DNA from: Salipiger pallidus
GTDB taxonomy: Bacteria; Pseudomonadota; Alphaproteobacteria; Rhodobacterales; Rhodobacteraceae
NCBI RefSeq assembly: GCF_014643635.1
Contig: NZ_BMJV01000011.1
Location: 1 to 64,000, forward strand
DNA: 64,000 nt
Reading direction: 5' to 3'
Shown: piece after piece, positions 1 through 64,000 of the stretch
Position numbering within the stretch: the first letter of the stretch is position 1
Layout: every line of letters begins with the position of its first letter
The notes under the pieces: generated by a model
Seen by the model: the letters and a program-made list of their open reading frames with translations, nothing else
What the model was told of the DNA's origin: nothing
Database searches by the model: none
Position numbers and translations under genes: made by a program

Positions 1-58
1 CAATGCTAACCTTCTCCATGGACGCTTCCTCCTCGTAGCGAATTTCGACACCGCTACC

Positions 59-876
59 TTGGCACAGCGATGCCGTGAGGGGGCGTCCACACCATCAAGA
101 GGGGGCAAAGCCCTGTTCAGACTGTCGCTGCGCCAGGCTTCCGTGATTGTGGCGAGCCTGCAGCCTCTGGCGGGTCTGGACTGGCCTAAGCGGGATTTCT
201 CGAGGCCGTGCCGCAGGCAGAAAACCCCGGCCATTCAGCTCCCCAAGTGCCACGCCGACGGGCCGCTGAACCTGCTCGTGCCCTCTCGGGTAACAGACAA
301 CACGAGAATGATGTTCTTTGGCGACGGTGACGGCGAATGACAGGCCCGCGAGTATGGCCCGCAGGGCGAGCGGCAGTGGCGCAAGGTCCATCTGGTCATG
401 GATCCAGCCACTTCGGGCACCCGCGCCGTGGAATTCACTCTCAGCCGTGGCGGCGACAGGCCCGTGCTGCCAGAGCTGCTGAGCCAGATTGCGGTGGGCG
501 AGCAGATCGGCACAGTCACCGCCGATGCGCCTACGACGCGTGCCTCTGCCACAAGGCCCTCATCGGGCGTGATACTGTCCCGATTATTCCGATCCGCAGG
601 AGTGGACGCATATAGAAGGAGGACTGCCCGGCGGCATGCGTCCGGAACGAAACCTTGCGCGCCATCCGAGACTATGACCGGGCCTTCTGGAAACGTTGGA
701 CGGGCTATCACGCCCGAAGTCGGGTCAAGGCAAAGTTGCGCTGCCTGAAAGCCTTCGGCAAGCGCATCGCCGCAAGAGACCCCGACTGCCAGACCGCCGA
801 ACTCCACATCCGCAGCGCCCTCATGAACCGCTTCTCGGCCCTCGGCACCGCCGAGATCAAACCGTGGCATGACCTC
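59..876 (+). pseudogene. IS5-family transposase remnant
   Basis: Transposase similarity is spread over several reading frames, so this is a decayed gene. About 110-280 encodes LSLRQASVIVASL, GLDWPKRDFS, CRRQKTP and DGPLNLLV, which match the N-terminal half of IS5-family transposases. About 340-600 continues in other frames with RQWRKVHLVMD, AVEFTLSRGGD and LPELLSQI. About 655-870 ends with IRDYDRAFWKRWTGYHARSR, AKLRCLKAFGKRIAARDPD and ALMNRFSALGTAEI, the family's C-terminal end. At least three frameshifts are needed to join the pieces and there is no intact start, so no active enzyme is expected. The family assignment rests on recognised motifs; I could not define the terminal inverted repeats. 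The remnant marks the left edge of the catabolic cassettes. Confidence 0.8.
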
Positions 877-924
877 AGAGGGATAAGGGAAGTCACGCTT
901 CAAGCCGGACTTTTGCAGCAATGC

Positions 925-1140
925 CGTCTGTCTGCTTGCCTGGGACACAGGATCGGAGACGAAGGCGGCGAACCGCAAATGGATGACCTTCCACAACCAC
1001 CAGCGCCCTCACTCTGCCCTCGGCGGCAAGCCACCGGCGCGGGTGTACCGGCAGAGCAATGATATTAACCACCCGATCAACAGGTGCACAGAGTCGCTTA
1101 ATTTACGCCAGAACCTGTCCAATGATCCGGGAGTAGCTCA
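925..1140 (+). pseudogene. IS3-family transposase (OrfB) C-terminal fragment
   Basis: One frame reads AWDTGSETKAANRKWMTF followed by HNHQRPHSALGGKPPARVY. This is the hallmark C-terminus of IS3-family OrfB integrases (the RPHSALGGxPP motif near the end of the DDE domain). Only about 50 codons survive. The 5' part of the gene is gone, apparently where it meets the IS5 remnant near 880-930. The sequence around 1105-1140 (cctgtccaatgatccggga) resembles the outer end of such elements and abuts the stop codon of the HMG-CoA lyase gene. The fragment is non-functional. Confidence 0.75.
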
Positions 1141-2019
1141 GATGCTGGTCAGCTCATGCGCGATGCGCTCAGCTTCCGCCAGTTTGCCAAGGTCAATCCC
1201 GTGAGCCAAGCCATACGCTTCGATCACTTCGAGCACGCTGCGTGTGTCGACATTGCCGCGCGCTCCGGGAGCGTAGGGGCAGCCGCCGAGTCCCGCAACC
1301 GAAGCGTCGAAGGTCCGCAACCCCCTCTCGAGCGACAGCTCGACAAGCTCTGCCGCGCGACCGGTGGTGTCGTGGAAATGCCCTGCAAGCCGATCAGGCG
1401 GTGTCTCGTCAAGCAGCGCCGCAAGCAGCGGCTCCAGGGTGTCCGGGGTGCCTGCGCCGATGGTATCCCCCAGCGATACCTCGTAGCATCCTGCCTCGAT
1501 GAGGCGCCGCGTCCAGCCCGCCACCGCACCTGGCGCGGTCGGGCCGTCGAAGGGGCAGGAGATGACCATGGACAGGTAGCCCCGCACCGGCACGCCTGCG
1601 CCCCGTGCCGCTTCAAGCACGGGGGCAAAGCGAGCGAAGCTGTCCTCGATCGAGCAATTGAGATTGGCGCGGCTGAACCCCTCGGAGGCGGAGGCAAAGA
1701 CCGCCACCTCGTCGCAGCCCGCCGCCAGCGCGCGTTCGAAGCCGGTGAGGTTGGGCGTGAGCGCGGCATAGCGCACGCCGGGAGCACGGACGATCCCGGC
1801 CATCACCTCGGCGGCGTCGGCCATCTGCGGCACCCAGCGCGGGCTGACGAAGCTTGTCGCCTCGATCCGGCGAAAGCCGCTGCGCGACAGGGCGTCTATG
1901 AGTGCGATCTTGCCCGCGGCGGGCACCATGCCGCCGCGGCTTTGCAGCCCGTCCCTTGGGCCAACCTCGAACAGGGTTACCTCGGGGGGCGCTTGGGGGG
2001 GCATGGCGTCACCTGGCAT
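1138..2019 (-). CDS. mvaB: Hydroxymethylglutaryl-CoA lyase
   Basis: A 293-residue TIM-barrel lyase that cleaves HMG-CoA to acetyl-CoA and acetoacetate in the cytoplasm. Family marks are the N-terminal GPRDGLQ (residues 20-26, catalytic Arg/Asp), SFVSPRWVPQMAD (56-68), the metal ligands HFHDT (214-218) and the active-site cysteine in GGCPYAPGARGN (Cys247). Length is normal. The start overlaps the end of the TRAP large-permease gene by 11 bases; an internal Met at residue 6 would remove the overlap. As last gene of a run with HMG-CoA reductase and a TRAP transporter it should complete mevalonate breakdown rather than leucine degradation: no methylcrotonyl-CoA carboxylase or isovaleryl-CoA dehydrogenase is nearby. 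Confidence 0.93.
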   Translation of the reverse strand: MPGDAMPPQAPPEVTLFEVGPRDGLQSRGGMVPAAGKIALIDALSRSGFRRIEATSFVSPRWVPQMADAAEVMAGIVRAPGVRYAALTPNLTGFERALAAGCDEVAVFASASEGFSRANLNCSIEDSFARFAPVLEAARGAGVPVRGYLSMVISCPFDGPTAPGAVAGWTRRLIEAGCYEVSLGDTIGAGTPDTLEPLLAALLDETPPDRLAGHFHDTTGRAAELVELSLERGLRTFDASVAGLGGCPYAPGARGNVDTRSVLEVIEAYGLAHGIDLGKLAEAERIAHELTSI

Positions 2020-3331
2020 TGGCCGACAGCGCCTCGGGCAGCCATGTCACCAATCCCGGGAACAGTGCAAACAGGATCAGGATCACTAGCTGGATCAGGA
2101 AGAAGGGCACCACGCCGCGATAGACTTGCCCAATGCCGATGCCCTTGGGCAGCACGCCCTTCAGGTAGAACAGAGTGTAGCCGAAGGGTGGGGTTATATA
2201 GGCCATCTGCGCGGTGATCATGAAGAGCACGCCGAACCACAGCGGATCGAAATCAAGCGCGGTGATGATCGGCAGGAACACCGGCACGCAGAGCAGGATG
2301 ATGCCGATCTCGTCTAGGAACAACCCGAGGAAGATCAGGATCAGCATCATCGCCGCCAGCACCAGCCAGCGCGAGGCTTCCAGTGTCTCGACGAAATTCA
2401 GCAGAGAATCCGCGCCTCCGGTGGCCACGAAGGTCGAGATGAAGGCCCGCGCGCCGATGGTGATCCACAGGATCATGGCGGTGACGCGCAGGGTGTCGGT
2501 GGCGCTGTCCGATAGCATCGACAGCGAGAAACGCCGCGTCACCAGAGAAGACGCCGCAGCGCCGAGCACGCCCACCGCAGCCGCTTCGGTCGGGGTGGCG
2601 ATGCCGGTATAAATCGAGCCCAGTACGCCGACCACAACGAAGGCGGGCAGGATCAGGCTTTTGAGTTTCGACAGCTTCTCCCGCAGCGGTACGTCCTGAA
2701 TGTCGTCTGGTGTGGGGGCAAGCTCGGGGTTGATCCAAGTTCGCACCAGGATGTAGGCGATATAGCTGCCCGCAAGGATGAGGCCCGGCAAGATGCCCGC
2801 GGCGAACATCTGCCCGATCGAGATCTGCGCGGTGATGGCGTAGACGATGGTGATGACTGACGGCGGGATGAGGATGCCCAGCGTGCCGCCCGCGCAGATC
2901 GCGCCGAGCGCCAGCGGCGGGTAGTAGCCGCGTTTCAGCATCGAGGGCAGGGCGAGGATGCCCATGGCCGCCACCGCCGCGCCGACGACGCCGGTCATCG
3001 CTGCAAGGATGGTGCAGATCGCGATGGTGCCCACCGCGAGCCCGCCGTTGACCCGCGCGAACCATGTCTCCATCGCGTCGTAGAGCGCATCGATGATCGC
3101 CGATTTCTGCAGGATCGAGGCCATGAGCACATAAAGCGGGATCGCCATGAGGCTTTCCGAGGTCATCGTCTCGAAGGTATTGAGCACCGCCACGATGAGC
3201 GCCGCCGGCCCCCACAGCAAAATGGTCGAGATGAAGGCGATGGCCCCCAGCACAAAGGCTAGGCCCGCGCCGCTCAGCATGAAGATGATGAGCGAGACGA
3301 ACATGAAGGCGAGGATGAGCGAGCTTTCCAT
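2009..3331 (-). CDS. dctM: TRAP transporter large permease (DctM family)
   Basis: A 440-residue, very hydrophobic protein with about 12 predicted membrane segments, the usual size and pattern for the ion-coupled channel subunit of a TRAP transporter. Typical family stretches include IPLYVLMASILQKS, GAICAGGTLGILIPPS (the first conserved hairpin loop), TPTEAAAVGVLGA and FLGLFLDEIGIILLCVPVF. It begins one base after the small permease gene ends and is followed with overlap by HMG-CoA lyase, so it is cotranscribed and translationally coupled. Context points to mevalonate as cargo, driven by a sodium gradient as in other TRAP systems. That cargo is inferred, not visible in this subunit. Confidence 0.93.
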   Translation of the reverse strand: MESSLILAFMFVSLIIFMLSGAGLAFVLGAIAFISTILLWGPAALIVAVLNTFETMTSESLMAIPLYVLMASILQKSAIIDALYDAMETWFARVNGGLAVGTIAICTILAAMTGVVGAAVAAMGILALPSMLKRGYYPPLALGAICAGGTLGILIPPSVITIVYAITAQISIGQMFAAGILPGLILAGSYIAYILVRTWINPELAPTPDDIQDVPLREKLSKLKSLILPAFVVVGVLGSIYTGIATPTEAAAVGVLGAAASSLVTRRFSLSMLSDSATDTLRVTAMILWITIGARAFISTFVATGGADSLLNFVETLEASRWLVLAAMMLILIFLGLFLDEIGIILLCVPVFLPIITALDFDPLWFGVLFMITAQMAYITPPFGYTLFYLKGVLPKGIGIGQVYRGVVPFFLIQLVILILFALFPGLVTWLPEALSANAR

Positions 3332-3332
3332 C

Positions 3333-3872
3333 TCAGTGCGCCTGCATGTTGTTTACGGGGCTGGTTTGAGGGTCGGGCCCCGGGCCGGGGTGAGTGCCAT
3401 GCAGCACCGCGATGGCATCGGCCAGCGCCTGCAGGGCGAGCAGCAGGGCCGCCAGTGGCAGGAACAGCTTGGCGGGCCAGATCTGCGGGTTCCAGGCGGA
3501 ATAACTGGTTTCACCGTAGCTGTAGCTTTGCCAGACCAGCGGGGCGGAGAACCACAGCAGGATGAGGCCGAAGGCGGCTGCCAGCAGCAGGCCCATGAGG
3601 GTCAGCACTGTGGCCAGCCGTCCAGTGGCCTTGTCCGACACGATGTCGACCGCGACATGGCCACCGAGATGCAGCAGGTACGGCCCGCCCAGCAGGAAGA
3701 ACGGCCCGAAGACCAGCGTTGCCAGCTCGGGGGCCCAAGAGGTGGGGGAGGCAAGCAGGTAGCGCGACAGCACCTCCCACAGCATGAGAAGGACGATGGC
3801 ATAGACGAGCCATTTCGAGGCAGCGAAAAGACCGCGGTTCAGCGCGGTGATGCCACGGGCGAGGTGCAGCAT
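3333..3872 (-). CDS. dctQ: TRAP transporter small permease (DctQ family)
   Basis: A 179-residue inner-membrane protein with four predicted membrane helices, including WLVYAIVLLMLWEVLSRY near the N-terminus and the family-typical WAPELATLVFGPFFLLGGPY. DctQ subunits pair with DctM to form the membrane core. Length is normal. It lies between the binding protein (61-base gap) and DctM (one-base gap), the classical dctP-dctQ-dctM order. No odd features. Confidence 0.92.
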   Translation of the reverse strand: MLHLARGITALNRGLFAASKWLVYAIVLLMLWEVLSRYLLASPTSWAPELATLVFGPFFLLGGPYLLHLGGHVAVDIVSDKATGRLATVLTLMGLLLAAAFGLILLWFSAPLVWQSYSYGETSYSAWNPQIWPAKLFLPLAALLLALQALADAIAVLHGTHPGPGPDPQTSPVNNMQAH

Positions 3873-3933
3873 GACGGACTCCGGGAATGGGGAAGGGCCG
3901 GCCGGGCGGTGCCAGCCAGCCCTTTTGGGACGC

Positions 3934-4968
3934 TCAGAGCAGGCGCAGCTCTTTCATCAGGGCGATCTGCGAGTCCATCATGCGCTTCGACAGATCGTCG
4001 CTCGCGGCCTTGGCCCAGCTGTCCACCGCCTTGGCGCGGTTCTCTGCGACATCCTGCGGATCGAGGTCGATCACCTCAACGCCCGCCTCCTGGAACTTGG
4101 CGATGTACTCGCCGTTGGCCACGATGATGTTCTGCCGCAGCGCGCCCGAGATCTCACGGGCGGCAACCGCCAGCGCGGCGCGCTGCTGGTCGTCGAGTGC
4201 GTCATAGGCGCGGGTGTTGGCGACATAGGAGGTCGCGGTCGAGGGCTGGTGGAAGCCCGGCAGGATCAGGAACTTGGCGACCTCGTGCAGGCCTTCCTCG
4301 TAGTTGGCCTTAATGTCGCCGCGGTCGGCGATGTCCACGAGCCCCTTGTCGAGCGCCGAGTAGACCTCGGAGGTCGGCAGCGGCGAGACCGAGACGCCGA
4401 AATCGCCCATCACCGCGGAGGCAAGGCCCACGAAACGACCCTTGAGGCCGTTGAGGTCGGCAATGGTCCGGATCGCGACGCGTGAATGGATCGGCTCTTC
4501 GCCATAGACCGTGGGGGCGACATAGGTAAGCCCCGCCGGGGCGTAGCTTTCCCGCGCCAGCTCAAGCCCGCCGCGTTCGTAGAACCACGCTTCGTACTGG
4601 TCCGCCTCGGGGAAGCCGAAAGGCACCGTCGAGGAAAAGCCATGCGCGGGGATCTTGCCCGCAGTGTAGCCGTCGAAGGTCTTCATCATCTCGAAGGCAC
4701 CGCCGCGCACAGCGTCGAAGGCCTGTGCCGCGGGGACGATCTGGCCGCCCGCAAAGGGCGTGATCTCGAGCGAGCCACCGGTAAGCTCGGCGACACGGGC
4801 GCAGAACCGCTCTTCGAAGATCTGCGGTGTGGTGCCGCCGCCCCAGAGCGCCTGCATGCGCCAAGTGGTCTTGCCCTGCGCGCGCACCGAAGTGGCGGCA
4901 ACGATGGCGGGGGCCGCAAGAGCGGCGGCCCCGAGGCGCAGCATGCTGCGCCGGGTCGAAATGGTCAT
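3934..4968 (-). CDS. dctP: TRAP transporter solute-binding protein (DctP family), probable mevalonate binder
   Basis: A 344-residue periplasmic binding protein. The ATG at 4968 is chosen over an upstream in-frame ATG because GGGAGGAAGACC lies directly before it and it opens a signal peptide (STRRSMLRLGAAALAAP, with a twin-Arg pair, cleaved near SVRAQG). The mature part has the DctP fold marks TWRMQALWGGGT, RFVGLASAVMGDFGV (with the carboxylate-binding Arg expected in this segment) and SEVYSALDKGLVD. Family knowledge: large-scale ligand screening of TRAP binding proteins found members that bind mevalonate beside HMG-CoA reductase genes. The same neighbourhood here supports mevalonate, but the ligand is inferred from context. 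Confidence 0.88.
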   Translation of the reverse strand: MTISTRRSMLRLGAAALAAPAIVAATSVRAQGKTTWRMQALWGGGTTPQIFEERFCARVAELTGGSLEITPFAGGQIVPAAQAFDAVRGGAFEMMKTFDGYTAGKIPAHGFSSTVPFGFPEADQYEAWFYERGGLELARESYAPAGLTYVAPTVYGEEPIHSRVAIRTIADLNGLKGRFVGLASAVMGDFGVSVSPLPTSEVYSALDKGLVDIADRGDIKANYEEGLHEVAKFLILPGFHQPSTATSYVANTRAYDALDDQQRAALAVAAREISGALRQNIIVANGEYIAKFQEAGVEVIDLDPQDVAENRAKAVDSWAKAASDDLSKRMMDSQIALMKELRLL

Positions 4969-4990
4969 GGTCTTCCTCCCTGTCTGATCT

Positions 4991-6304
4991 TCAGGTGCCC
5001 TCCAGCACCCGCTTTGCACGGGCGACGCTGACGTCCCCCGCTGCGACGATGGCCTTGGCCACCCGGTCGATATCGGCACCGGCAGCACCGGCGGTGATGG
5101 CGATGTTGCGCGCGTGCAGGGTCATGTGCCCGCGCTGGATGCCCTCGGTGGCCAGCGCCCGCAGCGCAGCCATGTTCTGTGCAAGGCCCACCGCTGCAGT
5201 GATCTCGGCCAGTTGCTGGGCAGAGTCCACCCGCATCAGCCTCAGCGCCGCCTGCGCTGCCGGGTGGGTCCGCGTTGCGCCCCCGACGATCCCCAGCGCC
5301 ATCGGCATCTCAAGCGTGCCGACGAGTGCCCCTGCGCTGTCGATCTCCCAGTGGGTAAGCGAGGTATAGCGCCCCGAACGCGCCGCATAGGCATGGGCCC
5401 CGGCCTCGATGGCGCGCCAGTCGTTGCCCGTGGCCACGACCACGGGGTCGATGCCGTTCATGATGCCCTTGTTGTGGGTCGCCGCCCGATAGGGATCGAC
5501 GATGGCGAGGGCGCAGGCCTCGACAATGCCGCGCGCCACTTCGGTGCCGTCCAGCGACTTTGTGGTCAGCGCTTCGGCGGGCACGCGCACGCTGGCGGTG
5601 ACCAGACGGCGGTCTGCAAGGTTCGACAGGATGCGCAGCCGGACCTTGCCAGAGGTGATCTCTTCGATCCGGGGGGCGAGCAGTTCGGCCATGGTGTTGA
5701 CCGTGTTGGCACCCATGGCGTCGCGCACGTCCACCAGCAGGTGCATGACCACCATGGGCCCGATGGGCGTGTCGTCGAAGACATGTACCTCGAGATCCTT
5801 GCACCCGCCGCCAAGGCCGACCAGCACGGTATCACGCGAATTGGCCAGCGCGATCAGCTCGTCGCGATGCGCGAGGATCCGGGCCCGCGCGCCGCGCGGA
5901 TCTCCTAGGCCCAGCACCTGAACCTGCGCCCGCATGATCGGGGTGGTACAGGTCGCGGTGAAGCCGCCGCCGCTGCGCGCGATCTTGGCCATATAAGAGG
6001 CCGCGGCCACGACCGAGGGTTCCTCGACCGCCATGGGCACGAGATGCTCGCGCCCGTTCACCACGAAATTGGTGGCAACGCCCAGTGGCAGCTCGAACAT
6101 GCCGATGACGTTCTCGATCATGCCGTTGGCCGTGGCGAGCGGCAGCACGTTGCCTGCCAGCCGGCCTTCATCGGCTGCATCGAGCCCGGCCGCTGCCACC
6201 ACGGCGCCCAGGCGCTCCTGCGGTTCCATGTCGCGCATGCCTTCCACGCGCGATCCACCGTGCTGCGCGGCACCGGCCTGCACTGTTTGAGCTGTCCCGG
6301 TCAT
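4991..6304 (-). CDS. mvaA: Degradative (class II) hydroxymethylglutaryl-CoA reductase
   Basis: A 437-residue cytoplasmic enzyme interconverting mevalonate + CoA and HMG-CoA. ATG 6304 is chosen because GAGGGGGAGGACCAG precedes it; an in-frame ATG 85 codons upstream would put a low-complexity tail across the promoter. Catalytic positions are visible: Glu94/95 in AVEEPS, Lys279 in [11 protein letters not shown], Asp295 in [15 protein letters not shown] and His393 in GHMTLHARN. The DAMGAN motif is at 195-200. Length and motifs match the NAD-dependent class II enzyme of Pseudomonas mevalonii rather than the biosynthetic class I. Being first in an operon with a TRAP importer and HMG-CoA lyase, it should run in the oxidative, mevalonate-consuming direction. 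Confidence 0.93.
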
Positions 6305-6419
6305 CTGGTCCTCCCCCTCGTTCGAGCCGGATACTGACCGGTTTCCACCGGCATGTATTGGTACAGTTGGAAAAATTGCGCCTGTACTGTACACGTCGTT
6401 TTCAGGGTACAGATGGCGC
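6305..6419. promoter_or_regulatory. Divergent mevalonate operon / MocR control region
   Basis: This 115-base gap separates the divergent HMG-CoA reductase and MocR genes and must hold both promoters. It contains a perfect 11-base palindrome TGTACTGTACA at 6383-6393 and two direct copies of GGTACAG at 6360-6366 and 6406-6412. MocR-type regulators usually bind directly repeated or palindromic sites between themselves and a divergent target, so these are the best operator candidates. Assignment to this regulator is inference. Confidence 0.5.
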
Positions 6420-7760
6420 ATGGCACAGACCAAGACAGACCGTATCTTCGAGGCGCTCGAGACCCGCATCCTGCAAGGCGAGCTACCCAACGGCGCCCGG
6501 CTGGACTCGCTTCGGCACGCCTGCGTGCAATATGGCGTGTCCAAGAACATCATGGTCACTGTCTACGACCGGCTGGTGGCGCGGGGGCTGGTGAGCTCGC
6601 GGCAGGGGGCGGGGTTCTTCGTGGCGCATACGCCCTCGATGGCGGAAGAGCCGCAGAACCTGCAGGAGGCGATCGACATCGTGTCGCTTCTGCGCGCGCA
6701 ACTTGACCGGCCACACAACGTGCTTGCCGGCGACGGACGCCCGCCGGAAAACTGGCTTCTGAACGCCGTGCCCAGCCTAACCCTGCCCACGGGCGAGGGC
6801 GGCTACGGCACGCCGCATGGGCTTTTGGCCCTGCGCGAATACATCGCCGCAGCGCAGCTGGCGCAGGGCATCGAAACGTCGCCCTCGCAGATCGTCACCA
6901 CCTTCGGGGCCAACCATGCGCTTGATCTGCTGATCCGCCGCTTCGTGCGGGAAGGCGATGCGGTGCTGGTGGATGACCCTGGCTACTACCCGCTCTTTGC
7001 CAAGCTGAGGCTTGCGGGGGCCATGGTCATCGGCGTGCCACGGCGCCCCTGCGGTCCCGATCCCGATGCGCTGCGCAGCCTCGCGCGGGCGCATGGTGCA
7101 AGGCTCTTCTTCACGCAGTCTCTGGGGCAGAATCCCACGGGCTGCTCCATCGACCTGCCCACCGCCCATGCCATCCTTCAGGTCGCCGACCGGCAGGACA
7201 TGCTGGTTGTGGATGACGATCCCTTCCTCGACCTGCCGGGAATCGAGGGCACGCGGCTGGCGCATCTCGACCAGTTCAACCGTGTGATCCAGATCGGCAG
7301 CTATTCAAAGACGCTCACGCCGTCGCTGCGGTCCGGATACGTCATCGCGCGGCCCGATATCGCCTCAAGCATCGCCGAGCTGAAGATGATCCTTTCGGTC
7401 AGCAGTTCGAGCTACACCGAGCGCATCATTGCCAACCTGATCCGCAGCCGCCGCTACGAGAAGGTCAAGGGCACCATGGCCCGGCGGCTTGCGGTGGCTC
7501 GGACCGAGGCAATGCAGCGCCTGTCGGCACTGGGCTTACGACTGTTCGCGCAGCCGCAGGGCGGGCTTTACGGCTGGCTCAGGCTGCCGGAGGGTCTCGA
7601 CGATCTCGAGGTCGCGCGTGAGGCGTCTGCGCAGGGTATCTTCCTCGCGCCTGGATCTCTGTTCCACGCGGACAGTGCAAATCAACCGCCAAGCATGCGC
7701 ATCAATTGGAGCCGGGTGAACGACAGCCGCTTCTACTCCTTCATGCGGGGACTCTCATAG
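6420..7760 (+). CDS. MocR-type GntR/aminotransferase-fold transcriptional regulator
   Basis: A 446-residue protein with a winged-helix GntR domain (about residues 5-70, including [20 protein letters not shown]) joined to a fold-type I aminotransferase-like domain (about 105-446). The PLP-binding lysine is present in IGSYSKTL (Lys297), as are VDDPGYY (185-191), QNPTG (237-241) and VVDDDPF (263-269), so PLP binding is expected. Such proteins are regulators whose aminotransferase domain acts as a PLP sensor. It is divergent from the mevalonate operon across 115 bases and is its likely regulator. Why a PLP-dependent sensor would control a mevalonate pathway is unclear. No strong ribosome-binding site precedes the start. 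Confidence 0.88.
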
Positions 7761-8003
7761 GAATACGACGGGCCTGTCTGCACGTTCTGGGCCCACCTTG
7801 CCCCGAGGGCGATCGGCAGCCGGCTGGTGCCCTTGTCACTAGAGGTCCATTCGAACCCCTACGCCCCGTGACTTTTTTAACTACGGTTCCGATGCCGACC
7901 GCGCAGCGTATGATGCCCAACCTATCGTGTAGCTTCTCATAGGATCGCGCTCTCCAGCGAGCAGACCTTGTCAGTCTCGCTGCGCCGCAGGCAAAGCCAA
8001 GGA

Positions 8004-9029
8004 TCAGGCGGATTCGCGCAGCTTCAGCTCAGCCCGCAACAGCATGTTGCGCGGTTTGGGAGTTCGGTCCCTTTCGATGCAGGCGATCAGCTCGGACATG
8101 GCAAGATGCGCCATCTCGCCATAGTTCTGCGCCACGGTGGTGAGCGGCGGGCAGGCGAACCGTGCCTGCGGATGATCGTCATGCCCGGCAATGCGCAGAT
8201 CGCAATCCTCCCCGCGCCCGACCTTCAGTCCTGCCTCCCACGCCGCAAGCTGCGCCCCGAGCGCAATCCTGTCGTTGGCGCACAGCAGCGTACGGCTGGG
8301 CAGTCCCTGCGCAATCGCCGCGCAGGCGCACTCACGTCCGAAGCGCTCGAACTCCCAGCTGTCGTTTTTCGGGATCGGCAGCACCTGGGGCGTATGGCCC
8401 GCCGCCTCCATCGCCCGCTCATAGGCGTCAAGGCGCGCCGCCGCATTGCGGTTGATCCCCGGCATCCCGAGATAGCAAGGTGCCTCGCCAGAGCGGCAGA
8501 GGTAGTCGACTATCAGCCCCATGCTCTGAGCGTTGTCGGTGCCCACGAAGGCCGCCGGATGGTCGGGCGGGCTGTCCACGTAAACCAGCGGGATCTCTCC
8601 CTCGAGCTGCTCGAGCCGGGCGCTGTGGCCGGTGGCGCCGGTGGGAACCACGATCAGCCCTGCCACGGTCATGGATTGCAACCGGTCGATGGCAGAGCTT
8701 TCCAGTGCATGCTGCCCATTGGTCGAGAGCATGAAGGCAAGGTAGCCGGCCTTGGCCGCCAGTTCCTCGACCGAGCGGGTGAGCTCCATGTAGAACGGGT
8801 CGGTGGAATTGGGGATGATGATGCCGATGATCCGGCTGCGCCGCCGCTTGAGGTTCACCGCGAAGATGTTCGGGCTAAAGCCGCTTTCCTTCAGCGCCGC
8901 CTCGATGCGGCTGCGGGTGGTGTCGCGCACGGAGCCGGGATCGTTGAAGAATTTCGACACGGTCGGGCGCGACAGCCCGACGTAGGCCGAGAAATCCTCC
9001 ATCGTCCGGATGTCAGTGCGTTTCACCAT
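8004..9029 (-). CDS. LacI-family transcriptional regulator
   Basis: A 341-residue repressor of normal length. Residues 10-60 form the LacI DNA-binding headpiece (FSAYVGLSRPTVSKFFNDPG, then a hinge helix region near NLKRRRSR). The rest is a periplasmic-binding-protein-like sugar-sensing domain (IIPNSTDPFYMELTRSVEE, TGHSARLEQLEGEIPLVYVD, CANDRIALG). It lies 50 bases downstream of the tagatose gene and is probably the last gene of that operon, making it a likely autoregulated local repressor. Its probable targets are the two near-identical palindromes at 14856-14888 in front of the binding-protein gene. Confidence 0.9.
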   Translation of the reverse strand: MVKRTDIRTMEDFSAYVGLSRPTVSKFFNDPGSVRDTTRSRIEAALKESGFSPNIFAVNLKRRRSRIIGIIIPNSTDPFYMELTRSVEELAAKAGYLAFMLSTNGQHALESSAIDRLQSMTVAGLIVVPTGATGHSARLEQLEGEIPLVYVDSPPDHPAAFVGTDNAQSMGLIVDYLCRSGEAPCYLGMPGINRNAAARLDAYERAMEAAGHTPQVLPIPKNDSWEFERFGRECACAAIAQGLPSRTLLCANDRIALGAQLAAWEAGLKVGRGEDCDLRIAGHDDHPQARFACPPLTTVAQNYGEMAHLAMSELIACIERDRTPKPRNMLLRAELKLRESA

Positions 9030-9079
9030 GCGGCCCGTTCCAATCCTGTCCTGTTCCCCTTGCGGCCCAGCTTCTAGCC

Positions 9080-10354
9080 TCAGGCTCCGCAGGCGGAAAG
9101 GTAATCGTGCATCATCGCCTCGACCGCAGCCAGCGCCAGCGGCTCTGCCTGCGCCTTGAGCGTCCCGCCCCGCACGGCAGCATAGCGCGCACCAAGGTAC
9201 TGGCTGATCAGCGTTTCGGGCAGGGTCCTGCCCTCCAGGAGCGCAAAGAGCTCGGCCACCGCCGCCTCGGCATCGGGCTGGGGCCAGTAGTAGCGGATGC
9301 GGTCCGAGTAGCTGAAATGCCGTTGCAGGGCACGTTCCGCGTCAGTGCCTTCGTAGTAGCGGTCCCAGTTGGCCGGCGCGGCCTGCATCACGTCCTCCAT
9401 GGTCTGGCGCAAGGTGCGGGTGCGCTGGCCAGGGAACAGCTCCTCGGCGATCTGGTCGAGCCCGTAGAGCGCCTCGCGCAGCATGAAGGTCAGGCCCGGC
9501 CCGACCTTGAGGATGGCAAAGCCGTCCCGAACCAGCGCGGCCAGCCCGGCGCGGCGCTGGTAATCGGTGGAATGCGCCTCGAAGCAGAGGCCGGGCAGAT
9601 CCTTCAGCGCCTCCGACAGGGGCTGCGCCGCCGCGCTGTCATAGTCGATGACGTTATGGTTGCCGAACTCCACGCCCGGCTGCACCACGGCGGCGATGAC
9701 GCGGGCGAAGGCATCGTCCTCTCCAGCGGCGGCAAAGGCCTTGCGGTGCACCTCGACCGTGGTGCGTGCCGCATCGGGATCGGTCAGCTCGAGCGTGTCC
9801 AGCTCTTCCATTGCACCGCCGGGGATCGGGACCTCGGTGCCGATGATGTAGACCGGGGCAATGCCGCCCTCGGGCCGCGCCGCTTCGGCGGCGGCGGCGA
9901 GGCGGGCGGCGCGGGTGGCGGTGGTGGCATCGTCAAGCGCCACCGGCTCGCCCTTGCAGCCCATGGAGCAATCAAGGTGCAACTTGGTAAAGCCCGCCGC
10001 CGAGAAGGCGCGGATCATCACGTCTGCCTTTTCCATCGCCTCCTCCGCGGGCAGGGCCTTCCACGGGTTGGGGCCAAGGTGGTCGCCGCCAAGGATGAGG
10101 CGGGCGGGGTCGAAGCCCTCGCGCGCGGCGATGTCCTCGACGAAGGTGCGGAAGTCCACGGGGGTCATGCCGGTGTAGCCGCCATCTTGGTTGACCTGGT
10201 TGCAGGTCGCCTCGATCAGCAGGGGCATGGCGGTGGGGGCGGTGGCGCGCATGGCGGCGCGCAGCACCATGGCATTGGCCGAACACACCGACGGAATGCC
10301 CGACGGCCCGGCCTTCTGGCGCCAGCTTGCGATGTCGTGCAGGGGGTTGGTCAT
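9080..10354 (-). CDS. GatZ/KbaZ-family protein, probable D-tagatose-6-phosphate 4-epimerase
   Basis: A 424-residue member of the GatZ/KbaZ family (PF08013), with the N-terminal GIPSVCSANAMVLRAAM, EATCNQVNQDGGYTGM, LGGDHLGPNPW and LDCSMGC motifs. Automatic pipelines name such proteins tagatose-bisphosphate aldolase subunit. Family knowledge: in Agrobacterium tumefaciens a PF08013 member next to a PfkB tagatose kinase converts D-tagatose-6-phosphate to D-fructose-6-phosphate. Here the kinase gene lies immediately upstream (32-base gap), and no GatY/KbaY class II aldolase partner or second kinase is present, which favours the epimerase reading. The exact activity remains inference. Confidence 0.82.
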   Translation of the reverse strand: MTNPLHDIASWRQKAGPSGIPSVCSANAMVLRAAMRATAPTAMPLLIEATCNQVNQDGGYTGMTPVDFRTFVEDIAAREGFDPARLILGGDHLGPNPWKALPAEEAMEKADVMIRAFSAAGFTKLHLDCSMGCKGEPVALDDATTATRAARLAAAAEAARPEGGIAPVYIIGTEVPIPGGAMEELDTLELTDPDAARTTVEVHRKAFAAAGEDDAFARVIAAVVQPGVEFGNHNVIDYDSAAAQPLSEALKDLPGLCFEAHSTDYQRRAGLAALVRDGFAILKVGPGLTFMLREALYGLDQIAEELFPGQRTRTLRQTMEDVMQAAPANWDRYYEGTDAERALQRHFSYSDRIRYYWPQPDAEAAVAELFALLEGRTLPETLISQYLGARYAAVRGGTLKAQAEPLALAAVEAMMHDYLSACGA

Positions 10355-10386
10355 GGGATCTGTCCTAAGTGTTCAGGCTATGGTTT

Positions 10387-11331
10387 TCAGGCGGTTTCGC
10401 TGGCGCTCAGCAGGCTGGCCAGTTCCGCGAGGGTGGAGGTGCCCTCCATGGGGCCAAGCTGCGTAACGGCCCGAGCCCCAGCGGCGTTCGCATGGGCAAG
10501 GGCGCTGGCGGGATCGGCCCCATTCACCCAGAAGCTGACGAAAGCGCCGCCAAAGCAGTCTCCCGCGCCGGTCGGATCGATTTCTTCCACGGCAATCGGC
10601 GCGGCTTCGGTGCGTCCTGCAGCGTTGAAGTGGCTCGCGCCTTCGGCCCCGCGCTTGATAACGATCTCGCCCACGCCGCGCGCGAGCAACTCAGCGACCG
10701 CCTCAGCCTCGGTCCGGGCCTTGGTGAAGAGAAAGATCTCGTCGCCCGAGGGCAGGAACAGGTCGGTCTGCGCCAGCACCTCGTCCAGCGCCTCACGCAG
10801 GCCGGGGGTGCCCAGGATCTCGGGCCTCAGGTTGGGATCGAAGCTGAGCGTTCCGCCGTTTCCCTTCACAACCGCGATCGCCTCCATGGCGCGCTCCGCA
10901 AGGCCGGGAGCCGACAGCGCGGTGCCCATGACATGCATGTGCGTGCAGCTTTCCATCACCGCGCGGCCATTGGGCGTGGCGGGCAGGGTGCCGCAGGCGG
11001 CGTTGGCGATGTTGAAGACGAACACCCGCGAGCCGTCCTCACGGTAGCGCACGAAGGCCGAGCCGGTGGTCTCGCCATGGGCGATCTCGACCCCGCTCAC
11101 GTCCACCCCGTCGGCGCGGAGCCGGTCGAGGTTGAGCTGGCCAAAATCATCCCCCCCCACGCGCCCGAGGATGGCGCAGGGCGTACCGAGCTTGCCCACC
11201 TGATCGATGAAGATGGCAGGCGCTCCCGAGGGGAAGGGGCCAATCAGAGGCTGCGCCTCGAGAAAGCCGCTGCCCTTGGTGGTGGCGACGATCTCCACGA
11301 GGATCTCGCCGACGGTCAGGACCTTTGCCAT
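10387..11331 (-). CDS. PfkB-family sugar kinase, probable D-tagatose kinase
   Basis: A 314-residue ribokinase-like kinase. It has the N-terminal GEILVEI, the PfkB signature region GRVGGDDFGQLNLDRLRADG and the C-terminal catalytic motif EIDPTGAGDCFGGAF, whose Asp is the base. It should phosphorylate a free ketohexose entering through the adjacent ABC importer. Genes of this family (PF00294) beside a PF08013 protein act on D-tagatose to give tagatose-6-phosphate in Agrobacterium, and the same pairing is seen here. Three bases separate it from the permease stop, so it is cotranscribed. 2-keto-3-deoxygluconate or fructose kinase are the alternatives if context is ignored. Confidence 0.85.
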   Translation of the reverse strand: MAKVLTVGEILVEIVATTKGSGFLEAQPLIGPFPSGAPAIFIDQVGKLGTPCAILGRVGGDDFGQLNLDRLRADGVDVSGVEIAHGETTGSAFVRYREDGSRVFVFNIANAACGTLPATPNGRAVMESCTHMHVMGTALSAPGLAERAMEAIAVVKGNGGTLSFDPNLRPEILGTPGLREALDEVLAQTDLFLPSGDEIFLFTKARTEAEAVAELLARGVGEIVIKRGAEGASHFNAAGRTEAAPIAVEEIDPTGAGDCFGGAFVSFWVNGADPASALAHANAAGARAVTQLGPMEGTSTLAELASLLSASETA

Positions 11332-11334
11332 GGC

Positions 11335-12309
11335 TCAGCCCTGCCGCTGCTTGGAGCGCACGTCGAGCCAGACGGCGATGAGGATCACCAGCCCCTTGAC
11401 GATCAGCTGGTAGAAATAGGGCACCGACAGCATGTTCATGCCGTTGTTGAGCACCCCGATGATGAGCGCGCCGATCAGCGTGCCTACCATGGTGCCGACC
11501 CCACCCGCCAGCGATGTGCCGCCCAGCACGGCAGCGGCGATGGCGTCAAGCTCGTAGCTCATGCCAGCGTTGGTCTGCGCCGAATACAGCCGCGAGGACA
11601 GAAGGATGCCCGACACCGCCGCCATCACGCCCGAGATCATGAAGATCTTGATCTTCATCGCATCGACGTTGATCCCGGAATAGAGCGCCGCCTCGCGGTT
11701 GCCACCCGTGAGGTACGCCTTGCGCCCGAAGGTGGTGTGCGCCAGCGCGATATGGTTGACGAGGAACAGCACCACGACGATCCAGATGATGATGGGCAAG
11801 CCGAGGAAGCTGTTCGCGCCGATGGCGATCCAGGTGGGGTCCATGTTCATGGCCGGGGCGCCGCCGGTGGGCAGGCTGACGAGGCCGCGGTAGATGCTCA
11901 TGGTCGCCACGGTGACGATGAAGGATGGCAGCATCAGCTTGGCGGTCATGGTGCCATTGAACAGGCCCAGCACCGCCCCCGCCGCCAGTGTCAGCACCAA
12001 CGCTGGGACAAAGCCCCAGCCCAGCCCGATCACCTGCGCGCCGACCATGCCCGCCACAGCGATGATCGACCCGATGGAAAGGTCGATCTCGCCCAGCAGG
12101 ATCACCCATGTCATCCCGAAGGCGGCAATGGCGATCACGGCCACCTGCTGGAAGATGTTGGTGAAATTGGCCAGCGACAGGAAGCGGTCGTTGGTCACCG
12201 AGAAGATGATGCAGAGCGCCAGCAGCGCCAGCACGATGCCCGCGTACTGGCGGATCATAGCGCGCAGATAGCTATGGCCGGCGGTTTCGGTCGTTGTGGT
12301 ATCGGTCAT
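11335..12309 (-). CDS. Sugar ABC transporter permease (RbsC/AraH family)
   Basis: A 324-residue inner-membrane protein with about 8-10 hydrophobic segments, of the ribose/galactose permease type. Family marks include TWVILLGEIDLSIGSI and the C-terminal LDAIAAAVLGGTSLAGGVGT. It works as a homodimer with the two-domain ATPase encoded just upstream, whose gene it overlaps by four bases (ATGA), so the two are translationally coupled. Length normal. Confidence 0.93.
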   Translation of the reverse strand: MTDTTTTETAGHSYLRAMIRQYAGIVLALLALCIIFSVTNDRFLSLANFTNIFQQVAVIAIAAFGMTWVILLGEIDLSIGSIIAVAGMVGAQVIGLGWGFVPALVLTLAAGAVLGLFNGTMTAKLMLPSFIVTVATMSIYRGLVSLPTGGAPAMNMDPTWIAIGANSFLGLPIIIWIVVVLFLVNHIALAHTTFGRKAYLTGGNREAALYSGINVDAMKIKIFMISGVMAAVSGILLSSRLYSAQTNAGMSYELDAIAAAVLGGTSLAGGVGTMVGTLIGALIIGVLNNGMNMLSVPYFYQLIVKGLVILIAVWLDVRSKQRQG

Positions 12310-13814
12310 TGGACATGTCCCGTGGCAAAGGTCATCACCCTCTCGGGTGTTAGCGTGTCGCGGGGGGCGGTGGTCGCCACGCGGCCCTCGGACATGATCA
12401 TCACGCGGTCGGCAAGCCCCAGCACCTCGGGCAGTTCCGAAGAGACCATGAGGATCGCCGTGCCCTCCGAGGCAAGCTCGCGGATGATGCGGTAGATCTC
12501 GAATTTTGCGCCTACGTCGACGCCGCGGGTGGGCTCGTCAAGGATGAGGATGCGCGGTCTGGTGGCGAGCCACTTGGCTAGCACCACTTTCTGCTGGTTG
12601 CCGCCCGACAGAGTGCCGGTCACTGTCTCGATGGACCCGGTGCGGATGCCAAGGCGCTTGACCTCGCCTTCGGCGGCGGCGCGTTCGGGGCCGCTGCGCA
12701 TGAACCCGCGCCCGGAAAAGCGGTCAAGCGCGGCCATGGTCACGTTGGGCCGCAGCCCGTGCGACAAGACCAGCCCCTGTTCCTTGCGGTTCTCGGTGAC
12801 GAAGCCGATCCCTTGCGTGATCGCCTGCGCGGCGCTGGTGATGCGCACCTCCGCGCCGTCAATCTCGATCCGGCCCGTATCAGGCGGCAGCATCCCGAAA
12901 AGCGCGTTCATCACCTCGGACCGGCCCGAGCCGACAAGCCCGAACACCCCGAGGATCTCGCCCGCCTTCAGAACAAAGCTCACGTCCTCGAAGGCATCCT
13001 TGCGGGTCAGCCCGCTAACGCTGAGCACGGGCGTGTCACTGGGCGAGGCCACGACATCGAGCCGGGGCGGGTAGATCTCGTCCATGCGGCGCCCAACCAT
13101 CATCGCGATCAGCGCGTCGATGGTGGTGTCGTCCTTTTCCACCGTGGCGACATATTCGCCGTCGCGCACCACGGTGATGTCATCCGACAGGCGCATGATC
13201 TCTTCCATGCGGTGCGAGATGTAGATCACCGCCTTGCCCTGCGCGATGAGCTTGTCGATGATCCGGAACAGGATCTCGGCCTCACTGTCCGACAGCGACG
13301 AGGTCGGCTCGTCGAAGATCACCACCCGCGCGTCATGGCTGAGGCCCTTGGCGATCTCGACAAGCTGGCGCTGAGCGATCGACAGGTCCGCCACCCGGGC
13401 GTTCACGTCAAGTGGCAGGCCGAGCTCGGCCACCAGTGCGCGGGCCTGCGCCACCAGCTTGCGGTCCGAGATGAAGCCCATCCGCGTAGGTTCACGCGTG
13501 GCGAGGATGTTCTCGGCAACGGTTAGGTTGTTGCACAAGCTCAGTTCCTGAAAGACGATGGCCAGCCCGGCGGCGGCGGCCTCCTGCGGGGTGCGCGGAC
13601 GGAAATCCTTGCCGCCAAGGGTGATGTCACCCTCGGTGGGCAGCTGCACCCCCGCAAGGATCTTCATCAGCGTGGACTTGCCTGCACCATTCTCGCCAAG
13701 GATCGTGTGAACCCGGCCCGCGCGGACCGTCAGGTCCATGTGCCGCAGCGCGACGATGGGGCCGAAGGTCTTGCGGACCCCGGTCAGGTGCAGGACGACG
13801 TCACAATGCTCCAT
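12306..13814 (-). CDS. Sugar ABC transporter ATP-binding protein, two nucleotide-binding domains (RbsA/MglA family)
   Basis: A 502-residue ATPase with two tandem domains. The first has Walker A GENGAGKST, signature-like DLSIAQRQ and Walker B VVIFDEPTSSL. The second has signature LSGGNQQK and an intact Walker B ILILDEPTRGVDVG. The RBS CCAAAGGAGGCCGCC fits the ATG at 13814. It drives import of the sugar delivered by the binding protein encoded 90 bases upstream. Unlike the ATPase of the second sugar operon in this window, both Walker B motifs are complete. Confidence 0.94.
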   Translation of the reverse strand: MEHCDVVLHLTGVRKTFGPIVALRHMDLTVRAGRVHTILGENGAGKSTLMKILAGVQLPTEGDITLGGKDFRPRTPQEAAAAGLAIVFQELSLCNNLTVAENILATREPTRMGFISDRKLVAQARALVAELGLPLDVNARVADLSIAQRQLVEIAKGLSHDARVVIFDEPTSSLSDSEAEILFRIIDKLIAQGKAVIYISHRMEEIMRLSDDITVVRDGEYVATVEKDDTTIDALIAMMVGRRMDEIYPPRLDVVASPSDTPVLSVSGLTRKDAFEDVSFVLKAGEILGVFGLVGSGRSEVMNALFGMLPPDTGRIEIDGAEVRITSAAQAITQGIGFVTENRKEQGLVLSHGLRPNVTMAALDRFSGRGFMRSGPERAAAEGEVKRLGIRTGSIETVTGTLSGGNQQKVVLAKWLATRPRILILDEPTRGVDVGAKFEIYRIIRELASEGTAILMVSSELPEVLGLADRVMIMSEGRVATTAPRDTLTPERVMTFATGHVQ

Positions 13815-13848
13815 GGCGGCCTCCTTTGGGAACTTTGGCTAAGGGCTG

Positions 13849-13863
13849 GCCCGCCGCGCGGGC
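13849..13863 (-). other. Stem-loop between binding-protein and ATPase genes
   Basis: GCCCGC-CGC-GCGGGC is a perfect 6-base-pair hairpin in the 90-base gap after the binding-protein gene. There is no U-tract, so it is more likely an mRNA-stabilising or attenuating structure that favours expression of the binding protein than a true terminator. Confidence 0.5.
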
Positions 13864-13904
13864 GGGGTGGGACCGGCAGCTGATATACCGCCGGCCCCAA
13901 AGGC

Positions 13905-14792
13905 TTATTGCCCGGTGTAGACGCCCGGAACGATGGGCTGCTCGGCGGGAACCTCTTCGCCGTCCATGATGGCAAGCGCGGTGTCGACCGCCATCTTGCC
14001 CATCTGGTCGGGGAACTGCTGGATCACGCCGATCATCACGGGATCGCTGTCGACCGCGTTCCGCGCCTCTTCCATGCCGTCAAAGCCGATGACCTTGACC
14101 TGCTCGGCGAGCCCTGCGCTTTTCACCGCCACGGCGGCGGCGAGGGCGGCATCGTCACCGAAGCCGAAGATGCCGTCGATCTCGGGGTTGGCCTGCAGCA
14201 TGTTCTGCGCCGCCGCAAGCGCCTCGGCGCGGGTGATGCCGGTCTGCTGTGCGACGATCTCGATACCGGGGAACTCTTCGAGCCCCTTCTTGAAGCCGTC
14301 GATGCGGGCCACGACCGATTGCACGGTGGGATAGTCGATGATTGCCACCTGGCCTTCACCGCCCAGCTGTTCGCCCATCAACTTTGCCGCTTGCACGCCG
14401 CCGGCGTAGTTGTCGGTGCCGATGTAGGAGGTCACGTCCACGCCCGTCGCGGGCACGTCCACGGTGATGACCTCGATCCCGGCGGCCTTGGCCTTCATGA
14501 TCGCGGGCAGAGCGCCCTGGCTATCAACCGGCGAGATTACCAGCACGTCGACACCTTTGACGATGAAATCCTCGACGTCCGCCAGCTGCTTGGACAGGTC
14601 CTGGTTCGCGATGGACACCTCGAGCGGAACGTCTCTGGCCTCGGCCTCGGCCACCATGGCGTTGTTGATCTCGATGTAGAACGGGTGCTGCTGGGTCAGT
14701 AGCGACGCGCCGATACCCTCGGCCGATGCGCCGGTTGCCGCCAGAAGCGCTAGCGTCGTCGACGCAAGGAGATTGCGGGTGATGGTCTTCAT
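13905..14792 (-). CDS. Sugar ABC transporter periplasmic binding protein (RbsB-like), probable D-tagatose binder
   Basis: A 295-residue ribose-type binding protein. The signal peptide is residues 1-24 (ITRNLLASTTLALLAATGASA). The mature protein has the type I periplasmic fold: GASLLTQQHPFYIEINNAM, VDVLVISPVDSQGALPAI, TYIGTDNYAGG-like segments, and GIFGFGDDAALAAAVAVK. It is the first gene of the tagatose operon (binding protein, ATPase, permease, kinase, epimerase, LacI). Its promoter region carries two LacI-type palindromes. The ligand is inferred from the downstream kinase and epimerase genes; a hexose or hexitol is the safe reading. Confidence 0.9.
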   Translation of the reverse strand: MKTITRNLLASTTLALLAATGASAEGIGASLLTQQHPFYIEINNAMVAEAEARDVPLEVSIANQDLSKQLADVEDFIVKGVDVLVISPVDSQGALPAIMKAKAAGIEVITVDVPATGVDVTSYIGTDNYAGGVQAAKLMGEQLGGEGQVAIIDYPTVQSVVARIDGFKKGLEEFPGIEIVAQQTGITRAEALAAAQNMLQANPEIDGIFGFGDDAALAAAVAVKSAGLAEQVKVIGFDGMEEARNAVDSDPVMIGVIQQFPDQMGKMAVDTALAIMDGEEVPAEQPIVPGVYTGQ

Positions 14793-14855
14793 GGTTGTTC
14801 CTCCCAGAACATATGGACGCGCCCATGAAATGCGGGCGGAGTCCCCTCCGATGTG

Positions 14856-14888
14856 TACTCGAGTATAATATAATTTTACTTGAGTAAA
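14856..14888 (-). promoter_or_regulatory. Tandem LacI-type operators overlapping the tagatose operon promoter
   Basis: TACTCGAGTA (14856-14865) is a perfect palindrome, and TTTACTTGAGTAAA (14875-14888) is a palindrome apart from its central dinucleotide. Both share the ACT-NN-AGT core common in LacI-family operators. Their centres are 21 bases apart, two helical turns, so two dimers would sit on the same face. The AT-rich stretch between them gives plausible -10 hexamers (TATATT or TATACT on the minus strand). Assignment to the LacI protein at 8004-9029 is inference from operon membership. Confidence 0.65.
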
Positions 14889-15119
14889 CTATAGAGACGG
14901 GATTTTCTTCAGGCAGAAACGGGATCCCACTCATGAGCTACGATTTGGTATGACCTCGGAGCGCCAATCCGCTGACAGGATGCTCAGCTCCTACCCCAGC
15001 TCTTGTGCACAAATCGCGTGAGAGATCCCCCTCGTGAACCCCGAATGGCAGCAGATCTGAATGAGCAGACCCGCCCCCACCTACAGGACCACCCGATGTG
15101 CGCACTACTTGAAGCGCGC

Positions 15120-16243
15120 GCACCCATTACCTGCGACGGTAGGGGCGTCGGCCCCTTTCCCCCACCATCATTTCGAGGAAGAGCTCGGCCGGTGCCGCCA
15201 TCCGAGACATTTGCGAGGCGCGTTGTTGAGCTGGTCGCAGAGTTGCTTCAGCTCGAGCTCGGTCGTGGCCGCGACGTCGCGCTGCCTTGGAAGCCAGTGA
15301 CCAAGTTGGCGGTTGGTGTTCAGGGCTGTGCCTGTCTGCCAAGACGAGGAGGGGTCGCAGACCCAGGTCTGGGTTCCTAGCTATGCCTGCAGGTGCGGCC
15401 ATGATACGAACTCCGTGCCGCGGTCGAAGGTGAGGGATCTGTGGCCCGCCAGTTCAGATCCCGAACCGCCTTCACGAACTATGTCCCTCTCGGCAGATTG
15501 CGTCATGCTCTAGCACGACGCAACCGCCTGCCGGGCAGTGCATGACCGGTTTTGCGCGCCTGTTGGCGTTCTTCAGCAGCACGACACGTTTGACCAGAGA
15601 AGTGACGTTGGTCTGACCTGGATTGATTGAGCAGCATTAAATCAGCCTCCCAGTGTCCAAATTCCCCGCGGTGTGCGACATCATCCGGGCGGAAGAGGAT
15701 ACTGACATCACGGTCGATTTTCAGCGCGGCGCTTGCGGGCGCGATGTGGTTGGCGGGCCTTTCAGTATTCGGGTAGGTACCACAAAAGCTCCTGCGCCAT
15801 GCCTTCCTTCAAGTAGATGTAGTGGTAGATCGTTTCCTGGCAGACCCGGAGCGTCACACCTTCGTGGACCAGCCGGTTGCCGATTTGCTCGGGCGTCCCG
15901 TCGACCGGCAGGCGCGTGCGCAGCATACTGCCGAGAGGGGGCCGTTCTTGATCCGCTCGACCACCTGATTTCGAAGCTAAGGATGCCGGATCAGCTTGCG
16001 CTGGCGGGCGCCCCGACTGTTGGCTCGGTGATGCGCAGCGGCGCCGTAGTAGCCATCATAGCCCGGCAGGCACTCATCGCTGAACCAGTTTCGTTTGGCC
16101 TTGCGATGATAGTGGCTTTCGAGCGAGGCAACACGCGCGCCATCTCCCGGACAGGGGACTTTGCCAGCTTCCAGCGTTCGATCTGGACACGGTCCATGAC
16201 GCTCAGTTGCGCGCAAATCGCTCCAATGGTAGACTCTCTCCAT
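15120..16243 (-). pseudogene. IS30-family transposase remnant
   Basis: Read on the minus strand, the region contains nearly a whole IS30-family transposase broken by several frameshifts. The N-terminus is MERVYHWSDLRATER at 16243, then IERWKLAKSPVREMAR and RSKATI in a second frame, then DECLPGYDGYYG and RKLIRHP back in the first. The middle part gives GHWEADLMLL (near 15640) and LVKRVVLLKNANRRAKPVM (near 15580). The catalytic C-terminal region gives RSLTFDRGTEFVSWPHLQA (near 15400) and ELKQLCDQLNNAPRKCLGW (near 15215). The order is intact but the frame is not, so the element is dead. It lies between the two large sugar ABC operons. Confidence 0.8.
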
Positions 16244-16988
16244 TAGATAACCATCTGTTTTCTAAGGGGAGTCGCACTTGAGGGTAGCGCGCACCCCTGC
16301 CGCCATGGTTGCCGCGTAATGAGGATTATGAATTATAATTCAACCCTCCGATTGACACTTTTCATGGTCCGTCGCGCCTCAGAGCCCATCATCGGCCTGC
16401 CTTCCGAATGCACAAGGCCGTATGATGGTGGCTATAGCGACCTGGGCCCATATCCGGCTCTCAACAGCCCGAAGACCCTGGGCGACGCCAAGGACTGTGC
16501 AGTGCCGGGGAGGTGCAGTACCGGCCCGCAAATTCCCGGCAGAAACGAACGCAGCGATTGGACTCTGAGGATCGGCACAAGCCACAGGTCGAACAGCAGG
16601 CAGCTCTTCGACCTGTGCAGCGGTCTGCGCGGCCACGGCAGCCTTGCGACGGCGCAGACCGCGATCAGCGCATCGGCCGCACCTGGTACCAGGGTCCCGC
16701 CAAAGGTTCGCGCCGCAACTATGGGCGGTGTGGCCTTGGTCACCTAAGCGAAGCCAAGCTCGAGGCGGATCCGATCAGCATCCTGCAGCCTCAGCGCCCC
16801 CCCTTGGACCGAGACCCTGCCTACGCGGTGGCGGCCTCGCGGGTCCTGACGGTGCACGGCGGGCGGCAGATCGAGCTTGGTACCAGCCGCGGCATCGCCG
16901 GCGGCGACGCCAATCCACAAATAGGTCTGTGGACAACAGTCCGCCACCGCTTGCTATGTTGGTGACTGCCCGGCGACGGCAGGATGGG
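16244..16988. other. Unassigned intergenic stretch
   Basis: About 745 bases between the IS30 remnant and the next permease gene. Open frames exist on both strands but none has a recognisable motif, a good ribosome-binding site or a protein-like composition I would defend. A 12-base palindrome GAATTATAATTC lies at 16330-16341 in a locally AT-rich patch that may be the outer end of the adjacent element. I see no RNA gene. Further decayed transposon sequence is the likeliest content. Confidence 0.4.
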
Positions 16989-18038
16989 TCAGGTCGCGCG
17001 CACCTTGTCGAGCCGGGCAAAGAACAAGCCGGCCACGAGAATGAAGCCGCCAAGGATCGCCGTCTGCCAACTGCTCGGGATGCCTACGAGGATCAGCACG
17101 TTGCTGACCAGCGTGATGAGCAGCACGCCCAGCAGCGTGCCCTGCACCGTGCCCGACCCGCCGGTGATACGGGCGCCGCCGAGGACCACCGCTGCGATGA
17201 CCGGCAGCTCAGTGCCCGCGAGATCGAAGGGGTTGGCAAGGCGGTTGGCGGTGACGTGTATCACCCCCGCCAGTCCCGCCAGCAGACCGGCGAAGGCAAA
17301 GGCAAAGACCCTCACCCGGCCCACCCGGTAGCCCAGCCGCGCCGCGATGTCGGGCTTGCCGCCCACCGCGAAGATCGCGCGGCCGATCATGGTGAAGTTC
17401 AGCATCCACCACGTCAGCAGCGCCGCTACCACCAGCACGAGGAAGTAGACCGGCAGTTCCACTGCCAAGCCACGCTCGGTGGTGACCGAAATCAGCGTAA
17501 GCCGTCCAAAGCCGTCCATCGCGGCGGGAATGTTCATGAAAAGCGCGGTGCCGATGAAGGTCAGCAGGAAGCCGCGAAAGGCGTATTGTGTACCGATAGT
17601 GACAATCAGCGCCGGCGCTTTCAGGACGTTGACCAGCAGCCCGTTGATCGCCCCGAGCCCTGCCCCGGCCACGGCCGCCAGCGCAAGGATCGGCGCCATG
17701 CCAAGCTCTGGCGCCACGTTCACCACGAACAGCGTCAGCGTGTACATGACCAGTGCCCCGATGGCGGTGAACGACACGTCGAGCCCTCCCGAGGCCAGCA
17801 CCACCAGCACCCCGAGTGCGAACAGACCCCGCACCACAGAGGCGCGCAGAATGTCGAAGAGGTTGGCAAGCTGCCAGAAGTCGGTGTTGATCGCCCCCAC
17901 CACGAGGCAGGTCAGCACGATCAGCACCGCAGGGAAGATGGTCGGATGCTGCGCCGACCATGTCCAGAAGCGGCGGCTTGCGGACGGACCCTGCGCGGGA
18001 TCGGCGGCGTGGGAAGTCTCGGTGTTGGTTGTGGTCAT
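16989..18038 (-). CDS. Sugar ABC transporter permease 2 of the DHA-kinase locus
   Basis: A 349-residue inner-membrane permease of the ribose/AI-2 type, with about ten hydrophobic segments. A cytoplasmic N-terminal tail of about 30 residues precedes the first helix (IFPAVLIVLTCLVVGAI). The ASGGLDVSFTAIGAL segment and the C-terminal ELPVIAAVVLGGARITGGSG are family marks. It is the last gene of the minus-strand transporter operon, 12 bases after the ATPase. A second, distinct permease is encoded at the front of the same operon, so the transporter probably uses a heterodimeric channel as rhamnose and AI-2 importers do. Confidence 0.91.
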   Translation of the reverse strand: MTTTNTETSHAADPAQGPSASRRFWTWSAQHPTIFPAVLIVLTCLVVGAINTDFWQLANLFDILRASVVRGLFALGVLVVLASGGLDVSFTAIGALVMYTLTLFVVNVAPELGMAPILALAAVAGAGLGAINGLLVNVLKAPALIVTIGTQYAFRGFLLTFIGTALFMNIPAAMDGFGRLTLISVTTERGLAVELPVYFLVLVVAALLTWWMLNFTMIGRAIFAVGGKPDIAARLGYRVGRVRVFAFAFAGLLAGLAGVIHVTANRLANPFDLAGTELPVIAAVVLGGARITGGSGTVQGTLLGVLLITLVSNVLILVGIPSSWQTAILGGFILVAGLFFARLDKVRAT

Positions 18039-18050
18039 GTCCGGGGGTCC

Positions 18051-19583
18051 TTACGCCACGGCCAGCGCATGGGCGCCCGCGATGGCGGTGTAGAGCGTGT
18101 CTTCGTCCAGCGCCTCGGCGTCGTGGGTCTCGTGGATGCGGCCCTCGCGCATCACTGCGATGCGGTCGCAGTTCTGCAAAAGCTCAGGCAGGTCGTCCGA
18201 GACGATGATGATGCCCATGCCCGCTTCGGCTTGCGCCTGGATAATGCGGAAGATCGTGTCCTTGGAACCGACGTCGACACCCACGGTGGGACCGTGCAGG
18301 ATCAGCAGGCGCGGCTCGGTCGCGAGCCAGCGTCCAATGAGCACCCGCTGCTGGTTGCCCCCCGACAGGGACGAGACCGGTGCCTCGACGTCGCTTGCCA
18401 CGATGGCCAGATCATCCAGCGTTTGCTGCGCCCGGGCGCGGGCCCGGCCACGGTCCACCAGCCCCAACGCACCCTTGAGCCGCTCGAGGATCGACATGGT
18501 AATGTTCTCGGAAATCGGTTTTTCGAGGAACAGGCCCTCGGTCAGCCGGTCCTCGGGCACATAGGCCACCCCCGCCTCAATGGCGCGGTGCGGGGCCGAC
18601 ACGTCGAGCGGCGCGCCCGCAAGCGTCACCGTGCCCGCCTCGGGCGGGGCGAGGCCGGCGAGGCTCAGCGCAAACTCATTGCGGCCCGAGTCCGCAAGGC
18701 CGGTCAGTCCAAGGATCTCACCCGCGCCCACCTGCAGCGACAGGTCCGTGTAGTGGCCCGGCAGCGACAGGCCCTGCACATCGAGCAGCGGCATCACGTC
18801 ACCCTTGGCTGACGCGCGGTAGCGGCCCTGTTCCAGCTCGCGGCCCGTCATCCAGTAGCCGATCTCGGCATTGGTGGCGGTGCCAACGTCCACGGTCTGC
18901 ACCAGCTCGCCGTCGCGCATGACAAGGCCGGTGCCGCCCATCTCGCGCGCCTCGTCAAGCTTGTGAGTCACGAAGAGCACGGCGGCCCCGTTCTCCTGAA
19001 GGCGGCGCACCGTGCGGATGAGATTGTCGACCTCGCGCCGGGTGAGGGAGGTGGTCGGCTCATCCATGATCACCAGCCCTGCCTCGCTGGCCACAGCACG
19101 GGCGATGGCGACAAGTTGGCGCAGCGCGATGGGCAGCGTGTCGATGGGACGGCTCAGGAAGGCGCGGTCGGCGGGCAGGCCGACGATCTCCAGCGCGCGC
19201 TGCGCCGTCGTGGTCACCCGCTCCCGGTCAAGCCGGCGGAACAGCCCGCCGTGCCCCTCGACCAGCTGCTCGGAGAGGCCGATGTTCTCAGCCACCGTGA
19301 GGTTCGGCAACAATGACAGATCCTGGTAGACCGTTTCGATCCCCGCATCCAGCGCCTGGATCGGGTCGAGGCCGGTCATGTCGCGCCCCTCGATCAGCAC
19401 TTGCCCAGAGGTGGCGGGCTGGGCGCCGGAGATGATCTTGATGAGCGTGGATTTGCCGCAGCCGTTCTCGCCAAGGAGGTGGTAGAACTGCCCGCGCTCG
19501 ATGTGGAGGCTGACACCCTTCAGCGCGTGCACGCCGCCGTAGCGCTTGTGCAGGTCGCGGGTTTCGAGAAAGGCAGCGGTCAT
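18051..19583 (-). CDS. Sugar ABC transporter ATPase with degenerate second site
   Basis: A 510-residue, two-domain sugar importer ATPase. Domain 1 has Walker A GENGCGKST and Walker B LVIMDEPTTSL, but its signature motif reads LPIALRQL instead of the usual LSxGQ or LSIAQRQ. Domain 2 has an intact signature LSGGNQQRVLIGRWL, but its Walker B reads LLILHGPTVGVDVG: the usual Asp-Glu pair is His430-Gly431, so the catalytic glutamate and magnesium-binding aspartate are missing. One working composite site formed by Walker B 1 and signature 2 would remain. It is encoded between the binding protein and permease 2 and should energise both permeases. Confidence 0.92.
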   Translation of the reverse strand: MTAAFLETRDLHKRYGGVHALKGVSLHIERGQFYHLLGENGCGKSTLIKIISGAQPATSGQVLIEGRDMTGLDPIQALDAGIETVYQDLSLLPNLTVAENIGLSEQLVEGHGGLFRRLDRERVTTTAQRALEIVGLPADRAFLSRPIDTLPIALRQLVAIARAVASEAGLVIMDEPTTSLTRREVDNLIRTVRRLQENGAAVLFVTHKLDEAREMGGTGLVMRDGELVQTVDVGTATNAEIGYWMTGRELEQGRYRASAKGDVMPLLDVQGLSLPGHYTDLSLQVGAGEILGLTGLADSGRNEFALSLAGLAPPEAGTVTLAGAPLDVSAPHRAIEAGVAYVPEDRLTEGLFLEKPISENITMSILERLKGALGLVDRGRARARAQQTLDDLAIVASDVEAPVSSLSGGNQQRVLIGRWLATEPRLLILHGPTVGVDVGSKDTIFRIIQAQAEAGMGIIIVSDDLPELLQNCDRIAVMREGRIHETHDAEALDEDTLYTAIAGAHALAVA

Positions 19584-19618
19584 GTCTCGGCTCCTGGGAG
19601 GGGGCGGCAGGCGAGGTC

Positions 19619-19645
19619 GGGCAGCGGCGCGCAGCGCCCCTGCCC
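19619..19645 (-). other. Stem-loop between binding-protein and ATPase genes
   Basis: GGGCAG-C-GGCGC, loop GCA, GCGCC-C-CTGCCC: an 11-base-pair stem with one C-C mismatch, directly after the binding-protein stop codon. There is no T-run. As in the other two sugar operons of the window, it probably limits read-through or protects the binding-protein mRNA. Confidence 0.5.
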
Positions 19646-19658
19646 TTTCAGTATCGGA

Positions 19659-20660
19659 TCAGAACGGGAAGTCGGACCAGTTGTCCTTGGTCACGTCGAC
19701 CCAGGCCTGGCCACGGACGATCTTGCCATCGCCGGGGCCATCGCTGACGGTCACGTTGGTATAGCCCGGCACGCCGAGATCGTCGCCGGTGGCGATCTCT
19801 TCACCGTTCAGCACCTTGTGGGCCAGGATGTTCATGACGTAGCCGGCATCCTTGGGATCCCAGAAGGCGATGCCGTCGACGGCACCGCTCTCGAGATAGG
19901 CCGAGCTGTCCTTGGGAAGGCCGAGGCCATAGACACAGGTCTCATCCTCGAGCCCTGCTTCCTCGACCGCGCGGCCGATGCCGATCACATCGATGGCCGA
20001 ACCACCTTGGAAGCCCTTGATGTCGGGATGGCTGCGCAGGATCTCCTTGGCCAGCTCGTAGGCGCGGTTGGCGTCGTTGAAGCTCTCGTTCTTGGGCGAG
20101 ACCAGCTCCATGTCCGGGAACTGCGACATGTATTCCTCACCACCATCAGCCCATTGCACGTGGGTCAGCGAGCCGAGAGAGCCCACGAACGAAGTCCACT
20201 TGCCACTCTCGCCCATGCATTCTGCGATGTCCTCGGCGAAGTGTGCGCCGAACTCGGCATTGTCGAAGGCCTCGAGGTCAAGTTGCGTGTTCTGCATGTT
20301 GTCGGCTTCGTGGGTGATCACGGTGATCCCCCGCCCCTGCGCCCGGCGCAGCACGCCTTCCAGCGTTGAGGGGTCCATCGGCACGATGGCCAGCGCGTCG
20401 ACACCCTGCGCGATGAGATCCTGCACGATGGCGGCCTGCTGTGCCGCGTCCGCACGGCCCGGGCCCACCTGACGGGCGGCAATGCCGTCGGTCTCTTCGT
20501 TGTAGGCGTTGACGCCCTCTTCCATGCGGGTGAACCAGTTCTCGCCCGTGACCTTGACCACAGTGACGATTTCCTTGTCCTGTGCCTGCGCGGCGCCCGC
20601 GAGGCCCAGCACCGCCACGGACGTGGCAAGTGCGCTCAGCATCGGTTTCCTGAATGTCAT
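19659..20660 (-). CDS. Sugar ABC transporter binding protein (RhaS/LsrB-like)
   Basis: A 333-residue periplasmic binding protein. ATG 20660 is preceded by CCGGAGGAGGAAACATC and opens a signal peptide (KPMLSALATSVAVLGLAGAAQA, cleavage before QDKE). The mature protein resembles the rhamnose/autoinducer-2 binding branch: VTGENWFTRMEEGVNAYNEE, DALAIVPMDPSTLEGVLRRA, ITHEADNMQNTQLD and DGIAFWDPKDAGYVMN. The ligand is unknown. The divergent kinase genes suggest a compound giving dihydroxyacetone or a tetrulose, but the DHA kinases have no adjacent dehydrogenase or isomerase to narrow this down. Confidence 0.9.
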   Translation of the reverse strand: MTFRKPMLSALATSVAVLGLAGAAQAQDKEIVTVVKVTGENWFTRMEEGVNAYNEETDGIAARQVGPGRADAAQQAAIVQDLIAQGVDALAIVPMDPSTLEGVLRRAQGRGITVITHEADNMQNTQLDLEAFDNAEFGAHFAEDIAECMGESGKWTSFVGSLGSLTHVQWADGGEEYMSQFPDMELVSPKNESFNDANRAYELAKEILRSHPDIKGFQGGSAIDVIGIGRAVEEAGLEDETCVYGLGLPKDSSAYLESGAVDGIAFWDPKDAGYVMNILAHKVLNGEEIATGDDLGVPGYTNVTVSDGPGDGKIVRGQAWVDVTKDNWSDFPF

Positions 20661-20741
20661 GATGTTTCCTCCTCCGGTATTCCGTTTTGCCCCAGAGCGT
20701 TGCCGGTGCCGTGCGTCGGGGCCGCGCACGCCGGGGTCGTG

Positions 20742-21752
20742 TCAGCCGGTCGTCGCCGGGTGTCGGCGCAGCACGGCGCTGGTGTAGTGCCCCCAGTCCA
20801 GCCGCGCGTTGGCCAGGAACAGCAAAAGCAGCAGACCCCAGGCGCAATCACGGAAGAAGTTGGAGATCTGCATGAAGTTGAACAGGCTCGACAGGATCTG
20901 CAGCGCGATCGCCGAGAGCACGACGCAGACCACCCGGCCATACCCGCCCTCGGGGCGCACCCCAGCCATCACGGCGATGAGGATGGCCACCAGCACGTAG
21001 GAGCTGCCGTAATCCCATTTGATTGACGAGGTCCGCGCCGCGATGATGATGCCCGCGACCGACGCGAGCACCCCCGCCAGCAGGTAGGTGCGGAACAACA
21101 TCGCGCCGACCCGGATGCCAGCAAAGCGCGCCGCCTTGGGATTGGACCCCATCAGGAACAGGTGGATGCCGAAGCGCGAGAACCGCAGCATCGCCGCCAG
21201 TGCAAGCGCGATGATCACGAAGATCGCGAAGGTGCGCGGCACGCCCATCCAGGGCATGTTGCCGAAGTCGTCGATCACCGGCACATAGCCCAGCTGCAGC
21301 GCCGAACCGCCGGTGAGCCCCACCGCGATGCCGGTGAACAGCAACTGGGTTCCCAGCGTCGCGATGATTGGCGTCATACCGGCAAAGCCGATAAGCGCGC
21401 CATTTAGCGCCCCGCCCAGCACGCCAGTCAGCAGCGCGATGACCGAGAACATGGCGAAGAAGGCCACCGGGGCGTCGGACGCATCGAAAAGGCCCGGCGC
21501 CAGCAAGAAGGCCACCACCCCCGACAGGTTCGCCAGTGCGATGCCCGACAGGTCGATGCCGCCATTGCCCGACACCATTGCCAGCATGACGCCGAGCGCC
21601 AGCAGGCCGAGCTCTGGCACCTGCGTGCCCATCGACTGGAAGTTGTAGAGTGACATGAAGCGATCGCCGACCAGAGCCATGGCGGCCACGACGATTGCCG
21701 CGTTGATGCCCACAAGGAACACCAGCTGCGCATCCATGCGTCCGGCTTTCAT
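20742..21752 (-). CDS. Sugar ABC transporter permease 1 of the DHA-kinase locus
   Basis: A 336-residue inner-membrane permease. ATG 21752 is chosen because AGGAGGATCGTC lies just before it; the longer in-frame start adds a basic, non-membrane tail. About ten hydrophobic segments are seen (LVFLVGINAAIVVAAMALV first). Family marks are VSGNGGIDLSGIALANLSG and the late RTSSIKWDYGSSYVLVAILIAVMAG. It is the first gene of the leftward operon (permease 1, binding protein, ATPase, permease 2), an unusual order because the binding protein is normally first. Confidence 0.9.
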   Translation of the reverse strand: MKAGRMDAQLVFLVGINAAIVVAAMALVGDRFMSLYNFQSMGTQVPELGLLALGVMLAMVSGNGGIDLSGIALANLSGVVAFLLAPGLFDASDAPVAFFAMFSVIALLTGVLGGALNGALIGFAGMTPIIATLGTQLLFTGIAVGLTGGSALQLGYVPVIDDFGNMPWMGVPRTFAIFVIIALALAAMLRFSRFGIHLFLMGSNPKAARFAGIRVGAMLFRTYLLAGVLASVAGIIIAARTSSIKWDYGSSYVLVAILIAVMAGVRPEGGYGRVVCVVLSAIALQILSSLFNFMQISNFFRDCAWGLLLLLFLANARLDWGHYTSAVLRRHPATTG

Positions 21753-22006
21753 GACGATCCTCCTCCTGCGGCCGGTCACGGACCGCTTTCGTCGCGGCCC
21801 CAATCGCAGGTCCGCGTCTCCTCGCCCACAAGGAAGCGCGCATTTCCACTTTTGTCAACGCCAATGTTTGTTTTGTAAAAATAGCCACGCGATTTCGGTT
21901 GACAGCCCAGCCATCTGTCGGAAATGAAAGAGGAAGGGCGGCGGTCCCGCGCATGGAATTCCGCCGGGACCGTGCTGGCTAAACGGCGCGACAAGGAGGA
22001 GATTTC
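21753..22006. promoter_or_regulatory. Divergent promoter region of the DHA-kinase locus
   Basis: A 254-base gap between the leftward transporter operon and the rightward dhaK gene. An AT-rich core at 21845-21900 holds two TTGACA-type -35 boxes facing opposite ways: minus strand near 21853-21858 (tgtcaa on the plus strand) and plus strand near 21899. This fits two divergent promoters controlled together, probably by the SorC-DhaK fusion encoded at 24462-26552. No clear long palindrome is visible. Confidence 0.45.
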
Positions 22007-23011
22007 ATGCAACGACTGTTCAACGATCCCGATGATATCGTGGACGAAACCGTCTCTGGATTCGTCCGGGCACATGCCGACCATGTGACGCTGTCGCCGG
22101 ACAATCCGCGCGTCGTGCTGGCGAAGGGCTGTGGCGAAACGGGCCGGGTCGGCATCGTGACGGGCGGCGGATCGGGCCATGAGCCTGCCTTCATGGGCTA
22201 TGCGGGAGAGCGCATGGTCGACGCGGTTGCCGTGGGCGAACTGTTCTCGTCCCCCACCGCCAAGGCGTTCCTCGAAGCCATCCGTGCAGCCGATGGCGGC
22301 GCAGGCGTGGCGGTGCTCTACGGCAACTATGCCGGCGACAACATGAACGTGAAGATGGCCGCACGCATGGCTGCCAAGGAGGGCATCGAGGTGCTCACCG
22401 TAGTCGCCAACGACGATGTCTGCTCGGCACCCATTGATGAGCGCGCCAAGCGGCGCGGCGTCGCGGGTGAGATCCTGATGTGGAAGGTGGGCGGGGCCAA
22501 GGCGGCTACGGGCGCTTCGCTGACGGAGGTGCAAGCCACCGCCCAGAAGGCGATCGACGCCACCCGCTCGGTCGGGGTCGGCCTGGCGCCCTGCACCCTT
22601 CCCGCCAACGGCAAGCCCAATTTCGACATCCCCGGCGGCAAGATGGAGGTCGGCATCGGCCACCACGGCGAGCCTGGAACCGAAGTGGCCGATCTCGAAT
22701 CCGCCGACGCGGTGGCGGACCGGATGCTGAAGATCGTGCTCGACGACCACGACCTCGCGTCGGGCGACCGGGTCTGCGTGCTGCTCTCGGGGCTTGGCGC
22801 AACACCGATCAATGAGCTTTACGTGGTCTACGATCGGGTGGCCAAGGGGCTGGAGGAAAAAGGTATTTCCGTGCACCGCCCCTTCGTGGGCAATTATTTC
22901 ACCTCGCTCGAGATGATGGGCGTGACGCTGACCGTGATGAAGCTGGACGACGAACTGGAGGCGCTGATCGACGCACCCGCCAGCGCCCCCGGCATGGCCG
23001 TGAAAGGCTGA
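22007..23011 (+). CDS. dhaK: Dihydroxyacetone/tetrulose kinase, DhaK subunit
   Basis: A 334-residue DhaK. It carries the residues that bind the ketose substrate: His58 in GGGSGHEPAF, Asp111 in GNYAGDNMN and His220 in VGIGHHGEPG, the last expected to form the covalent hemiaminal with the substrate carbonyl (E. coli counterparts His56, Asp109, His218). Length is normal. RBS AAGGAGGAG precedes the ATG. It is followed after 12 bases by a DhaL gene. No DhaM phosphotransferase gene is nearby, so the enzyme should use ATP. Relatives act on dihydroxyacetone or on D- or L-erythrulose; the substrate cannot be settled from sequence. Confidence 0.92.
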   Translation: MQRLFNDPDDIVDETVSGFVRAHADHVTLSPDNPRVVLAKGCGETGRVGIVTGGGSGHEPAFMGYAGERMVDAVAVGELFSSPTAKAFLEAIRAADGGAGVAVLYGNYAGDNMNVKMAARMAAKEGIEVLTVVANDDVCSAPIDERAKRRGVAGEILMWKVGGAKAATGASLTEVQATAQKAIDATRSVGVGLAPCTLPANGKPNFDIPGGKMEVGIGHHGEPGTEVADLESADAVADRMLKIVLDDHDLASGDRVCVLLSGLGATPINELYVVYDRVAKGLEEKGISVHRPFVGNYFTSLEMMGVTLTVMKLDDELEALIDAPASAPGMAVKG

Positions 23012-23023
23012 GGAGGACCGAAG

Positions 23024-23656
23024 ATGGCAAGTTTCGAGAACGCAGGTTCGGGCGCTATGGTGCGCAAGGTGGCGGCGGCAGTGGTCGAGAACCGCGCTTG
23101 GCTGTCCGAGATCGACGGCAAGATCGGCGACGGTGACCACGGTAACAACATGGCCAAGGGCTTTGGCCGCGCCGCCGAGCGGATCTCCGACGGGGACACG
23201 CTGGATGCGGCCTTCGCCACCGTCACCGACGTGCTGATGGGCGAGATCGGCGGCTCGATGGGGCCGCTCTACGGCATGTTCTTCTCGGACATGGCAGACG
23301 TGGTCGCCGGCAAGGAGCGTATCGACGCCCCCACCTTCGCCGCGATGCTGGCCGCCGGTGCCGAGGGCGTCATGGCCATCGGCGAGGCGCGCCCGGGCGA
23401 CAAGTGCCTTCTCGATGCGCTCTGCCCCGCCGTGACCGCCGCCGAGGAGAATGCCGCAAAGGGCTTCCCCGAAACACTCGTCGCGGTGCGCAAGGCGGCC
23501 GAAGACGGCCGTGATGCCACCGTTGACATGATCGCGCAGATCGGCCGCGCCAGCCGGCTGGGCGAACGGTCGCGCGGGGTGCAGGATGCAGGCGCCACCT
23601 CCTGCGCGCTGATCCTCGTGACCCTTGCCGACGCCATCGAGGCTCGGCTTTCCTGA
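23024..23656 (+). CDS. dhaL: Dihydroxyacetone kinase, DhaL (nucleotide-binding) subunit 1
   Basis: A 210-residue DhaL subunit, an all-alpha barrel that holds ADP/ATP through two magnesium ions. The three metal-binding aspartates are present in SEIDGKIGDGDHG (Asp31, Asp36, Asp38). Further marks are GGSMGPLYG, RPGDKCLLDAL and the C-terminal AGATSCALIL. It is coupled to the dhaK gene (12-base gap, RBS GAGGAGGACC) and is the expected partner of that subunit. Confidence 0.92.
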   Translation: MASFENAGSGAMVRKVAAAVVENRAWLSEIDGKIGDGDHGNNMAKGFGRAAERISDGDTLDAAFATVTDVLMGEIGGSMGPLYGMFFSDMADVVAGKERIDAPTFAAMLAAGAEGVMAIGEARPGDKCLLDALCPAVTAAEENAAKGFPETLVAVRKAAEDGRDATVDMIAQIGRASRLGERSRGVQDAGATSCALILVTLADAIEARLS

Positions 23657-23748
23657 GGGGGGCGGCCTGAAGGCGCTGGTCCGACCACCAGGGCCTTACG
23701 ACATGGGCCTGACAACGCGGTCCTGAAAATGCACACCTGACGACCCTG

Positions 23749-23770
23749 GGGGCGGCCACGCTGCCGCCCC
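23749..23770 (+). other. Hairpin between the two dhaL genes
   Basis: GGGGCGGC, six-base loop, GCCGCCCC: a perfect 8-base-pair stem, extended by outer CCTG/CAGG pairing, in the 197-base gap between dhaL genes. No T-run follows, so it is not a standard terminator. It may split the operon into dhaKL and dhaL2-regulator expression units. Confidence 0.45.
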
Positions 23771-23853
23771 GACCCAGGCCGACGCCCGGCAGAGAGCCGT
23801 TGCATTGCCGCGCCCCCGACGCCACTGTCGCCGTCGCAAGCGGAGAAGAGCGG

Positions 23854-24465
23854 ATGACCCAAGACCTCGACCGGGCGGCGATGGCCGCTTTCCTGAAACG
23901 CGCCGCCCAGCGGCTGGAAGAGTGCCGCACCGAGCTAAGCACCCTCGACGGCGAGGTCGGCGACGGCGATCATGGGGCCTCCATGGCCGACGGCTTCTCC
24001 GCCGCCGCCACCGGTTTCGAGACCGAGGGCGACGACCTGCCCGGCGCCTTGCGCGCCGCCGGGCAGCGGTTCCTGAGCGCGGTCGGGGCGACGGTTGGCC
24101 CGCTCTATGCCACCGCCTTTATCGAGGCCGCCGGGCGCAGTGGCCCGGACAGCATCCCGGCCCCCACGCTCATCGCGGCCTTTGACGACGGCATCGCCCG
24201 TCGCGGCAATGCCCAGCCCGGCGATTGCACCATGCGTGATGTCTGGCTCCCCGCAGCGCGCTGCGCCGCCTCGGGCAGCATGCCCGAGGTGCTCGAGGCC
24301 GCCGGGGCCGGGCTCGAGGCGACACGGACAATGGTCGCAGCCAAAGGCCGCGCAGCGCGGCTCGGCAGCCGCACGCTGGGCCGCATCGACCCCGGAGCGC
24401 GCTCGGCGCTAGTGATCCTTGAGGCCCTGTCAAACACCTTGGGCGGCGAAGGCGACAGCGCATGA
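23854..24465 (+). CDS. Dihydroxyacetone kinase, DhaL subunit 2
   Basis: A 203-residue second DhaL subunit. ATG 23854 is chosen because GGAGAAGAGCGG precedes it. It has the metal-binding triad in STLDGEVGDGDHGASM (Asp32, Asp37, Asp39), VGATVGPLYATAF, PGDCTMRDVW and DPGARSALVILEAL. It is clearly diverged from subunit 1. Its stop codon overlaps the start of the SorC-DhaK fusion by four bases (ATGA), so the two proteins are made together; the fusion's DhaK domain is its natural partner. Confidence 0.9.
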   Translation: MTQDLDRAAMAAFLKRAAQRLEECRTELSTLDGEVGDGDHGASMADGFSAAATGFETEGDDLPGALRAAGQRFLSAVGATVGPLYATAFIEAAGRSGPDSIPAPTLIAAFDDGIARRGNAQPGDCTMRDVWLPAARCAASGSMPEVLEAAGAGLEATRTMVAAKGRAARLGSRTLGRIDPGARSALVILEALSNTLGGEGDSA

Positions 24466-26552
24466 GCGAGAGCCGCGCGAAACGGTCCGGCGCTCCTGAC
24501 GCCAGCAAGCGCGCGCCGCTGAAGTTCGGCGACGATCCCCTGCTCTGGGCCGCCTGGCTCTATTACGAAGAGGGCATGACCCAGAGTGAGATTGCCGCCA
24601 CCATGGGCCTGTCGCGCCCCACGGTGATCACCTATCTGTCCGAAGCGCGCGAGCGCGGCATCGTCAATATCTCCATCGCGGTGGACAGGCTGCGCAGCCT
24701 GTCGCTGGCACAGCAGATGGTCGACCATTTCGGCCTGCGCGATTGCCTCGTGGTGCCCACCGAGGGCGGCGAGCGCAGCCTGATCGACCGGCTCGGCGAT
24801 GCCGGGGCCCGCACGCTGGGCTGGCACCTGCGCCCGGCCCAGACCGTGGGGATCGCCTGGGGCCGGACCATGCTGGCCGTTGCCGCCGCCGTGCCGCCGC
24901 AGCATCTTGCCGACCTGCGCGTGGTGCAGGCCACCGGCGGCACCACCGCCGCCATCCCCTACACCCCTGAGGCCGTCGCCACCCGCCTGTCCGAGGCGCT
25001 CTCGGCGCAGGTCGTTCCGATCTCCGCGCCCTGCATCGTCTCGCAGCCGCAGGTGCGTGACCTGCTGCTGCAGGAACCTGTTCTGCGCGAGCAGATGCAG
25101 TCCCTGTCCGAACTCGACATGATCGTGCTGGGCGTGTCCTCGCTGCGGCCCAACTCCACCATCCACACCAGCGGCTTCTTCGCCAACGCGCTCGAACAGC
25201 ACGACCATTACCGCGATGCGGTGGGCTCGCTGGTGGGGCGGTTCATCGACGCGCAGGGCACGCCAGTGATCGGCCCGCTTGACGGGCGCACCATCGGCCT
25301 GCCGCTCGAGGCCCTGCGCCAAGTGCGCACCCGCATTGGCGTCTCCGGAGGGTTCGACAAGGTGCCCGCCCTGCTGGCGGCGTTGCGCGGCGGCTACATC
25401 AACGTCCTGGTCACCGACGCCGACACCGCCGAGGGCATCCTGCGCGCCGACGGCGCCGAGGTGCAGCGCCAGAGCCTGTCGCGCCGGCCGCCGTCCTCGC
25501 CTACGCCCGAGCCTGCGCCGGCGGTCGGAACCCCCGCCCCACCCCCTTTTGTCAAGAAGTTGCTCAACGACCCGCGCGCCGCGGTCGACGAGGCGATGGA
25601 GGGGCTGCTGCGGGCCCACCCGGGCCACATTGCCCGCATCGACGGCTCGTTCCGGGCCATCCGCCGCGCCACGCCCGCCCCCGAGGGCAAGGTCGGGCTG
25701 GTGATCGGCGGCGGTGCCGGACACGAGCCACTTTTCCTGGGCTACGTTGGACCGGGCCTCGCCGACGCGGTGGCGGTGGGCAACATCTTTGCCGCACCTC
25801 CGCCCGACCGAATCCTCGCCTGCTGCCGCGCGGCATCGTCCGGCGCGGGCGTTCTGCATGTCTTCGGCAACTACTCGGGTGACGTGATGAACTTCGAAAT
25901 GGCCGGAGAGCTGGCCTCCGCGATGGGCATCGAGGTGCGCACCGTGGTGACCACTGACGACATCGCCTACTCGCCCGCGTCCGACCGGGACGGTCGGCGC
26001 GGCACCGCGGGCAACGTTTTCATCTTCAAGATCGCCGGGGCCGCCTGCGACCGGATGCTGCCGCTCGAAGATTGCGAGCGGATCACGCAAAAGGCCAACG
26101 CGGCCACTTTCACAATGAGCGTCGGCCTCACGGCAGGATCCCTGCCCGAGACACGCCGCCCCTCGTTCGAGCTTGGCGCGGACGAAATCGAGATCGGCGT
26201 CGGCATCCACGGCGAGCCGGGCGTGCAGCGCGCTCTGATGATGAGCGCGGACGACATCGCCGACCGCATCATGGACGGACTGTTTTCCGAGGCCGGGCTT
26301 TGTCCCGGCAGCCGCATCGGGCTATTGGTCAACGCTCTTGGCGGCACGCCGATGATGGAGCTGGGTATCCTGAACCGACGGGTGCACCAGCGTCTTGCCG
26401 CACGCGGGGTCGAGATCGTGCGGACCTGGCTCGGCCCATACTGCACGTCGCTCGACATGGATGGGGCTTCGGTCTCCGTGATCGTCCTGGACGAGCAGCT
26501 CGAAGACCTGCTGCTGGCCCCCTGCGACGGCTTCGCCTTCCGCGTTGGCTGA
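24462..26552 (+). CDS. SorC-family sugar-sensing regulator fused to a DhaK kinase domain
   Basis: A 696-residue fusion. Residues about 28-66 are a SorC/DeoR-type helix-turn-helix (EEGMTQSEIAATMGLSRPTV). Residues about 70-335 are the SorC sugar-phosphate-binding effector domain (QTVGIAWGRTM, RVVQATGGTTAAIPYTPE, ELDMIVLGVSSL, GVSGGFDKVPALLAALRGGY). A Pro/Ala-rich linker spans about 341-362. Residues 363-696 are a full DhaK domain with His421 (GGGAGHEP), Asp474 (GNYSGDVMN) and His583 (VGIHGEPG), so the substrate-binding chemistry looks intact. Translation is coupled to dhaL2. In E. coli the separate DhaK and DhaL proteins control the activator DhaR; here sensing seems hard-wired into one chain. 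I recall this architecture only as an automatic annotation name and know of no characterisation. Confidence 0.9.
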   Translation: MSESRAKRSGAPDASKRAPLKFGDDPLLWAAWLYYEEGMTQSEIAATMGLSRPTVITYLSEARERGIVNISIAVDRLRSLSLAQQMVDHFGLRDCLVVPTEGGERSLIDRLGDAGARTLGWHLRPAQTVGIAWGRTMLAVAAAVPPQHLADLRVVQATGGTTAAIPYTPEAVATRLSEALSAQVVPISAPCIVSQPQVRDLLLQEPVLREQMQSLSELDMIVLGVSSLRPNSTIHTSGFFANALEQHDHYRDAVGSLVGRFIDAQGTPVIGPLDGRTIGLPLEALRQVRTRIGVSGGFDKVPALLAALRGGYINVLVTDADTAEGILRADGAEVQRQSLSRRPPSSPTPEPAPAVGTPAPPPFVKKLLNDPRAAVDEAMEGLLRAHPGHIARIDGSFRAIRRATPAPEGKVGLVIGGGAGHEPLFLGYVGPGLADAVAVGNIFAAPPPDRILACCRAASSGAGVLHVFGNYSGDVMNFEMAGELASAMGIEVRTVVTTDDIAYSPASDRDGRRGTAGNVFIFKIAGAACDRMLPLEDCERITQKANAATFTMSVGLTAGSLPETRRPSFELGADEIEIGVGIHGEPGVQRALMMSADDIADRIMDGLFSEAGLCPGSRIGLLVNALGGTPMMELGILNRRVHQRLAARGVEIVRTWLGPYCTSLDMDGASVSVIVLDEQLEDLLLAPCDGFAFRVG

Positions 26553-26567
26553 GGCTGAAAAGCAAAG

Positions 26568-27260
26568 ATGGGGGCACCCTCTTTCAGGCCTGCAATAGCG
26601 CTATCGCCGGAACCACGGCCAACGAGGGCATCACTGGTCCTGACCGCAGCCCCTCTGGCCTCGGCCGCAAGCCTTGGCACGGCTCTGCAGGCGCAGGCGC
26701 AGGACGTGGGCTCCGGGTCACTGGTGCTCGGCACCTTGGGCGCTCCGTTTTACCAGGCGCTGCGATGCAGCGCCATGCCCCGCGCCGAAGAACTCGTTCT
26801 CTGCCGGTGACCAGTTCGCCGCCGACAGCCAGATCACGGTGGATGCGGTGACCGCCACCGCCCCCGACGTGGCCGCCGTCGTGCCCACGGACATGCAGGT
26901 GCTGGTCCAGCCAATGCGTGAGCTGGCCGAACGGGCCACCCGTTTCATCACCGTGAACCAAATCGTCGTCGGCAGCAATTTCGACGAGACCGAGGTGCTT
27001 ACAGACAACAAGGGAGGCGGCAGCACGGTGGCCAATGTCATGGCCGAATTCTTCGGCCGTGGAGACGAGATGCTCGTGGTCATTCAGCCGCCAAGCTCTC
27101 TGGCCCGGCCCCCCACCGCCGGGTTCGAGACCTACGACGGCATCGACTACCTCGGTGGGCAGGACCAGTCCGATGACCCTAAGAAGGCCGCCGAGATCGT
27201 CCCCTCGACTGTCTCCGCCCGCCCACATCCTGTAATGGCTGCCTCTCCGCAGGATTTGCT
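26568..27260 (+). pseudogene. Frameshifted sugar ABC transporter binding protein
   Basis: Two frames together encode a ribose-type binding protein. First frame, about 26568-26770: signal-peptide-like ALTAAPLASAAS-type sequence, then LGTLGAPFYQAL. Second frame, about 26810-27230: QFAADSQITVDAVTATAPDV, AVVPTDMQVLVQPMRELAE, TEVLTDNKGGGSTVANVMAE and GAQYQ-like GGQDQSDDPKKAAEIV. The frame change is near 26770-26810, and the last third of the protein is missing or unreadable. It is probably the relic of a transporter gene once belonging to the DHA-kinase locus. No partner ATPase or permease follows. Confidence 0.75.
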
Positions 27261-27355
27261 TCGGACGGTGCGGCGTTCAGGCCTGCTGCCCGTCATCCAC
27301 AAGTGCACGCAGAGCGCACGCAGGAACCGGACAAGCCATCCGTCACCCGGTTCAG

Positions 27356-28105
27356 TCACCTGCGGCGGGCGCTGATCGCATATCGGTGTTCCGACCGGCG
27401 CAACACGGATTTCAGCCAGCCGAACTGAACCGCCTGCGCCCGGTGAATCGCACCGAGATCAGTGTCGACCTGCACATCCTCGAACCCAGCCGCACGCAGG
27501 AGTGCCACGACCTCCCTCCCCCGGGCCCCATGCGCGAAATGAACCCGCGACAGGATCTCGGCATGCCGGGAGAAGCCGGGTCGAGGCCGCGCCGTCGCCA
27601 CTTTACCGACCAGCCGCGACAGCCAGCTTCGCGAGACGAAATCGCCGTCCACAACCAGCAATTGGCCGCCGGGGGCGAGGATTCGGTGCCACTCTGCAAA
27701 GGCCGCTGCCGGGTCGACCAGTGTCCAGACAAGGTGGCGCGTCACGATCACGTCCGTTGACGCATCCGGCAGCATGGTGCGCTCGGCATCGGCCTGCAGG
27801 AACGTCACTCCGGGTAGCTTGGCGCGCGCCCGATCCAGCATGGGTTCCGCCCAGTCGAGGCCGGTGACCGCGAAACCCATGTCCCGGCACAGGCGCGCGA
27901 TCTCCCCGGTGCCGGAGGCAAGGTCAAGCAGCCGTCGCCCCTCGGCCAGGCCAAGGTGACGGGTGAAGAGCGCCCGCCAGGCGGACATCTCTGCACCGTC
28001 CGCGATACGATGGCCCGGGTCGTTGTCAAAGGTCGCCGCACGGTCCGACCAGTACTCGCGGATGTCGTCGCGCAGGTCGCGGTTGGAAGGGGGGACTTGC
28101 GTCAT
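27356..28105 (-). CDS. Class I SAM-dependent methyltransferase (UbiE-like)
   Basis: A 249-residue cytoplasmic methyltransferase. ATG 28105 is chosen (weak RBS GAGAGCCAGG) because the longer frame adds 77 residues unlike any methyltransferase. The SAM-binding motif I is RLLDLASGTGEIA, motif II GLDWAEPMLDRARA and motif IV region VIVTRHLVWTLVDP, with ILAPGGQLLVVDGD following. A YWSDRAATFD start is common in this group. The acceptor is unknown. It is divergent from an iron/cobalamin-type ABC transporter over 124 bases, a pairing also seen for metallophore-related methyltransferases, which suggests but does not prove a role with the imported chelate. Confidence 0.82.
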   Translation of the reverse strand: MTQVPPSNRDLRDDIREYWSDRAATFDNDPGHRIADGAEMSAWRALFTRHLGLAEGRRLLDLASGTGEIARLCRDMGFAVTGLDWAEPMLDRARAKLPGVTFLQADAERTMLPDASTDVIVTRHLVWTLVDPAAAFAEWHRILAPGGQLLVVDGDFVSRSWLSRLVGKVATARPRPGFSRHAEILSRVHFAHGARGREVVALLRAAGFEDVQVDTDLGAIHRAQAVQFGWLKSVLRRSEHRYAISARRR

Positions 28106-28170
28106 CCTGGCTCTCCGTATTTGCCCTTCCGACTTCGGCGGAGACCGGGATCTTGTCAATCTATATTCTT

Positions 28171-28183
28171 GACTGAATAAGTC
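28171..28183. promoter_or_regulatory. Candidate iron-responsive palindrome
   Basis: GACT-GAATA-AGTC is a perfect 4+5+4 inverted repeat within an AT-rich patch (tatattcttgactgaataagtc) between the methyltransferase and the binding-protein gene. Its position fits an operator for both divergent promoters. The metal-dependent regulators of Rhodobacterales bind short palindromes of this kind, but I cannot match it to a named box with certainty. Confidence 0.4.
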
Positions 28184-28229
28184 GGCAATCGTAAGTGGGC
28201 CGCGGACAACCCCCAGGAGGACCCATTCC

Positions 28230-29366
28230 ATGACCCTTCGTTCCGTTCTCGGCGCCTCCGCGCTGAGCCTGATCGCCGCCAGCCTTGCGCAAGCCGACCC
28301 CATCACCCTGACCGACATCGCCGGTCGCGAGGTCACGGTCGACGCGCCGGTCGAGCGCGTGATCCTCGGCGAAGGGCGGCAGGTCTTCTTTACCTCCGTG
28401 CTCGACGGCGATGCTCCGTTCGACCGCGTCGTGGGCTGGCGCGATGACCTGAAGCAGGCCTCGCCCGAAAGCTACGACGCCTATGCCGAGAAGTTCCCCG
28501 ACCTGGCTGACATCCCGACCTTTGGCGGCTTCAAGGATGGCACCTTCGACATCGAGCAGGCAGTGTCCCTGCAGCCCGACGTCATGCTGATGAACCTCGA
28601 AGCGAAGCAGGCCACCGATGAAGCCGGCTACGAGGAGAAGCTCGCCAAGGTGGGCATCCCCATCGTCTACATCGATTTCCGCGAAAAGCCGTTCGAGCAC
28701 ACCCCGGCCTCAATGGAGATCATCGGTAAGCTGTTCGGCAAGGAGGACCGCGCCTCCGAGTTCAACACCTTCTACACCGAGCAGATGGCCCTCGTGACCG
28801 ACGTGATCGACGCCCAGTCCGATCTTGAGCGCCCCCTGACCTTCGTCGAGCGTGCGGCAGGCTATTCCGAGGATTGCTGCATGTCCTTCGGTGACGGCAA
28901 CTTTGGCCGCTTCGTCGAGCTTGCGGGCGGCGAGAACATGGCCTCGCCCTTCATCCCTGGCACCTTCGGCACTGTGAACGCCGAGCAGATCATCGCCTCG
29001 AACCCGGACCAGATCATCGCGACCGGCGGCAACTGGGAGGCCTACGTTCCTGGCGGCGACTGGATCGGCGTCGGCCCCGGTTCGGACGAAGACGAGGCAC
29101 GCCGCAAGCTGGCAGCGCTGATGGAGCGGCCCGCCTTTACCGGTGTGAAAGCCGTCGAGACCGGGCAGGTCCATGCCATCTGGCACCAGTTCTACAACAC
29201 GCCCTACAGCTTCGTCGCCGTCCAGCAGCTGGCCAAGTGGATCCACCCCGAGCTGTTCCCCAACCTCGATCCCGAAGCAACGCTGGAAGAGCTGCACGCA
29301 CGCTTCCTTCCCGTCGACTACCGCCCGGGCTACTGGGTCTCCCTCGGCAATACCGAAACCAACTGA
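28230..29366 (+). CDS. Iron-chelate/cobalamin-type ABC transporter binding protein
   Basis: A 378-residue periplasmic binding protein of the class III (BtuF/FepB) fold. The signal peptide is RSVLGASALSLIAASLAQA (about residues 4-22). The mature N-terminus ITLTDIAGREVTVDAPVERV is the family hallmark, followed by FDIEQAVSLQPDVMLMN, NAEQIIASNPDQIIATGG and a C-terminal QVHAIWHQFYNTPYSFVAV. RBS CCAGGAGGACC precedes the start. Ligand may be a siderophore, heme or cobalamin; no TonB-dependent receptor is in the window to decide. Confidence 0.88.
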   Translation: MTLRSVLGASALSLIAASLAQADPITLTDIAGREVTVDAPVERVILGEGRQVFFTSVLDGDAPFDRVVGWRDDLKQASPESYDAYAEKFPDLADIPTFGGFKDGTFDIEQAVSLQPDVMLMNLEAKQATDEAGYEEKLAKVGIPIVYIDFREKPFEHTPASMEIIGKLFGKEDRASEFNTFYTEQMALVTDVIDAQSDLERPLTFVERAAGYSEDCCMSFGDGNFGRFVELAGGENMASPFIPGTFGTVNAEQIIASNPDQIIATGGNWEAYVPGGDWIGVGPGSDEDEARRKLAALMERPAFTGVKAVETGQVHAIWHQFYNTPYSFVAVQQLAKWIHPELFPNLDPEATLEELHARFLPVDYRPGYWVSLGNTETN

Positions 29367-29409
29367 TGGCGGGTGGCGGCCTCCGGGCCGCCCTCGACAC
29401 GAGGCCCAC

Positions 29410-30471
29410 ATGTCAAGCGTAACCACCCAGCCCGCCACGCGGGCGCTGAACTACCGGGGACTGGTCGCACGCCGTCTTCTCATCCTTGCAGGTCTGTTGG
29501 CGCTGCTGATCCTTTCGGTGGCGACCGACGTGTCGCTCGGCCCGGCGCGCTATGCGCTGCCGGACGTACTGCGGACCATCTTGGTGCCGGGATCGGCAGA
29601 CCTTCAGATGCGCGTGGTGGTCTGGGACATCCGGATGCCCATGGCCCTGCTCGCGGTGACGGTGGGCGCAAGCCTGTCGCTGGCAGGGGCCCAGATGCAG
29701 ACGATCCTTGCCAACCCGCTGGCCAGCCCCTTCACGCTGGGGCTTTCGGCGGCGGCCAGCTTCGGCGCGGCACTGGCGATGGTCCTGGGGGTGGCGGTCT
29801 TCCCGGCGGCGGTAGGACTGATGGTTCCGATCAATGCCTTCGCGATGGCCATGGCCGCCTCACTTCTGATTTTCGGCCTGTCGACCATGCGCGGCGTGAC
29901 GGTCGAGACGATCGTTCTGCTTGGGATCGCGTTGGTCTTTACCTTCAACGCCGCCCTGGCGCTGCTGCAGTATTTTGCCTCGGAGCAGGCCCTTTCGGCG
30001 GTGGTGTTCTGGACCATGGGCAGCCTTACCAAGGCTACCTGGGGCAAGGTCGCGCTTACGGCAGCCATCCTTGCCATCTGCGCACCGCTCTTCGCGCGGC
30101 GCGCTTGGGCGCTTACGGCGATCCGCCTGGGTGAGACCCGTGCCGCCGCCATGGGCGTGCCGGTCAAACGGCTGCGGCTCGAGGCGCTGTTCCTCGTTGC
30201 CCTTCTTGCCGCCGTGCCTGTGTCCTTCGTCGGCACCATCGGCTTCATCGGCATCGTGGGCCCGCACGTGGCGCGGCTGCTTCTGGGTGAGGACCAGCGC
30301 TTTTTCCTGCCCGGAGCGATGCTGTCCGGCGCAGTAATCTTGTCAGCGACATCGGTGATCTCGAAGGCCCTGCTGCCAGGCGCAGTGCTCCCTATCGGGA
30401 TCATCACCGCATTGGTGGGCGTGCCCTTTTTCGTGGCGCTCATCCTGACGAAAGGACGCAAGGGATGGTGA
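29410..30471 (+). CDS. Iron-chelate/cobalamin-type ABC transporter permease (FecCD family)
   Basis: A 353-residue inner-membrane permease with about ten helices. ATG 29410 opens MSSVTTQPATR; longer upstream frames read through the preceding gene. Family marks are VWDIRMPMALLAVTVGASLSLAGAQMQ, NPLASPFTLGLSAAASFGA and the late GTIGFIGIVGPHVARLLLGED, which contacts the ATPase. It overlaps the ATPase gene by seven bases. Confidence 0.92.
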   Translation: MSSVTTQPATRALNYRGLVARRLLILAGLLALLILSVATDVSLGPARYALPDVLRTILVPGSADLQMRVVVWDIRMPMALLAVTVGASLSLAGAQMQTILANPLASPFTLGLSAAASFGAALAMVLGVAVFPAAVGLMVPINAFAMAMAASLLIFGLSTMRGVTVETIVLLGIALVFTFNAALALLQYFASEQALSAVVFWTMGSLTKATWGKVALTAAILAICAPLFARRAWALTAIRLGETRAAAMGVPVKRLRLEALFLVALLAAVPVSFVGTIGFIGIVGPHVARLLLGEDQRFFLPGAMLSGAVILSATSVISKALLPGAVLPIGIITALVGVPFFVALILTKGRKGW

Positions 30472-31217
30472 CCCTGGCATTGAACGGGCTTGGCGCGCGC
30501 TATGGTCGGCGCGAGATCATCGCCGAGGCATCGACCCCACCCATCCAAGGCGGCGTACTGACTGCGCTGGTCGGAGCGAACGCAGCGGGCAAGTCCACGC
30601 TCTTCCGGCGCATGGCCGGCCAGCTGCGCGGAGCGGGTTCGGTTCGCCTGTCCGAGGCCGTAGCCCACGATATCCGGTACATGCCTCAGGACACCGCGAT
30701 GACTGCGGCGCTGACGGTCTACGAGTCGGTGATCCTTGCCCTCAAGCAGGGCGGTGGCGGCTGGCGCCTGACGGCAACCGAACTGGCCGCCGTCGATGAC
30801 GTGCTGCACCGGTTTGGCATTGCGCAACTAGCCGAGCGCCAACTGCCTGAGCTGTCAGGGGGACAGCGGCAGTCGGTATCGATTGCCCAGACGCTGGTAT
30901 CTCGGCCGAAGATCGTCCTGATGGACGAACCGACCTCGGCGCTGGACCTGTACCGCCAGTTCGAAATCCTCGAGGCCCTGCGCCGCTATGCCGCCGAAAC
31001 CGGGGCCGTGGTGGTGCTTGCCCTGCATGACCTCAACCAGGTGATGCGCACCTGCACCACGACCATCGCCCTGGCAGGAGGGCGCATCATCGCCACCGGC
31101 CCGACGCTGGAGGTGCTGACACCGGAGCTGATCCGGGAGCTCTATGGTATCGACAGCCGGGTCGAGCGCTGCTCGCAAGGTTGCCCCATGATGATCGTGG
31201 ACGGCCCGGCTATGTGA
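30465..31217 (+). CDS. Iron-chelate/cobalamin-type ABC transporter ATPase
   Basis: A 250-residue ATPase of the FecE/BtuD type. Walker A is GANAAGKST, the signature is ELSGGQRQSVSIAQ, Walker B IVLMDEPTSALD and the switch histidine is in LALHDLNQVM. It completes the three-gene importer. The gene ends 35 bases before the convergent hipA gene. Length normal. Confidence 0.92.
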   Translation: MVTLALNGLGARYGRREIIAEASTPPIQGGVLTALVGANAAGKSTLFRRMAGQLRGAGSVRLSEAVAHDIRYMPQDTAMTAALTVYESVILALKQGGGGWRLTATELAAVDDVLHRFGIAQLAERQLPELSGGQRQSVSIAQTLVSRPKIVLMDEPTSALDLYRQFEILEALRRYAAETGAVVVLALHDLNQVMRTCTTTIALAGGRIIATGPTLEVLTPELIRELYGIDSRVERCSQGCPMMIVDGPAM

Positions 31218-31252
31218 TGCGCGGCGCACCGGGCCTGGCGCAGGGTCGCCCC

Positions 31253-32482
31253 TCAGGGCCAGCCCCGCGCCTCTCGGATCGCCGTGCCGATCTCTTCCGC
31301 AAGAGCACCGGGCACCTCGTGCAGCGCGGCGAGCCGGGGCCAGTCTGCAAGCGCCGCGTCGACCTCATTGATGACCTTGGACGCGCGCGCCCGCCTTATG
31401 CCGGCGGCTTTCGCAACGCTGGCGATCGCCGCCGCCCCGGGCCTGCGCCCCTCTCCCGCGACGGCAAGAGACTGCTCTCCCCCCGGCCCCTCCGAGAAAG
31501 ACACGTCATATGCCGGCGCCAGCGCCCATTGCCCATTACTGTCCATCACGAAGCCATGGTTGCGCAGGTGATCGTCGCGGTTCATCGCACGGACGTTGAA
31601 GACCATGCGGCGGAACATCTGTTCGACCGCGCCCATGTCCTGGCACAGGATCCGTGTCAGCTTCATGACGTCGCCATAGTCCACCGCCCCGTAGGCCATG
31701 CCACAATCCAGAAGGCCCGCAATGGTTGATAGGTGCAACCGCCCTGCCCCGGGTCTGTCGAACCGGTCCGTGACGAAGAAAGCCTCCCGCGCGCCATCGA
31801 GCCGTTTCATCGGACTGCTGTCGATGCCCGCCTGCCGCATGGCCGCGCCATAGGCCAGCTCGGCCTCGACACTGCCCCTGGGGTCGGAAGCCGCGCGGGC
31901 CTTGATGAGCACATGGCGCCAGCCGGGATCCGGCGGCAGGCGGTGGCTGCGCAGCTGGCTGCCCTTCATCTGTGCCACAAACTTGGGCCGGGCGCCCTGA
32001 CTTCCGCCCGAGATCTTGCGCAGACGGGCAAGATCCTCGGCACTGGCACCGTCCTCCACATGGGGTATGATCTCTTCGAACCAGCGTAAGTCGATCTCGG
32101 CTGACGCATCCCCCGCGGCCTCGGGCAAGTAGGTCAGCGCCCCCGCGCCGTGACGCCCCACGAAGGCCAGTCGCTCCAGGTCTCCGATGGCGGCACGGCT
32201 GGTGCCACGGGCCGCCAGCTCACGGTCGAGCAAAAGCCGCCCCCAGCCATCGGGCAGACTGTCCTCGAAAAGGCCTGGAAGGGTAGCACCCCGCTGGCCG
32301 TCCGGCCGCAGAAGGCCGGAATACCCCTGACCCAACGGCATAAGTGGCAAACCCCTCGCGGCAAAATCCGCATCCCATTCCAGCACCGTGGTCCGGTTTG
32401 ACGGGTCCCGTCCGAGACGGCCCACCGGTACTGGCGCAGCCCCGTTCCCGAACTCAAGCGTGACGGTCAGACGCTGGCTCAT
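31253..32482 (-). CDS. hipA: HipA-type Ser/Thr kinase toxin
   Basis: A 409-residue HipA toxin. Kinase features in order: the loop GGSQGARPK (159-167, with the serine that HipA proteins autophosphorylate), the ATP-binding lysine in VLIKA (Lys194), the catalytic NRDDHLRNHGF (301-311) and metal-binding LAPAYDVSF (321-329). E. coli HipA inactivates glutamyl-tRNA synthetase and causes dormancy; the target here is not visible. The gene overlaps its antitoxin by four bases (ATGA). On a repABC replicon it could act as a stability module. Confidence 0.92.
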   Translation of the reverse strand: MSQRLTVTLEFGNGAAPVPVGRLGRDPSNRTTVLEWDADFAARGLPLMPLGQGYSGLLRPDGQRGATLPGLFEDSLPDGWGRLLLDRELAARGTSRAAIGDLERLAFVGRHGAGALTYLPEAAGDASAEIDLRWFEEIIPHVEDGASAEDLARLRKISGGSQGARPKFVAQMKGSQLRSHRLPPDPGWRHVLIKARAASDPRGSVEAELAYGAAMRQAGIDSSPMKRLDGAREAFFVTDRFDRPGAGRLHLSTIAGLLDCGMAYGAVDYGDVMKLTRILCQDMGAVEQMFRRMVFNVRAMNRDDHLRNHGFVMDSNGQWALAPAYDVSFSEGPGGEQSLAVAGEGRRPGAAAIASVAKAAGIRRARASKVINEVDAALADWPRLAALHEVPGALAEEIGTAIREARGWP

Positions 32483-32799
32483 CCCCTGTCCCTACCGCTG
32501 GCACGAACCCGCGTCGGCGCCTGTTCCAGTTCATCGAGGGTTCGGGCCTCTGGCATGGGAAACAGCCCCGAGAACCCGCTCAGCACACCAAGCACCTCGG
32601 CCACGCGCAGCACGGTATCGAGGCTCGCTGGCCCGCCTGCCTCGAACCTGCGCAGGGTGGCGATGGCCACACCGGAACGCTTGGACAGGTCATCTTGCGT
32701 AATGTTCATGGCGAGCCTCCGGGCCTTAGCAGCCGAAGCGATATCGGCCCTGAGATCGTCAGCCGTCTTGATAGCGTTGAGCATCGACACTTCAGGCAC
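32479..32799 (-). CDS. hipB: HipB-type antitoxin, Xre-family DNA-binding protein
   Basis: A 106-residue protein with one helix-turn-helix (ITQDDLSKRSGVAIATLRRF, about residues 33-52) and a short, charged C-terminal tail, typical of HipB. It neutralises HipA and represses its own promoter as a dimer. It lies upstream of and overlaps hipA. A Met at residue 6 is an alternative start. A candidate operator lies 14 bases upstream. Confidence 0.9.
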   Translation of the reverse strand: MPEVSMLNAIKTADDLRADIASAAKARRLAMNITQDDLSKRSGVAIATLRRFEAGGPASLDTVLRVAEVLGVLSGFSGLFPMPEARTLDELEQAPTRVRASGRDRG

Positions 32800-32812
32800 C
32801 CCTACAGAAAAT

Positions 32813-32833
32813 CATATTTGATTTATAAATGTG
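32813..32833 (-). promoter_or_regulatory. Candidate hipBA operator
   Basis: CATATTT at 32813-32819 and AAATGTG at 32827-32833 form an imperfect inverted repeat (6 of 7 pairs) in a strongly AT-rich patch just upstream of hipB. This is the expected place for autoregulation by the HipA-HipB complex. Confidence 0.45.
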
Positions 32834-33282
32834 AAATACCCCCATAATATAGCACAGGTGATAGCTTAATGAACATGAGAGATTTGATAATCTTGGCGCT
32901 TGGCATTCATCCTGTACCTTGGCTTCGTGAAACCCGTCAGCCCTGCCAATCTGTCAGCTCCAGGAGATGCCTCGTCGCAGAACCTCATAAGGCCAAACGC
33001 CGCGTTCAATCAGGCCCGGTGCCGCACGTTGCCAGGCGCTGCAATTGCCTCGGTCGGCCTAAAAACGCCGTCTTGAAGGTAACCACCTACAGACAAAGGC
33101 GGCAGATGATCTGGGGACCACGCAGCATTCGCAGCGTCATCTTACCGTCCCGGGCCGCACCGCGGCTGCCCCCTTTGGGGAGGCAGGCAAAGCAATCACC
33201 CCCACCTGTTGCGCGCCAGGTCCCGACATTAAGCCAATGAGGGAACGGGAGAGCATCACGTCAACGCTGACATCGTGGCGGC
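32834..33282. other. Intergenic stretch without recognisable gene
   Basis: About 450 bases between the hipBA promoter and the end of the GntR gene. The first 60 bases are AT-rich, the rest has ordinary GC content. The longest open frame (plus strand, about 32869-33240) has no ribosome-binding site and no known motif, so I do not call it a gene. No structured RNA is evident. Confidence 0.4.
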
Positions 33283-33975
33283 CTACGGCGCGCCTTGGCC
33301 TTCATCCTCCTGCTGAAGCTCGAGGGCGCGGCGGGCAGCGCCCCAGCCTGACAGGTGATGCGCCCTCAGCATCTCCCGCAGCAGGGCGCCCTCACGGCGG
33401 CGCAGAGTGTCGAGGATGCGGGCATGCTCCTCGACCGCCCGCGCCCAGCGTTCGGGATCGCGGTTGCCGGCGAAGCGAAAGCGCCTGATGCGGGCGGATT
33501 CGCTGGCATAGACCCGCGACAGCGCCGGGTTCTTGGCGGCATCAACAATCTTCTGGTGAATTTCCTGGTTGAGGTGGAAGTAGGTCATCAGCACGTTGTC
33601 GCGCCACGCCTGTGTCATTTGATTGTGCAGATCTGCCAGCTCCACAAGCTCTGCCTCGGTCGCCCTTCGGGCGGCATGCTCGGCCGCGATGCTTTCCAGC
33701 CCGATGAGGACCTCGATCGACGCTTCCACGTCCTCGGTGGACAGCATGACCACGGTCGCCCCCGCGTTGGGACGGATACTGATGAGCCCCTCACCTTCAA
33801 GAATCTTGAACGCCTCCCGCAGGGGCGTGCGCGAGATGTCGAGTCGCTCCACCAAAACACGCTCGTTGATCCGGCTGCCCGGCGTCAGCTCGCCGCTGGT
33901 GATCATGTCCCGCACCTGCTGCGTCACAAAGGCAGAGCGCGTGCCCCGGCGCGGCTCGACAGTCTGGTCGTTCAT
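33283..33975 (-). CDS. GntR-family regulator (FadR/FCD subfamily) of the tetronate-type cassette
   Basis: A 230-residue regulator. Residues about 12-77 form the winged helix (RINERVLVERLDISRTPLREAFKILEGEG); the rest is an all-alpha FCD effector domain with metal-ligand-type motifs (FHLNQEIHQKIVDAA, ALLREMLRAHHLSGW). FCD regulators usually sense organic or sugar acids. It is divergent from the SAF-dehydrogenase/TTT/OtnK/OtnC operon across 175 bases that hold repeated TTGCATGCAA-type sites, so it is very probably that operon's repressor. Confidence 0.9.
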   Translation of the reverse strand: MNDQTVEPRRGTRSAFVTQQVRDMITSGELTPGSRINERVLVERLDISRTPLREAFKILEGEGLISIRPNAGATVVMLSTEDVEASIEVLIGLESIAAEHAARRATEAELVELADLHNQMTQAWRDNVLMTYFHLNQEIHQKIVDAAKNPALSRVYASESARIRRFRFAGNRDPERWARAVEEHARILDTLRRREGALLREMLRAHHLSGWGAARRALELQQEDEGQGAP

Positions 33976-33988
33976 AAGGCCCCCTCGA

Positions 33989-34123
33989 TTGCATGCAAAA
34001 ACCTACACCATGCGACGAAAATATGAAGATTGCATTTGACGAACCAATTATTGAATGCAATTGTTTATGAAATCGACCGAAATCGTCGATATATGTGAGA
34101 AATGCCGCATCCATTGCATGCAA
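33989..34123. promoter_or_regulatory. Array of GntR-type TTGCATGCAA operators
   Basis: Two perfect palindromes TTGCATGCAA lie at 33989-33998 and 34114-34123. Between them, ATTGCATT (34029-34036) and AATGCAAT (34054-34061) form a spaced inverted repeat of the same half-site. Four related elements in one intergenic region between a GntR gene and its divergent target operon are a strong operator signal. The two palindromes are 125 bases apart, allowing looping. Binding by the adjacent regulator is inferred. Confidence 0.65.
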
Positions 34124-34150
34124 ACGGCGGATCTCGTGAAGGAGGACCGA

Positions 34151-35551
34151 ATGAACCATCACGCCTATTTCGCCCGCGGGGACCGCACCGTCGACTGCAC
34201 CATCATCGGCACCGGTGGCTTCGGTCGCAGCTTCCTTGCGCAGGGGCAGGTGGTTCCGGGGCTGTCAGTGCGGGTTGCGGTGGATCGCGACAGCGCCACC
34301 GTGGTCGAAAGCATGCGGTCGGTGGGCATCGCCGCAGCGGACATCCGTGAATGCACCACCCCCGACGAAGCCCGCAGGGCCTGGGATGAGGGCGCCTTCA
34401 TCGCCGCAGGGGATTACGCCACCGTCGCCGCCCTGCCGGTATCCGTCGTGGTCGAGGCCACCGGCGCTCCGGAACCCGGGGCCCGCCACACCCGCTTGGC
34501 GCTCGAGCATGGTTGCCACGTCGCCATGGTCTCCAAGGAAGTCGACAGCGTGGTCGGCCCCGGCCTTGCCGCCATGGCGCGCGAGCGCGGTCTAATCGTC
34601 TCACCGGTGGATGGCGACCAGCCCAGCCTGCTGATCGGCCTTATCACCTGGGCCGAGGTGCTTGGCCTCGAGATAGTCGCCGCGGGCAAATCGAGCGAAT
34701 ACGACTTTGTCTATGATCGTGCCGCAGGCACCATGACCGTGGACGGACGCGTGGCCGAAACCCCCGATTTCGCCGGGCTTGAACGCATTGGCGATGGAGA
34801 CTGCGCCGACATGGTCGCCCGCCGCGCCGCCGCCACCGCGATGCTGCCGCAGCGCGCCGTGCCTGACCTGTGCGAGATGACACTGGTGGCAAATGCCTGC
34901 GGCATGACGCCCGACCGAGCCGATCTGCACTGCCCCATTGCCCGCATTGACGAGGTGCCCACGATCCTGTGCGAGACCAAGGATGGCGGCATCCTGTCCG
35001 GGCCCGGTGTGCTCGACGTGTTTCACTGCCTGCGCGAACCGGGCGAGGTCAGCTTTGCCGGCGGCGTCTTCGTCGTGGTGCGCTGCAAGCATGACGAAAG
35101 CTGGGACCTGCTGCGTGGCAAGGGCCACGTGGTCAGCCGCAGCGGGCGCACCGCGATGGTCTACATCCCGCGCCACCTGCTGGGCATGGAAGCCGCCACC
35201 ACGATCTTTGAGATCGGCCTGCGCGGCGTGTCCTCGGGGGCGGCCCAGCCCGGCCACCACGTCGACCTCGTGGCCCATGCGGACCGCGATTTCCCCGCCG
35301 GCACCCTGCTGGAGATGGGCGGCCATCACCACTCCATCGATGGCGTGTCATCGCGGATGTTGCCGGCGCAAACGCTCGATGCGCAGGCCCCCGCGCCGTT
35401 CTACATCGCCTCGAACTGCCGCCTTGCCCGAGACGTGAAGGCGGGAGAGTTGATCCGCATGCGCGATCTTGTCCTCGACGAGACGGGCGAGCTTCTTCGC
35501 CTCCGCCGCGAGCAGGATCAGCGCCATGCCGGGGAAAGGCTGTCGGCCTGA
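34151..35551 (+). CDS. SAF-domain, homoserine-dehydrogenase-like oxidoreductase
   Basis: A 466-residue cytoplasmic protein. ATG 34151 has a strong RBS (GAAGGAGGACCGA). An N-terminal NAD(P)-binding Rossmann fold starts with CTIIGTGGFGRS (Gly20-x-Gly-x-x-Gly25). The middle VVEATGAPEPGARHTRLAL and HVAMVSKEVDSVVGP resemble homoserine dehydrogenases. The C-terminal half, with PGHHVDLVAHADRDFPAGTLLEMGG and NCRLARDVKAGELI, is a SAF domain. This matches the predicted homoserine-dehydrogenase-like group with a C-terminal SAF domain (COG4091), whose reactions are largely unassigned. Being first in an operon with a TTT importer, 3-oxo-tetronate kinase and decarboxylase suggests oxidation of a small sugar acid rather than amino-acid synthesis. 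Confidence 0.8.
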   Translation: MNHHAYFARGDRTVDCTIIGTGGFGRSFLAQGQVVPGLSVRVAVDRDSATVVESMRSVGIAAADIRECTTPDEARRAWDEGAFIAAGDYATVAALPVSVVVEATGAPEPGARHTRLALEHGCHVAMVSKEVDSVVGPGLAAMARERGLIVSPVDGDQPSLLIGLITWAEVLGLEIVAAGKSSEYDFVYDRAAGTMTVDGRVAETPDFAGLERIGDGDCADMVARRAAATAMLPQRAVPDLCEMTLVANACGMTPDRADLHCPIARIDEVPTILCETKDGGILSGPGVLDVFHCLREPGEVSFAGGVFVVVRCKHDESWDLLRGKGHVVSRSGRTAMVYIPRHLLGMEAATTIFEIGLRGVSSGAAQPGHHVDLVAHADRDFPAGTLLEMGGHHHSIDGVSSRMLPAQTLDAQAPAPFYIASNCRLARDVKAGELIRMRDLVLDETGELLRLRREQDQRHAGERLSA

Positions 35552-35622
35552 CCACGACCGACAATTTCCGGTGTCGCGGCACCGGGAAACCGAACTACAC
35601 GTTCACCAAAGGGAGGAAACCA

Positions 35623-36573
35623 ATGAACGTCACCTATCGCACCCTTGCCGGCGCCACGGCACTTGCCGCACTTGCCACGCCGGGTCTTGCCCAGGACAGC
35701 TACAGCCCGTCCGAGATCACCGCCTTCGTGGCGGCGGGCGCAGGCGGCGGCACCGACAACTTCGCCCGCACCGTCCAGCCGATGCTCGAAGAGCGGCTCG
35801 ACACCAACGTGACCATCATCAACCTGCCTGCCGCTTCGGGCGCGGTCGCCCACCAGCGCACCGCCACCTCCGAGCCGAATGGCGAATCCATCGAATTTGC
35901 CTCGTCGACCCTCATCACCAGCCTTGCTGCCGGGCAGAACCCCATCGGGCTCGACCTGCTGACGCCGGTGGCGCGGATGCAGTCCGACGTTCTGATGCTG
36001 GTGGTGAACCCCGAGAAATACGAGAGCTTCGACGCCTTCAAGGCCGCCGCCGAGGAAACCCCCGGCGAGCTCATCATCGGGGGCACCCACGCAGCCAGCA
36101 TCGACCGCATGGCGTTCCTTGGCCTCAATGCCGAGGCCGGGTTCGACCTTAACTTCATCCCCTATGACAACGAGGGTGCCGCCTCGGCCAACCTGCTGAG
36201 CGGCAACATCGACGGCATGTTCAACGAGATCAGCGCCATTCAGGGCTACATGGAGTCGGGTGAGATGATCCCGGTGCTGGCGCTCGCGGATGACCGGCTG
36301 GAGGCCTATCCCGACATCCCCACCACCGCCGAGAACGGCTGGGACCTGACCTTTGGCAACGAGCGCGGCATCTTCATCAACGCCGAGACCCCGCCCGAGA
36401 CCATCGGCGCCATCGAAGCAGTGTTCGAGGATATCTATGGCTCGGAAGCCTACCAGGATTACGCGGCGCGGACCTTCCTCGACGTGCGCCCCGGCTGGCT
36501 GGGAAGCGAGGAATACCGCGCGGAGCTTGAAAAGAACCTCGCGTATTTCCAGGAACTCATGGCGGCCAACTGA
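35623..36573 (+). CDS. tctC: TTT-family solute-binding protein (TctC) 1
   Basis: A 316-residue periplasmic binding protein of the tripartite tricarboxylate transporter family. The signal peptide is TYRTLAGATALAALATPGLAQ. The mature part has the TctC hallmark ITAFVAAGAGGGTDNFART, ANLLSGNIDGMFNEIS and VLALADDRLEAYPDIPTTAE. RBS GGGAGGAAACCA precedes the start. Such proteins bind carboxylates; context favours a C4 aldonic acid. Confidence 0.92.
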   Translation: MNVTYRTLAGATALAALATPGLAQDSYSPSEITAFVAAGAGGGTDNFARTVQPMLEERLDTNVTIINLPAASGAVAHQRTATSEPNGESIEFASSTLITSLAAGQNPIGLDLLTPVARMQSDVLMLVVNPEKYESFDAFKAAAEETPGELIIGGTHAASIDRMAFLGLNAEAGFDLNFIPYDNEGAASANLLSGNIDGMFNEISAIQGYMESGEMIPVLALADDRLEAYPDIPTTAENGWDLTFGNERGIFINAETPPETIGAIEAVFEDIYGSEAYQDYAARTFLDVRPGWLGSEEYRAELEKNLAYFQELMAAN

Positions 36574-36762
36574 TCCATGCAGCCTTACCGCGCCCGCCGC
36601 TCACCGGCGGGCGCGGACCGCATGATCCGGCAGCCCAGATGCGATCGGGCTGCGGGTCCGGCCAGACAGACCGGCAGCAGGGACCGGATCCTCACCGAAG
36701 GCCATCAAGGCCGGACCAACACCGACACCTGCCCGACACAGACACCGACAGGAGGCACCGGA

Positions 36763-37266
36763 GTGACCGCTCGTCTTTACATCTTCGTAGCCGCCGCATT
36801 CCTCGCCGGGATCGGCTTCCTGTGGCAGGCGGCGCAATTCCCGCCCAGCCACGAGGTCTCGACCCTCGTGGGGCCACGCACCTGGCCCTTTGGTGTGCTG
36901 GTACTGATGCTGGGGCTGGTGGTGCTCATGGGGCTCTTGCTCTGGACCCGGGGGCCGGCACAGTTCACCGGCGCGGATGACGATGCCACCTCTACGGATC
37001 AGCCAGAAGAGCAGCCTGACGAGGCCGTGGTACGCGATGCGCCGACCGGCGCGCGGTGGCGGCATCTCGTGATCCTCGGGCTGACGCTTGGCTACACCTT
37101 TGTCATGACCCTGACCGGCTATCTCGTGGCGACCGCGCTGTTCACGGCCCTCGCCACCCTGACCCTGGGCGAACGTCGCCCGCTGCGCGTGGCGCTCAAC
37201 ACCGCGATTGCCGTCGCCATCGTCGCGCTTGTCTTCGACCGGCTTCTCAACATTCCGCTGCCCTGA
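36763..37266 (+). CDS. tctB: TTT-family small permease (TctB) 1
   Basis: A 167-residue membrane protein with four hydrophobic segments. A GTG start at 36763 is chosen because CAGGAGGCACCGGA precedes it; the upstream frame is non-membrane filler. The gap back to tctC is 189 bases without other genes. An acidic loop (DDDATSTDQPEEQPDEAV) separates helices 2 and 3. TctB is poorly conserved by nature; assignment rests on size, topology and position between TctC and TctA. Confidence 0.85.
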   Translation: MTARLYIFVAAAFLAGIGFLWQAAQFPPSHEVSTLVGPRTWPFGVLVLMLGLVVLMGLLLWTRGPAQFTGADDDATSTDQPEEQPDEAVVRDAPTGARWRHLVILGLTLGYTFVMTLTGYLVATALFTALATLTLGERRPLRVALNTAIAVAIVALVFDRLLNIPLP

Positions 37267-37288
37267 CAGACGGCTGAAAGGACATCCC

Positions 37289-38788
37289 ATGCTTAGCGAC
37301 CTGATGGGCGGCTTCGGAGTCGTTCTCCAGCCGATCAACCTGCTGATCCTGGCCTCGGCCGTTCTGATCGGCTTTGTCGGCGGCGCCCTGCCCGGCATCA
37401 GCGGTGTGATCCTCGTGGTCATCCTGCTGCCCGTGACCTATTCCATGGAGCCCACCGGGGCCTTCATGCTGCTCACGGCGATCTACGCCTCAAGCGTATT
37501 CTCCGGGCTGATCACCGCCATCCTCTACCGCGCCCCCGGCACCCCCGAGGCGGTCATGACCGCCATCGACGGCTACCCGATGACCCAGAAGGGCGAGGCG
37601 GGCAAGGCGCTGGGGGTTGGCATCCTGTCCTCGGCCATCGGCGGGGTGCTCGGCACCGTGGTACTGATCGTGGCGACGCCCCTGCTGGCGGACATCGCGC
37701 TGCAATTCTCATCGCCGGAGTTCTTCGCGCTGGCGGTGCTTGGCCTCACGGTGGTGGCATCGCTTGGCGGTAACCTCATCATGGGGGTGATCGGCGTGTG
37801 CATCGGGCTGATCATCGCCTCGGTGGGCTTGGATCCGCTGACCGGCACCCAGCGCTTTACCTTCGGCAATCTCGAACTGATGAGCGGCATCAATCTGATC
37901 CCTGTCATCATCGGCCTTTTCGCCATCTCCGAAGTGCTCAAGCGCAGCCAGGAGGGCGATGTTCACCTTGCCAGCAAAAAGTTCAGCATCCGCATCTTCG
38001 ACTGGCCGGTAATCCGCCAGATCCGCGGCGCGATCCTGCGCTCGTCCATCCTTGGCACCGCCATCGGCATCCTGCCGGGCATCGGAGCCTCGACCGCCGC
38101 CATGGTCGCCTACTCGGAAACCGTGCGCTGGTCGAAGGACCGTTCCCGCTTTGGCAAGGGCGCGCCCGAGGGCGTCGCGGCCCCCGAGGCCGCCAACAAC
38201 GCCGCCGCCATGGGCGCGCTGGTGCCGCTGTTCGCGCTTGGCATTCCCGGCTCGGGCACCACGGCGGTGATCCTTGGTGCGTTCATCGTGCACGGGCTGA
38301 CGCCGGGGCCGACCTTCATGACCGGCAACACCGATCTCATCTACGCGGTCTTTGTCGGGCTGCTGATCGTCAACCTGCTGATCCTGCTGTTCTCGAAGCC
38401 GTTCATCGCGCTTCTGTCGAAACTGCTCGACGTGCCCTATTCGGTGCTTGGCCCGATCATCGTGATCTGCTGCGTCGTCGGCACCTATTCGGTGCAGAAC
38501 TCGCTGATGGACGTTTGGCTGATGCTGGGCTTCGGGCTGGCGGGCTTCCTGCTGGAAAAGATCGGCTTCCCGCTGGTGGCGATCATCCTTGGCGTCGTGC
38601 TTGGCCCTATCGCGGAAAGCGAGCTGCGCCGGTCGCTGGCCATGTCGCGCGGAGACTGGTTCGTGTTCTTCGACCGTCCCATCAGCGCCATCCTGCTTGC
38701 CATTGCCGCGCTGCTTCTTGTGTTTACCGTGGTGCTGCCGATGCTGCGCCGCAAGCGCGAGACCCCCGCCGAGGTCCACGAACAGTGA
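37289..38788 (+). CDS. tctA: TTT-family large permease (TctA) 1
   Basis: A 499-residue membrane protein with about 11-12 helices. ATG 37289 has RBS GAAAGGAC. Family motifs are GALPGISGVILVVILLP (first signature) and its repeat GILPGIGASTAAMVAY, plus FGKGAPEGVAAPEAANNAAA and LGIPGSGTTAVILGAF. It forms the cation-coupled transport channel with TctB. Length normal. Confidence 0.95.
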   Translation: MLSDLMGGFGVVLQPINLLILASAVLIGFVGGALPGISGVILVVILLPVTYSMEPTGAFMLLTAIYASSVFSGLITAILYRAPGTPEAVMTAIDGYPMTQKGEAGKALGVGILSSAIGGVLGTVVLIVATPLLADIALQFSSPEFFALAVLGLTVVASLGGNLIMGVIGVCIGLIIASVGLDPLTGTQRFTFGNLELMSGINLIPVIIGLFAISEVLKRSQEGDVHLASKKFSIRIFDWPVIRQIRGAILRSSILGTAIGILPGIGASTAAMVAYSETVRWSKDRSRFGKGAPEGVAAPEAANNAAAMGALVPLFALGIPGSGTTAVILGAFIVHGLTPGPTFMTGNTDLIYAVFVGLLIVNLLILLFSKPFIALLSKLLDVPYSVLGPIIVICCVVGTYSVQNSLMDVWLMLGFGLAGFLLEKIGFPLVAIILGVVLGPIAESELRRSLAMSRGDWFVFFDRPISAILLAIAALLLVFTVVLPMLRRKRETPAEVHEQ

Positions 38789-38834
38789 CCGAGGCAAGAC
38801 CCAAGACCAACTCCAGGACCAGGGGAGCCAGATC

Positions 38835-40088
38835 ATGAAACTTGGATGCATCGGTGACGATTTCACCGGCTCTTCCGACCTTGCCTCCATGCTCGCCAAG
38901 AACGGCATGCGGGTGATTCAGTTTTCGGGCGTGCCCGAAGGCGAGGCCCCCTCGGACGTGGACGCAGGCGTTGTCGCGCTCAAGACCCGCACCATGCCGG
39001 TGGACGAGGCGGTGCGCTGTTCGCTCGAGGCGCTGGACTGGCTGAAGGCCCAAGGCTGCGAGCAGTTTTTCTTCAAATATTGCTCGACCTTCGATTCCAC
39101 ACCCCAAGGCAACATCGGCCCGGTGACCGAAGCGCTGATGGACCGGCTGGGGGCCGAAAACGCCATCGTCTGCCCCGCCTTCCCCGCCACCGGGCGCACG
39201 GTCTACCAGGGGCATCTCTTCGTGCATGACAAGCTGCTGTCGCAATCGGGGATGGAGCATCACCCGCTCACCCCCATGTCCGACCCGGACATCCGGCGCT
39301 GGCTGGCGCTGCAATCGACCCGCGCGGTGGGGCATGTCAGCATGAGCGCTGTCACCGCAGGCCCCGAGGCCATCGCCGCCGCGATCCGGTCCGAGACTGC
39401 CGGGGGCCGTCCTCTCGTGGTGATCGACGCCACAAGCGACGCCGACCTGCGTGCCATCGGCGCCGCCGCCAGGGGCATGCCCCTGGTCACCGGCGGATCG
39501 GGCGTGGCCATGGGCCTGCCCGCCGGCCTGCTGGGGGCTGGCGCGCTGCATTCGGTGGCAGGCGACTGGCGCGGCGAGGACGGGCCCGCCGCCCTTATTG
39601 CGGGCTCGGCATCGACCATGACCCGCGCGCAGATCCGCCGCTGGTCCGAGACCAACCCCGCGCTCGAGATCACCGCCGACGCGGTGATGGATGGCAGCGC
39701 GACTCCCGACAAGGCCGCCCGCGCTGCCATCGACAGCTCCTCGCCGCTGCTGCTTTATTCCTCCGCAGACCCCGAGACCGTGAAGGCGGCGCAGGACAGG
39801 TACGGCCGCGAGATCATCGCCGCGCGACTCGAGGCCTTCTTTGCCGAAACCGCCCGCCTGCTTGTCGCGGGCGGCATCCGGCGACTGGTCACAGCTGGGG
39901 GCGAAACCTCGGGCGCGGTGGTCGAGGGGCTTGGCCTCACCGCGCTGCGCATCGGCCCCGAGATCACGCCGGGCGTGCCCGCCGTCGCCGCCGAGGGACG
40001 GCCCCTTGTGCTGGCGCTGAAATCCGGCAACTTCGGGGATGAGGATTTCTTCGAAAACGCGCTGACAACGCTGGAGGGCCGCCCATGA
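38835..40088 (+). CDS. otnK: 3-oxo-tetronate kinase (DUF1537 family)
   Basis: A 417-residue kinase. ATG 38835 opens the family-typical KLGCIGDDFTGSSDLASMLA; the longer frame overlaps tctA and is rejected. Other marks are FFKYCSTFDSTPQGNIGPV, CPAFPATGRTVYQGHLFV, LIAGSASTMTRAQI and the C-terminal nucleotide-binding TAGGETSGAVVEGLGL with ALKSGNFGDEDFF. The family phosphorylates four-carbon 3-oxo acids at O4 in threonate and erythronate breakdown. It overlaps the next gene by four bases (ATGA). Confidence 0.9.
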   Translation: MKLGCIGDDFTGSSDLASMLAKNGMRVIQFSGVPEGEAPSDVDAGVVALKTRTMPVDEAVRCSLEALDWLKAQGCEQFFFKYCSTFDSTPQGNIGPVTEALMDRLGAENAIVCPAFPATGRTVYQGHLFVHDKLLSQSGMEHHPLTPMSDPDIRRWLALQSTRAVGHVSMSAVTAGPEAIAAAIRSETAGGRPLVVIDATSDADLRAIGAAARGMPLVTGGSGVAMGLPAGLLGAGALHSVAGDWRGEDGPAALIAGSASTMTRAQIRRWSETNPALEITADAVMDGSATPDKAARAAIDSSSPLLLYSSADPETVKAAQDRYGREIIAARLEAFFAETARLLVAGGIRRLVTAGGETSGAVVEGLGLTALRIGPEITPGVPAVAAEGRPLVLALKSGNFGDEDFFENALTTLEGRP

Positions 40089-40729
40089 CCGAACTCTCCC
40101 GCCTGCGCGAACAGGTCTGCACCTTTGCCGCGACGCTGTACAAGCAGGGTCTGACCCACGGCTCGACCGGCAACATCTCGGTCCGCACGCCCGATGGCGG
40201 GCTGCTGGTAACGCCCACGGGCTCGTCCTTCATGACGCTCGATCCCGCGCGGCTGAGCCTGTTCGATGCGGGTCTGCGCCATGTGGACGGTGACAAGCCC
40301 ACCAAGGAAATGCCCCTGCACAGCGCCTTTTACGAGACGCGTAGCAAGGCGGGAGCCATCGTGCACCTGCATTCGTGCCATTCCGTCGCGCTGTCGATGA
40401 TGCCCGATGCCGATGAGGACGACTTCCTACCGCCCCTTACCCCCTACCCGATCATGAAGCTCGGGCGGGTGAAGCTGCTGCCCTATTTCATGCCTGGAGA
40501 CCCCGCCATCGGTGATGCCATCCGCGGCCTGGCGGGCCGGCGCTCGGCGGTGATGCTGGCCAACCACGGCCCCGTGGTCGCAGGCAAGGATCTCGAAGCG
40601 GCGGTCCATGCCATCGAAGAGCTCGAGGCTGGGGCGAAGCTGGCAATGATGACCCGTGGCCTGTCGCCTCGACGGCTCACCGACGCGCAGGTTTCGGAGT
40701 TGGTCACCAAGTTCGACGTGGACTGGTAG
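40085..40729 (+). CDS. otnC: 3-oxo-tetronate 4-phosphate decarboxylase (class II aldolase family)
   Basis: A 214-residue class II aldolase/adducin-fold enzyme. Zinc ligands are His94 and His96 in HLHSCHS and His161 in NHGPVVAG; Glu75 in KEMPLH is the expected acid/base. GSTGNISVR (26-34) binds phosphate. With OtnK it should give dihydroxyacetone phosphate and CO2 from a 3-oxo-tetronate. The gene ends the rightward operon; a strong hairpin follows at 40951. Confidence 0.88.
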   Translation: MTELSRLREQVCTFAATLYKQGLTHGSTGNISVRTPDGGLLVTPTGSSFMTLDPARLSLFDAGLRHVDGDKPTKEMPLHSAFYETRSKAGAIVHLHSCHSVALSMMPDADEDDFLPPLTPYPIMKLGRVKLLPYFMPGDPAIGDAIRGLAGRRSAVMLANHGPVVAGKDLEAAVHAIEELEAGAKLAMMTRGLSPRRLTDAQVSELVTKFDVDW

Positions 40730-40950
40730 GCTCGGGGTCGCTCTGCACAAGGGCGCGGGCCGGCAAGTGCCGGGGCCACGCCGGAACGGAGCAGGCGCAG
40801 AAAGTCGATCTGCCAAGGATCGGCAGCGAAGCGTGAAAGAATGGTCATGGCATTCGGACCGGCGGCTTCCCCCCCGGTGCTGGCCGCGGACGAGCCGGGG
40901 TGAGAAGCCCGGCGTCACCGCGTTTAAGCGGCACAATTTCAAACATGTCC

Positions 40951-40984
40951 GGGACGGGGACCGGCGCTTTGAGGTCCCCGTCCC
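40951..40984. terminator. Bidirectional terminator hairpin between convergent operons
   Basis: GGGACGGGGACC, 10-base loop, GGTCCCCGTCCC: a perfect 12-base-pair stem between the end of otnC (plus) and the end of the lyase gene (minus). No long T-run is present on either side, so termination may be partly Rho-assisted. Its position between convergent genes makes the role likely. Confidence 0.6.
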
Positions 40985-40989
40985 CGAGA

Positions 40990-41862
40990 TCAGTAGGCGT
41001 AGCGCTTGTCTAGATCGTCGAAGAGTTCCTTGCGCACCACCCGCTGACGTTCGACAAAGCCCGCGAGCGGCCCGCTTTCGTCCATGCGGCCCTGGTCCCG
41101 CAGCTGGGTCAGCGCGGTCTGCATGCCGTAAAGCGCCGATTGCAGCGCGACGTTGGCATACAGTACCAGCGAAAAGCCCATGTCGCTGAATTCATCCACT
41201 GACAGGATCGGCGTCTTTCCTCCGACCACGAGGTTCACCAGCTGCGGTGTGCCCGGCAGCGCCGAGGGGATCGCGCGCAGATCGTCCACGGTCTGGGGAG
41301 CCTCGACGAAGGTGATGTCGGCGCCATCCTCAATGAAGGCCGCCGCGCGGTCAAGCGCCTCGGTCATGCCGTCGGTGGCGGCGGCATCGGTGCGGGCGAC
41401 GATCAGAGTGTTCTCGTCCTGCCGCGCGTCCACCGCAGCCTTGATGCGCGAACGCGCCTCGGCCAGCGGCACCACTTCCTTGCCCGAGAAATGCCCGCAG
41501 CGCTTCGGTGTCTTCTGATCCTCAAGCTGGATCGCCGAGGCCCCTGCCCGTTCAAGCGTGCGGATGGTGTGGCGCACGTTCAGCCCGTTGCCGAAACCGT
41601 TGTCCGCATCCACCACGATGGGCAGCTCGGTGGCGTCGCGAATGGCGGCGGTGTGCTGGGCGATCTCGGGGAGCGACACGAACGCAAGGTCGGGCATCCC
41701 GAGGAAGGTGTTGGTCAGGCCCGCGCCCGACAGGTACACCGCCTCAAATCCAAGATCCTCGATCACCCGCGCTGCAAGCGCGTTGGCGGCACCGGGCAGC
41801 ATCAGGGCACCGCCCGAGGCGATGCGATCCTTGAACCGTTTGTTCACTTCATGATTCAGCAT
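40990..41862 (-). CDS. PEP mutase/isocitrate lyase superfamily C-C lyase
   Basis: A 290-residue TIM-barrel enzyme. Catalytic signature KRCGH at 120-124 (Cys122 marks the lyase branch rather than the mutases), metal-binding VDADNGFGN (84-92) and IQLEDQ (111-116) are present, with NALAARVIEDLGFEAVYLSG near the N-terminus. Relatives are methylisocitrate lyase, 2,3-dimethylmalate lyase and oxaloacetate-type hydrolases, all cleaving branched 2-hydroxy di- or tricarboxylates. It is 12 bases after prpF in a GntR-prpF-lyase operon opposite a TTT importer. 2,3-dimethylmalate-lyase-like chemistry fits a PrpF partner, but the true substrate is unknown. Confidence 0.85.
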   Translation of the reverse strand: MLNHEVNKRFKDRIASGGALMLPGAANALAARVIEDLGFEAVYLSGAGLTNTFLGMPDLAFVSLPEIAQHTAAIRDATELPIVVDADNGFGNGLNVRHTIRTLERAGASAIQLEDQKTPKRCGHFSGKEVVPLAEARSRIKAAVDARQDENTLIVARTDAAATDGMTEALDRAAAFIEDGADITFVEAPQTVDDLRAIPSALPGTPQLVNLVVGGKTPILSVDEFSDMGFSLVLYANVALQSALYGMQTALTQLRDQGRMDESGPLAGFVERQRVVRKELFDDLDKRYAY

Positions 41863-41874
41863 GGGGTAGCTCGC

Positions 41875-43029
41875 TTATTGAGTTGTCTTGGAAAGGGGCA
41901 CGTAGACGCGGCCATCCATCAGCCGCCGCTGGGTGCGCAGGATGCGGGCGGCGGTGATCGTGCCGGTCTGGGGATCGCGCGTGGCGCCGACCGAGACGAT
42001 GCCCGACGGCGTGCCGATGCGCAGGGTTTGCGGGTCGCTGCCGGGTGCGATCTGGCCCTGCACGACCGAGCCGCTGACGGCGGCGGCGCAGGCAAGCGCC
42101 AGGGCGCCGGTGACGGGCACTGCGCGGTGGGCCTGCCCGGCCGAGATCATGCGGATTTGCAGGTCGTGGCTTTCAGGGGCATGACCGTTGCCCGACAGGT
42201 CCTCATAGGTGGCAGGGGTGCCGACCATGGCGACCTTGGGGGTGGCGATGCGCGTTTTCGCCGCCTCAAGGTCAGAGGTCAGCCCCATGGCGACCGAGGC
42301 GAGGCGGCGGATCTCTTCCAGCCGCGCCATCAGCGCTACGTCCGCGTCAATGGCGGCGGGGTGGGCGCTGGTATCGCCCGACACATCCTGCGCCGCTACG
42401 AAAACGGCCGGGACGGCGGCGTCGATCATCGTCACCTGAACCTCGGTGCCGTCTGCCAGCGTCAGCCTGTCGATCCCCTGCCCGCTTGGCAGCGCTCCAT
42501 TGCCGTTGGTGTCCGTGGGGTCAAGGAAATCAAGCGCAACAGGTGCGCCGATGCCCTCGACGCCGGGAATCTGCAGATCGCCGCTGACCTCGGCGCGTCC
42601 GCCCGACACCCCGAATCGAGCGGCGATGACCTTACCGGAGTTGGTGTTGTGGATGCGCACCACGGCCTCGCCATCCCGGGGGCCATCGACAAGCCCCTCG
42701 TCATAGGCAAACGGCCCCATGGCCGAGCTCATGTTGCCGCAATTGCCCGAGAAATCCACGCTGTCATCGACCACGCCCACCTGGGCGAAGGTGTAGTCAA
42801 TGTCCGCATCAGGTCGGGTCGCGGGACCGATGACGCAGATCTTCGACAGGGAGGAGATCCCCCCTCCCATGCCGTCAAGCTGCCGCAGGTTCGGATCGGG
42901 CGATCCGAGCATCGCCGCAAAGAGCGCGGGCCAGCGGGTTTCATCGGTCGGCAGGTCGCGGCGATGCAACACCAGCGCCTTTGAGGTGCCGCCGCGCATG
43001 AACACGGCGGGGATGGCAAGTTGGGTCAC
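41875..43029 (-). CDS. PrpF/Mii/GalD-family isomerase
   Basis: A 384-residue protein of the diaminopimelate-epimerase-like fold. It has the N-terminal FMRGGTSKAL (Lys17), GMGGGISSLSK, the active-site cysteine in DFSGNCGNMSSA (Cys97) and GTPSGIVSVGA. Family members shift double bonds in unsaturated tri- or dicarboxylates: 2-methyl-aconitate (PrpF), methylitaconate (Mii), oxalomesaconate (GalD). The start overlaps the GntR stop by four bases. No prpC, acnD, or gallate genes are nearby, so methylcitrate and gallate pathways are not supported. Confidence 0.85.
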   Translation of the reverse strand: MTQLAIPAVFMRGGTSKALVLHRRDLPTDETRWPALFAAMLGSPDPNLRQLDGMGGGISSLSKICVIGPATRPDADIDYTFAQVGVVDDSVDFSGNCGNMSSAMGPFAYDEGLVDGPRDGEAVVRIHNTNSGKVIAARFGVSGGRAEVSGDLQIPGVEGIGAPVALDFLDPTDTNGNGALPSGQGIDRLTLADGTEVQVTMIDAAVPAVFVAAQDVSGDTSAHPAAIDADVALMARLEEIRRLASVAMGLTSDLEAAKTRIATPKVAMVGTPATYEDLSGNGHAPESHDLQIRMISAGQAHRAVPVTGALALACAAAVSGSVVQGQIAPGSDPQTLRIGTPSGIVSVGATRDPQTGTITAARILRTQRRLMDGRVYVPLSKTTQ

Positions 43030-43817
43030 GTGGTCTCCTCCGGGGTATCGATCAGCTGCGCTTCGAGCGCGTTCCAGCTGGCAAGAATGTGGCGGCGCAT
43101 CAGCAGGGCGGCGACCTCGCCGTCTCCGGCAGAGATGGCCTCGGCGATGCGATGGTGTTCACGCAGTGCCGCCTGCCCGCGGCCGGTGACATTGCGGTGC
43201 TTGACCCGCAGCAGCGACAGCTGGGGATAAAGCTCGCGGGTGAGATAGCGCAGGATGATCGGGTTCCCTGCCATCCGGGCGATGACCATGTGGAAGTCAC
43301 GGTCACCGGGGACCTGCAGGTAGGCGCCCTGGGGATGGGCCGAGATCTCATCCGCGTGCAGTCCCAAAAGGCGGCCGAGCGCGTCTCCGGCTCCCGCCTC
43401 GGCGTGCTCGGCGGCCAGCCGTGCGGCTTCGGATTCCAATGCTGCACGCACCTCGTAGAGCGCGCGGGCGTCGTCACGCCCCAGCTCGCGCACGCGTGCG
43501 CCGCTGTTTGGCACGATGGAGACAGTGCCGGATTCGGCAAGCTGGCCGAGCGCCGTGCGCACCGGCCCGCGGCTCACGTCGAAGCGCTCGGCAATGGCAA
43601 CCTCGCCCAGGCGCGTGCCCGGTAGGAGCGCGCCCGACAGGATTTCCTCTTGCAGCGCGTGGGCGATCCGCTCTGCGACAACGCCCCGTGCTTCATCCAG
43701 TTTTGTTGACAATATTGAGCGCCCTTCTTTCTGACAGTCGCCATGGATTGTCACCAGCGCCCTGCCGTCAGCGCTGATATTGCGACTAAATAAGCGATAA
43801 TGCCGTGCAATTGTCAA
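43026..43817 (-). CDS. GntR-family regulator (FCD subfamily) of the PrpF/lyase/TTT locus
   Basis: A GntR/FCD regulator: winged helix TRLGEVAIAERFDVSRGPVRTALGQLAESG, then an all-alpha FCD domain (ALYEVRAALESEAARLAAEH, DRDFHMVIARMAGNP, ALREHHRIAEAI). The coordinates use the first ATG (263 residues), but the first 35 residues look like translated promoter sequence; a TTG at 43712 preceded by GAAGGG is a likely real start (about 228 residues). It heads the leftward operon with prpF and the lyase and is divergent from the second TTT system, so it probably controls both. Confidence 0.88.
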   Translation of the reverse strand: MTIARHYRLFSRNISADGRALVTIHGDCQKEGRSILSTKLDEARGVVAERIAHALQEEILSGALLPGTRLGEVAIAERFDVSRGPVRTALGQLAESGTVSIVPNSGARVRELGRDDARALYEVRAALESEAARLAAEHAEAGAGDALGRLLGLHADEISAHPQGAYLQVPGDRDFHMVIARMAGNPIILRYLTRELYPQLSLLRVKHRNVTGRGQAALREHHRIAEAISAGDGEVAALLMRRHILASWNALEAQLIDTPEETT

Positions 43818-43875
43818 GAATCGTTACCGCCTTGACAGCATGGCCCCGCCGGGCGTAAGTCTGAGCATCGGCAAA

Positions 43876-43888
43876 ATTGTACTACAAT
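43876..43888. promoter_or_regulatory. Candidate GntR operator at the second TTT promoter
   Basis: ATTGTA-C-TACAAT is a perfect 13-base palindrome 34 bases before the tctC start. Its ATTGTA/TACAAT half-sites are like those bound by FCD-type GntR regulators. A related TTGT-TG-ACAA element lies at about 43702-43711, close to the proposed GntR start codon. The regulator is inferred to be the adjacent one. Confidence 0.55.
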
Positions 43889-43922
43889 AAAGCCGAAACA
43901 TGAGACATGAGGGGAGGACTCG

Positions 43923-44915
43923 ATGAATTTCACCAAACGCGCCTTTTCCGCGGCCACGCTTGCTGCGCTGCTGACCACCGCCGTTTCGCCGCTCGCGGTG
44001 TCGGCCGCAGAGAACTGGCCGCCGCGCCAGATCACTTTTGTCGTGGCGCTCGGGCCGGGCGGCTCAGCCGACCGCACCGCACGCGCCTTGGCGCAGCGCC
44101 TTCAGGAAGAACTCGACACGCCGATCTCGGTGATCAACCAGGAAGGCGGCGGCGGCCATGTGGGCCACACCTACTTCATGAACATGCCCGATGACGGCAG
44201 CTACTTCCTTGCGACCTCGATCCACCCCTACGTGTCGAACGCGATCCTGAACTTCGACGCGACCTACAGCCTTGAAGACTTCGCGTTCATCAACGGCCAG
44301 TGGAACGACTTCGACATCTTCGCGGTGAACGCCGAAACGCCCTATGAATCGCTCGCTGATTTCATGGCTGCGGCGAAGGAAAACCCCGGTAGCCTTAGCG
44401 TGTCGGTGGTGCCGAACTCGTCGGGCGCAATCAACCTCAGCCTCGCGCTTGAAGCATTCGGGCTGACCGAGGATGACGTCAACGTGGTGACCTACGAATC
44501 CGGCGGCGCGGCGCGGACAGCAGTTGCGGGCGGGCAGGTTGACATGACCGTGCTTGCGGCAGACGGCACGCTCTCCATCGCTGAATACGTCCGTCCGCTG
44601 GCCTATGCCGCCGACGAACGGTCGGACGACTGGGATGCGCCGACGCTCGACGAAGCGCTCGAAGCCTCCGGCCATGATCCGGTGACCACCCTTGCGGGCT
44701 CCATGCGCGGCCTTGCGGCCCATGCTACCTTCAAGGAAAATCACCCCGAGGCCTTCCAAGCCATGGTCGATGCCTACAAGACGGTGATGGAAGACGAGGA
44801 ATTCGTCGCCAGCCTCGAGGCGCAGGACATGGGCGCGGAATGGCTCGGGCCGGAGCGCACCACCGAGATCATCATGTCCAACTACGAGATCCTCAAGCGC
44901 TTCGCGGACGAGTGA
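43923..44915 (+). CDS. tctC: TTT-family solute-binding protein (TctC) 2
   Basis: A 330-residue periplasmic binding protein. The signal peptide ends near AVSAAENWP. The mature part has ITFVVALGPGGSADRTARAL, the TctC hallmark, then VINQEGGGGHVGHTYF and VTYESGGAARTAVAGGQVDM. RBS GGGGAGGACTCG precedes ATG. The ligand should be a di- or tricarboxylate handled by the divergent PrpF-like isomerase and lyase. Confidence 0.92.
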   Translation: MNFTKRAFSAATLAALLTTAVSPLAVSAAENWPPRQITFVVALGPGGSADRTARALAQRLQEELDTPISVINQEGGGGHVGHTYFMNMPDDGSYFLATSIHPYVSNAILNFDATYSLEDFAFINGQWNDFDIFAVNAETPYESLADFMAAAKENPGSLSVSVVPNSSGAINLSLALEAFGLTEDDVNVVTYESGGAARTAVAGGQVDMTVLAADGTLSIAEYVRPLAYAADERSDDWDAPTLDEALEASGHDPVTTLAGSMRGLAAHATFKENHPEAFQAMVDAYKTVMEDEEFVASLEAQDMGAEWLGPERTTEIIMSNYEILKRFADE

Positions 44916-45084
44916 TCCTCTCGGACTGACCGGACGGGGGCGCTGAGGCGCCCTCGTTCCCGAGTTTCCGGTCCCGCGACCGCAGGCGGGACCGACCCGA
45001 TCCCCAGATACCGGCTGGACAACAATCAGCGATTAGCTCACCGCGACCCAATGACTGGCAGCCAAGACCGCAGGAGGCACCCCC

Positions 45085-45552
45085 GTGACAGGCAAACCCG
45101 TGACAGCCAGGTTTCAGGCCACCCACGCCGCGCTGATCGGCATCATCCTAGCCGTCTCAGGGTTCATCACCTGGAGCGCGGTGAACGCGCGGGCCAGCAT
45201 GGACAACCTGATCGTCGTTGCTCCAGTGGCGGCGGTGATTGCTCTGATCTGCGTCGTGCTGGTCGTCGCGCCGATGCTCAAGGCGCGCGTTACCGAGGCC
45301 GAGACCGAAGCCACGCCTGACAGTGCCATCTGGGGGGATATCCTGCTGCTCGCCGGCTTTGCACTGTTCTGCTACGCGCTGACCCATATCGGCTTTGACC
45401 TGGCCACTTTCCTCTTCGTCTGGGGCGGCGTGGTGATGAGCGGGGGCAAGGGCTGGTGGCAGCCGCCTCTCTTTGCCGCAGTTTTCACCGTCCTGCTGGT
45501 CTACGGGTTCGGCAGCCTCTTCCCCTATCCCATGCTGACGCTGGTGCTTTGA
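45085..45552 (+). CDS. tctB: TTT-family small permease (TctB) 2
   Basis: A 155-residue membrane protein with four hydrophobic segments (AALIGIILAVSGFITW first). It begins with GTG at 45085, preceded by a GCAGGAGGCACC-like RBS; a second in-frame GTG lies five codons later. Assignment rests on topology and its place between TctC and TctA, one base before the latter. Confidence 0.85.
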   Translation: MTGKPVTARFQATHAALIGIILAVSGFITWSAVNARASMDNLIVVAPVAAVIALICVVLVVAPMLKARVTEAETEATPDSAIWGDILLLAGFALFCYALTHIGFDLATFLFVWGGVVMSGGKGWWQPPLFAAVFTVLLVYGFGSLFPYPMLTLVL

Positions 45553-45553
45553 G

Positions 45554-47062
45554 ATGATTGACCAATTTGCGCTCTCGCAGGCATTCGACCTGCTGTTCTC
45601 GAGCTACGCGCCGTGGCTCTGGGTCATTCCCGGCCTGCTCATCGGCCTTGTCTTCGGCTCGATCCCGGGGCTTCAGATCTCCATGGCGATGGCGGTGTTC
45701 CTGCCGGTCACCTTCGGCATGGACTTCCTGCAGGCCATGCTGTTCCTCACCTCGATCTTCACCGGCGGCGCCTACGGTGGCGGGGTGACGGCGATCCTGA
45801 TGAACATCCCCGGCTCTTCGTCATCTATCGCCACTGCCTTTGACGGCTACCCCATGGCGCGGCAGGGCAAACACAACGAAGCGCTCGGCATAGGCCTTGC
45901 CGCCTCGGTCGTGGGGGCGTTCGTGGGCTACATCCTTCTGATGCTGCTGATCCAGCCGCTTGCCGCCTTCGTGCTCAAGATCGGCCCTCTCGAGATGGTG
46001 GTGGTCGTGCTATGGGGCCTGACGCTGATCGCGACGCTCAACGACAGCCGGATGTCCAAGGGGCTGCTGGCCGGGTTCTTCGGCCTGATGCTAAGCCAGA
46101 TCGGCATGTCGACCACCGGCGTGATGCGCACGCAGGTGGGCATGCCCTACCTCATCGACGGCCTGCCGGTGGTGCCCGCTATGATCGGCATCTTCGCCGC
46201 CTCGGAACTGCTGCGTCTGCGCGGCGAGACCTATCTCGTGCGGGACGAGACGCAGCGCGACATCTCGTTCGGGCGCATCCTGAAGGGGGCGGGCGAGACG
46301 TTCAAATATCCCGGCGTGCTGATCCGCGGCAGCCTTCTGGGCGCGGTGATCGGCGCCATCCCCGGCGTCGGCTCGTCTGTGGCAAACCTTGTTTCCTACG
46401 GCGAGGCCAAGCGGTCCTCAAAGACGCCCGACCGCTTCGGCAAGGGCGCGCCCGAGGGCGTGGTCGCCGCCGAAAGCGCCAACTCCTCGTCCGAGGGCGG
46501 GTCGATGACGGCGCTGCTAGCGCTTGGCATCCCCGGCGGCGCGGCGACGGCAGTTCTGCTGGCGGCCTTCTCGTTCCACAACATCATCGGCGGCCCCAGC
46601 TTCATCCGCAACCAGACCGACATCGTCTACTCGATCATCCTCGGCAACCTCGGGCAGGTGCTGCTGCTGGCGGTGCTGGGCCTGCTGAGCCTGCGGCTTC
46701 TGGGGCTGGTCGTCCGGGTGCCACTGTCCTACCTCGTGCCGTCGGTGCTGGCCATGTGTGCATGGGGGGGCTACGGCATCACCGGCACAATTGCGGGCCC
46801 ACTGACCGTGGCGGGTTTTGCGGCGCTTGGCTGGCTGATGCGGCGCCACGACTACCCGGTGGCAGCGACGGTGATCGGCCTGCTGCTGGGCCGGATGATG
46901 GAGGGCGAACTGGTGCGCACCATGCAGATCTCGCGCGGGAACCCGCTGGGCTACATGCTCGAGCGTCCCATCGCGCTGGTGCTGTTCGCGGTGATGCTGC
47001 TGGTGCTCGTGGGCGCGCCGCTGCTTAGGGCCTATCGCAAGCACCGGTCAGCTCGGGCCTGA
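45554..47062 (+). CDS. tctA: TTT-family large permease (TctA) 2
   Basis: A 502-residue membrane protein with about 11-12 helices. Family motifs: FGSIPGLQISMAMAVFLP and its repeat GAIPGVGSSVANLVSYGEA, GKGAPEGVVAAESANSSSEG and LGIPGGAATAVLLAAF. It differs clearly from TctA 1 and belongs to a separate uptake system. The next gene follows after four bases. Confidence 0.95.
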   Translation: MIDQFALSQAFDLLFSSYAPWLWVIPGLLIGLVFGSIPGLQISMAMAVFLPVTFGMDFLQAMLFLTSIFTGGAYGGGVTAILMNIPGSSSSIATAFDGYPMARQGKHNEALGIGLAASVVGAFVGYILLMLLIQPLAAFVLKIGPLEMVVVVLWGLTLIATLNDSRMSKGLLAGFFGLMLSQIGMSTTGVMRTQVGMPYLIDGLPVVPAMIGIFAASELLRLRGETYLVRDETQRDISFGRILKGAGETFKYPGVLIRGSLLGAVIGAIPGVGSSVANLVSYGEAKRSSKTPDRFGKGAPEGVVAAESANSSSEGGSMTALLALGIPGGAATAVLLAAFSFHNIIGGPSFIRNQTDIVYSIILGNLGQVLLLAVLGLLSLRLLGLVVRVPLSYLVPSVLAMCAWGGYGITGTIAGPLTVAGFAALGWLMRRHDYPVAATVIGLLLGRMMEGELVRTMQISRGNPLGYMLERPIALVLFAVMLLVLVGAPLLRAYRKHRSARA

Positions 47063-47066
47063 CCGC

Positions 47067-48131
47067 ATGAACGCTGCCATCTCACCGGCCCTTCGTGGCC
47101 TGATGACCCTTGCCATCGGTGCCGCGGGCGGCAGCCTGTTCTTCTTCTTGAACCTGCCTTTGCCGTGGATGCTGGGCGCGATGTTCGCCAACGCGCTGCT
47201 GGCGCAAGCCACGCCGTTCCAGCCAAAGCTGCCTGCCGCGTGGCGCGGCTACGCGATGGTTGCCATTGGCACCATGCTGGGAACGGGTTTTACCCATGAT
47301 GTGGTGGTCCGCGCCCAAAGCTGGATTCCCAGCCTGATCGCCATGGCATTGTTGTCATTGGTGTTCTGTCTTGGGGCCTACTGGGTGTTCCGCAGGGTTG
47401 CCGGCATGGATCGGGCTACCGCGCTTTTCGCGGCGATGCCCGGCGGATTGTCCGTGGTAACCATGCTGGCTGAGGAATACGGAACCCAGGTCGGCCGCAT
47501 CGTGCTGTGTCATACAGCCCGGCTCGTGGTGCTGCTGATCAGCGCGCCGCTGCTCATCCAGCTGATCTCGGGGATCGACCTTGCCGATGCCAATCAAGCC
47601 AGCTTTGCCGAGGCAGAGCCGCTTGACCCGTTGCGCCACGGTGCGATGGCGCTGGTGGCGGTGGCCTGTTGGTGGCTGGGGCAGCGCGTCAGCTTCCCGT
47701 CGGCCCTACTGCTGATCCCCCTCTTTGCCTCGGCCGCGCTGCACATGACAGGGGTGCTTACCGTCCACGTGCCGCCGCTGCTGTCCGCCGCCGCGCAGAT
47801 CGTGATCGGCGGCTCCGTGGGCGCACGTTTTGCCAGCTATACCCTGCGCCAGATCGCGAGGGATGGCAGCATCGCCGGAGCAGTCGGCATCGTGCTCGCC
47901 CTCGGCTCTCTGGCCGGAGCATATGCCCTCGCCCCGCTGATTGGAGCCCCCGTCGAAGCGCTGTTCCTTGCATACCTGCCCGGCGGCGCGCCCGAGCTCG
48001 GGGTTGTCGCGCTGGCGCTGGCGATCGACCCGGCGCTCGTCGCCGCGCACCATGTCTTGCGGGTCTTCCTGATCGTCGCTGCCCTACCGCTTCTGGCAGC
48101 CCGCAGCGCGGGCACCGGCCGCCGGCGCTGA
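47067..48131 (+). CDS. AbrB-family (AmoA-like duplication) membrane protein
   Basis: A 354-residue protein with about ten predicted membrane helices in two similar halves, each containing an internal LPLPWMLGAMFANAL- or VPPLLSAAAQIVIGG-type repeat. MPGGLSVVTMLAEEYG and the late YLPGGAPELGVVALAL are family hallmarks. Despite the family name it is not a DNA-binding AbrB. Function is unknown; genes of this family are often found beside TTT transporters, as here (four-base gap after tctA), suggesting an accessory transport role. Confidence 0.85.
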   Translation: MNAAISPALRGLMTLAIGAAGGSLFFFLNLPLPWMLGAMFANALLAQATPFQPKLPAAWRGYAMVAIGTMLGTGFTHDVVVRAQSWIPSLIAMALLSLVFCLGAYWVFRRVAGMDRATALFAAMPGGLSVVTMLAEEYGTQVGRIVLCHTARLVVLLISAPLLIQLISGIDLADANQASFAEAEPLDPLRHGAMALVAVACWWLGQRVSFPSALLLIPLFASAALHMTGVLTVHVPPLLSAAAQIVIGGSVGARFASYTLRQIARDGSIAGAVGIVLALGSLAGAYALAPLIGAPVEALFLAYLPGGAPELGVVALALAIDPALVAAHHVLRVFLIVAALPLLAARSAGTGRRR

Positions 48132-48275
48132 CCTTTCACTGGATCGCGCTATACCCGCCCCTAGGTAGCATGTCATCAGCCGCTAGCGCTGCCCCGTGCG
48201 CACCAGCCGCCTTGTCACGTCACCGGGGATGGCAGAGCTGGCAGGCGCGACCTTGCAGCCCCCTCCCCTGCCCTG

Positions 48276-49688
48276 TCAGCACTCAGGAAGGTTCACGGCG
48301 ATGCCGCCGGTGGAGGTTTCCTTGTACTTCTCGTTCATGTCCTGCCCGGTTTCGAACATCACCCGGATACAGTTGTCGAGCGGCATGAAATGCTCGCCAT
48401 CTCCGCGCAGGGCCAGCGACGCGGCGGAGACCGCCTTGATCGCGCCAAGCGCGTTGCGTTCGATGCAGGGCACCTGAACAAGCCCTGCGGCCGGATCACA
48501 GGTCATCCCGAGGTGATGCTCGAGCGCGATTTCAGCAGCGTTCTCGACCTGCTCATTGTTGCCGCCCAGCACGGCACAAAGACCGGCGGCAGCCATGGCG
48601 GCGGCGCTGCCGACCTCGGCCTGACATCCCGCCTCGGCGCCCGAGATCGACGCATTGTGCTTGATGAGCCCGCCGATGGCTGCGGCGGTCAGCAGCAGGT
48701 CGCGGCAGCCCTGACGCGTCGCCCCGACGCAATGGTCCCGGTAGTAGCGCAGGACCGCCGGTACCACGCCCGCTGCGCCGTTGGTGGGCGAGGTCACCAC
48801 GCGGCCCCCCGCGGCATTCTCTTCGTTGACCGCCATGGCGTAGACACTCATCCAGTCGTTGGCCTGATGAGGTTGGGCAAGGTTCATGCCCTTCTCGGCC
48901 TGAAGCTGGTCGTGGATCGCCTTGGCGCGGCGCCTGACCTTGAGGCCGCCGGGCAGGATGCCCTCCTGCTCCAGCCCCCGCGCGACGCAATCGTCCATGG
49001 TGTCGAGGATGCGATCGATCCTGTCATCGAGCGCACCGCCATGAAGCACGCGTTCATTGGCGCGCTTCATCTGGGCAATGCTGAGCCCCGAGGTTCGGCC
49101 CATCTCCAGCATCTCGGCGGCGGTACCGAAAGGGTACGGGAAGTGATGCTGCACTTTCTCGTCATGCAGATCGGGCGCGCCCGAGCGCTGCGCCTCGAGC
49201 TCGGCGGCGGTCAGGACAAAGCCGCCGCCGACGGAATAGTAGGTCTGCTGGTGGTACATATTGCCCGCCGCGTCCCAGGCCTGCAGCACCATGCCGTTGG
49301 CATGCAGCGGCAGCGGCGGGCCGAAGTCGAAGACCAGATCGTTTTCGGTGTCGAAGACCAGCTCGGGCAGCCCCTCGGGCACCACCTTCGCGTTACTCCG
49401 CACCTCGGCTTCGAGCGCCTCGGCGGCATCGGGATCAAGGGTTTCGGGCACCAGCCCGCAGAACCCGAGGATGACCGCGCGGTCAGTGGCGTGGCCCTTG
49501 CCGGTCCAGGCGAGCGAGCCGTAAAGCCGCGCGCCAAGCCGGTGCGGGGTGTCCGAGCCTGGAATCTTTTCAACCCCGCCACGCAGATCCGACAAAAAGC
49601 GCGCGGCGGCCACCATCGGCCCCATCGTATGCGAGGACGATGGGCCAATGCCTATCTTGAAGACGTCAAAGACGGAAAGGAACATCAC
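48276..49688 (-). CDS. sdaA: L-serine ammonia-lyase, iron-sulfur type, single chain
   Basis: A 470-residue L-serine dehydratase converting serine to pyruvate and ammonia. The N-terminal half is the beta-type domain ([20 protein letters not shown]). The C-terminal half carries the cluster cysteines in [36 protein letters not shown], and the [20 protein letters not shown] tail that reaches the active site. Length is normal for the one-chain enzyme. Its start overlaps the glyA stop by four bases, placing it last in the sarcosine operon. Confidence 0.95.
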
Positions 49689-50959
49689 TCGACCGTGGCA
49701 TAGATCGGGTGGTCTGCACAGAGGGCGCGGACCTTTTCACGCACCTCGGCCTCGACCTGCGCATCGCCATCGGGGTTTTCCGACAGTGCGTCGATGACCT
49801 TCAGGATCAGCTGGCCAATGAGCTCGAACTCATCGATGCCGAAGCCGCGGGTGGTGCCCGCCGAACTGCCAAGCCGGATGCCCGAGGTCACGAAGGGCTT
49901 TTCGGGATCGTTCGGAATGGAGTTCTTGTTGCAGGTCAGGCCCGCCCGTTCCAGCGCGATCTCGGCAACCTTGCCGGTGACGCCCTTGGGGCGCAGGTCG
50001 ACCAACACCATGTGGCTGTCAGTGCCCCCCGACACGATGCCGAGGCCACCGACCATGAGCACGTCAGCCAGCGCGCGGGCGTTGTCGATGACCGCCTCGG
50101 CGTAATCGGCGAAGGAGGGCTGCAGTGCCTCACCGAAGGCCACGGCTTTCGCTGCGATGACATGCATCAGCGGTCCGCCCTGGTTGCCGGGGAAAACGGC
50201 CGAGTTCAGTTTCTTGGCCAGCGCCTCGTCATTGGTGAGGATGACCCCGCCGCGCGGACCGCGCAGGGTCTTGTGGGTGGTCGAGGTCACCACGTGGGCA
50301 TGGGGCACCGGGTTCGGGTACTGGCCGCCCGCGATAAGGCCTGCGTAATGCGCCATGTCCACCATCAGGTACGCGCCGACCTCGTCCGCGATCCTGCGGA
50401 AGCCTTCGAAGTCGATCTTGCGCGGATAGGCCGAGGCCCCCGCCACGATCAGTTTCGGCTTCGTTTCCAGCGCCTTGGCGCGGACTTTCTCCATGTCGAT
50501 CAGGTGGCTGTCCGGCTCCACCTGGTAGGAGACGACGTCGAACCACTTGCCCGACATGGTGACAGGCGAGCCGTGGGTCAGGTGCCCGCCATGGGCCAGG
50601 TCAAGCCCCATGATCCGGTCGCCCGGCTGCAGGAGGGCAAGGAACACCGCCTGGTTGGCCTGCGCGCCGCTATGGGGCTGCACGTTGGCATACTCGGCCC
50701 CAAACAGCTGCTTGAGGCGGTCGATGGCCACGGTCTCAACCTTGTCGACGAATTCGCAGCCGCCGTAGTAGCGCTTGCCCGGGTAGCCTTCGGCATACTT
50801 GTTGGTCAGGACCGACCCTTGCGCCTCCATCACATCGGCCGAAACGATGTTCTCAGATGCGATGAGTTCGATCTGAGTCTGCTGTCGGTCAAGCTCTTCG
50901 GCGATGGCATCGGCGACGAGCGTGTCGGAAATCGTGGTCTTCTGCAGGTGGTCGAACAT
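49685..50959 (-). CDS. glyA: Serine hydroxymethyltransferase
   Basis: A 424-residue PLP enzyme. ATG 50959 (RBS GAAAGGATTTC) is preferred to an in-frame ATG 27 codons upstream. Marks: [54 protein letters not shown] and the PLP lysine in [16 protein letters not shown]. It condenses glycine with methylene-tetrahydrofolate to serine. The genes upstream encode sarcosine oxidase, which makes both reactants, and the gene downstream encodes serine dehydratase, so this copy is catabolic; a housekeeping copy probably exists elsewhere. Confidence 0.96.
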
Positions 50960-51005
50960 GGCGAAATCCTTTCGCTGGGTCAGGTCAGGGGACAGTCCGG
51001 ACAGG

Positions 51006-51554
51006 TCAGGCGACTTCGGCCGCGAGCTCCCTCGCGCCAATCTTCAGCAGGTCGATGAGGTGGGGTGCGAAGCTGTTCCAGACATCCATGCGGAAGCTGT
51101 CCTCGGCATCGCGCCACAGGATCACGGTCACGCCGTCGAACACCGTGCGCCGGCCGGAGCCAGGCTCGATCTTTGCGATGTCGCGGGGGCAGCCGATGGT
51201 CAGCAGCTCGGCGGCGCGAGGGCCTTCGATGACCACCGTCACCTCACGTGCGGACACCGACACGAGGCTGTGGGGGTGCGCATCATAAAGGGCCGCGCAG
51301 GCGCCTTCGATAGCGGCTGCATCCGAAGGGGTGCTGTGCAACATCCACTCGTCCGGGGCAAGACGGATGGTCTCACGGCTGCCCGTGCTTGCGCGGGTGC
51401 CGAGGGGGCCGCCAAGGCTCAGGCCAAGGGCGGCCTCAAACGGGGCGAGGTCGCCGCGGGCGCGCAGGGAAAACCGCGCCTTAGGCTTGGCCAGAAGGAT
51501 CCGCGCGGCGGAGGTCTCGAGGATCGCGGTCGGGAGGGACGTCAGGGCATTCAT
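51006..51554 (-). CDS. soxG: Sarcosine oxidase gamma subunit
   Basis: A 182-residue subunit of heterotetrameric sarcosine oxidase, with the GcvT-like small fold ([20 protein letters not shown]-type start, [48 protein letters not shown]). It overlaps soxA by four bases and lies 46 bases before glyA. It makes contacts with the alpha subunit's folate-binding part. Confidence 0.9.
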
Positions 51555-54500
51555 GCGGCAACTCCTTTGTTCTCGGCGCTCGCGGGGATCTTCAGCTTGG
51601 CATTGTCCGGGTCGACAAAGATCGTCCCGGTGATCTTGGCGGAGATGGTACGGTCCGGCATCGGAATGAACACGGTCTCGCCCATGCGTGAATGGCCGCC
51701 CTCGACCAGCGCCAGCGCAATGGGCTGATCCGTGGTGCCCACGTCATAGGAGGACGTGACATGGCCGACCATCTTCATGGGGATGGGCTGGCTCGCGTCG
51801 AAGACGATCTGTGCGCCTTCCTCAAGCTTCGATCCGTCCTCGGTCACGAGGCCCACGAGTTGCTTGCGCCCCTCGGCCACGAGGTCGGGCCGCGCGAGGC
51901 CGCGCTTGCCGACGAAATCGGGCTTCGCCTTGCCCACGGCCCAACCCATGCCCGCGTCATACGGGGTTACGGTGCCATCGGTGTCCTGGCCCACGATGAT
52001 ATAGCCCTTTTCGGCCCGCAGGACGTGCATGGTTTCCGTGCCATAGGCGGTGATGCCGTATTGCTGGCCCGCTTCCCACAGCGTCTCCCAGAGCTGACGG
52101 CCCATGGGCGCGGGCACGTTGACCTCGAAGCCGATTTCGCCGGTGAAGCTGACGCGGAACAGACGCGCAGGCATCCCCGCCACCTCGCACTCCACGCAGG
52201 ACATGTGCGGGAAATTCTCCTCGGTCAGGGTCACGTCGGTAAACGGCTGCAGCAGCTTGGCGGCGTTCGGGCCATTGAGCGCGATGGTGGACCATTCCTC
52301 GGTGGTCGAGGTCAGCCAGACGTTGAGGTCGGGCCATTCGGTCTGAAGGTAATCCTCCATCATGTTCAGAACCCGCGCCGCGCCACCGGTGGTGGTGGTA
52401 ACGTGGAACTTGTCCTGCCCCAGACGCCCGATCACGCCGTCGTCGCGGATGAAGCCATCGTCACCGCAAAGCAGGCCATAACGGCATTTGCCGACCCCGA
52501 GCTTGGTCCAGGGGTTGGTGTACATGCGGTTCATGAACTCGACCGCATCAGGGCCGACGACCTCGATCTTGCCCAGCGTCGAGGCATCGAAGATGCCAAG
52601 CGACTTGCGCGTCGTGGCGCATTCCCGGCGCACGGCGTCATCCATGGATTCGCCACCCTTGGGGAAATACCAAGCCCGCCGCCACTGGCTGACCGGCTCG
52701 AACACAGCGCCGTTTTCCTCGGCCCATGCGTCGATCTGGGTCTTGCGCGTCACCTCGAAATGGCTGCCACGGTGGTAGCCCGCGAAGGCCCCGAAGCTGG
52801 TCGGCGTATAGGGCGGGCGGAAGGTGGTCAGGCCCACCTGAGGCTGCTTCCGGCCAAGCGCGTCCGACGCGATGTTGAGGCCGTTGATGTTGGACATCTT
52901 GCCCTGATCGGTGGCCATGCCGTTGGTGGTGTAGCGCTTGACGTGCTCGATCGAGCGCATGCCCTCGCGCACCGCAAGACGCAGGTCCTTGGCGGTCACG
53001 TCGTTCTGGTAATCGACAAAGGCCTTGGCCTTGCCGGGCGACAGGTCGGTCGGCAGTTCCTTCATGGAGACGCCGGACCCGGTGCGGTCCTCCGCCACGG
53101 TGTAGGAGACGGCGTTTCCTGCCTTGCCAAGAGCGGCTGCGACCGCCCTGCCCTTCTCGGCCCCGTCGTTCAGCGCGGCCTCGATGCCCCACAGACCACG
53201 GCTTGCACCGGCGATGACGCAATCCTCCGGGGTCATCTCGGGCAGGAAAGTGGTACGATCATCATCCCACGCCAGCTTGCCCTTGGTGTGCGAGAAAAGG
53301 TGCAGCGACGGGGTCCAACCCCCGGACATCAGCACCGCATCGCACGAGATTTCCTCGGCCGCGCCGACGGTGCCGCCCTGCATGCGGTTCACACGCAGGG
53401 ATTTCACCCGCAGGCGGCCCTTGGTGGCGGTGGCGGTGTAGGACAGGCGCACGGGGATGTTGCGATCGCGCGCGCCGGCAATCAACGCCTCGGACACGCC
53501 GTCGCGCACGTCGACGATGGCCTGCACCTTTGCCCCGGCATCAGCGAGATCGAAGGCCGCGTACCACGCGCTGTCATGCGCAGTGAGCACCACCGGGCGC
53601 TTGCCCACCAACACGCCGTAGCGGTTGAGGAAGGTCTGCGCCGATCCCGCGAGCATGACGCCCGGACGGTCATTGCCGTGGAACACCAGCGGCTTTTCCA
53701 GAGCGCCCTGCGCCAGCACGACCTGCCCGGCCCGCACCCGCCACATGCGCTCGCGCGGGGTGTCGGCGGGAAGGCTCGGCAGGTGGTCGGTGAGCTTCTG
53801 CACGAGGCCCACGAGGTTGTCGTTGTAATAGCCGATGGCGGTGGTGCGGGTCATGACCTTCACACCCTGCGCCTTGAGCGCGGCCAACTCCTGCTCGATC
53901 CAGGCCCATGCCGGGATGCCGTCGATCACCGCCTGCGGCTCGGACAGCAGGGTGCCGCCGATCTCGCGGTTCTCGTCGACGATGACGACGCTCAGGCCCT
54001 CGGCGCTGGCAGCCTTGGCGGCGGCGATGCCCGTCGGACCGGCGCCCACCACCAGCACGTCGATGTGCAGGTTGCGCGAAGCATAATGGTCAGGATCTTC
54101 CTCGGTCGGGCTGACGCCCAGACCGGCGGCGGCGCGGATGAAGGGCTCGTAGACCTTGTCCCAGAAGCTGCGCGGCCACATGAAGGTCTTGTAGTAGAAG
54201 CCCGCCGAGAACAGCATGTAGGCGGCATCGTTCACCGCACCCACATCGAATTTCAGCGACGGGTACTTGTTCTGGGCATTGGTCTGAAGGCCCTCGTAGA
54301 TGTCCTGCACCGTGGCGCGGGTGTTGGGCTCGAACCGGCCTGGGCCGCGGCGGGTGCCGATCAGGGCGTTGGGCTCTTCGCTGCCCGCCGCAACGGCACC
54401 GCGCGGGCGGTGGTACTTGAACGACCGGCCCATCAGGTGGACGCCATGCGACAGCAGCGCCGAGGCGACGGTGTCGCCCTGCCCGCCGGTGTAGGACTTG

Positions 54501-54571
54501 CCCTCGAAGGTGAAGTTGATCTTCTTCGACAGGTCGACCCGGCCCTTGCCGGAAACGCGATACTGGCTCAT
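51551..54571 (-). CDS. soxA: Sarcosine oxidase alpha subunit
   Basis: A 1006-residue subunit. Residues about 10-100 resemble a 2Fe-2S-like domain without all cluster cysteines. A NAD-binding Rossmann motif VLVVGAGPTGIAAAKAA lies near residues 174-190, with VVLAQGALEKPLVFHGNDRP and SGGWTPSLHLFSHTKGKLAW further on. The C-terminal 400 residues are GcvT-like (FDASTLGKIEVVGPDAVEF, TGEIGFEVNVPAPMGRQLWE, RAEKGYIIVGQDTDGTVTPY) and bind tetrahydrofolate, which takes the methyl group as methylene-THF. Overlaps soxD and soxG by four bases each. Confidence 0.95.
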   Translation of the reverse strand: MSQYRVSGKGRVDLSKKINFTFEGKSYTGGQGDTVASALLSHGVHLMGRSFKYHRPRGAVAAGSEEPNALIGTRRGPGRFEPNTRATVQDIYEGLQTNAQNKYPSLKFDVGAVNDAAYMLFSAGFYYKTFMWPRSFWDKVYEPFIRAAAGLGVSPTEEDPDHYASRNLHIDVLVVGAGPTGIAAAKAASAEGLSVVIVDENREIGGTLLSEPQAVIDGIPAWAWIEQELAALKAQGVKVMTRTTAIGYYNDNLVGLVQKLTDHLPSLPADTPRERMWRVRAGQVVLAQGALEKPLVFHGNDRPGVMLAGSAQTFLNRYGVLVGKRPVVLTAHDSAWYAAFDLADAGAKVQAIVDVRDGVSEALIAGARDRNIPVRLSYTATATKGRLRVKSLRVNRMQGGTVGAAEEISCDAVLMSGGWTPSLHLFSHTKGKLAWDDDRTTFLPEMTPEDCVIAGASRGLWGIEAALNDGAEKGRAVAAALGKAGNAVSYTVAEDRTGSGVSMKELPTDLSPGKAKAFVDYQNDVTAKDLRLAVREGMRSIEHVKRYTTNGMATDQGKMSNINGLNIASDALGRKQPQVGLTTFRPPYTPTSFGAFAGYHRGSHFEVTRKTQIDAWAEENGAVFEPVSQWRRAWYFPKGGESMDDAVRRECATTRKSLGIFDASTLGKIEVVGPDAVEFMNRMYTNPWTKLGVGKCRYGLLCGDDGFIRDDGVIGRLGQDKFHVTTTTGGAARVLNMMEDYLQTEWPDLNVWLTSTTEEWSTIALNGPNAAKLLQPFTDVTLTEENFPHMSCVECEVAGMPARLFRVSFTGEIGFEVNVPAPMGRQLWETLWEAGQQYGITAYGTETMHVLRAEKGYIIVGQDTDGTVTPYDAGMGWAVGKAKPDFVGKRGLARPDLVAEGRKQLVGLVTEDGSKLEEGAQIVFDASQPIPMKMVGHVTSSYDVGTTDQPIALALVEGGHSRMGETVFIPMPDRTISAKITGTIFVDPDNAKLKIPASAENKGVAA

Positions 54572-54882
54572 TTGCCGCCCTCCGCCGGAGTGTTCACGAG
54601 AGTGTCGAGGTCGGGGCGCGGCGCGCCTGCCTCGTAGGTGGTGAGGAACTTGTCGGACACGGTGTCGCGCACCGCGTTGAAGAACCGGCCGCAGCCATGC
54701 AGGTGCCGCCAGCGCTCATAGTGGATGCCCTTCACGTTGGAGCGCATGAACAGGAACTCGGCCCATTCCTCGTCCGAGACCTCGGAGGGGTTCGCCGGGC
54801 GCGCGATATGTGCCTCGCCAGCGTAGGCGTATTCCAGCTCGGGGAGGGTTTCGTTGCAGTAGGGGCAATGGATCAGGAGCAT
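54568..54882 (-). CDS. soxD: Sarcosine oxidase delta subunit
   Basis: A 104-residue zinc-binding subunit. Zinc ligands are CPYC (Cys6, Cys9) and the RHLHGCGRFFNAVRDT motif (His60/His62 and Cys64). Length and motif match the small delta subunit exactly. Starts 11 bases after soxB stop and overlaps soxA by four bases. Confidence 0.95.
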   Translation of the reverse strand: MLLIHCPYCNETLPELEYAYAGEAHIARPANPSEVSDEEWAEFLFMRSNVKGIHYERWRHLHGCGRFFNAVRDTVSDKFLTTYEAGAPRPDLDTLVNTPAEGGK

Positions 54883-54893
54883 GGTCTATATCC

Positions 54894-56147
54894 TCAGTGC
54901 GCGACGGCGGCGGCGGCGGCTTCGTCGATGAGACGGCCCGTGCGGAACCGGTCGAGCGTGAAGGGAGCGTTGATCGGGTGCGGCTCGTCCTTGGCAATGG
55001 TCCAGGCAAAGACATGGGCCGAGCCCGGCGTCGCCTTGAAGCCGCCGGTGCCCCAGCCGCAGTTGACGTAGAGGTTCGGCACCGGGGTCTTGCCGATGAT
55101 CGGCGAGCGGTCCGGCGTGTTGTCGGTGATCCCGGCCCATTTGCGCAGCATCCGCATGCGGTTGAAGATCGGGAACACTTCGGAGATTGCCGAGACGGTG
55201 TGCTCGATCAGTGGCAGGCCGCCACGCTGGCCGTAGGACACGTACTGGTCGGTGCCCGAACCGATCACCAGCTCGCCCTTGTCGGATTGCGAGCAATAGG
55301 CGTGAACGGCATTGGACATGACCACGCAGGGGAAAACCGGCTTTACGGGTTCGGATACCAGCGCCTGCAGCGGCATGGATTCCAGCGGCAGCCGCACACC
55401 CGCGGTGGCCATGACCATGGAGTTGTGGCCCGATGCGCTGACCGCCACCTTCTTGGCCTTGATGAACCCCTTGTCGGTGTCCACGCCAGCGACGGAACCG
55501 TCGTCATTGCGGCGGATCGCCTGGACGGCGCAGTTCTGGATGACGTCGACACCGCGCGCCGCCGCACCGCGGGCATAGCCCCATGCCACAGCATCATGAC
55601 GGGCGGTCCCTGCCCTTTCCTGAAGCGCGCCGCCCATGACCGGGTAACGCGAGGATTTCGAGATGTTCAGCGGCGGGCAGTATTCCTTGCACTCTTCGGT
55701 GCTCAGCCACCGGTTGTCGACACCGTTGAGCCGGTTGGAATGGACGTGCCGCTTGAAGCTTTGGACGTCATGCACGTTGTGCGCCAGCATTAGAACGCCG
55801 CGGTTCGAATACATGACGTTGTAGTTCAGCTCCTGTGACAGGTTTTGCCACAGGTCCACCGAGTGATCGAACAGCCGCGCGGATTCGTCGTAGAGATAGT
55901 TCGACCGGATGATTGTGGTGTTCCGCCCGGTGTTGCCGCCGCCAAGCCAGCCCTTGTCGATCACCGCGATGTTGGTGATGCCGTGCTGGGTGGCAAGGTA
56001 ATAGGCCGCGCCAAGTCCGTGACCGCCGGCGCCGACGATGATGACATCGTACTCGGCCTTCGGCTGGGCATCGGGCCATTGCTCGGTCCAGTTCTTGTGT
56101 CCGGTCAGGGCATTCTTGAGAAGGGAGAAGGCGGAGAAATGCGTCAT
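54894..56147 (-). CDS. soxB: Sarcosine oxidase beta subunit
   Basis: A 417-residue flavoprotein, the catalytic subunit that demethylates sarcosine. The FAD motif is DVIIVGAGGHGLGAAYYLA (Gly39-x-Gly-x-x-Gly44), followed by IAVIDKGWLGGGNTGRNTT. His184 in TARHDAVAWGYARG sits where the covalent-FMN histidine is found in this family. The C-terminal GWGTGGFKATPGSAH closes the substrate site. It is first of the operon soxB-soxD-soxA-soxG-glyA-sdaA. Confidence 0.95.
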   Translation of the reverse strand: MTHFSAFSLLKNALTGHKNWTEQWPDAQPKAEYDVIIVGAGGHGLGAAYYLATQHGITNIAVIDKGWLGGGNTGRNTTIIRSNYLYDESARLFDHSVDLWQNLSQELNYNVMYSNRGVLMLAHNVHDVQSFKRHVHSNRLNGVDNRWLSTEECKEYCPPLNISKSSRYPVMGGALQERAGTARHDAVAWGYARGAAARGVDVIQNCAVQAIRRNDDGSVAGVDTDKGFIKAKKVAVSASGHNSMVMATAGVRLPLESMPLQALVSEPVKPVFPCVVMSNAVHAYCSQSDKGELVIGSGTDQYVSYGQRGGLPLIEHTVSAISEVFPIFNRMRMLRKWAGITDNTPDRSPIIGKTPVPNLYVNCGWGTGGFKATPGSAHVFAWTIAKDEPHPINAPFTLDRFRTGRLIDEAAAAAVAH

Positions 56148-56287
56148 GGGGAACCTCGGGGCGTGAGGGCGGCGGGAATCTGAGGCCTAGCATTACGTTT
56201 CCATGACAGCAGGCGAGGGTATAATAGCGTCACCTTTCGGGACGAATCGCGCCACGCCATTTTCCCCTGACCGGAGGAGCCTGCGCC

Positions 56288-57313
56288 ATGAAACCACAGA
56301 CCCAAAAGCGCCTGCGAGTCGGGTTTCTATTGGCGGACCGGTTTACCCTGTCGGCCTTTGCCAATTTCGTGGACGTTCTGCGCCTCGCGGCGGACGAGGC
56401 GGACCAGTCGCGACCTATCTTGTGCGACTGGTCGGTGATCTCGGACAGCATGGCGGCGGTGAGATCTAGCTGCGGCGTGCGTGTCCAGCCTGACACCCGC
56501 CTGCGCGACGTGGGCCGGTTCGACTACATCGTCGTGGTCGGTGGGATCATGAGTGACGAGGCGGTGCTGAGCCACACCCTGATGCAATTTATCACCGATG
56601 AGGCAGCGCGGGGCGTGCCTCTCGTTGGGCTCTGCACCGGTGTTTTCCTGATGCAGGACGCGGGCCTTCTGCAAGGCTACCGCTGCTGCGTGAGCTGGTT
56701 CCACCACCAGGATTTCATCGACCGTTTCGAAACCGAGGTGCCGGTGTCCGACCAGATCTTCGTGGTGGACCGCGACCGCCTGACCTGTTCCGGGGGTCAC
56801 GGTGCCGCGCACCTGGCCGCGTTCCTCGTTCAACGGCACGTGGGACAATCGGCGGCGATCAAGAGCCTCAACATCATGATGATCGATGAGGCCCACGGAC
56901 CGGAACGCCCCCAGCCGGGCCAGCAAAGCCGATCCCCCGCCCGGGACCCACTGGTCAAACGCGCCATCCTGCGTATGCAGCAGAACATCGAATTGCCTTT
57001 GCCGGTGGAGGATATCGCCGAGGCGCTTGGCGTTGGTCGCCGGACGCTTGAACGGCACTTCCTCAAGGATCTGCGAATGACGCCGCACAAGGCTTATCTT
57101 GGGCTGCGTCTCGACCGGGCCGAGGCGCGGCTTCGTGGCACACGGCAGACGGTAACCGAGATCGCCCAGGCTTGCGGCTTCTGTGACGGCACCCATCTTG
57201 CGCGTATGCTTCGAGCGGAACGGGGGATGTCACCGAGGGAATATCGCGCCGCAACGCCGGAACAGGACGCGGAGCATCATGCGGTCGGTGTGTTGCTACC
57301 ACCTGATGGGTGA
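56288..57313 (+). CDS. GlxA/GbdR-type AraC-family regulator of the sarcosine operon
   Basis: A 341-residue regulator. The N-terminal half is a DJ-1/PfpI-like effector domain (VGFLLADRFTLSAFANFVDVLRLA, YIVVVGGIMSD, VGLCTGVFLMQDAGLL), including CVSWFHHQDFIDRF typical of the GbdR-like branch that senses methylamines such as glycine betaine, dimethylglycine or sarcosine. The C-terminal 100 residues hold the two AraC helix-turn-helices (PVEDIAEALGVGRRTLERHF and TVTEIAQACGFCDGTHLARM). RBS CCGGAGGAGCC. It is divergent from soxB and probably activates it. Confidence 0.9.
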   Translation: MKPQTQKRLRVGFLLADRFTLSAFANFVDVLRLAADEADQSRPILCDWSVISDSMAAVRSSCGVRVQPDTRLRDVGRFDYIVVVGGIMSDEAVLSHTLMQFITDEAARGVPLVGLCTGVFLMQDAGLLQGYRCCVSWFHHQDFIDRFETEVPVSDQIFVVDRDRLTCSGGHGAAHLAAFLVQRHVGQSAAIKSLNIMMIDEAHGPERPQPGQQSRSPARDPLVKRAILRMQQNIELPLPVEDIAEALGVGRRTLERHFLKDLRMTPHKAYLGLRLDRAEARLRGTRQTVTEIAQACGFCDGTHLARMLRAERGMSPREYRAATPEQDAEHHAVGVLLPPDG

Positions 57314-57342
57314 CGCGGTTTTTGCCGCGACACCACATGTGA

Positions 57343-57356
57343 TTTACCGCGGTAAA
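57343..57356. repeat. parS-like palindrome 1
   Basis: TTTACCGCGGTAAA is a perfect 14-base palindrome between the convergent regulator gene and repC. It differs from the other two copies only in its central bases (CGCG against CGGG). Together they are the best candidates for the RepB-binding centromere. Confidence 0.75.
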
Positions 57357-57377
57357 GTCAGCGCAGCCAGCGGTCGG

Positions 57378-57391
57378 TTTACCGGGGTAAA
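57378..57391. repeat. parS-like palindrome 2
   Basis: TTTACCGGGGTAAA lies 35 bases to the right of copy 1 and just downstream of the repC stop. It shares the TTTACC/GGTAAA half-sites with the other copies. Two adjacent sites plus one between repB and repC fit a repABC centromere. Confidence 0.75.
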
Positions 57392-57418
57392 TTCTGTACA
57401 GCTATCGTTACCCCGGGC

Positions 57419-58567
57419 TCAACTTAAAGCCTGCACATGGGCCGGTCTTGACAGATGAACGCTTCCGCCAGCGACACTATCCCCTCTCAGCAACCGGGCC
57501 AGCATCGATTTCAAATACCCCTGAGGCTTTGAGATTTGATCGACCTTCCGGGCGAGATAATCGACCAGCCGTATCGTATTTTCCAGCCCTGCGATCGACA
57601 GGGCTGCCTCTACGCTGTTTCGTCCAAGTCCAATGAAAGAAGAAAATTCAATGATACTCCGCTTGGCCTCATGTTCCGACGATGGGGGGCTGGGGTAGAA
57701 CTCACTGAGCGAAGTGGTCTGACACCAGGCATTTCGGAAGTGACCAGAATAAGCTGGTGCAGGGTGTTTATTTATATCTTTGTGTTCAGACTCTATATGC
57801 CGGACAGATTGACCGGCATCGTCGGTGTAAGTGTCCGGCTGAGGACGCAGCTTGCGGGGCGTCGGGTCTACCTCGGTCGTGTGTTCCGGCGCTGGATCGG
57901 AACGTTCCATGGAGGCAATCTCGGTCTCGAAGGCATCGAGTTCTTCTTCAGTGACAGTGCTTCGCCGCAGCGCATTGCGCAGCGCGTCCTTCAACGCAAG
58001 CAGCCGATCAGACGGGGTAAGGCATCGCAGCAAGCTAGAGAGCCGAGCACTGAGGCTGTTATGTCGCTGTTTCAGCGCACGCGCCTCATCCTCCAGCGTC
58101 GCCTTCAGGGCGCAAAGTTCCGGGTGGCGTGCAATGACCGGCGACAGGTCGATGCCATAGGCGGCTATGATACGACCATCTGCACCGCGTTCGGGAAAGC
58201 GGCGGCCATTGGCACTCAGGCGCCGGGTGATGAGGCCGCGCGCCTCGAGCTGCACTTCGCCGCGCCGAAAGCGCCGTTCATCCATGCCACAGGCACGGTC
58301 CTGAATCTCGGACAGTTGCATGAAAGACATGTTGAGCGCGCCGGGTACCAGCGGCCCGTGGGGCAGGACCGACAGGTGCGCGCGCAGGACCATCACGTCG
58401 CGGTCGGCAAGGCCAAGTGGTTTGCGCAAGGCTGTCACCAGTGACAACAGTTCCCAACGGTCGATCGGGGCAGGGCCCGGGCACGGCTTACCCGGTTGCC
58501 CAAGCGGCTGAGCCGCGGACATTGCGTGTTCCATATCGATTTCACACGGCAAAAAGAGATCGTTCAC
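57419..58567 (-). CDS. repC: RepC replication initiator of a repABC replicon
   Basis: A 382-residue initiator. The N-terminal DNA-binding part has PIDRWELLSLVTALRKPLGLADRDVMVLRAHLSVLP and GAGMD-like ACGMDERRFRRGEVQLEARGLI. A central basic/acidic linker follows (about 200-270), and the C-terminal SSFIGLGRNSVEAALSIAGLENTIRLVDYLARK domain is typical. It acts at an origin inside its own gene. It lies 215 bases after repB, leaving room for the antisense RNA that limits its expression. No pLS20-type or RepA-pSC101 features are seen. Confidence 0.93.
   Translation of the reverse strand: MNDLFLPCEIDMEHAMSAAQPLGQPGKPCPGPAPIDRWELLSLVTALRKPLGLADRDVMVLRAHLSVLPHGPLVPGALNMSFMQLSEIQDRACGMDERRFRRGEVQLEARGLITRRLSANGRRFPERGADGRIIAAYGIDLSPVIARHPELCALKATLEDEARALKQRHNSLSARLSSLLRCLTPSDRLLALKDALRNALRRSTVTEEELDAFETEIASMERSDPAPEHTTEVDPTPRKLRPQPDTYTDDAGQSVRHIESEHKDINKHPAPAYSGHFRNAWCQTTSLSEFYPSPPSSEHEAKRSIIEFSSFIGLGRNSVEAALSIAGLENTIRLVDYLARKVDQISKPQGYLKSMLARLLRGDSVAGGSVHLSRPAHVQALS
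57740..57800. other. AT-rich candidate replication origin inside repC
   Basis: The only clearly AT-rich patch inside repC (around gtttatttatatctttgtg at 57769-57787) encodes the low-complexity linker of the protein. In studied repABC plasmids the origin is an AT-rich region within repC, so this is the best position. There is no direct mark such as iterons. Confidence 0.4.
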
Positions 58568-58614
58568 CGGAAGTCCGGTGTTGAAAACGATTCTCGGTCA
58601 AGCTAGAAAGACTT

Positions 58615-58670
58615 TGCTACAAGACCCTTCGAGCCCTCTCCGGAACTTCTGTTTTCGGCGGGGGCTTTTT
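58615..58670 (+). ncRNA. Candidate antisense counter-transcript RNA of the repABC operon
   Basis: The repB-repC gap contains, on the strand opposite the rep genes, a promoter (TTGAAA 58580-58585, 17-base spacer, TAGAAA 58603-58608) and a terminator at 58632-58670. A transcript of about 55 nucleotides starting near 58615 would result. repABC plasmids encode a small antisense RNA of this size in the same place and orientation, which pairs with the repC leader and lowers RepC synthesis. The assignment combines visible signals and family knowledge. Confidence 0.65.
58632..58670 (+). terminator. Rho-independent terminator of the candidate antisense RNA
   Basis: AGCCCTCTCCGGAA, loop CTTCTG, TTTTCGGCGGGGGCT, then TTTTT. 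The stem is about 14 pairs with one mismatch and G-U wobbles. It is the clearest intrinsic terminator in the window. Confidence 0.65.
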
Positions 58671-58742
58671 CTTGTGTCCCCCTTGGTCCCTCGGCCGTTC
58701 GTGCTCCTTGTTGACTGCCTCTGGATTGGATCTGCCTCCCCG

Positions 58743-58758
58743 GTTTACCGGGGTAAAC
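58743..58758. repeat. parS-like palindrome 3
   Basis: GTTTACCGGGGTAAAC is a 16-base palindrome (arms GTTTACC/GGTAAAC) immediately downstream of repB. It fits the general GTT-N10-AAC form of centromere sites in repABC plasmids. Its core is identical to copy 2. Confidence 0.78.
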
Positions 58759-58782
58759 AGTGGTTATAGGTGACCGTGAGCC

Positions 58783-59748
58783 TCAGTCTTGGTCTGCCTC
58801 GTACTCTGCCACCAGTGCGGCGACCGCGTCGTCGATGCGGTCGAGCAGGTCAGGAGGGGCGGATCTGCCCATCTTGATCGTGATCTGTTTGGGTTTGCGC
58901 AGCGTCGTGACGCCGCCCGCAAGATACTCGCGCCGGTCGGCCTGCGGGGCAGGGGAGGGGCGTTTGATCCGCCCGCTTTCCACGGCCTTCAGCAGGGCCT
59001 GAAAGCGCTCCACGCTGTCCTCCATGCCAAGGTCAACCAGCGGCAGTGCGTCTTGGGGCGACAGACCGTTCTGCGCCATGGCCGCGATCAGCCGGTCCCA
59101 GTTGCGCCGGCCTACCCCACGGGCGGGGCCAATGGCCACCACCAGATCCTCGCCGAGGGACTGGTAGGTCTTGACCATGAAGTTGATAAGCGTGCGCGAC
59201 ACGTTCAGGAACTCGGCAATGTCCTTCTGCTCATACCCCGCATCAAGGCCCTGCGCCGCAGCGCGCGCCCGTTCGATGTAGCTGGTTTCCAGCCGGGCCG
59301 AGTTCTCGATTCCCTGCGCGACAAAGGCCTCGCGGTCATCCATGCGGGCGACGAAGGCCTTGATCCGCGGCTCGCCAAGACGGCGCATGGCGGCAAGGCG
59401 GCGGCGGCCCACGACGATCTCGTAGCTGCCTTCGCCCTCGGGGAGGATGCGCACGAGGATGGGGATCTGCTGTCCGTTCTCGCGAATGCTGGACGCCAGC
59501 GTGTCAAGATCCTCGGTCAGGTCGATGCGATCACGGATGCGGCTGTCGCGCACCTGGTCGACCGGGATTTCCTGATACGTGCGGTCGGCTCCACCTTGCG
59601 TCGCGGCGCGGATGTACTTGTCACTGGCCGCGCCGCCCTTGATGATAGGCTTGCGCCGGGCAAGGGGCTTGCGCGCGGGGCGCTCATCGCCTTCAGGCAC
59701 TTCAGGGTCGGTGTTGCCGGCGTTCGGGCCGAATACGGAACGGGCCAT
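58783..59748 (-). CDS. repB: RepB partition protein (ParB family)
   Basis: A 321-residue ParB homologue. Motifs in order: an N-terminal RepA-interaction segment, the CTP-binding ParB core (IPVDQVRDSRIRDR, SIRENGQQIPILVRI, YEIVVGRRRLAAMRRLG), the helix-turn-helix (YEQKDIAEFLNVSRTLINFM) and a C-terminal dimerisation region. ENSARLETSYIERA matches the conserved box. Its start shares one base with the repA stop codon (TGATG), showing tight coupling. It should bind the TTTACC-NN-GGTAAA palindromes. Confidence 0.95.
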   Translation of the reverse strand: MARSVFGPNAGNTDPEVPEGDERPARKPLARRKPIIKGGAASDKYIRAATQGGADRTYQEIPVDQVRDSRIRDRIDLTEDLDTLASSIRENGQQIPILVRILPEGEGSYEIVVGRRRLAAMRRLGEPRIKAFVARMDDREAFVAQGIENSARLETSYIERARAAAQGLDAGYEQKDIAEFLNVSRTLINFMVKTYQSLGEDLVVAIGPARGVGRRNWDRLIAAMAQNGLSPQDALPLVDLGMEDSVERFQALLKAVESGRIKRPSPAPQADRREYLAGGVTTLRKPKQITIKMGRSAPPDLLDRIDDAVAALVAEYEADQD

Positions 59749-60965
59749 CAGGACGTCTCCTCACCGCTGCCGATACGGCCGCGTGCAACCATGATCTCGC
59801 GCTCGATTTCCAGCGCGATGCCATGCAGACTCTCGAGGATGCGGTCGTAGGTCTTGCGGGTAAAGCTCGACGGGTCTACCTCGAGCAGCGGGTTCATGGT
59901 ATTGCCCGCATCGGCGATGGCCGTCGATGCGAGGAAGTCGGTGTTCAGCATCGCCGTCCCCAGCGTGTTGCGCAGGAACGAGCTCAGTTGCAGCTGAGCT
60001 GGATCGTTGGGCGAATAGCGGGTCAGCAGAATGCGCACGAACTCGAAACGCTTGGCAGGATCGACGCCTTCGATGCTTTCCAGCGTGCTCGATGCGAGGT
60101 CGAGAAACTTCACGAGGCTGACCACGTCAAGCATCCCCGCTGACAGGGGGATCAGCATGGAGTTCGACGCGTAAAGCGCTGCGATCACGCAGAAGGACAT
60201 GTGCGGCGGGGTGTCGAACAGCACCACGTCATAGGCATCTTCGACAAGACTCAGCGCATCCGAGATGCGCGAGTAGAAGGGGATGCCCTTGGCCGCGGCG
60301 CTGGCGGTCTCGTACTCGAATTCGGTGAGCGAGATCGACCCGGGCAGGATGTCGATGTTGGGAAAGTAGGTGGCCTGGATCGCATCGGCGATGGGCACGC
60401 GGGTTTCCCCGTCCGCCTGTTCCTCGTAGCGCAGCACGTCGTAGATGGACGGGAAACCGTCAAGGTCGGCCTGGATGTCGAAGAGGTCCGACAGGCTGGC
60501 CTGAGGGTCGAGGTCCACCAGCAGTACCTTGAAGCCGCGCAGCGCAAGGAACTGCGCCAGGTTCGCCGCGGTCGAGGTCTTCGACACACCACCCTTGAGG
60601 TTGTATACCAACAGCTTGGAGGTGCTTTCACCTTCGAATTTTCCGGGGAAAAGATCGTTGGGGACCTTGCCTGCTTCGAACAGGGCAGACTGAATTTCGT
60701 GAATTTCCTCGAGCGAGAAGGTGCGCCGGTTGCCGGGCTCCATGATGCCCTCGGGCAGACCTTCGATGGTCTTGAGATGATGCCGCAGGGTATTGTAGTT
60801 CATGCGGAAGGCGATGTCCGCCATCTCGCGGATGGTGAACCGACGCAACCCCTTGTCGGACTTGCGCGAATCCGGCGCATGAAGTTTGCTGGCCTGCAGG
60901 CGCAGGGCCTCGTCCAGCGCATCGCTGAAGCTTCCGAGGGTCTCGGAGCCCAGAAGGTCTCTCAT
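59748..60965 (-). CDS. repA: RepA partition ATPase (ParA family)
   Basis: A 405-residue ParA-type ATPase. The N-terminal 100 residues contain a helix-turn-helix (REMADIAFRMNYNTLRHHLK) used for autorepression. The deviant Walker A is KGGVSKTSTAA (124-134), Walker A' LLVDLDPQASL and Walker B DVVLFDTPPHM. It segregates the replicon with RepB and represses the operon. Length is normal for repABC RepA. Confidence 0.95.
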   Translation of the reverse strand: MRDLLGSETLGSFSDALDEALRLQASKLHAPDSRKSDKGLRRFTIREMADIAFRMNYNTLRHHLKTIEGLPEGIMEPGNRRTFSLEEIHEIQSALFEAGKVPNDLFPGKFEGESTSKLLVYNLKGGVSKTSTAANLAQFLALRGFKVLLVDLDPQASLSDLFDIQADLDGFPSIYDVLRYEEQADGETRVPIADAIQATYFPNIDILPGSISLTEFEYETASAAAKGIPFYSRISDALSLVEDAYDVVLFDTPPHMSFCVIAALYASNSMLIPLSAGMLDVVSLVKFLDLASSTLESIEGVDPAKRFEFVRILLTRYSPNDPAQLQLSSFLRNTLGTAMLNTDFLASTAIADAGNTMNPLLEVDPSSFTRKTYDRILESLHGIALEIEREIMVARGRIGSGEETS

Positions 60966-60996
60966 CTGCTCAATCCACTCGCTCTTTTTTCCAGAT

Positions 60997-61012
60997 GATT
61001 ACATCAGTAATC
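60997..61012. promoter_or_regulatory. Candidate repA operator
   Basis: GATTAC-ATCA-GTAATC is a perfect 6+4+6 inverted repeat 31 bases upstream of the repA start. RepA proteins of this type bind their own promoter, so this is the natural operator candidate. Confidence 0.5.
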
Positions 61013-61163
61013 GCGTGAAAGTCTACAGAAAGCTGATGAAGTGCAGTTGGCTGCGTGGAAGTGTAGCTGTGTGATGGATTGACGGAGCCCGAATATGCCG
61101 TTTAATTTCAATTACCTAAAGGGGTTATTTCATCTGGCTAACGTGGATGCGGCCCGTAATGAA

Positions 61164-61172
61164 TTATCCACA
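61164..61172 (+). promoter_or_regulatory. Perfect DnaA-box sequence upstream of repA
   Basis: TTATCCACA matches the high-affinity DnaA box exactly. It stands alone about 200 bases upstream of repA. A nine-base match can arise by chance, but its place in an AT-rich gap beside the replication genes makes it worth noting. Confidence 0.4.
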
Positions 61173-61236
61173 GGCTGGGCGGTCAATCCCCTAAGGGACC
61201 GCGAATCCCCATCCGAGAGCGCGGCAGGGCAGGGGG

Positions 61237-62409
61237 TTACTGGAAGAAATACTGCGCGTAGATCGGCGCGCAGGCGGCGCCGAGCGCTCGGGCATTGGCC
61301 CCCACCTGCGCCGCTTCGGGACGGGGGGGCAACATGCCGCGAGTGTCCAGCACCGACAGGGCCTCGCGGGTCCGGGCCACCACGCGGTCGCGGACCTGCG
61401 GGGGCATGGCGCCGTCGATCAGCACGGCCTCAAAATCCATGACCGAGCCTATGGACCGGATGGCATGGGCGAGCGCGTCGCCGGTGCGCATCACCCAAGG
61501 TTCAATGAACGGCTCGAAGGCGGTCCAGTCCTGCGGCTGGGTCCAGAGCGCGGTGGTATCCAGCCCCTCGGCGGTGATCGCGGCCTCAAGCAGATGCAGC
61601 GACGCTGCGTCGATCAGCGGCAGCTCGCCGCCGCCGGGGGCCGGCACGCGCAGCGAACCGAAGGCGCCAGCGTTGTTTCGTGCGCCCACCGTGACGCCCG
61701 AGTTCAGCACGACACCGCCGCCGATGAACGAGCCGATGAAGAAATAGGCGTAATCACTGAACTCCCGGCCGCGCCCCAGCACATGTTCGGCGCGGCAGGC
61801 TGCCGTGCCGTCGTTTTCAGTGAAAAGCGGCAGGTCGGATATCTTGGCCACCTCGGCCTTGACGTCGACGTCTGCCCAGACGGTGAAATCCAGCGGCGCG
61901 TCCAGTACCTCGGTCCAGCTCCAGATTTCCGACGGGGCAGCGATGCCGATGCCGCGCAGCCGACCGCGTTGGTAGGGGGTAAGGCCGCGCGACAGATCCG
62001 CCATGCCGTCCCGAAGATAGCCGAAGACCTCGTCCGGCATTGGATAGCGGAAGGTCGTCTGACTGCTCCCTAGCACCTCGCCGGTCAGGTTCATGACAAC
62101 GAGGTCAGCCGACCGTCGCCCCAGTTTCAGCCCGAAGGACAGCGCCGCGTCGGGGTTGAGCGCCATGGGCACCGACGGTTTGCCGACCCGGCCCCGGCGG
62201 GGATCGCGGCGCAGCAGGAACTCCTCGGCCTCGAGCCCGCGCAGGATGTTGGACACGGTCTGCGCCGACAGTCCCGTAAGCTCGGCGATGTCGCGGCCCG
62301 GCAGCTCTCCGTAGCGCTGGATCATCGACAGGATCAGACGCTCGTTATAGGCGCGCACACCAACCTGGTTGGCACCGCCGCCAAGTGTCCGGATCTCGCA
62401 GATCTCCAT
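61237..62409 (-). CDS. ROK-family transcriptional repressor (FrcR-like)
   Basis: A 390-residue ROK regulator. The N-terminal winged helix is ILSMIQRYGELPGRDIAELTGLSAQTVSNILRGLE. The ROK domain has the DNA-to-sugar switch LFTENDGTAACRAEHVLG, FFIGSFIGGGVVLNSGVTVGARNNAGAFGSL and VLIDGAMPP. The kinase-type ROK cysteine cluster is absent, as usual for many repressors of this branch. It is divergent from a fructose-type ABC importer, whose control it should provide. Confidence 0.9.
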   Translation of the reverse strand: MEICEIRTLGGGANQVGVRAYNERLILSMIQRYGELPGRDIAELTGLSAQTVSNILRGLEAEEFLLRRDPRRGRVGKPSVPMALNPDAALSFGLKLGRRSADLVVMNLTGEVLGSSQTTFRYPMPDEVFGYLRDGMADLSRGLTPYQRGRLRGIGIAAPSEIWSWTEVLDAPLDFTVWADVDVKAEVAKISDLPLFTENDGTAACRAEHVLGRGREFSDYAYFFIGSFIGGGVVLNSGVTVGARNNAGAFGSLRVPAPGGGELPLIDAASLHLLEAAITAEGLDTTALWTQPQDWTAFEPFIEPWVMRTGDALAHAIRSIGSVMDFEAVLIDGAMPPQVRDRVVARTREALSVLDTRGMLPPRPEAAQVGANARALGAACAPIYAQYFFQ

Positions 62410-62454
62410 GGGTCCGTCTCCGTCTGTAATGCTCGAAGCCTACTCTCCAGAGTT

Positions 62455-62471
62455 AATAAATCAACTTTATT
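62455..62471. promoter_or_regulatory. Candidate ROK operator
   Basis: AATAAA-TCAAC-TTTATT is a perfect inverted repeat in an AT-rich patch (62452-62482) within the 170-base divergent region. ROK repressors bind AT-rich palindromes of this type. The run TTTATTTATTTATT continues to the right and may give overlapping half-sites. Confidence 0.5.
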
Positions 62472-62579
62472 TATTTATTGACGCGGCGCGAGTCGCGGCG
62501 CTATGAACGCTGCCAATCCGCAAGAGGAAGCGGAGAGGCCCACCGGGCCGCATTCACATAGCGGGAGGAGGATATCCCA

Positions 62580-63596
62580 ATGAAAAAACTGCTGCCCTGC
62601 AGCGCCATCGCGCTGGTGGCATCGGCCCTTGGCGCCCAGGCCCAGGAAGGCGCCAGCGCCTGCATCATCACCAAGACCGACACCAACCCGTTCTTCGTGA
62701 AGATGCGCGAAGGCGCCTCTGCCATGGCCGAAGAGCTGGGCATGACCGTCAACGCCTACGCAGGCAAGGTCGACGGCGACAACGAAACACAAGTGGCCGC
62801 GGTGGAAACCTGCATCGCCAACGGCGTCGACGGCATCCTCATCACTGCCTCCAGCACGTCGGCCATCGTGCCCTCGATCCAGCAGGCGCGCGATGCGGGC
62901 ATCCTGGTGATCGCGCTCGACACCCCGCTCGATCCCATTGATGCGGCGGACATGACCTTTGCCACCGACAACTATCGTGCCGGTGAGCTGATCGGCCAAT
63001 GGGCCGCCGCCAGCCTCGGGGATGAGGCGGAGGATGCGCGCATCGCCTTCCTCGACCTCGACGTGAGCCAGCCGACCGTGGGGGTCTTGCGCGATCAGGG
63101 CTTCATGGAAGGTTTCGGCATCGACGTCGCGGACCCGAACAAATGGGGCGATGAGGATGACAGCCGCATCGTCGGCCATGACGTGACGCAAGGCAACGAA
63201 GAGGGTGGCCGCAAGGCGATGGAGAACCTGCTGGCGCAGGATCCCATGGTCAATGTGGTCTACACCATCAACGAACCCGCCGCAGCCGGTGCCTACGAGG
63301 CGCTGAAGGCCATCGGCCGCGAGAACGACGTGCTGATCGTCTCCGTCGACGGCGGTTGCCCCGGTGTCGAGAACATCGAGGCGGGCGTGATCGGCGCAAC
63401 CTCGCAGCAGTATCCGCTGCTCATGGCATCCAAGGGCATCGAGGCGATCGCCGCCTACGCCAAGGACGGCACCAAGCCGCAGGCCACCGAAGGCAAGAAC
63501 TTCTTTGACACCGGCGTTGCGCTGGTGACGGACCAGCCCGCCGAGGGGGTGGAGTCGATCTCCGTCGCTGAGGGTCTGGAGAAATGCTGGGGCTGA
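62580..63596 (+). CDS. frcB: Fructose-type sugar ABC transporter binding protein (FrcB-like)
   Basis: A 338-residue periplasmic binding protein. The signal peptide is [21 protein letters not shown]. The mature start [72 protein letters not shown] and the ending VDEGL-type [11 protein letters not shown] match the FrcB group that imports fructose, with mannose and ribose as lesser ligands. RBS GGGAGGAGGATATCCC. A ROK gene lies divergently and a permease gene follows, the frcR-frcBC order. Confidence 0.85.
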
Positions 63597-63604
63597 CCCC
63601 GGCG

Positions 63605-63674
63605 GGCCCGTCCCCTGCCGGGGCGGGCCGACCCCTGCCAAACTGACAGCAAGCGCCCGGGCGGTGGCCCGGGC
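63605..63674 (+). other. Two hairpins between the binding-protein and permease genes
   Basis: Hairpin one: GGCCCG-T-CCCC, loop TGCC, GGGG-CGGGCC at 63605-63629 (10 pairs, one bulge). Hairpin two: GCCCGGGC-GGTG-GCCCGGGC at 63655-63674 (8 pairs). No U-tract follows either. Such structures after binding-protein genes usually stabilise the upstream mRNA. Confidence 0.55.
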
Positions 63675-63688
63675 AGGAGGGCAATTGC

Positions 63689-64000
63689 ATGGCCAGCTCG
63701 GATCACTACGAAGACGTTGTCCGAACCCGTAGCGAAGAACGCTTCGCAGAGTTCGATCAAGGAGGGAAAGGGCCGGTCGCGCGTCTGCATGACGTGCTGC
63801 ACAGCACCCCCGCCATCGTGCCGCTGATCGTTCTGGTCAGTGCCTGCGTGGTGTTCGGGCTGGTGCTCGGGTCGAAGTTCTTTTCGCCCTTCGCCCTGAC
63901 GCTGATTTTGCAGCAGGTGCAGATCGTCGGCGTCCTTGCGGCGGCGCAGGCGCTTATCATCCTTACCGCCGGGATTGACCTCTCGGTGGGGGCCATCGCG
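63689..64000 (+). CDS. frcC: Fructose-type sugar ABC transporter permease, truncated by window edge
   Basis: The first 104 codons of a permease gene that continues beyond the window. ATG 63689 follows GGGCAGGAGGGCAATTGC. After a polar N-terminal tail of about 35 residues, hydrophobic segments begin (TPAIVPLIVLVSACVVFGLV), and the sequence reaches LIILTAGIDLSVGAIA, the conserved segment of ribose/fructose permeases. Missing the remaining membrane part only because of the edge. Confidence 0.88.
   Translation, partial: MASSDHYEDVVRTRSEERFAEFDQGGKGPVARLHDVLHSTPAIVPLIVLVSACVVFGLVLGSKFFSPFALTLILQQVQIVGVLAAAQALIILTAGIDLSVGAIA

Follow-up and report, generated by a model that had tools for sequence, protein, structure and literature searches.

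A predicted SorC-DhaK fusion protein of rhizobia and roseobacters as a candidate ketose-responsive regulator

We describe a protein encoded in Salipiger pallidus that, by its sequence, is an LsrR/DeoR-type SorC regulator joined through a variable linker to a complete DhaK domain. In the reading that we favor, to which we give a probability of roughly 0.55, it would be a SorC-type repressor to which one half of an active ketose kinase, the substrate-binding one, is attached, the phosphoketose inducer being made on the regulator itself. The fusion, its domains, its catalytic residues, its DhaL partner, and a candidate operator are all conserved at the level of sequence.

RESULTS

The fusion (696 amino acids; positions 24462 to 26552, forward strand) starts with ATG and forms one uninterrupted open reading frame (ORF) in the 64,000-nucleotide stretch of DNA that we analyzed (the window). 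Its regulator part (residues 20 to 330; 24519 to 25451, forward strand), defined by PF04198, phmmer matches, and an AlphaFold2 model, consists of a helix-turn-helix (HTH) at about residues 26 to 64 and an effector-binding domain at about residues 78 to 330. The Pfam Sugar-bind model PF04198 scored 199 bits at residues 78 to 328 (cut-off, 27), several HTH models of Pfam matched residues 27 to 79, the majority of them under their cut-offs, and the top phmmer matches of the regulator part were SorC (2w48), LsrR (4go1), and DeoR (8r7y). With this N-terminal HTH and PF04198 effector-binding domain, the fusion belongs to the SorC/DeoR family. The linker (about residues 331 to 362; 25452 to 25547, forward strand) was placed from the linker lengths across fusions and from pLDDT values below 50 at residues 335 to 360. 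It is followed by the DhaK (Dak1) domain (25548 to 26549, forward strand), which was identified from profile scores, from His421, Asp474, and His583, and from Foldseek; Pfam Dak1 (PF02733) matched residues 380 to 689 with 361.6 bits (cut-off, 31.4). The open frame and the PF04198 and PF02733 matches thus agree with an earlier note on this DNA, made from its letters alone, which had proposed a single 696-residue chain of a SorC-type regulator and a complete DhaK.

An AlphaFold2 model, computed from an alignment of 23 of the 44 fusions, had a mean pLDDT of 79.0 and a pTM of 0.51, with low confidence at residues 1 to 23 and in the linker (335 to 360); at this pTM, the placement of the SorC and DhaK domains relative to each other is a tentative prediction. 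In Foldseek searches, the DhaK part best matched E. coli DhaK (3pnk/3pnl), and the regulator part matched SorC, DeoR, and LsrR.

The fusion recurs in relatives. That of Ponticoccus alexandrii is full length and 88.2% identical to the window fusion, and its locus has the order seen in the window (transporter, dhaK, dhaL, dhaL, fusion). A full-length fusion was found at 43 of 45 surveyed loci, a proportion that is not a fusion frequency, as all loci except L010 and L051 had been picked for matching most of the query. At L051 a contig end cuts the locus, and at L010 SorC and DhaK are separate genes. The survey took in 39 of 80 GTDB loci (38 with full-length fusions, plus L051; in the other 41 the match is confined to the DhaK part or extends little beyond it) and further loci, among them four plasmid records and L002, whose genus is that of the window. 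The possibility that two genes were joined by an error of sequencing, against which the earlier note had cautioned, or of assembly is ruled out by the 43 further full-length loci, P. alexandrii included, and we give it a vanishingly small probability. The database search for the same domain order and gene context that the note had called for thus returned both in relatives, each time with DhaL adjacent (43/43). At the locus of L010 and L111 (genome G051), SorC, DhaK, and DhaL are separate neighbors, and the SorC part is 30% identical.

The fusion is nonetheless uncommon in genome samples. It was present in 2 of 61 relatives and in 7 of 394 genomes of the family, and in the class (385 genomes) and phylum (299 genomes) samples the window's own genome was the sole match; at most two or three candidates were scored per genome in the family, class, and phylum samples, so that these counts do not prove absence. 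Of 1,075 plasmid records with a match, 110 align over 80% or more of the query. The hosts belong to the Hyphomicrobiales and Rhodobacterales according to the plasmid record (four) or the family given in the tree (several loci); the remaining hosts are presumably members of the same two orders, judging by genus. In Sinorhizobium meliloti 1021, the fusion lies on pSymB.

The architecture carries a name in databases. NCBI calls three proteins (WP_023851988.1, WP_223730486.1, and WP_289809480.1) "bifunctional sugar-binding transcriptional regulator/dihydroxyacetone kinase subunit DhaK," which bears out the earlier note, where the architecture figured as an automatic product name; these proteins have the same architecture as the window fusion and are known by product name alone. 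The statement of the note that no experimental study was known agrees with our search of the open full-text literature, to which most subscription papers do not belong: it returned no study of a SorC-DhaK fusion and contained neither the product-name phrase nor the S. meliloti locus tags that we guessed. The consulted portion of PMC4921024 does not describe the fusion (its "SorC" match is an author name), and neither do those of PMC12780249 and PMC10733421.

One reading of the fusion is that SorC and DhaK work independently and were joined for coexpression only, with no cross-talk. Consistent with this are the linker, which ranges from 22 to 32 amino acids across the 44 fusions and varies in sequence too, the lack of confidence in the modeled domain packing, and the separate neighboring genes at L010/L111. 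However, the fusion has been retained across several families, with either of two transporter types and with its neighboring genes in either of two orders, and the sole split locus seen, among loci picked by full-length match, has a SorC part so distant from that of the window. We regard independence of the two parts as possible, though on balance unlikely.

In the DhaK domain of the window fusion, His421, Asp474, and His583 align to His56, Asp109, and His218 of E. coli DhaK and are invariant in the 44 fusions, all of which thus combine a Dak1 fold with the covalent-binding His and the catalytic His and Asp. The earlier statement that the substrate-binding residues are kept holds for these catalytic and tethering residues and fails for others: in the window fusion, Ala419, Ala444, Ala445, and Gly469 stand where E. 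coli DhaK has Ser54, Thr79, Ser80, and Lys104. We take Ser80 and Lys104 of E. coli DhaK to be contacts of dihydroxyacetone (DHA). Glycine stands at the Lys104 place in 44/44 fusions and in the neighboring DhaK1; among free DhaK rows, this place is Lys in E. coli and most rows from Bacillota and Gly in others. Alanine at the Ser80 place is confined to 8 of the 44 fusions, and those of the window and P. alexandrii have Ala at the Ser54, Thr79, and Ser80 places alike. The aligned residues indicate that the catalytic machinery is kept in a pocket unlike that of E. coli DhaK.

Profile scores point the same domain toward DhaK. In NCBIfam, the DhaK part was nearest to DhaK-type models yet below every curated cut-off listed: TIGR02363 (DhaK) gave 351.8 bits (cut-off, 406.25), and the DhaK1 protein, at 351.4 bits, likewise fell under that value. 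The DhaQ model TIGR02362 gave 193.9 bits against a cut-off of 413.25, so the domain does not score as DhaQ. A pseudokinase or DhaQ-like reading of the domain is disfavored by residues and profile scores. Because the other pocket residues differ and both window DhaK proteins score under the curated value, the substrate may not be DHA; we consider DHA doubtful as the substrate of the fused kinase.

Sequence conservation was compared in 37 gene sets (the window and 36 loci with all parts present). Mean pairwise identity was 81.5% for the HTH, 71.0% for the effector domain, and 75.3% for the DhaK part, values at which neither the DhaK part nor the effector domain is decaying. The separate kinase pair was the better conserved (DhaK1, 82.9%, versus 75.3% for the DhaK part; DhaL1, 75.7%, versus 60.2% for DhaL2), so that the fused kinase pair is constrained, though less than the separate pair.

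A DhaK tree of 69 rows included 25 of the 44 fusions, chosen by hand, and omitted L003, L004, L008, L010, L011, and L012. The 25 fusion rows and 21 DhaK1 rows each formed one group relative to the other in 100% of 200 bootstrap trees, a split scored without the 23 ungrouped rows. Two free DhaK genes (L028 and L038), each with its own DhaL, nested within the fusion clade, as expected if fusion-type DhaK works as an enzyme, and among its nearest outside neighbors was a DhaK-DhaL protein (L112) encoded in the same genome as the window. The fusions of the window and P. alexandrii share a long branch (0.69 changes per site); given this branch and the alanines at the Ser54, Thr79, and Ser80 places, their DhaK activity may be shifted or weakened.

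A working kinase would also need the nucleotide-binding subunit, and the gene for a DhaL adjoins the fusion. DhaL2 (23854 to 24465, forward strand) scored 120.1 bits with Dak2 (PF02734) and 137.9 bits with TIGR02365, barely short of the cut-off of 138.3. Asp30, Asp35, and Asp37 (E. coli numbering) are present in all 47 DhaL2 rows, as befits a DhaL partner. At all 43 loci a DhaL lies on the strand of the fusion, overlapping it or at most 133 bases away, although the overlaps arise in part from taking ORFs from the first possible start; a DhaL2 was called where an ORF was closer to the window DhaL2 than to DhaL1. In the window, the dhaL2 stop codon TGA (24463 to 24465) lies inside the ATGA (24462 to 24465) of the fusion start, as the earlier note had it. 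This four-base overlap is not general, however, since DhaL is only downstream of the fusion at 33 of the 43 loci, only upstream at 8, and on both sides at 2.

A second, complete kinase pair precedes dhaL2: DhaK1 (22007 to 23011, forward strand; PF02733, 374.2 bits), which belongs to its own tree group, and DhaL1 (23024 to 23656, forward strand), which at 164.1 bits passes the TIGR02365 cut-off of 138.3. Separate ORFs for DhaK1 and DhaL1 are also present at 36 of 43 loci. Activity of the fused kinase would gain support from a locus at which it is the sole kinase of this kind. The fusion and DhaL2 are the only such genes seen at the L046 locus, and the genome of L045, which seemed to have no other such kinase, has DhaK1 and DhaL1 elsewhere. 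At two fusion-bearing loci, DhaK1 and DhaL1 are apparently joined (L113 of G017, 8681 to 10465, 594 amino acids; L099, 9577 to 11313, 578 amino acids).

We counted the complete DhaK1/DhaL1 pair as evidence against our preferred explanation, because with it at hand, sensing could be the main role of the fused copy. The DhaK domain would then report substrate or DhaL and gate DNA binding by SorC, with catalysis secondary. DhaQ of Lactococcus lactis, a protein of its own with no DhaL partner and separate from its TetR-type partner DhaS, binds DHA covalently, so that a tethering His alone is no proof of catalysis. Further points in favor are the better conservation of the upstream pair and the titles of two PDB entries, one of which (4lrx) has DhaR bound by E. 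coli DhaK, while the other (2iu4) presents L. lactis DhaQ as a coactivator that binds DHA. The invariance of the Asp and of both His residues, the DhaL next to the fusion at every locus seen, and a profile score far nearer to DhaK than to DhaQ argue against it. We judge a mainly sensory role rather unlikely; our estimates for it and for the kinase reading are not exclusive, as a working kinase may also signal.

The genes divergent from dhaK1 encode a sugar ABC transporter (all on the reverse strand): a permease (20742 to 21752; putative start codon; 90% identity with a P. alexandrii protein annotated as an ABC permease), a substrate-binding protein (19659 to 20660; putative start codon) that is RhaS- and LsrB-like and under both cut-offs, an ATPase (18051 to 19583), and another permease (16989 to 18038). 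This type of transporter, with two permeases, an ATPase, and a binding protein, is one of two main ones. The other, with one permease and a short-chain dehydrogenase/reductase (SDR), is present at 29 of 43 loci and in 5 of 6 further family members (L121 differs); the SDRs at the 29 loci lie beside the kinases and are at least 67% identical to that of L098. The L098 SDR, the one that we scanned, scored 412.8 bits for GolD/DthD dehydrogenases (cut-off, 286), and on this score the second locus type plausibly imports a polyol and oxidizes it to a ketose. A tetrulose or a DHA-like compound would fit as the kinase substrate. In Mycolicibacterium smegmatis, tetritols are used through pathways with DthD, EltD, and LerK. 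The second locus type resembles these in having the SDR together with the kinases, whereas no SDR like that of L098 was found among the window ORFs. EltD and LerK of the M. smegmatis tetritol pathways are treated in the consulted portion of PMC10733421.

Just 3' of the fusion, an ORF (26674 to 27372, forward strand) matched a periplasmic-binding-protein model with 24.3 bits (Pfam cut-off, 35.1) and may be what decay has left of a sugar-binding protein. Another sugar ABC transporter lies at 10387 to 14792 (reverse strand), next to an ORF that weakly matches (26%) a sugar kinase of L099.

The divergent intergenic region of the window contains a candidate operator (21850 to 21879, forward strand) composed of TTTTGTCAA and TTTTGTAAA set 21 bp apart (TTTTGTCAA-N12-TTTTGTAAA), and similar sites lie upstream of relatives. 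It falls inside the region that the earlier note had proposed as the DNA target (21753 to 22006). With up to two mismatches, the site occurred once in its own 4.44-Mb genome, and a reversed control not at all. Counts of words shared upstream of the transporters pointed to GACATTTGTC and neighboring words. TTGACATTTGTCGAA, with at most three mismatches, was found in 31 of 39 upstream regions and missing at that threshold from 8, against 0.16 expected from single-letter shuffles, an excess that overstates the evidence because the regions come from related loci and are not independent. By the same rule, 27 of 29 second-type upstream regions and three of five second-type family members matched. 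Among the 38 regions that were 300 bases or longer, a first copy could be anchored in 31 (29 at two mismatches or fewer, the window and P. alexandrii by hand), and a second TTTGTC (at most one mismatch) followed exactly 21 bp on in 24 of these 31, the next-best spacing accounting for 2. A looser motif search of 15 wider regions, run without a shuffle control, was positive in 13 and negative in L121 and L028. The 15-base consensus operator had no match in the window, where the site was recognized through its half-sites instead, and two Shinella loci (L026 and L029) have a second half, TTTTGTAAAA, identical to that of the window. A scan of 21735 to 22010 for sigma-70 promoters and terminators found nothing.

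The conserved tandem candidate site, with half-sites 21 bp apart at related loci, may be an operator of the SorC/DeoR kind. It is new here, and the fusion may bind there. The SorC-family regulators DeoR and CggR bind as tetramers to two half-operators, according to the consulted portion of PMC11229326, and the two half-sites would suit their dimer-of-dimers mode. The same portion of that source gives a DeoR half-operator, ATTGAACAAAATTTCAAT, that resembles TTGACATTTGTCGAA.

DISCUSSION

Within our preferred reading, the fusion would be a SorC/DeoR-subfamily regulator, most likely a repressor, that binds as a dimer of dimers to the tandem site between the divergent transporter genes and dhaK1-dhaL1-dhaL2-fusion, so as to control its own gene along with the import of a short-chain ketose and its phosphorylation. 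Its C-terminal DhaK domain, together with the adjacent DhaL2, would form a working ATP-dependent ketose kinase, and the phosphoketose made on the fusion would probably be bound by the SorC effector domain of the same chain and would free the fusion from DNA, as phospho-AI-2 does LsrR, the kinase here being attached. We infer operator binding, repression, kinase activity, the phosphoketose inducer, and any influence of DhaK on the contact with DNA.

LsrR would be the nearest working model, by analogy: an importer acts there with a kinase whose phosphorylated product releases a regulator of the SorC family. LsrK is the kinase that makes the inducer of LsrR. The window regulator is LsrR-type (phmmer, 126.9 bits), and the importer is a ribose-type ABC system whose binding protein is weakly LsrB-like (96 bits; cut-off, 384); the window kinase subunit differs in being DhaK-type and in forming one chain with the regulator. 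The Bacillus subtilis proteins DeoR and CggR share with the fusion the domain order, the fold, and a two-half operator (a candidate one here) but lack a kinase domain. CggR is released from DNA by fructose 1,6-bisphosphate (FBP) and dihydroxyacetone phosphate (DHAP), its effector domain binds DHAP with a KD of 3.3 µM, and phosphosugar binding is the function ascribed to the effector domain of SorC proteins (consulted portion of PMC11229326). A simpler reading is thus that the regulator senses the product of the fused kinase.

Two known systems suggest contact as an alternative route, and the earlier note had proposed that the regulator could directly sense substrate occupancy, catalysis, or ADP/ATP-bound DhaL. 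E. coli DhaR is an activator of a family other than SorC. As at the window locus, DHA kinase subunits are tied to transcription in E. coli, and the DhaK fold is shared (3pnl, 4lrx), but DhaR is encoded by a separate gene, whereas the window has a fused SorC regulator and Gly in place of Lys104. In L. lactis DhaQ/DhaS, a DhaK-like protein (2iu4) likewise takes part in regulation; the fusion, unlike DhaQ, has a DhaL beside it at 43/43 loci and scores as DhaK. Since the DhaK-like proteins of both systems can signal by contact, a contact mechanism remains conceivable. The two routes could also be combined in a built-in kinase, with DhaK-DhaL2 making the inducer and the catalytic state (ketose on His583, DhaL2 bound) being relayed to the SorC domains; we hold this combination to be unlikely. 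If it is true, the switch would read flux rather than concentration.

The link between DHA kinase and transcription is known from systems in which the two are separate proteins, and the fusion joins both covalently. Rhizobia and roseobacters have retained it along with a candidate operator that is likewise conserved. It offers a compact test of whether an enzyme domain drives its own regulator, and it provides a candidate regulon for uncharacterized short-chain ketose or polyol use in these bacteria, including Sinorhizobium meliloti 1021.
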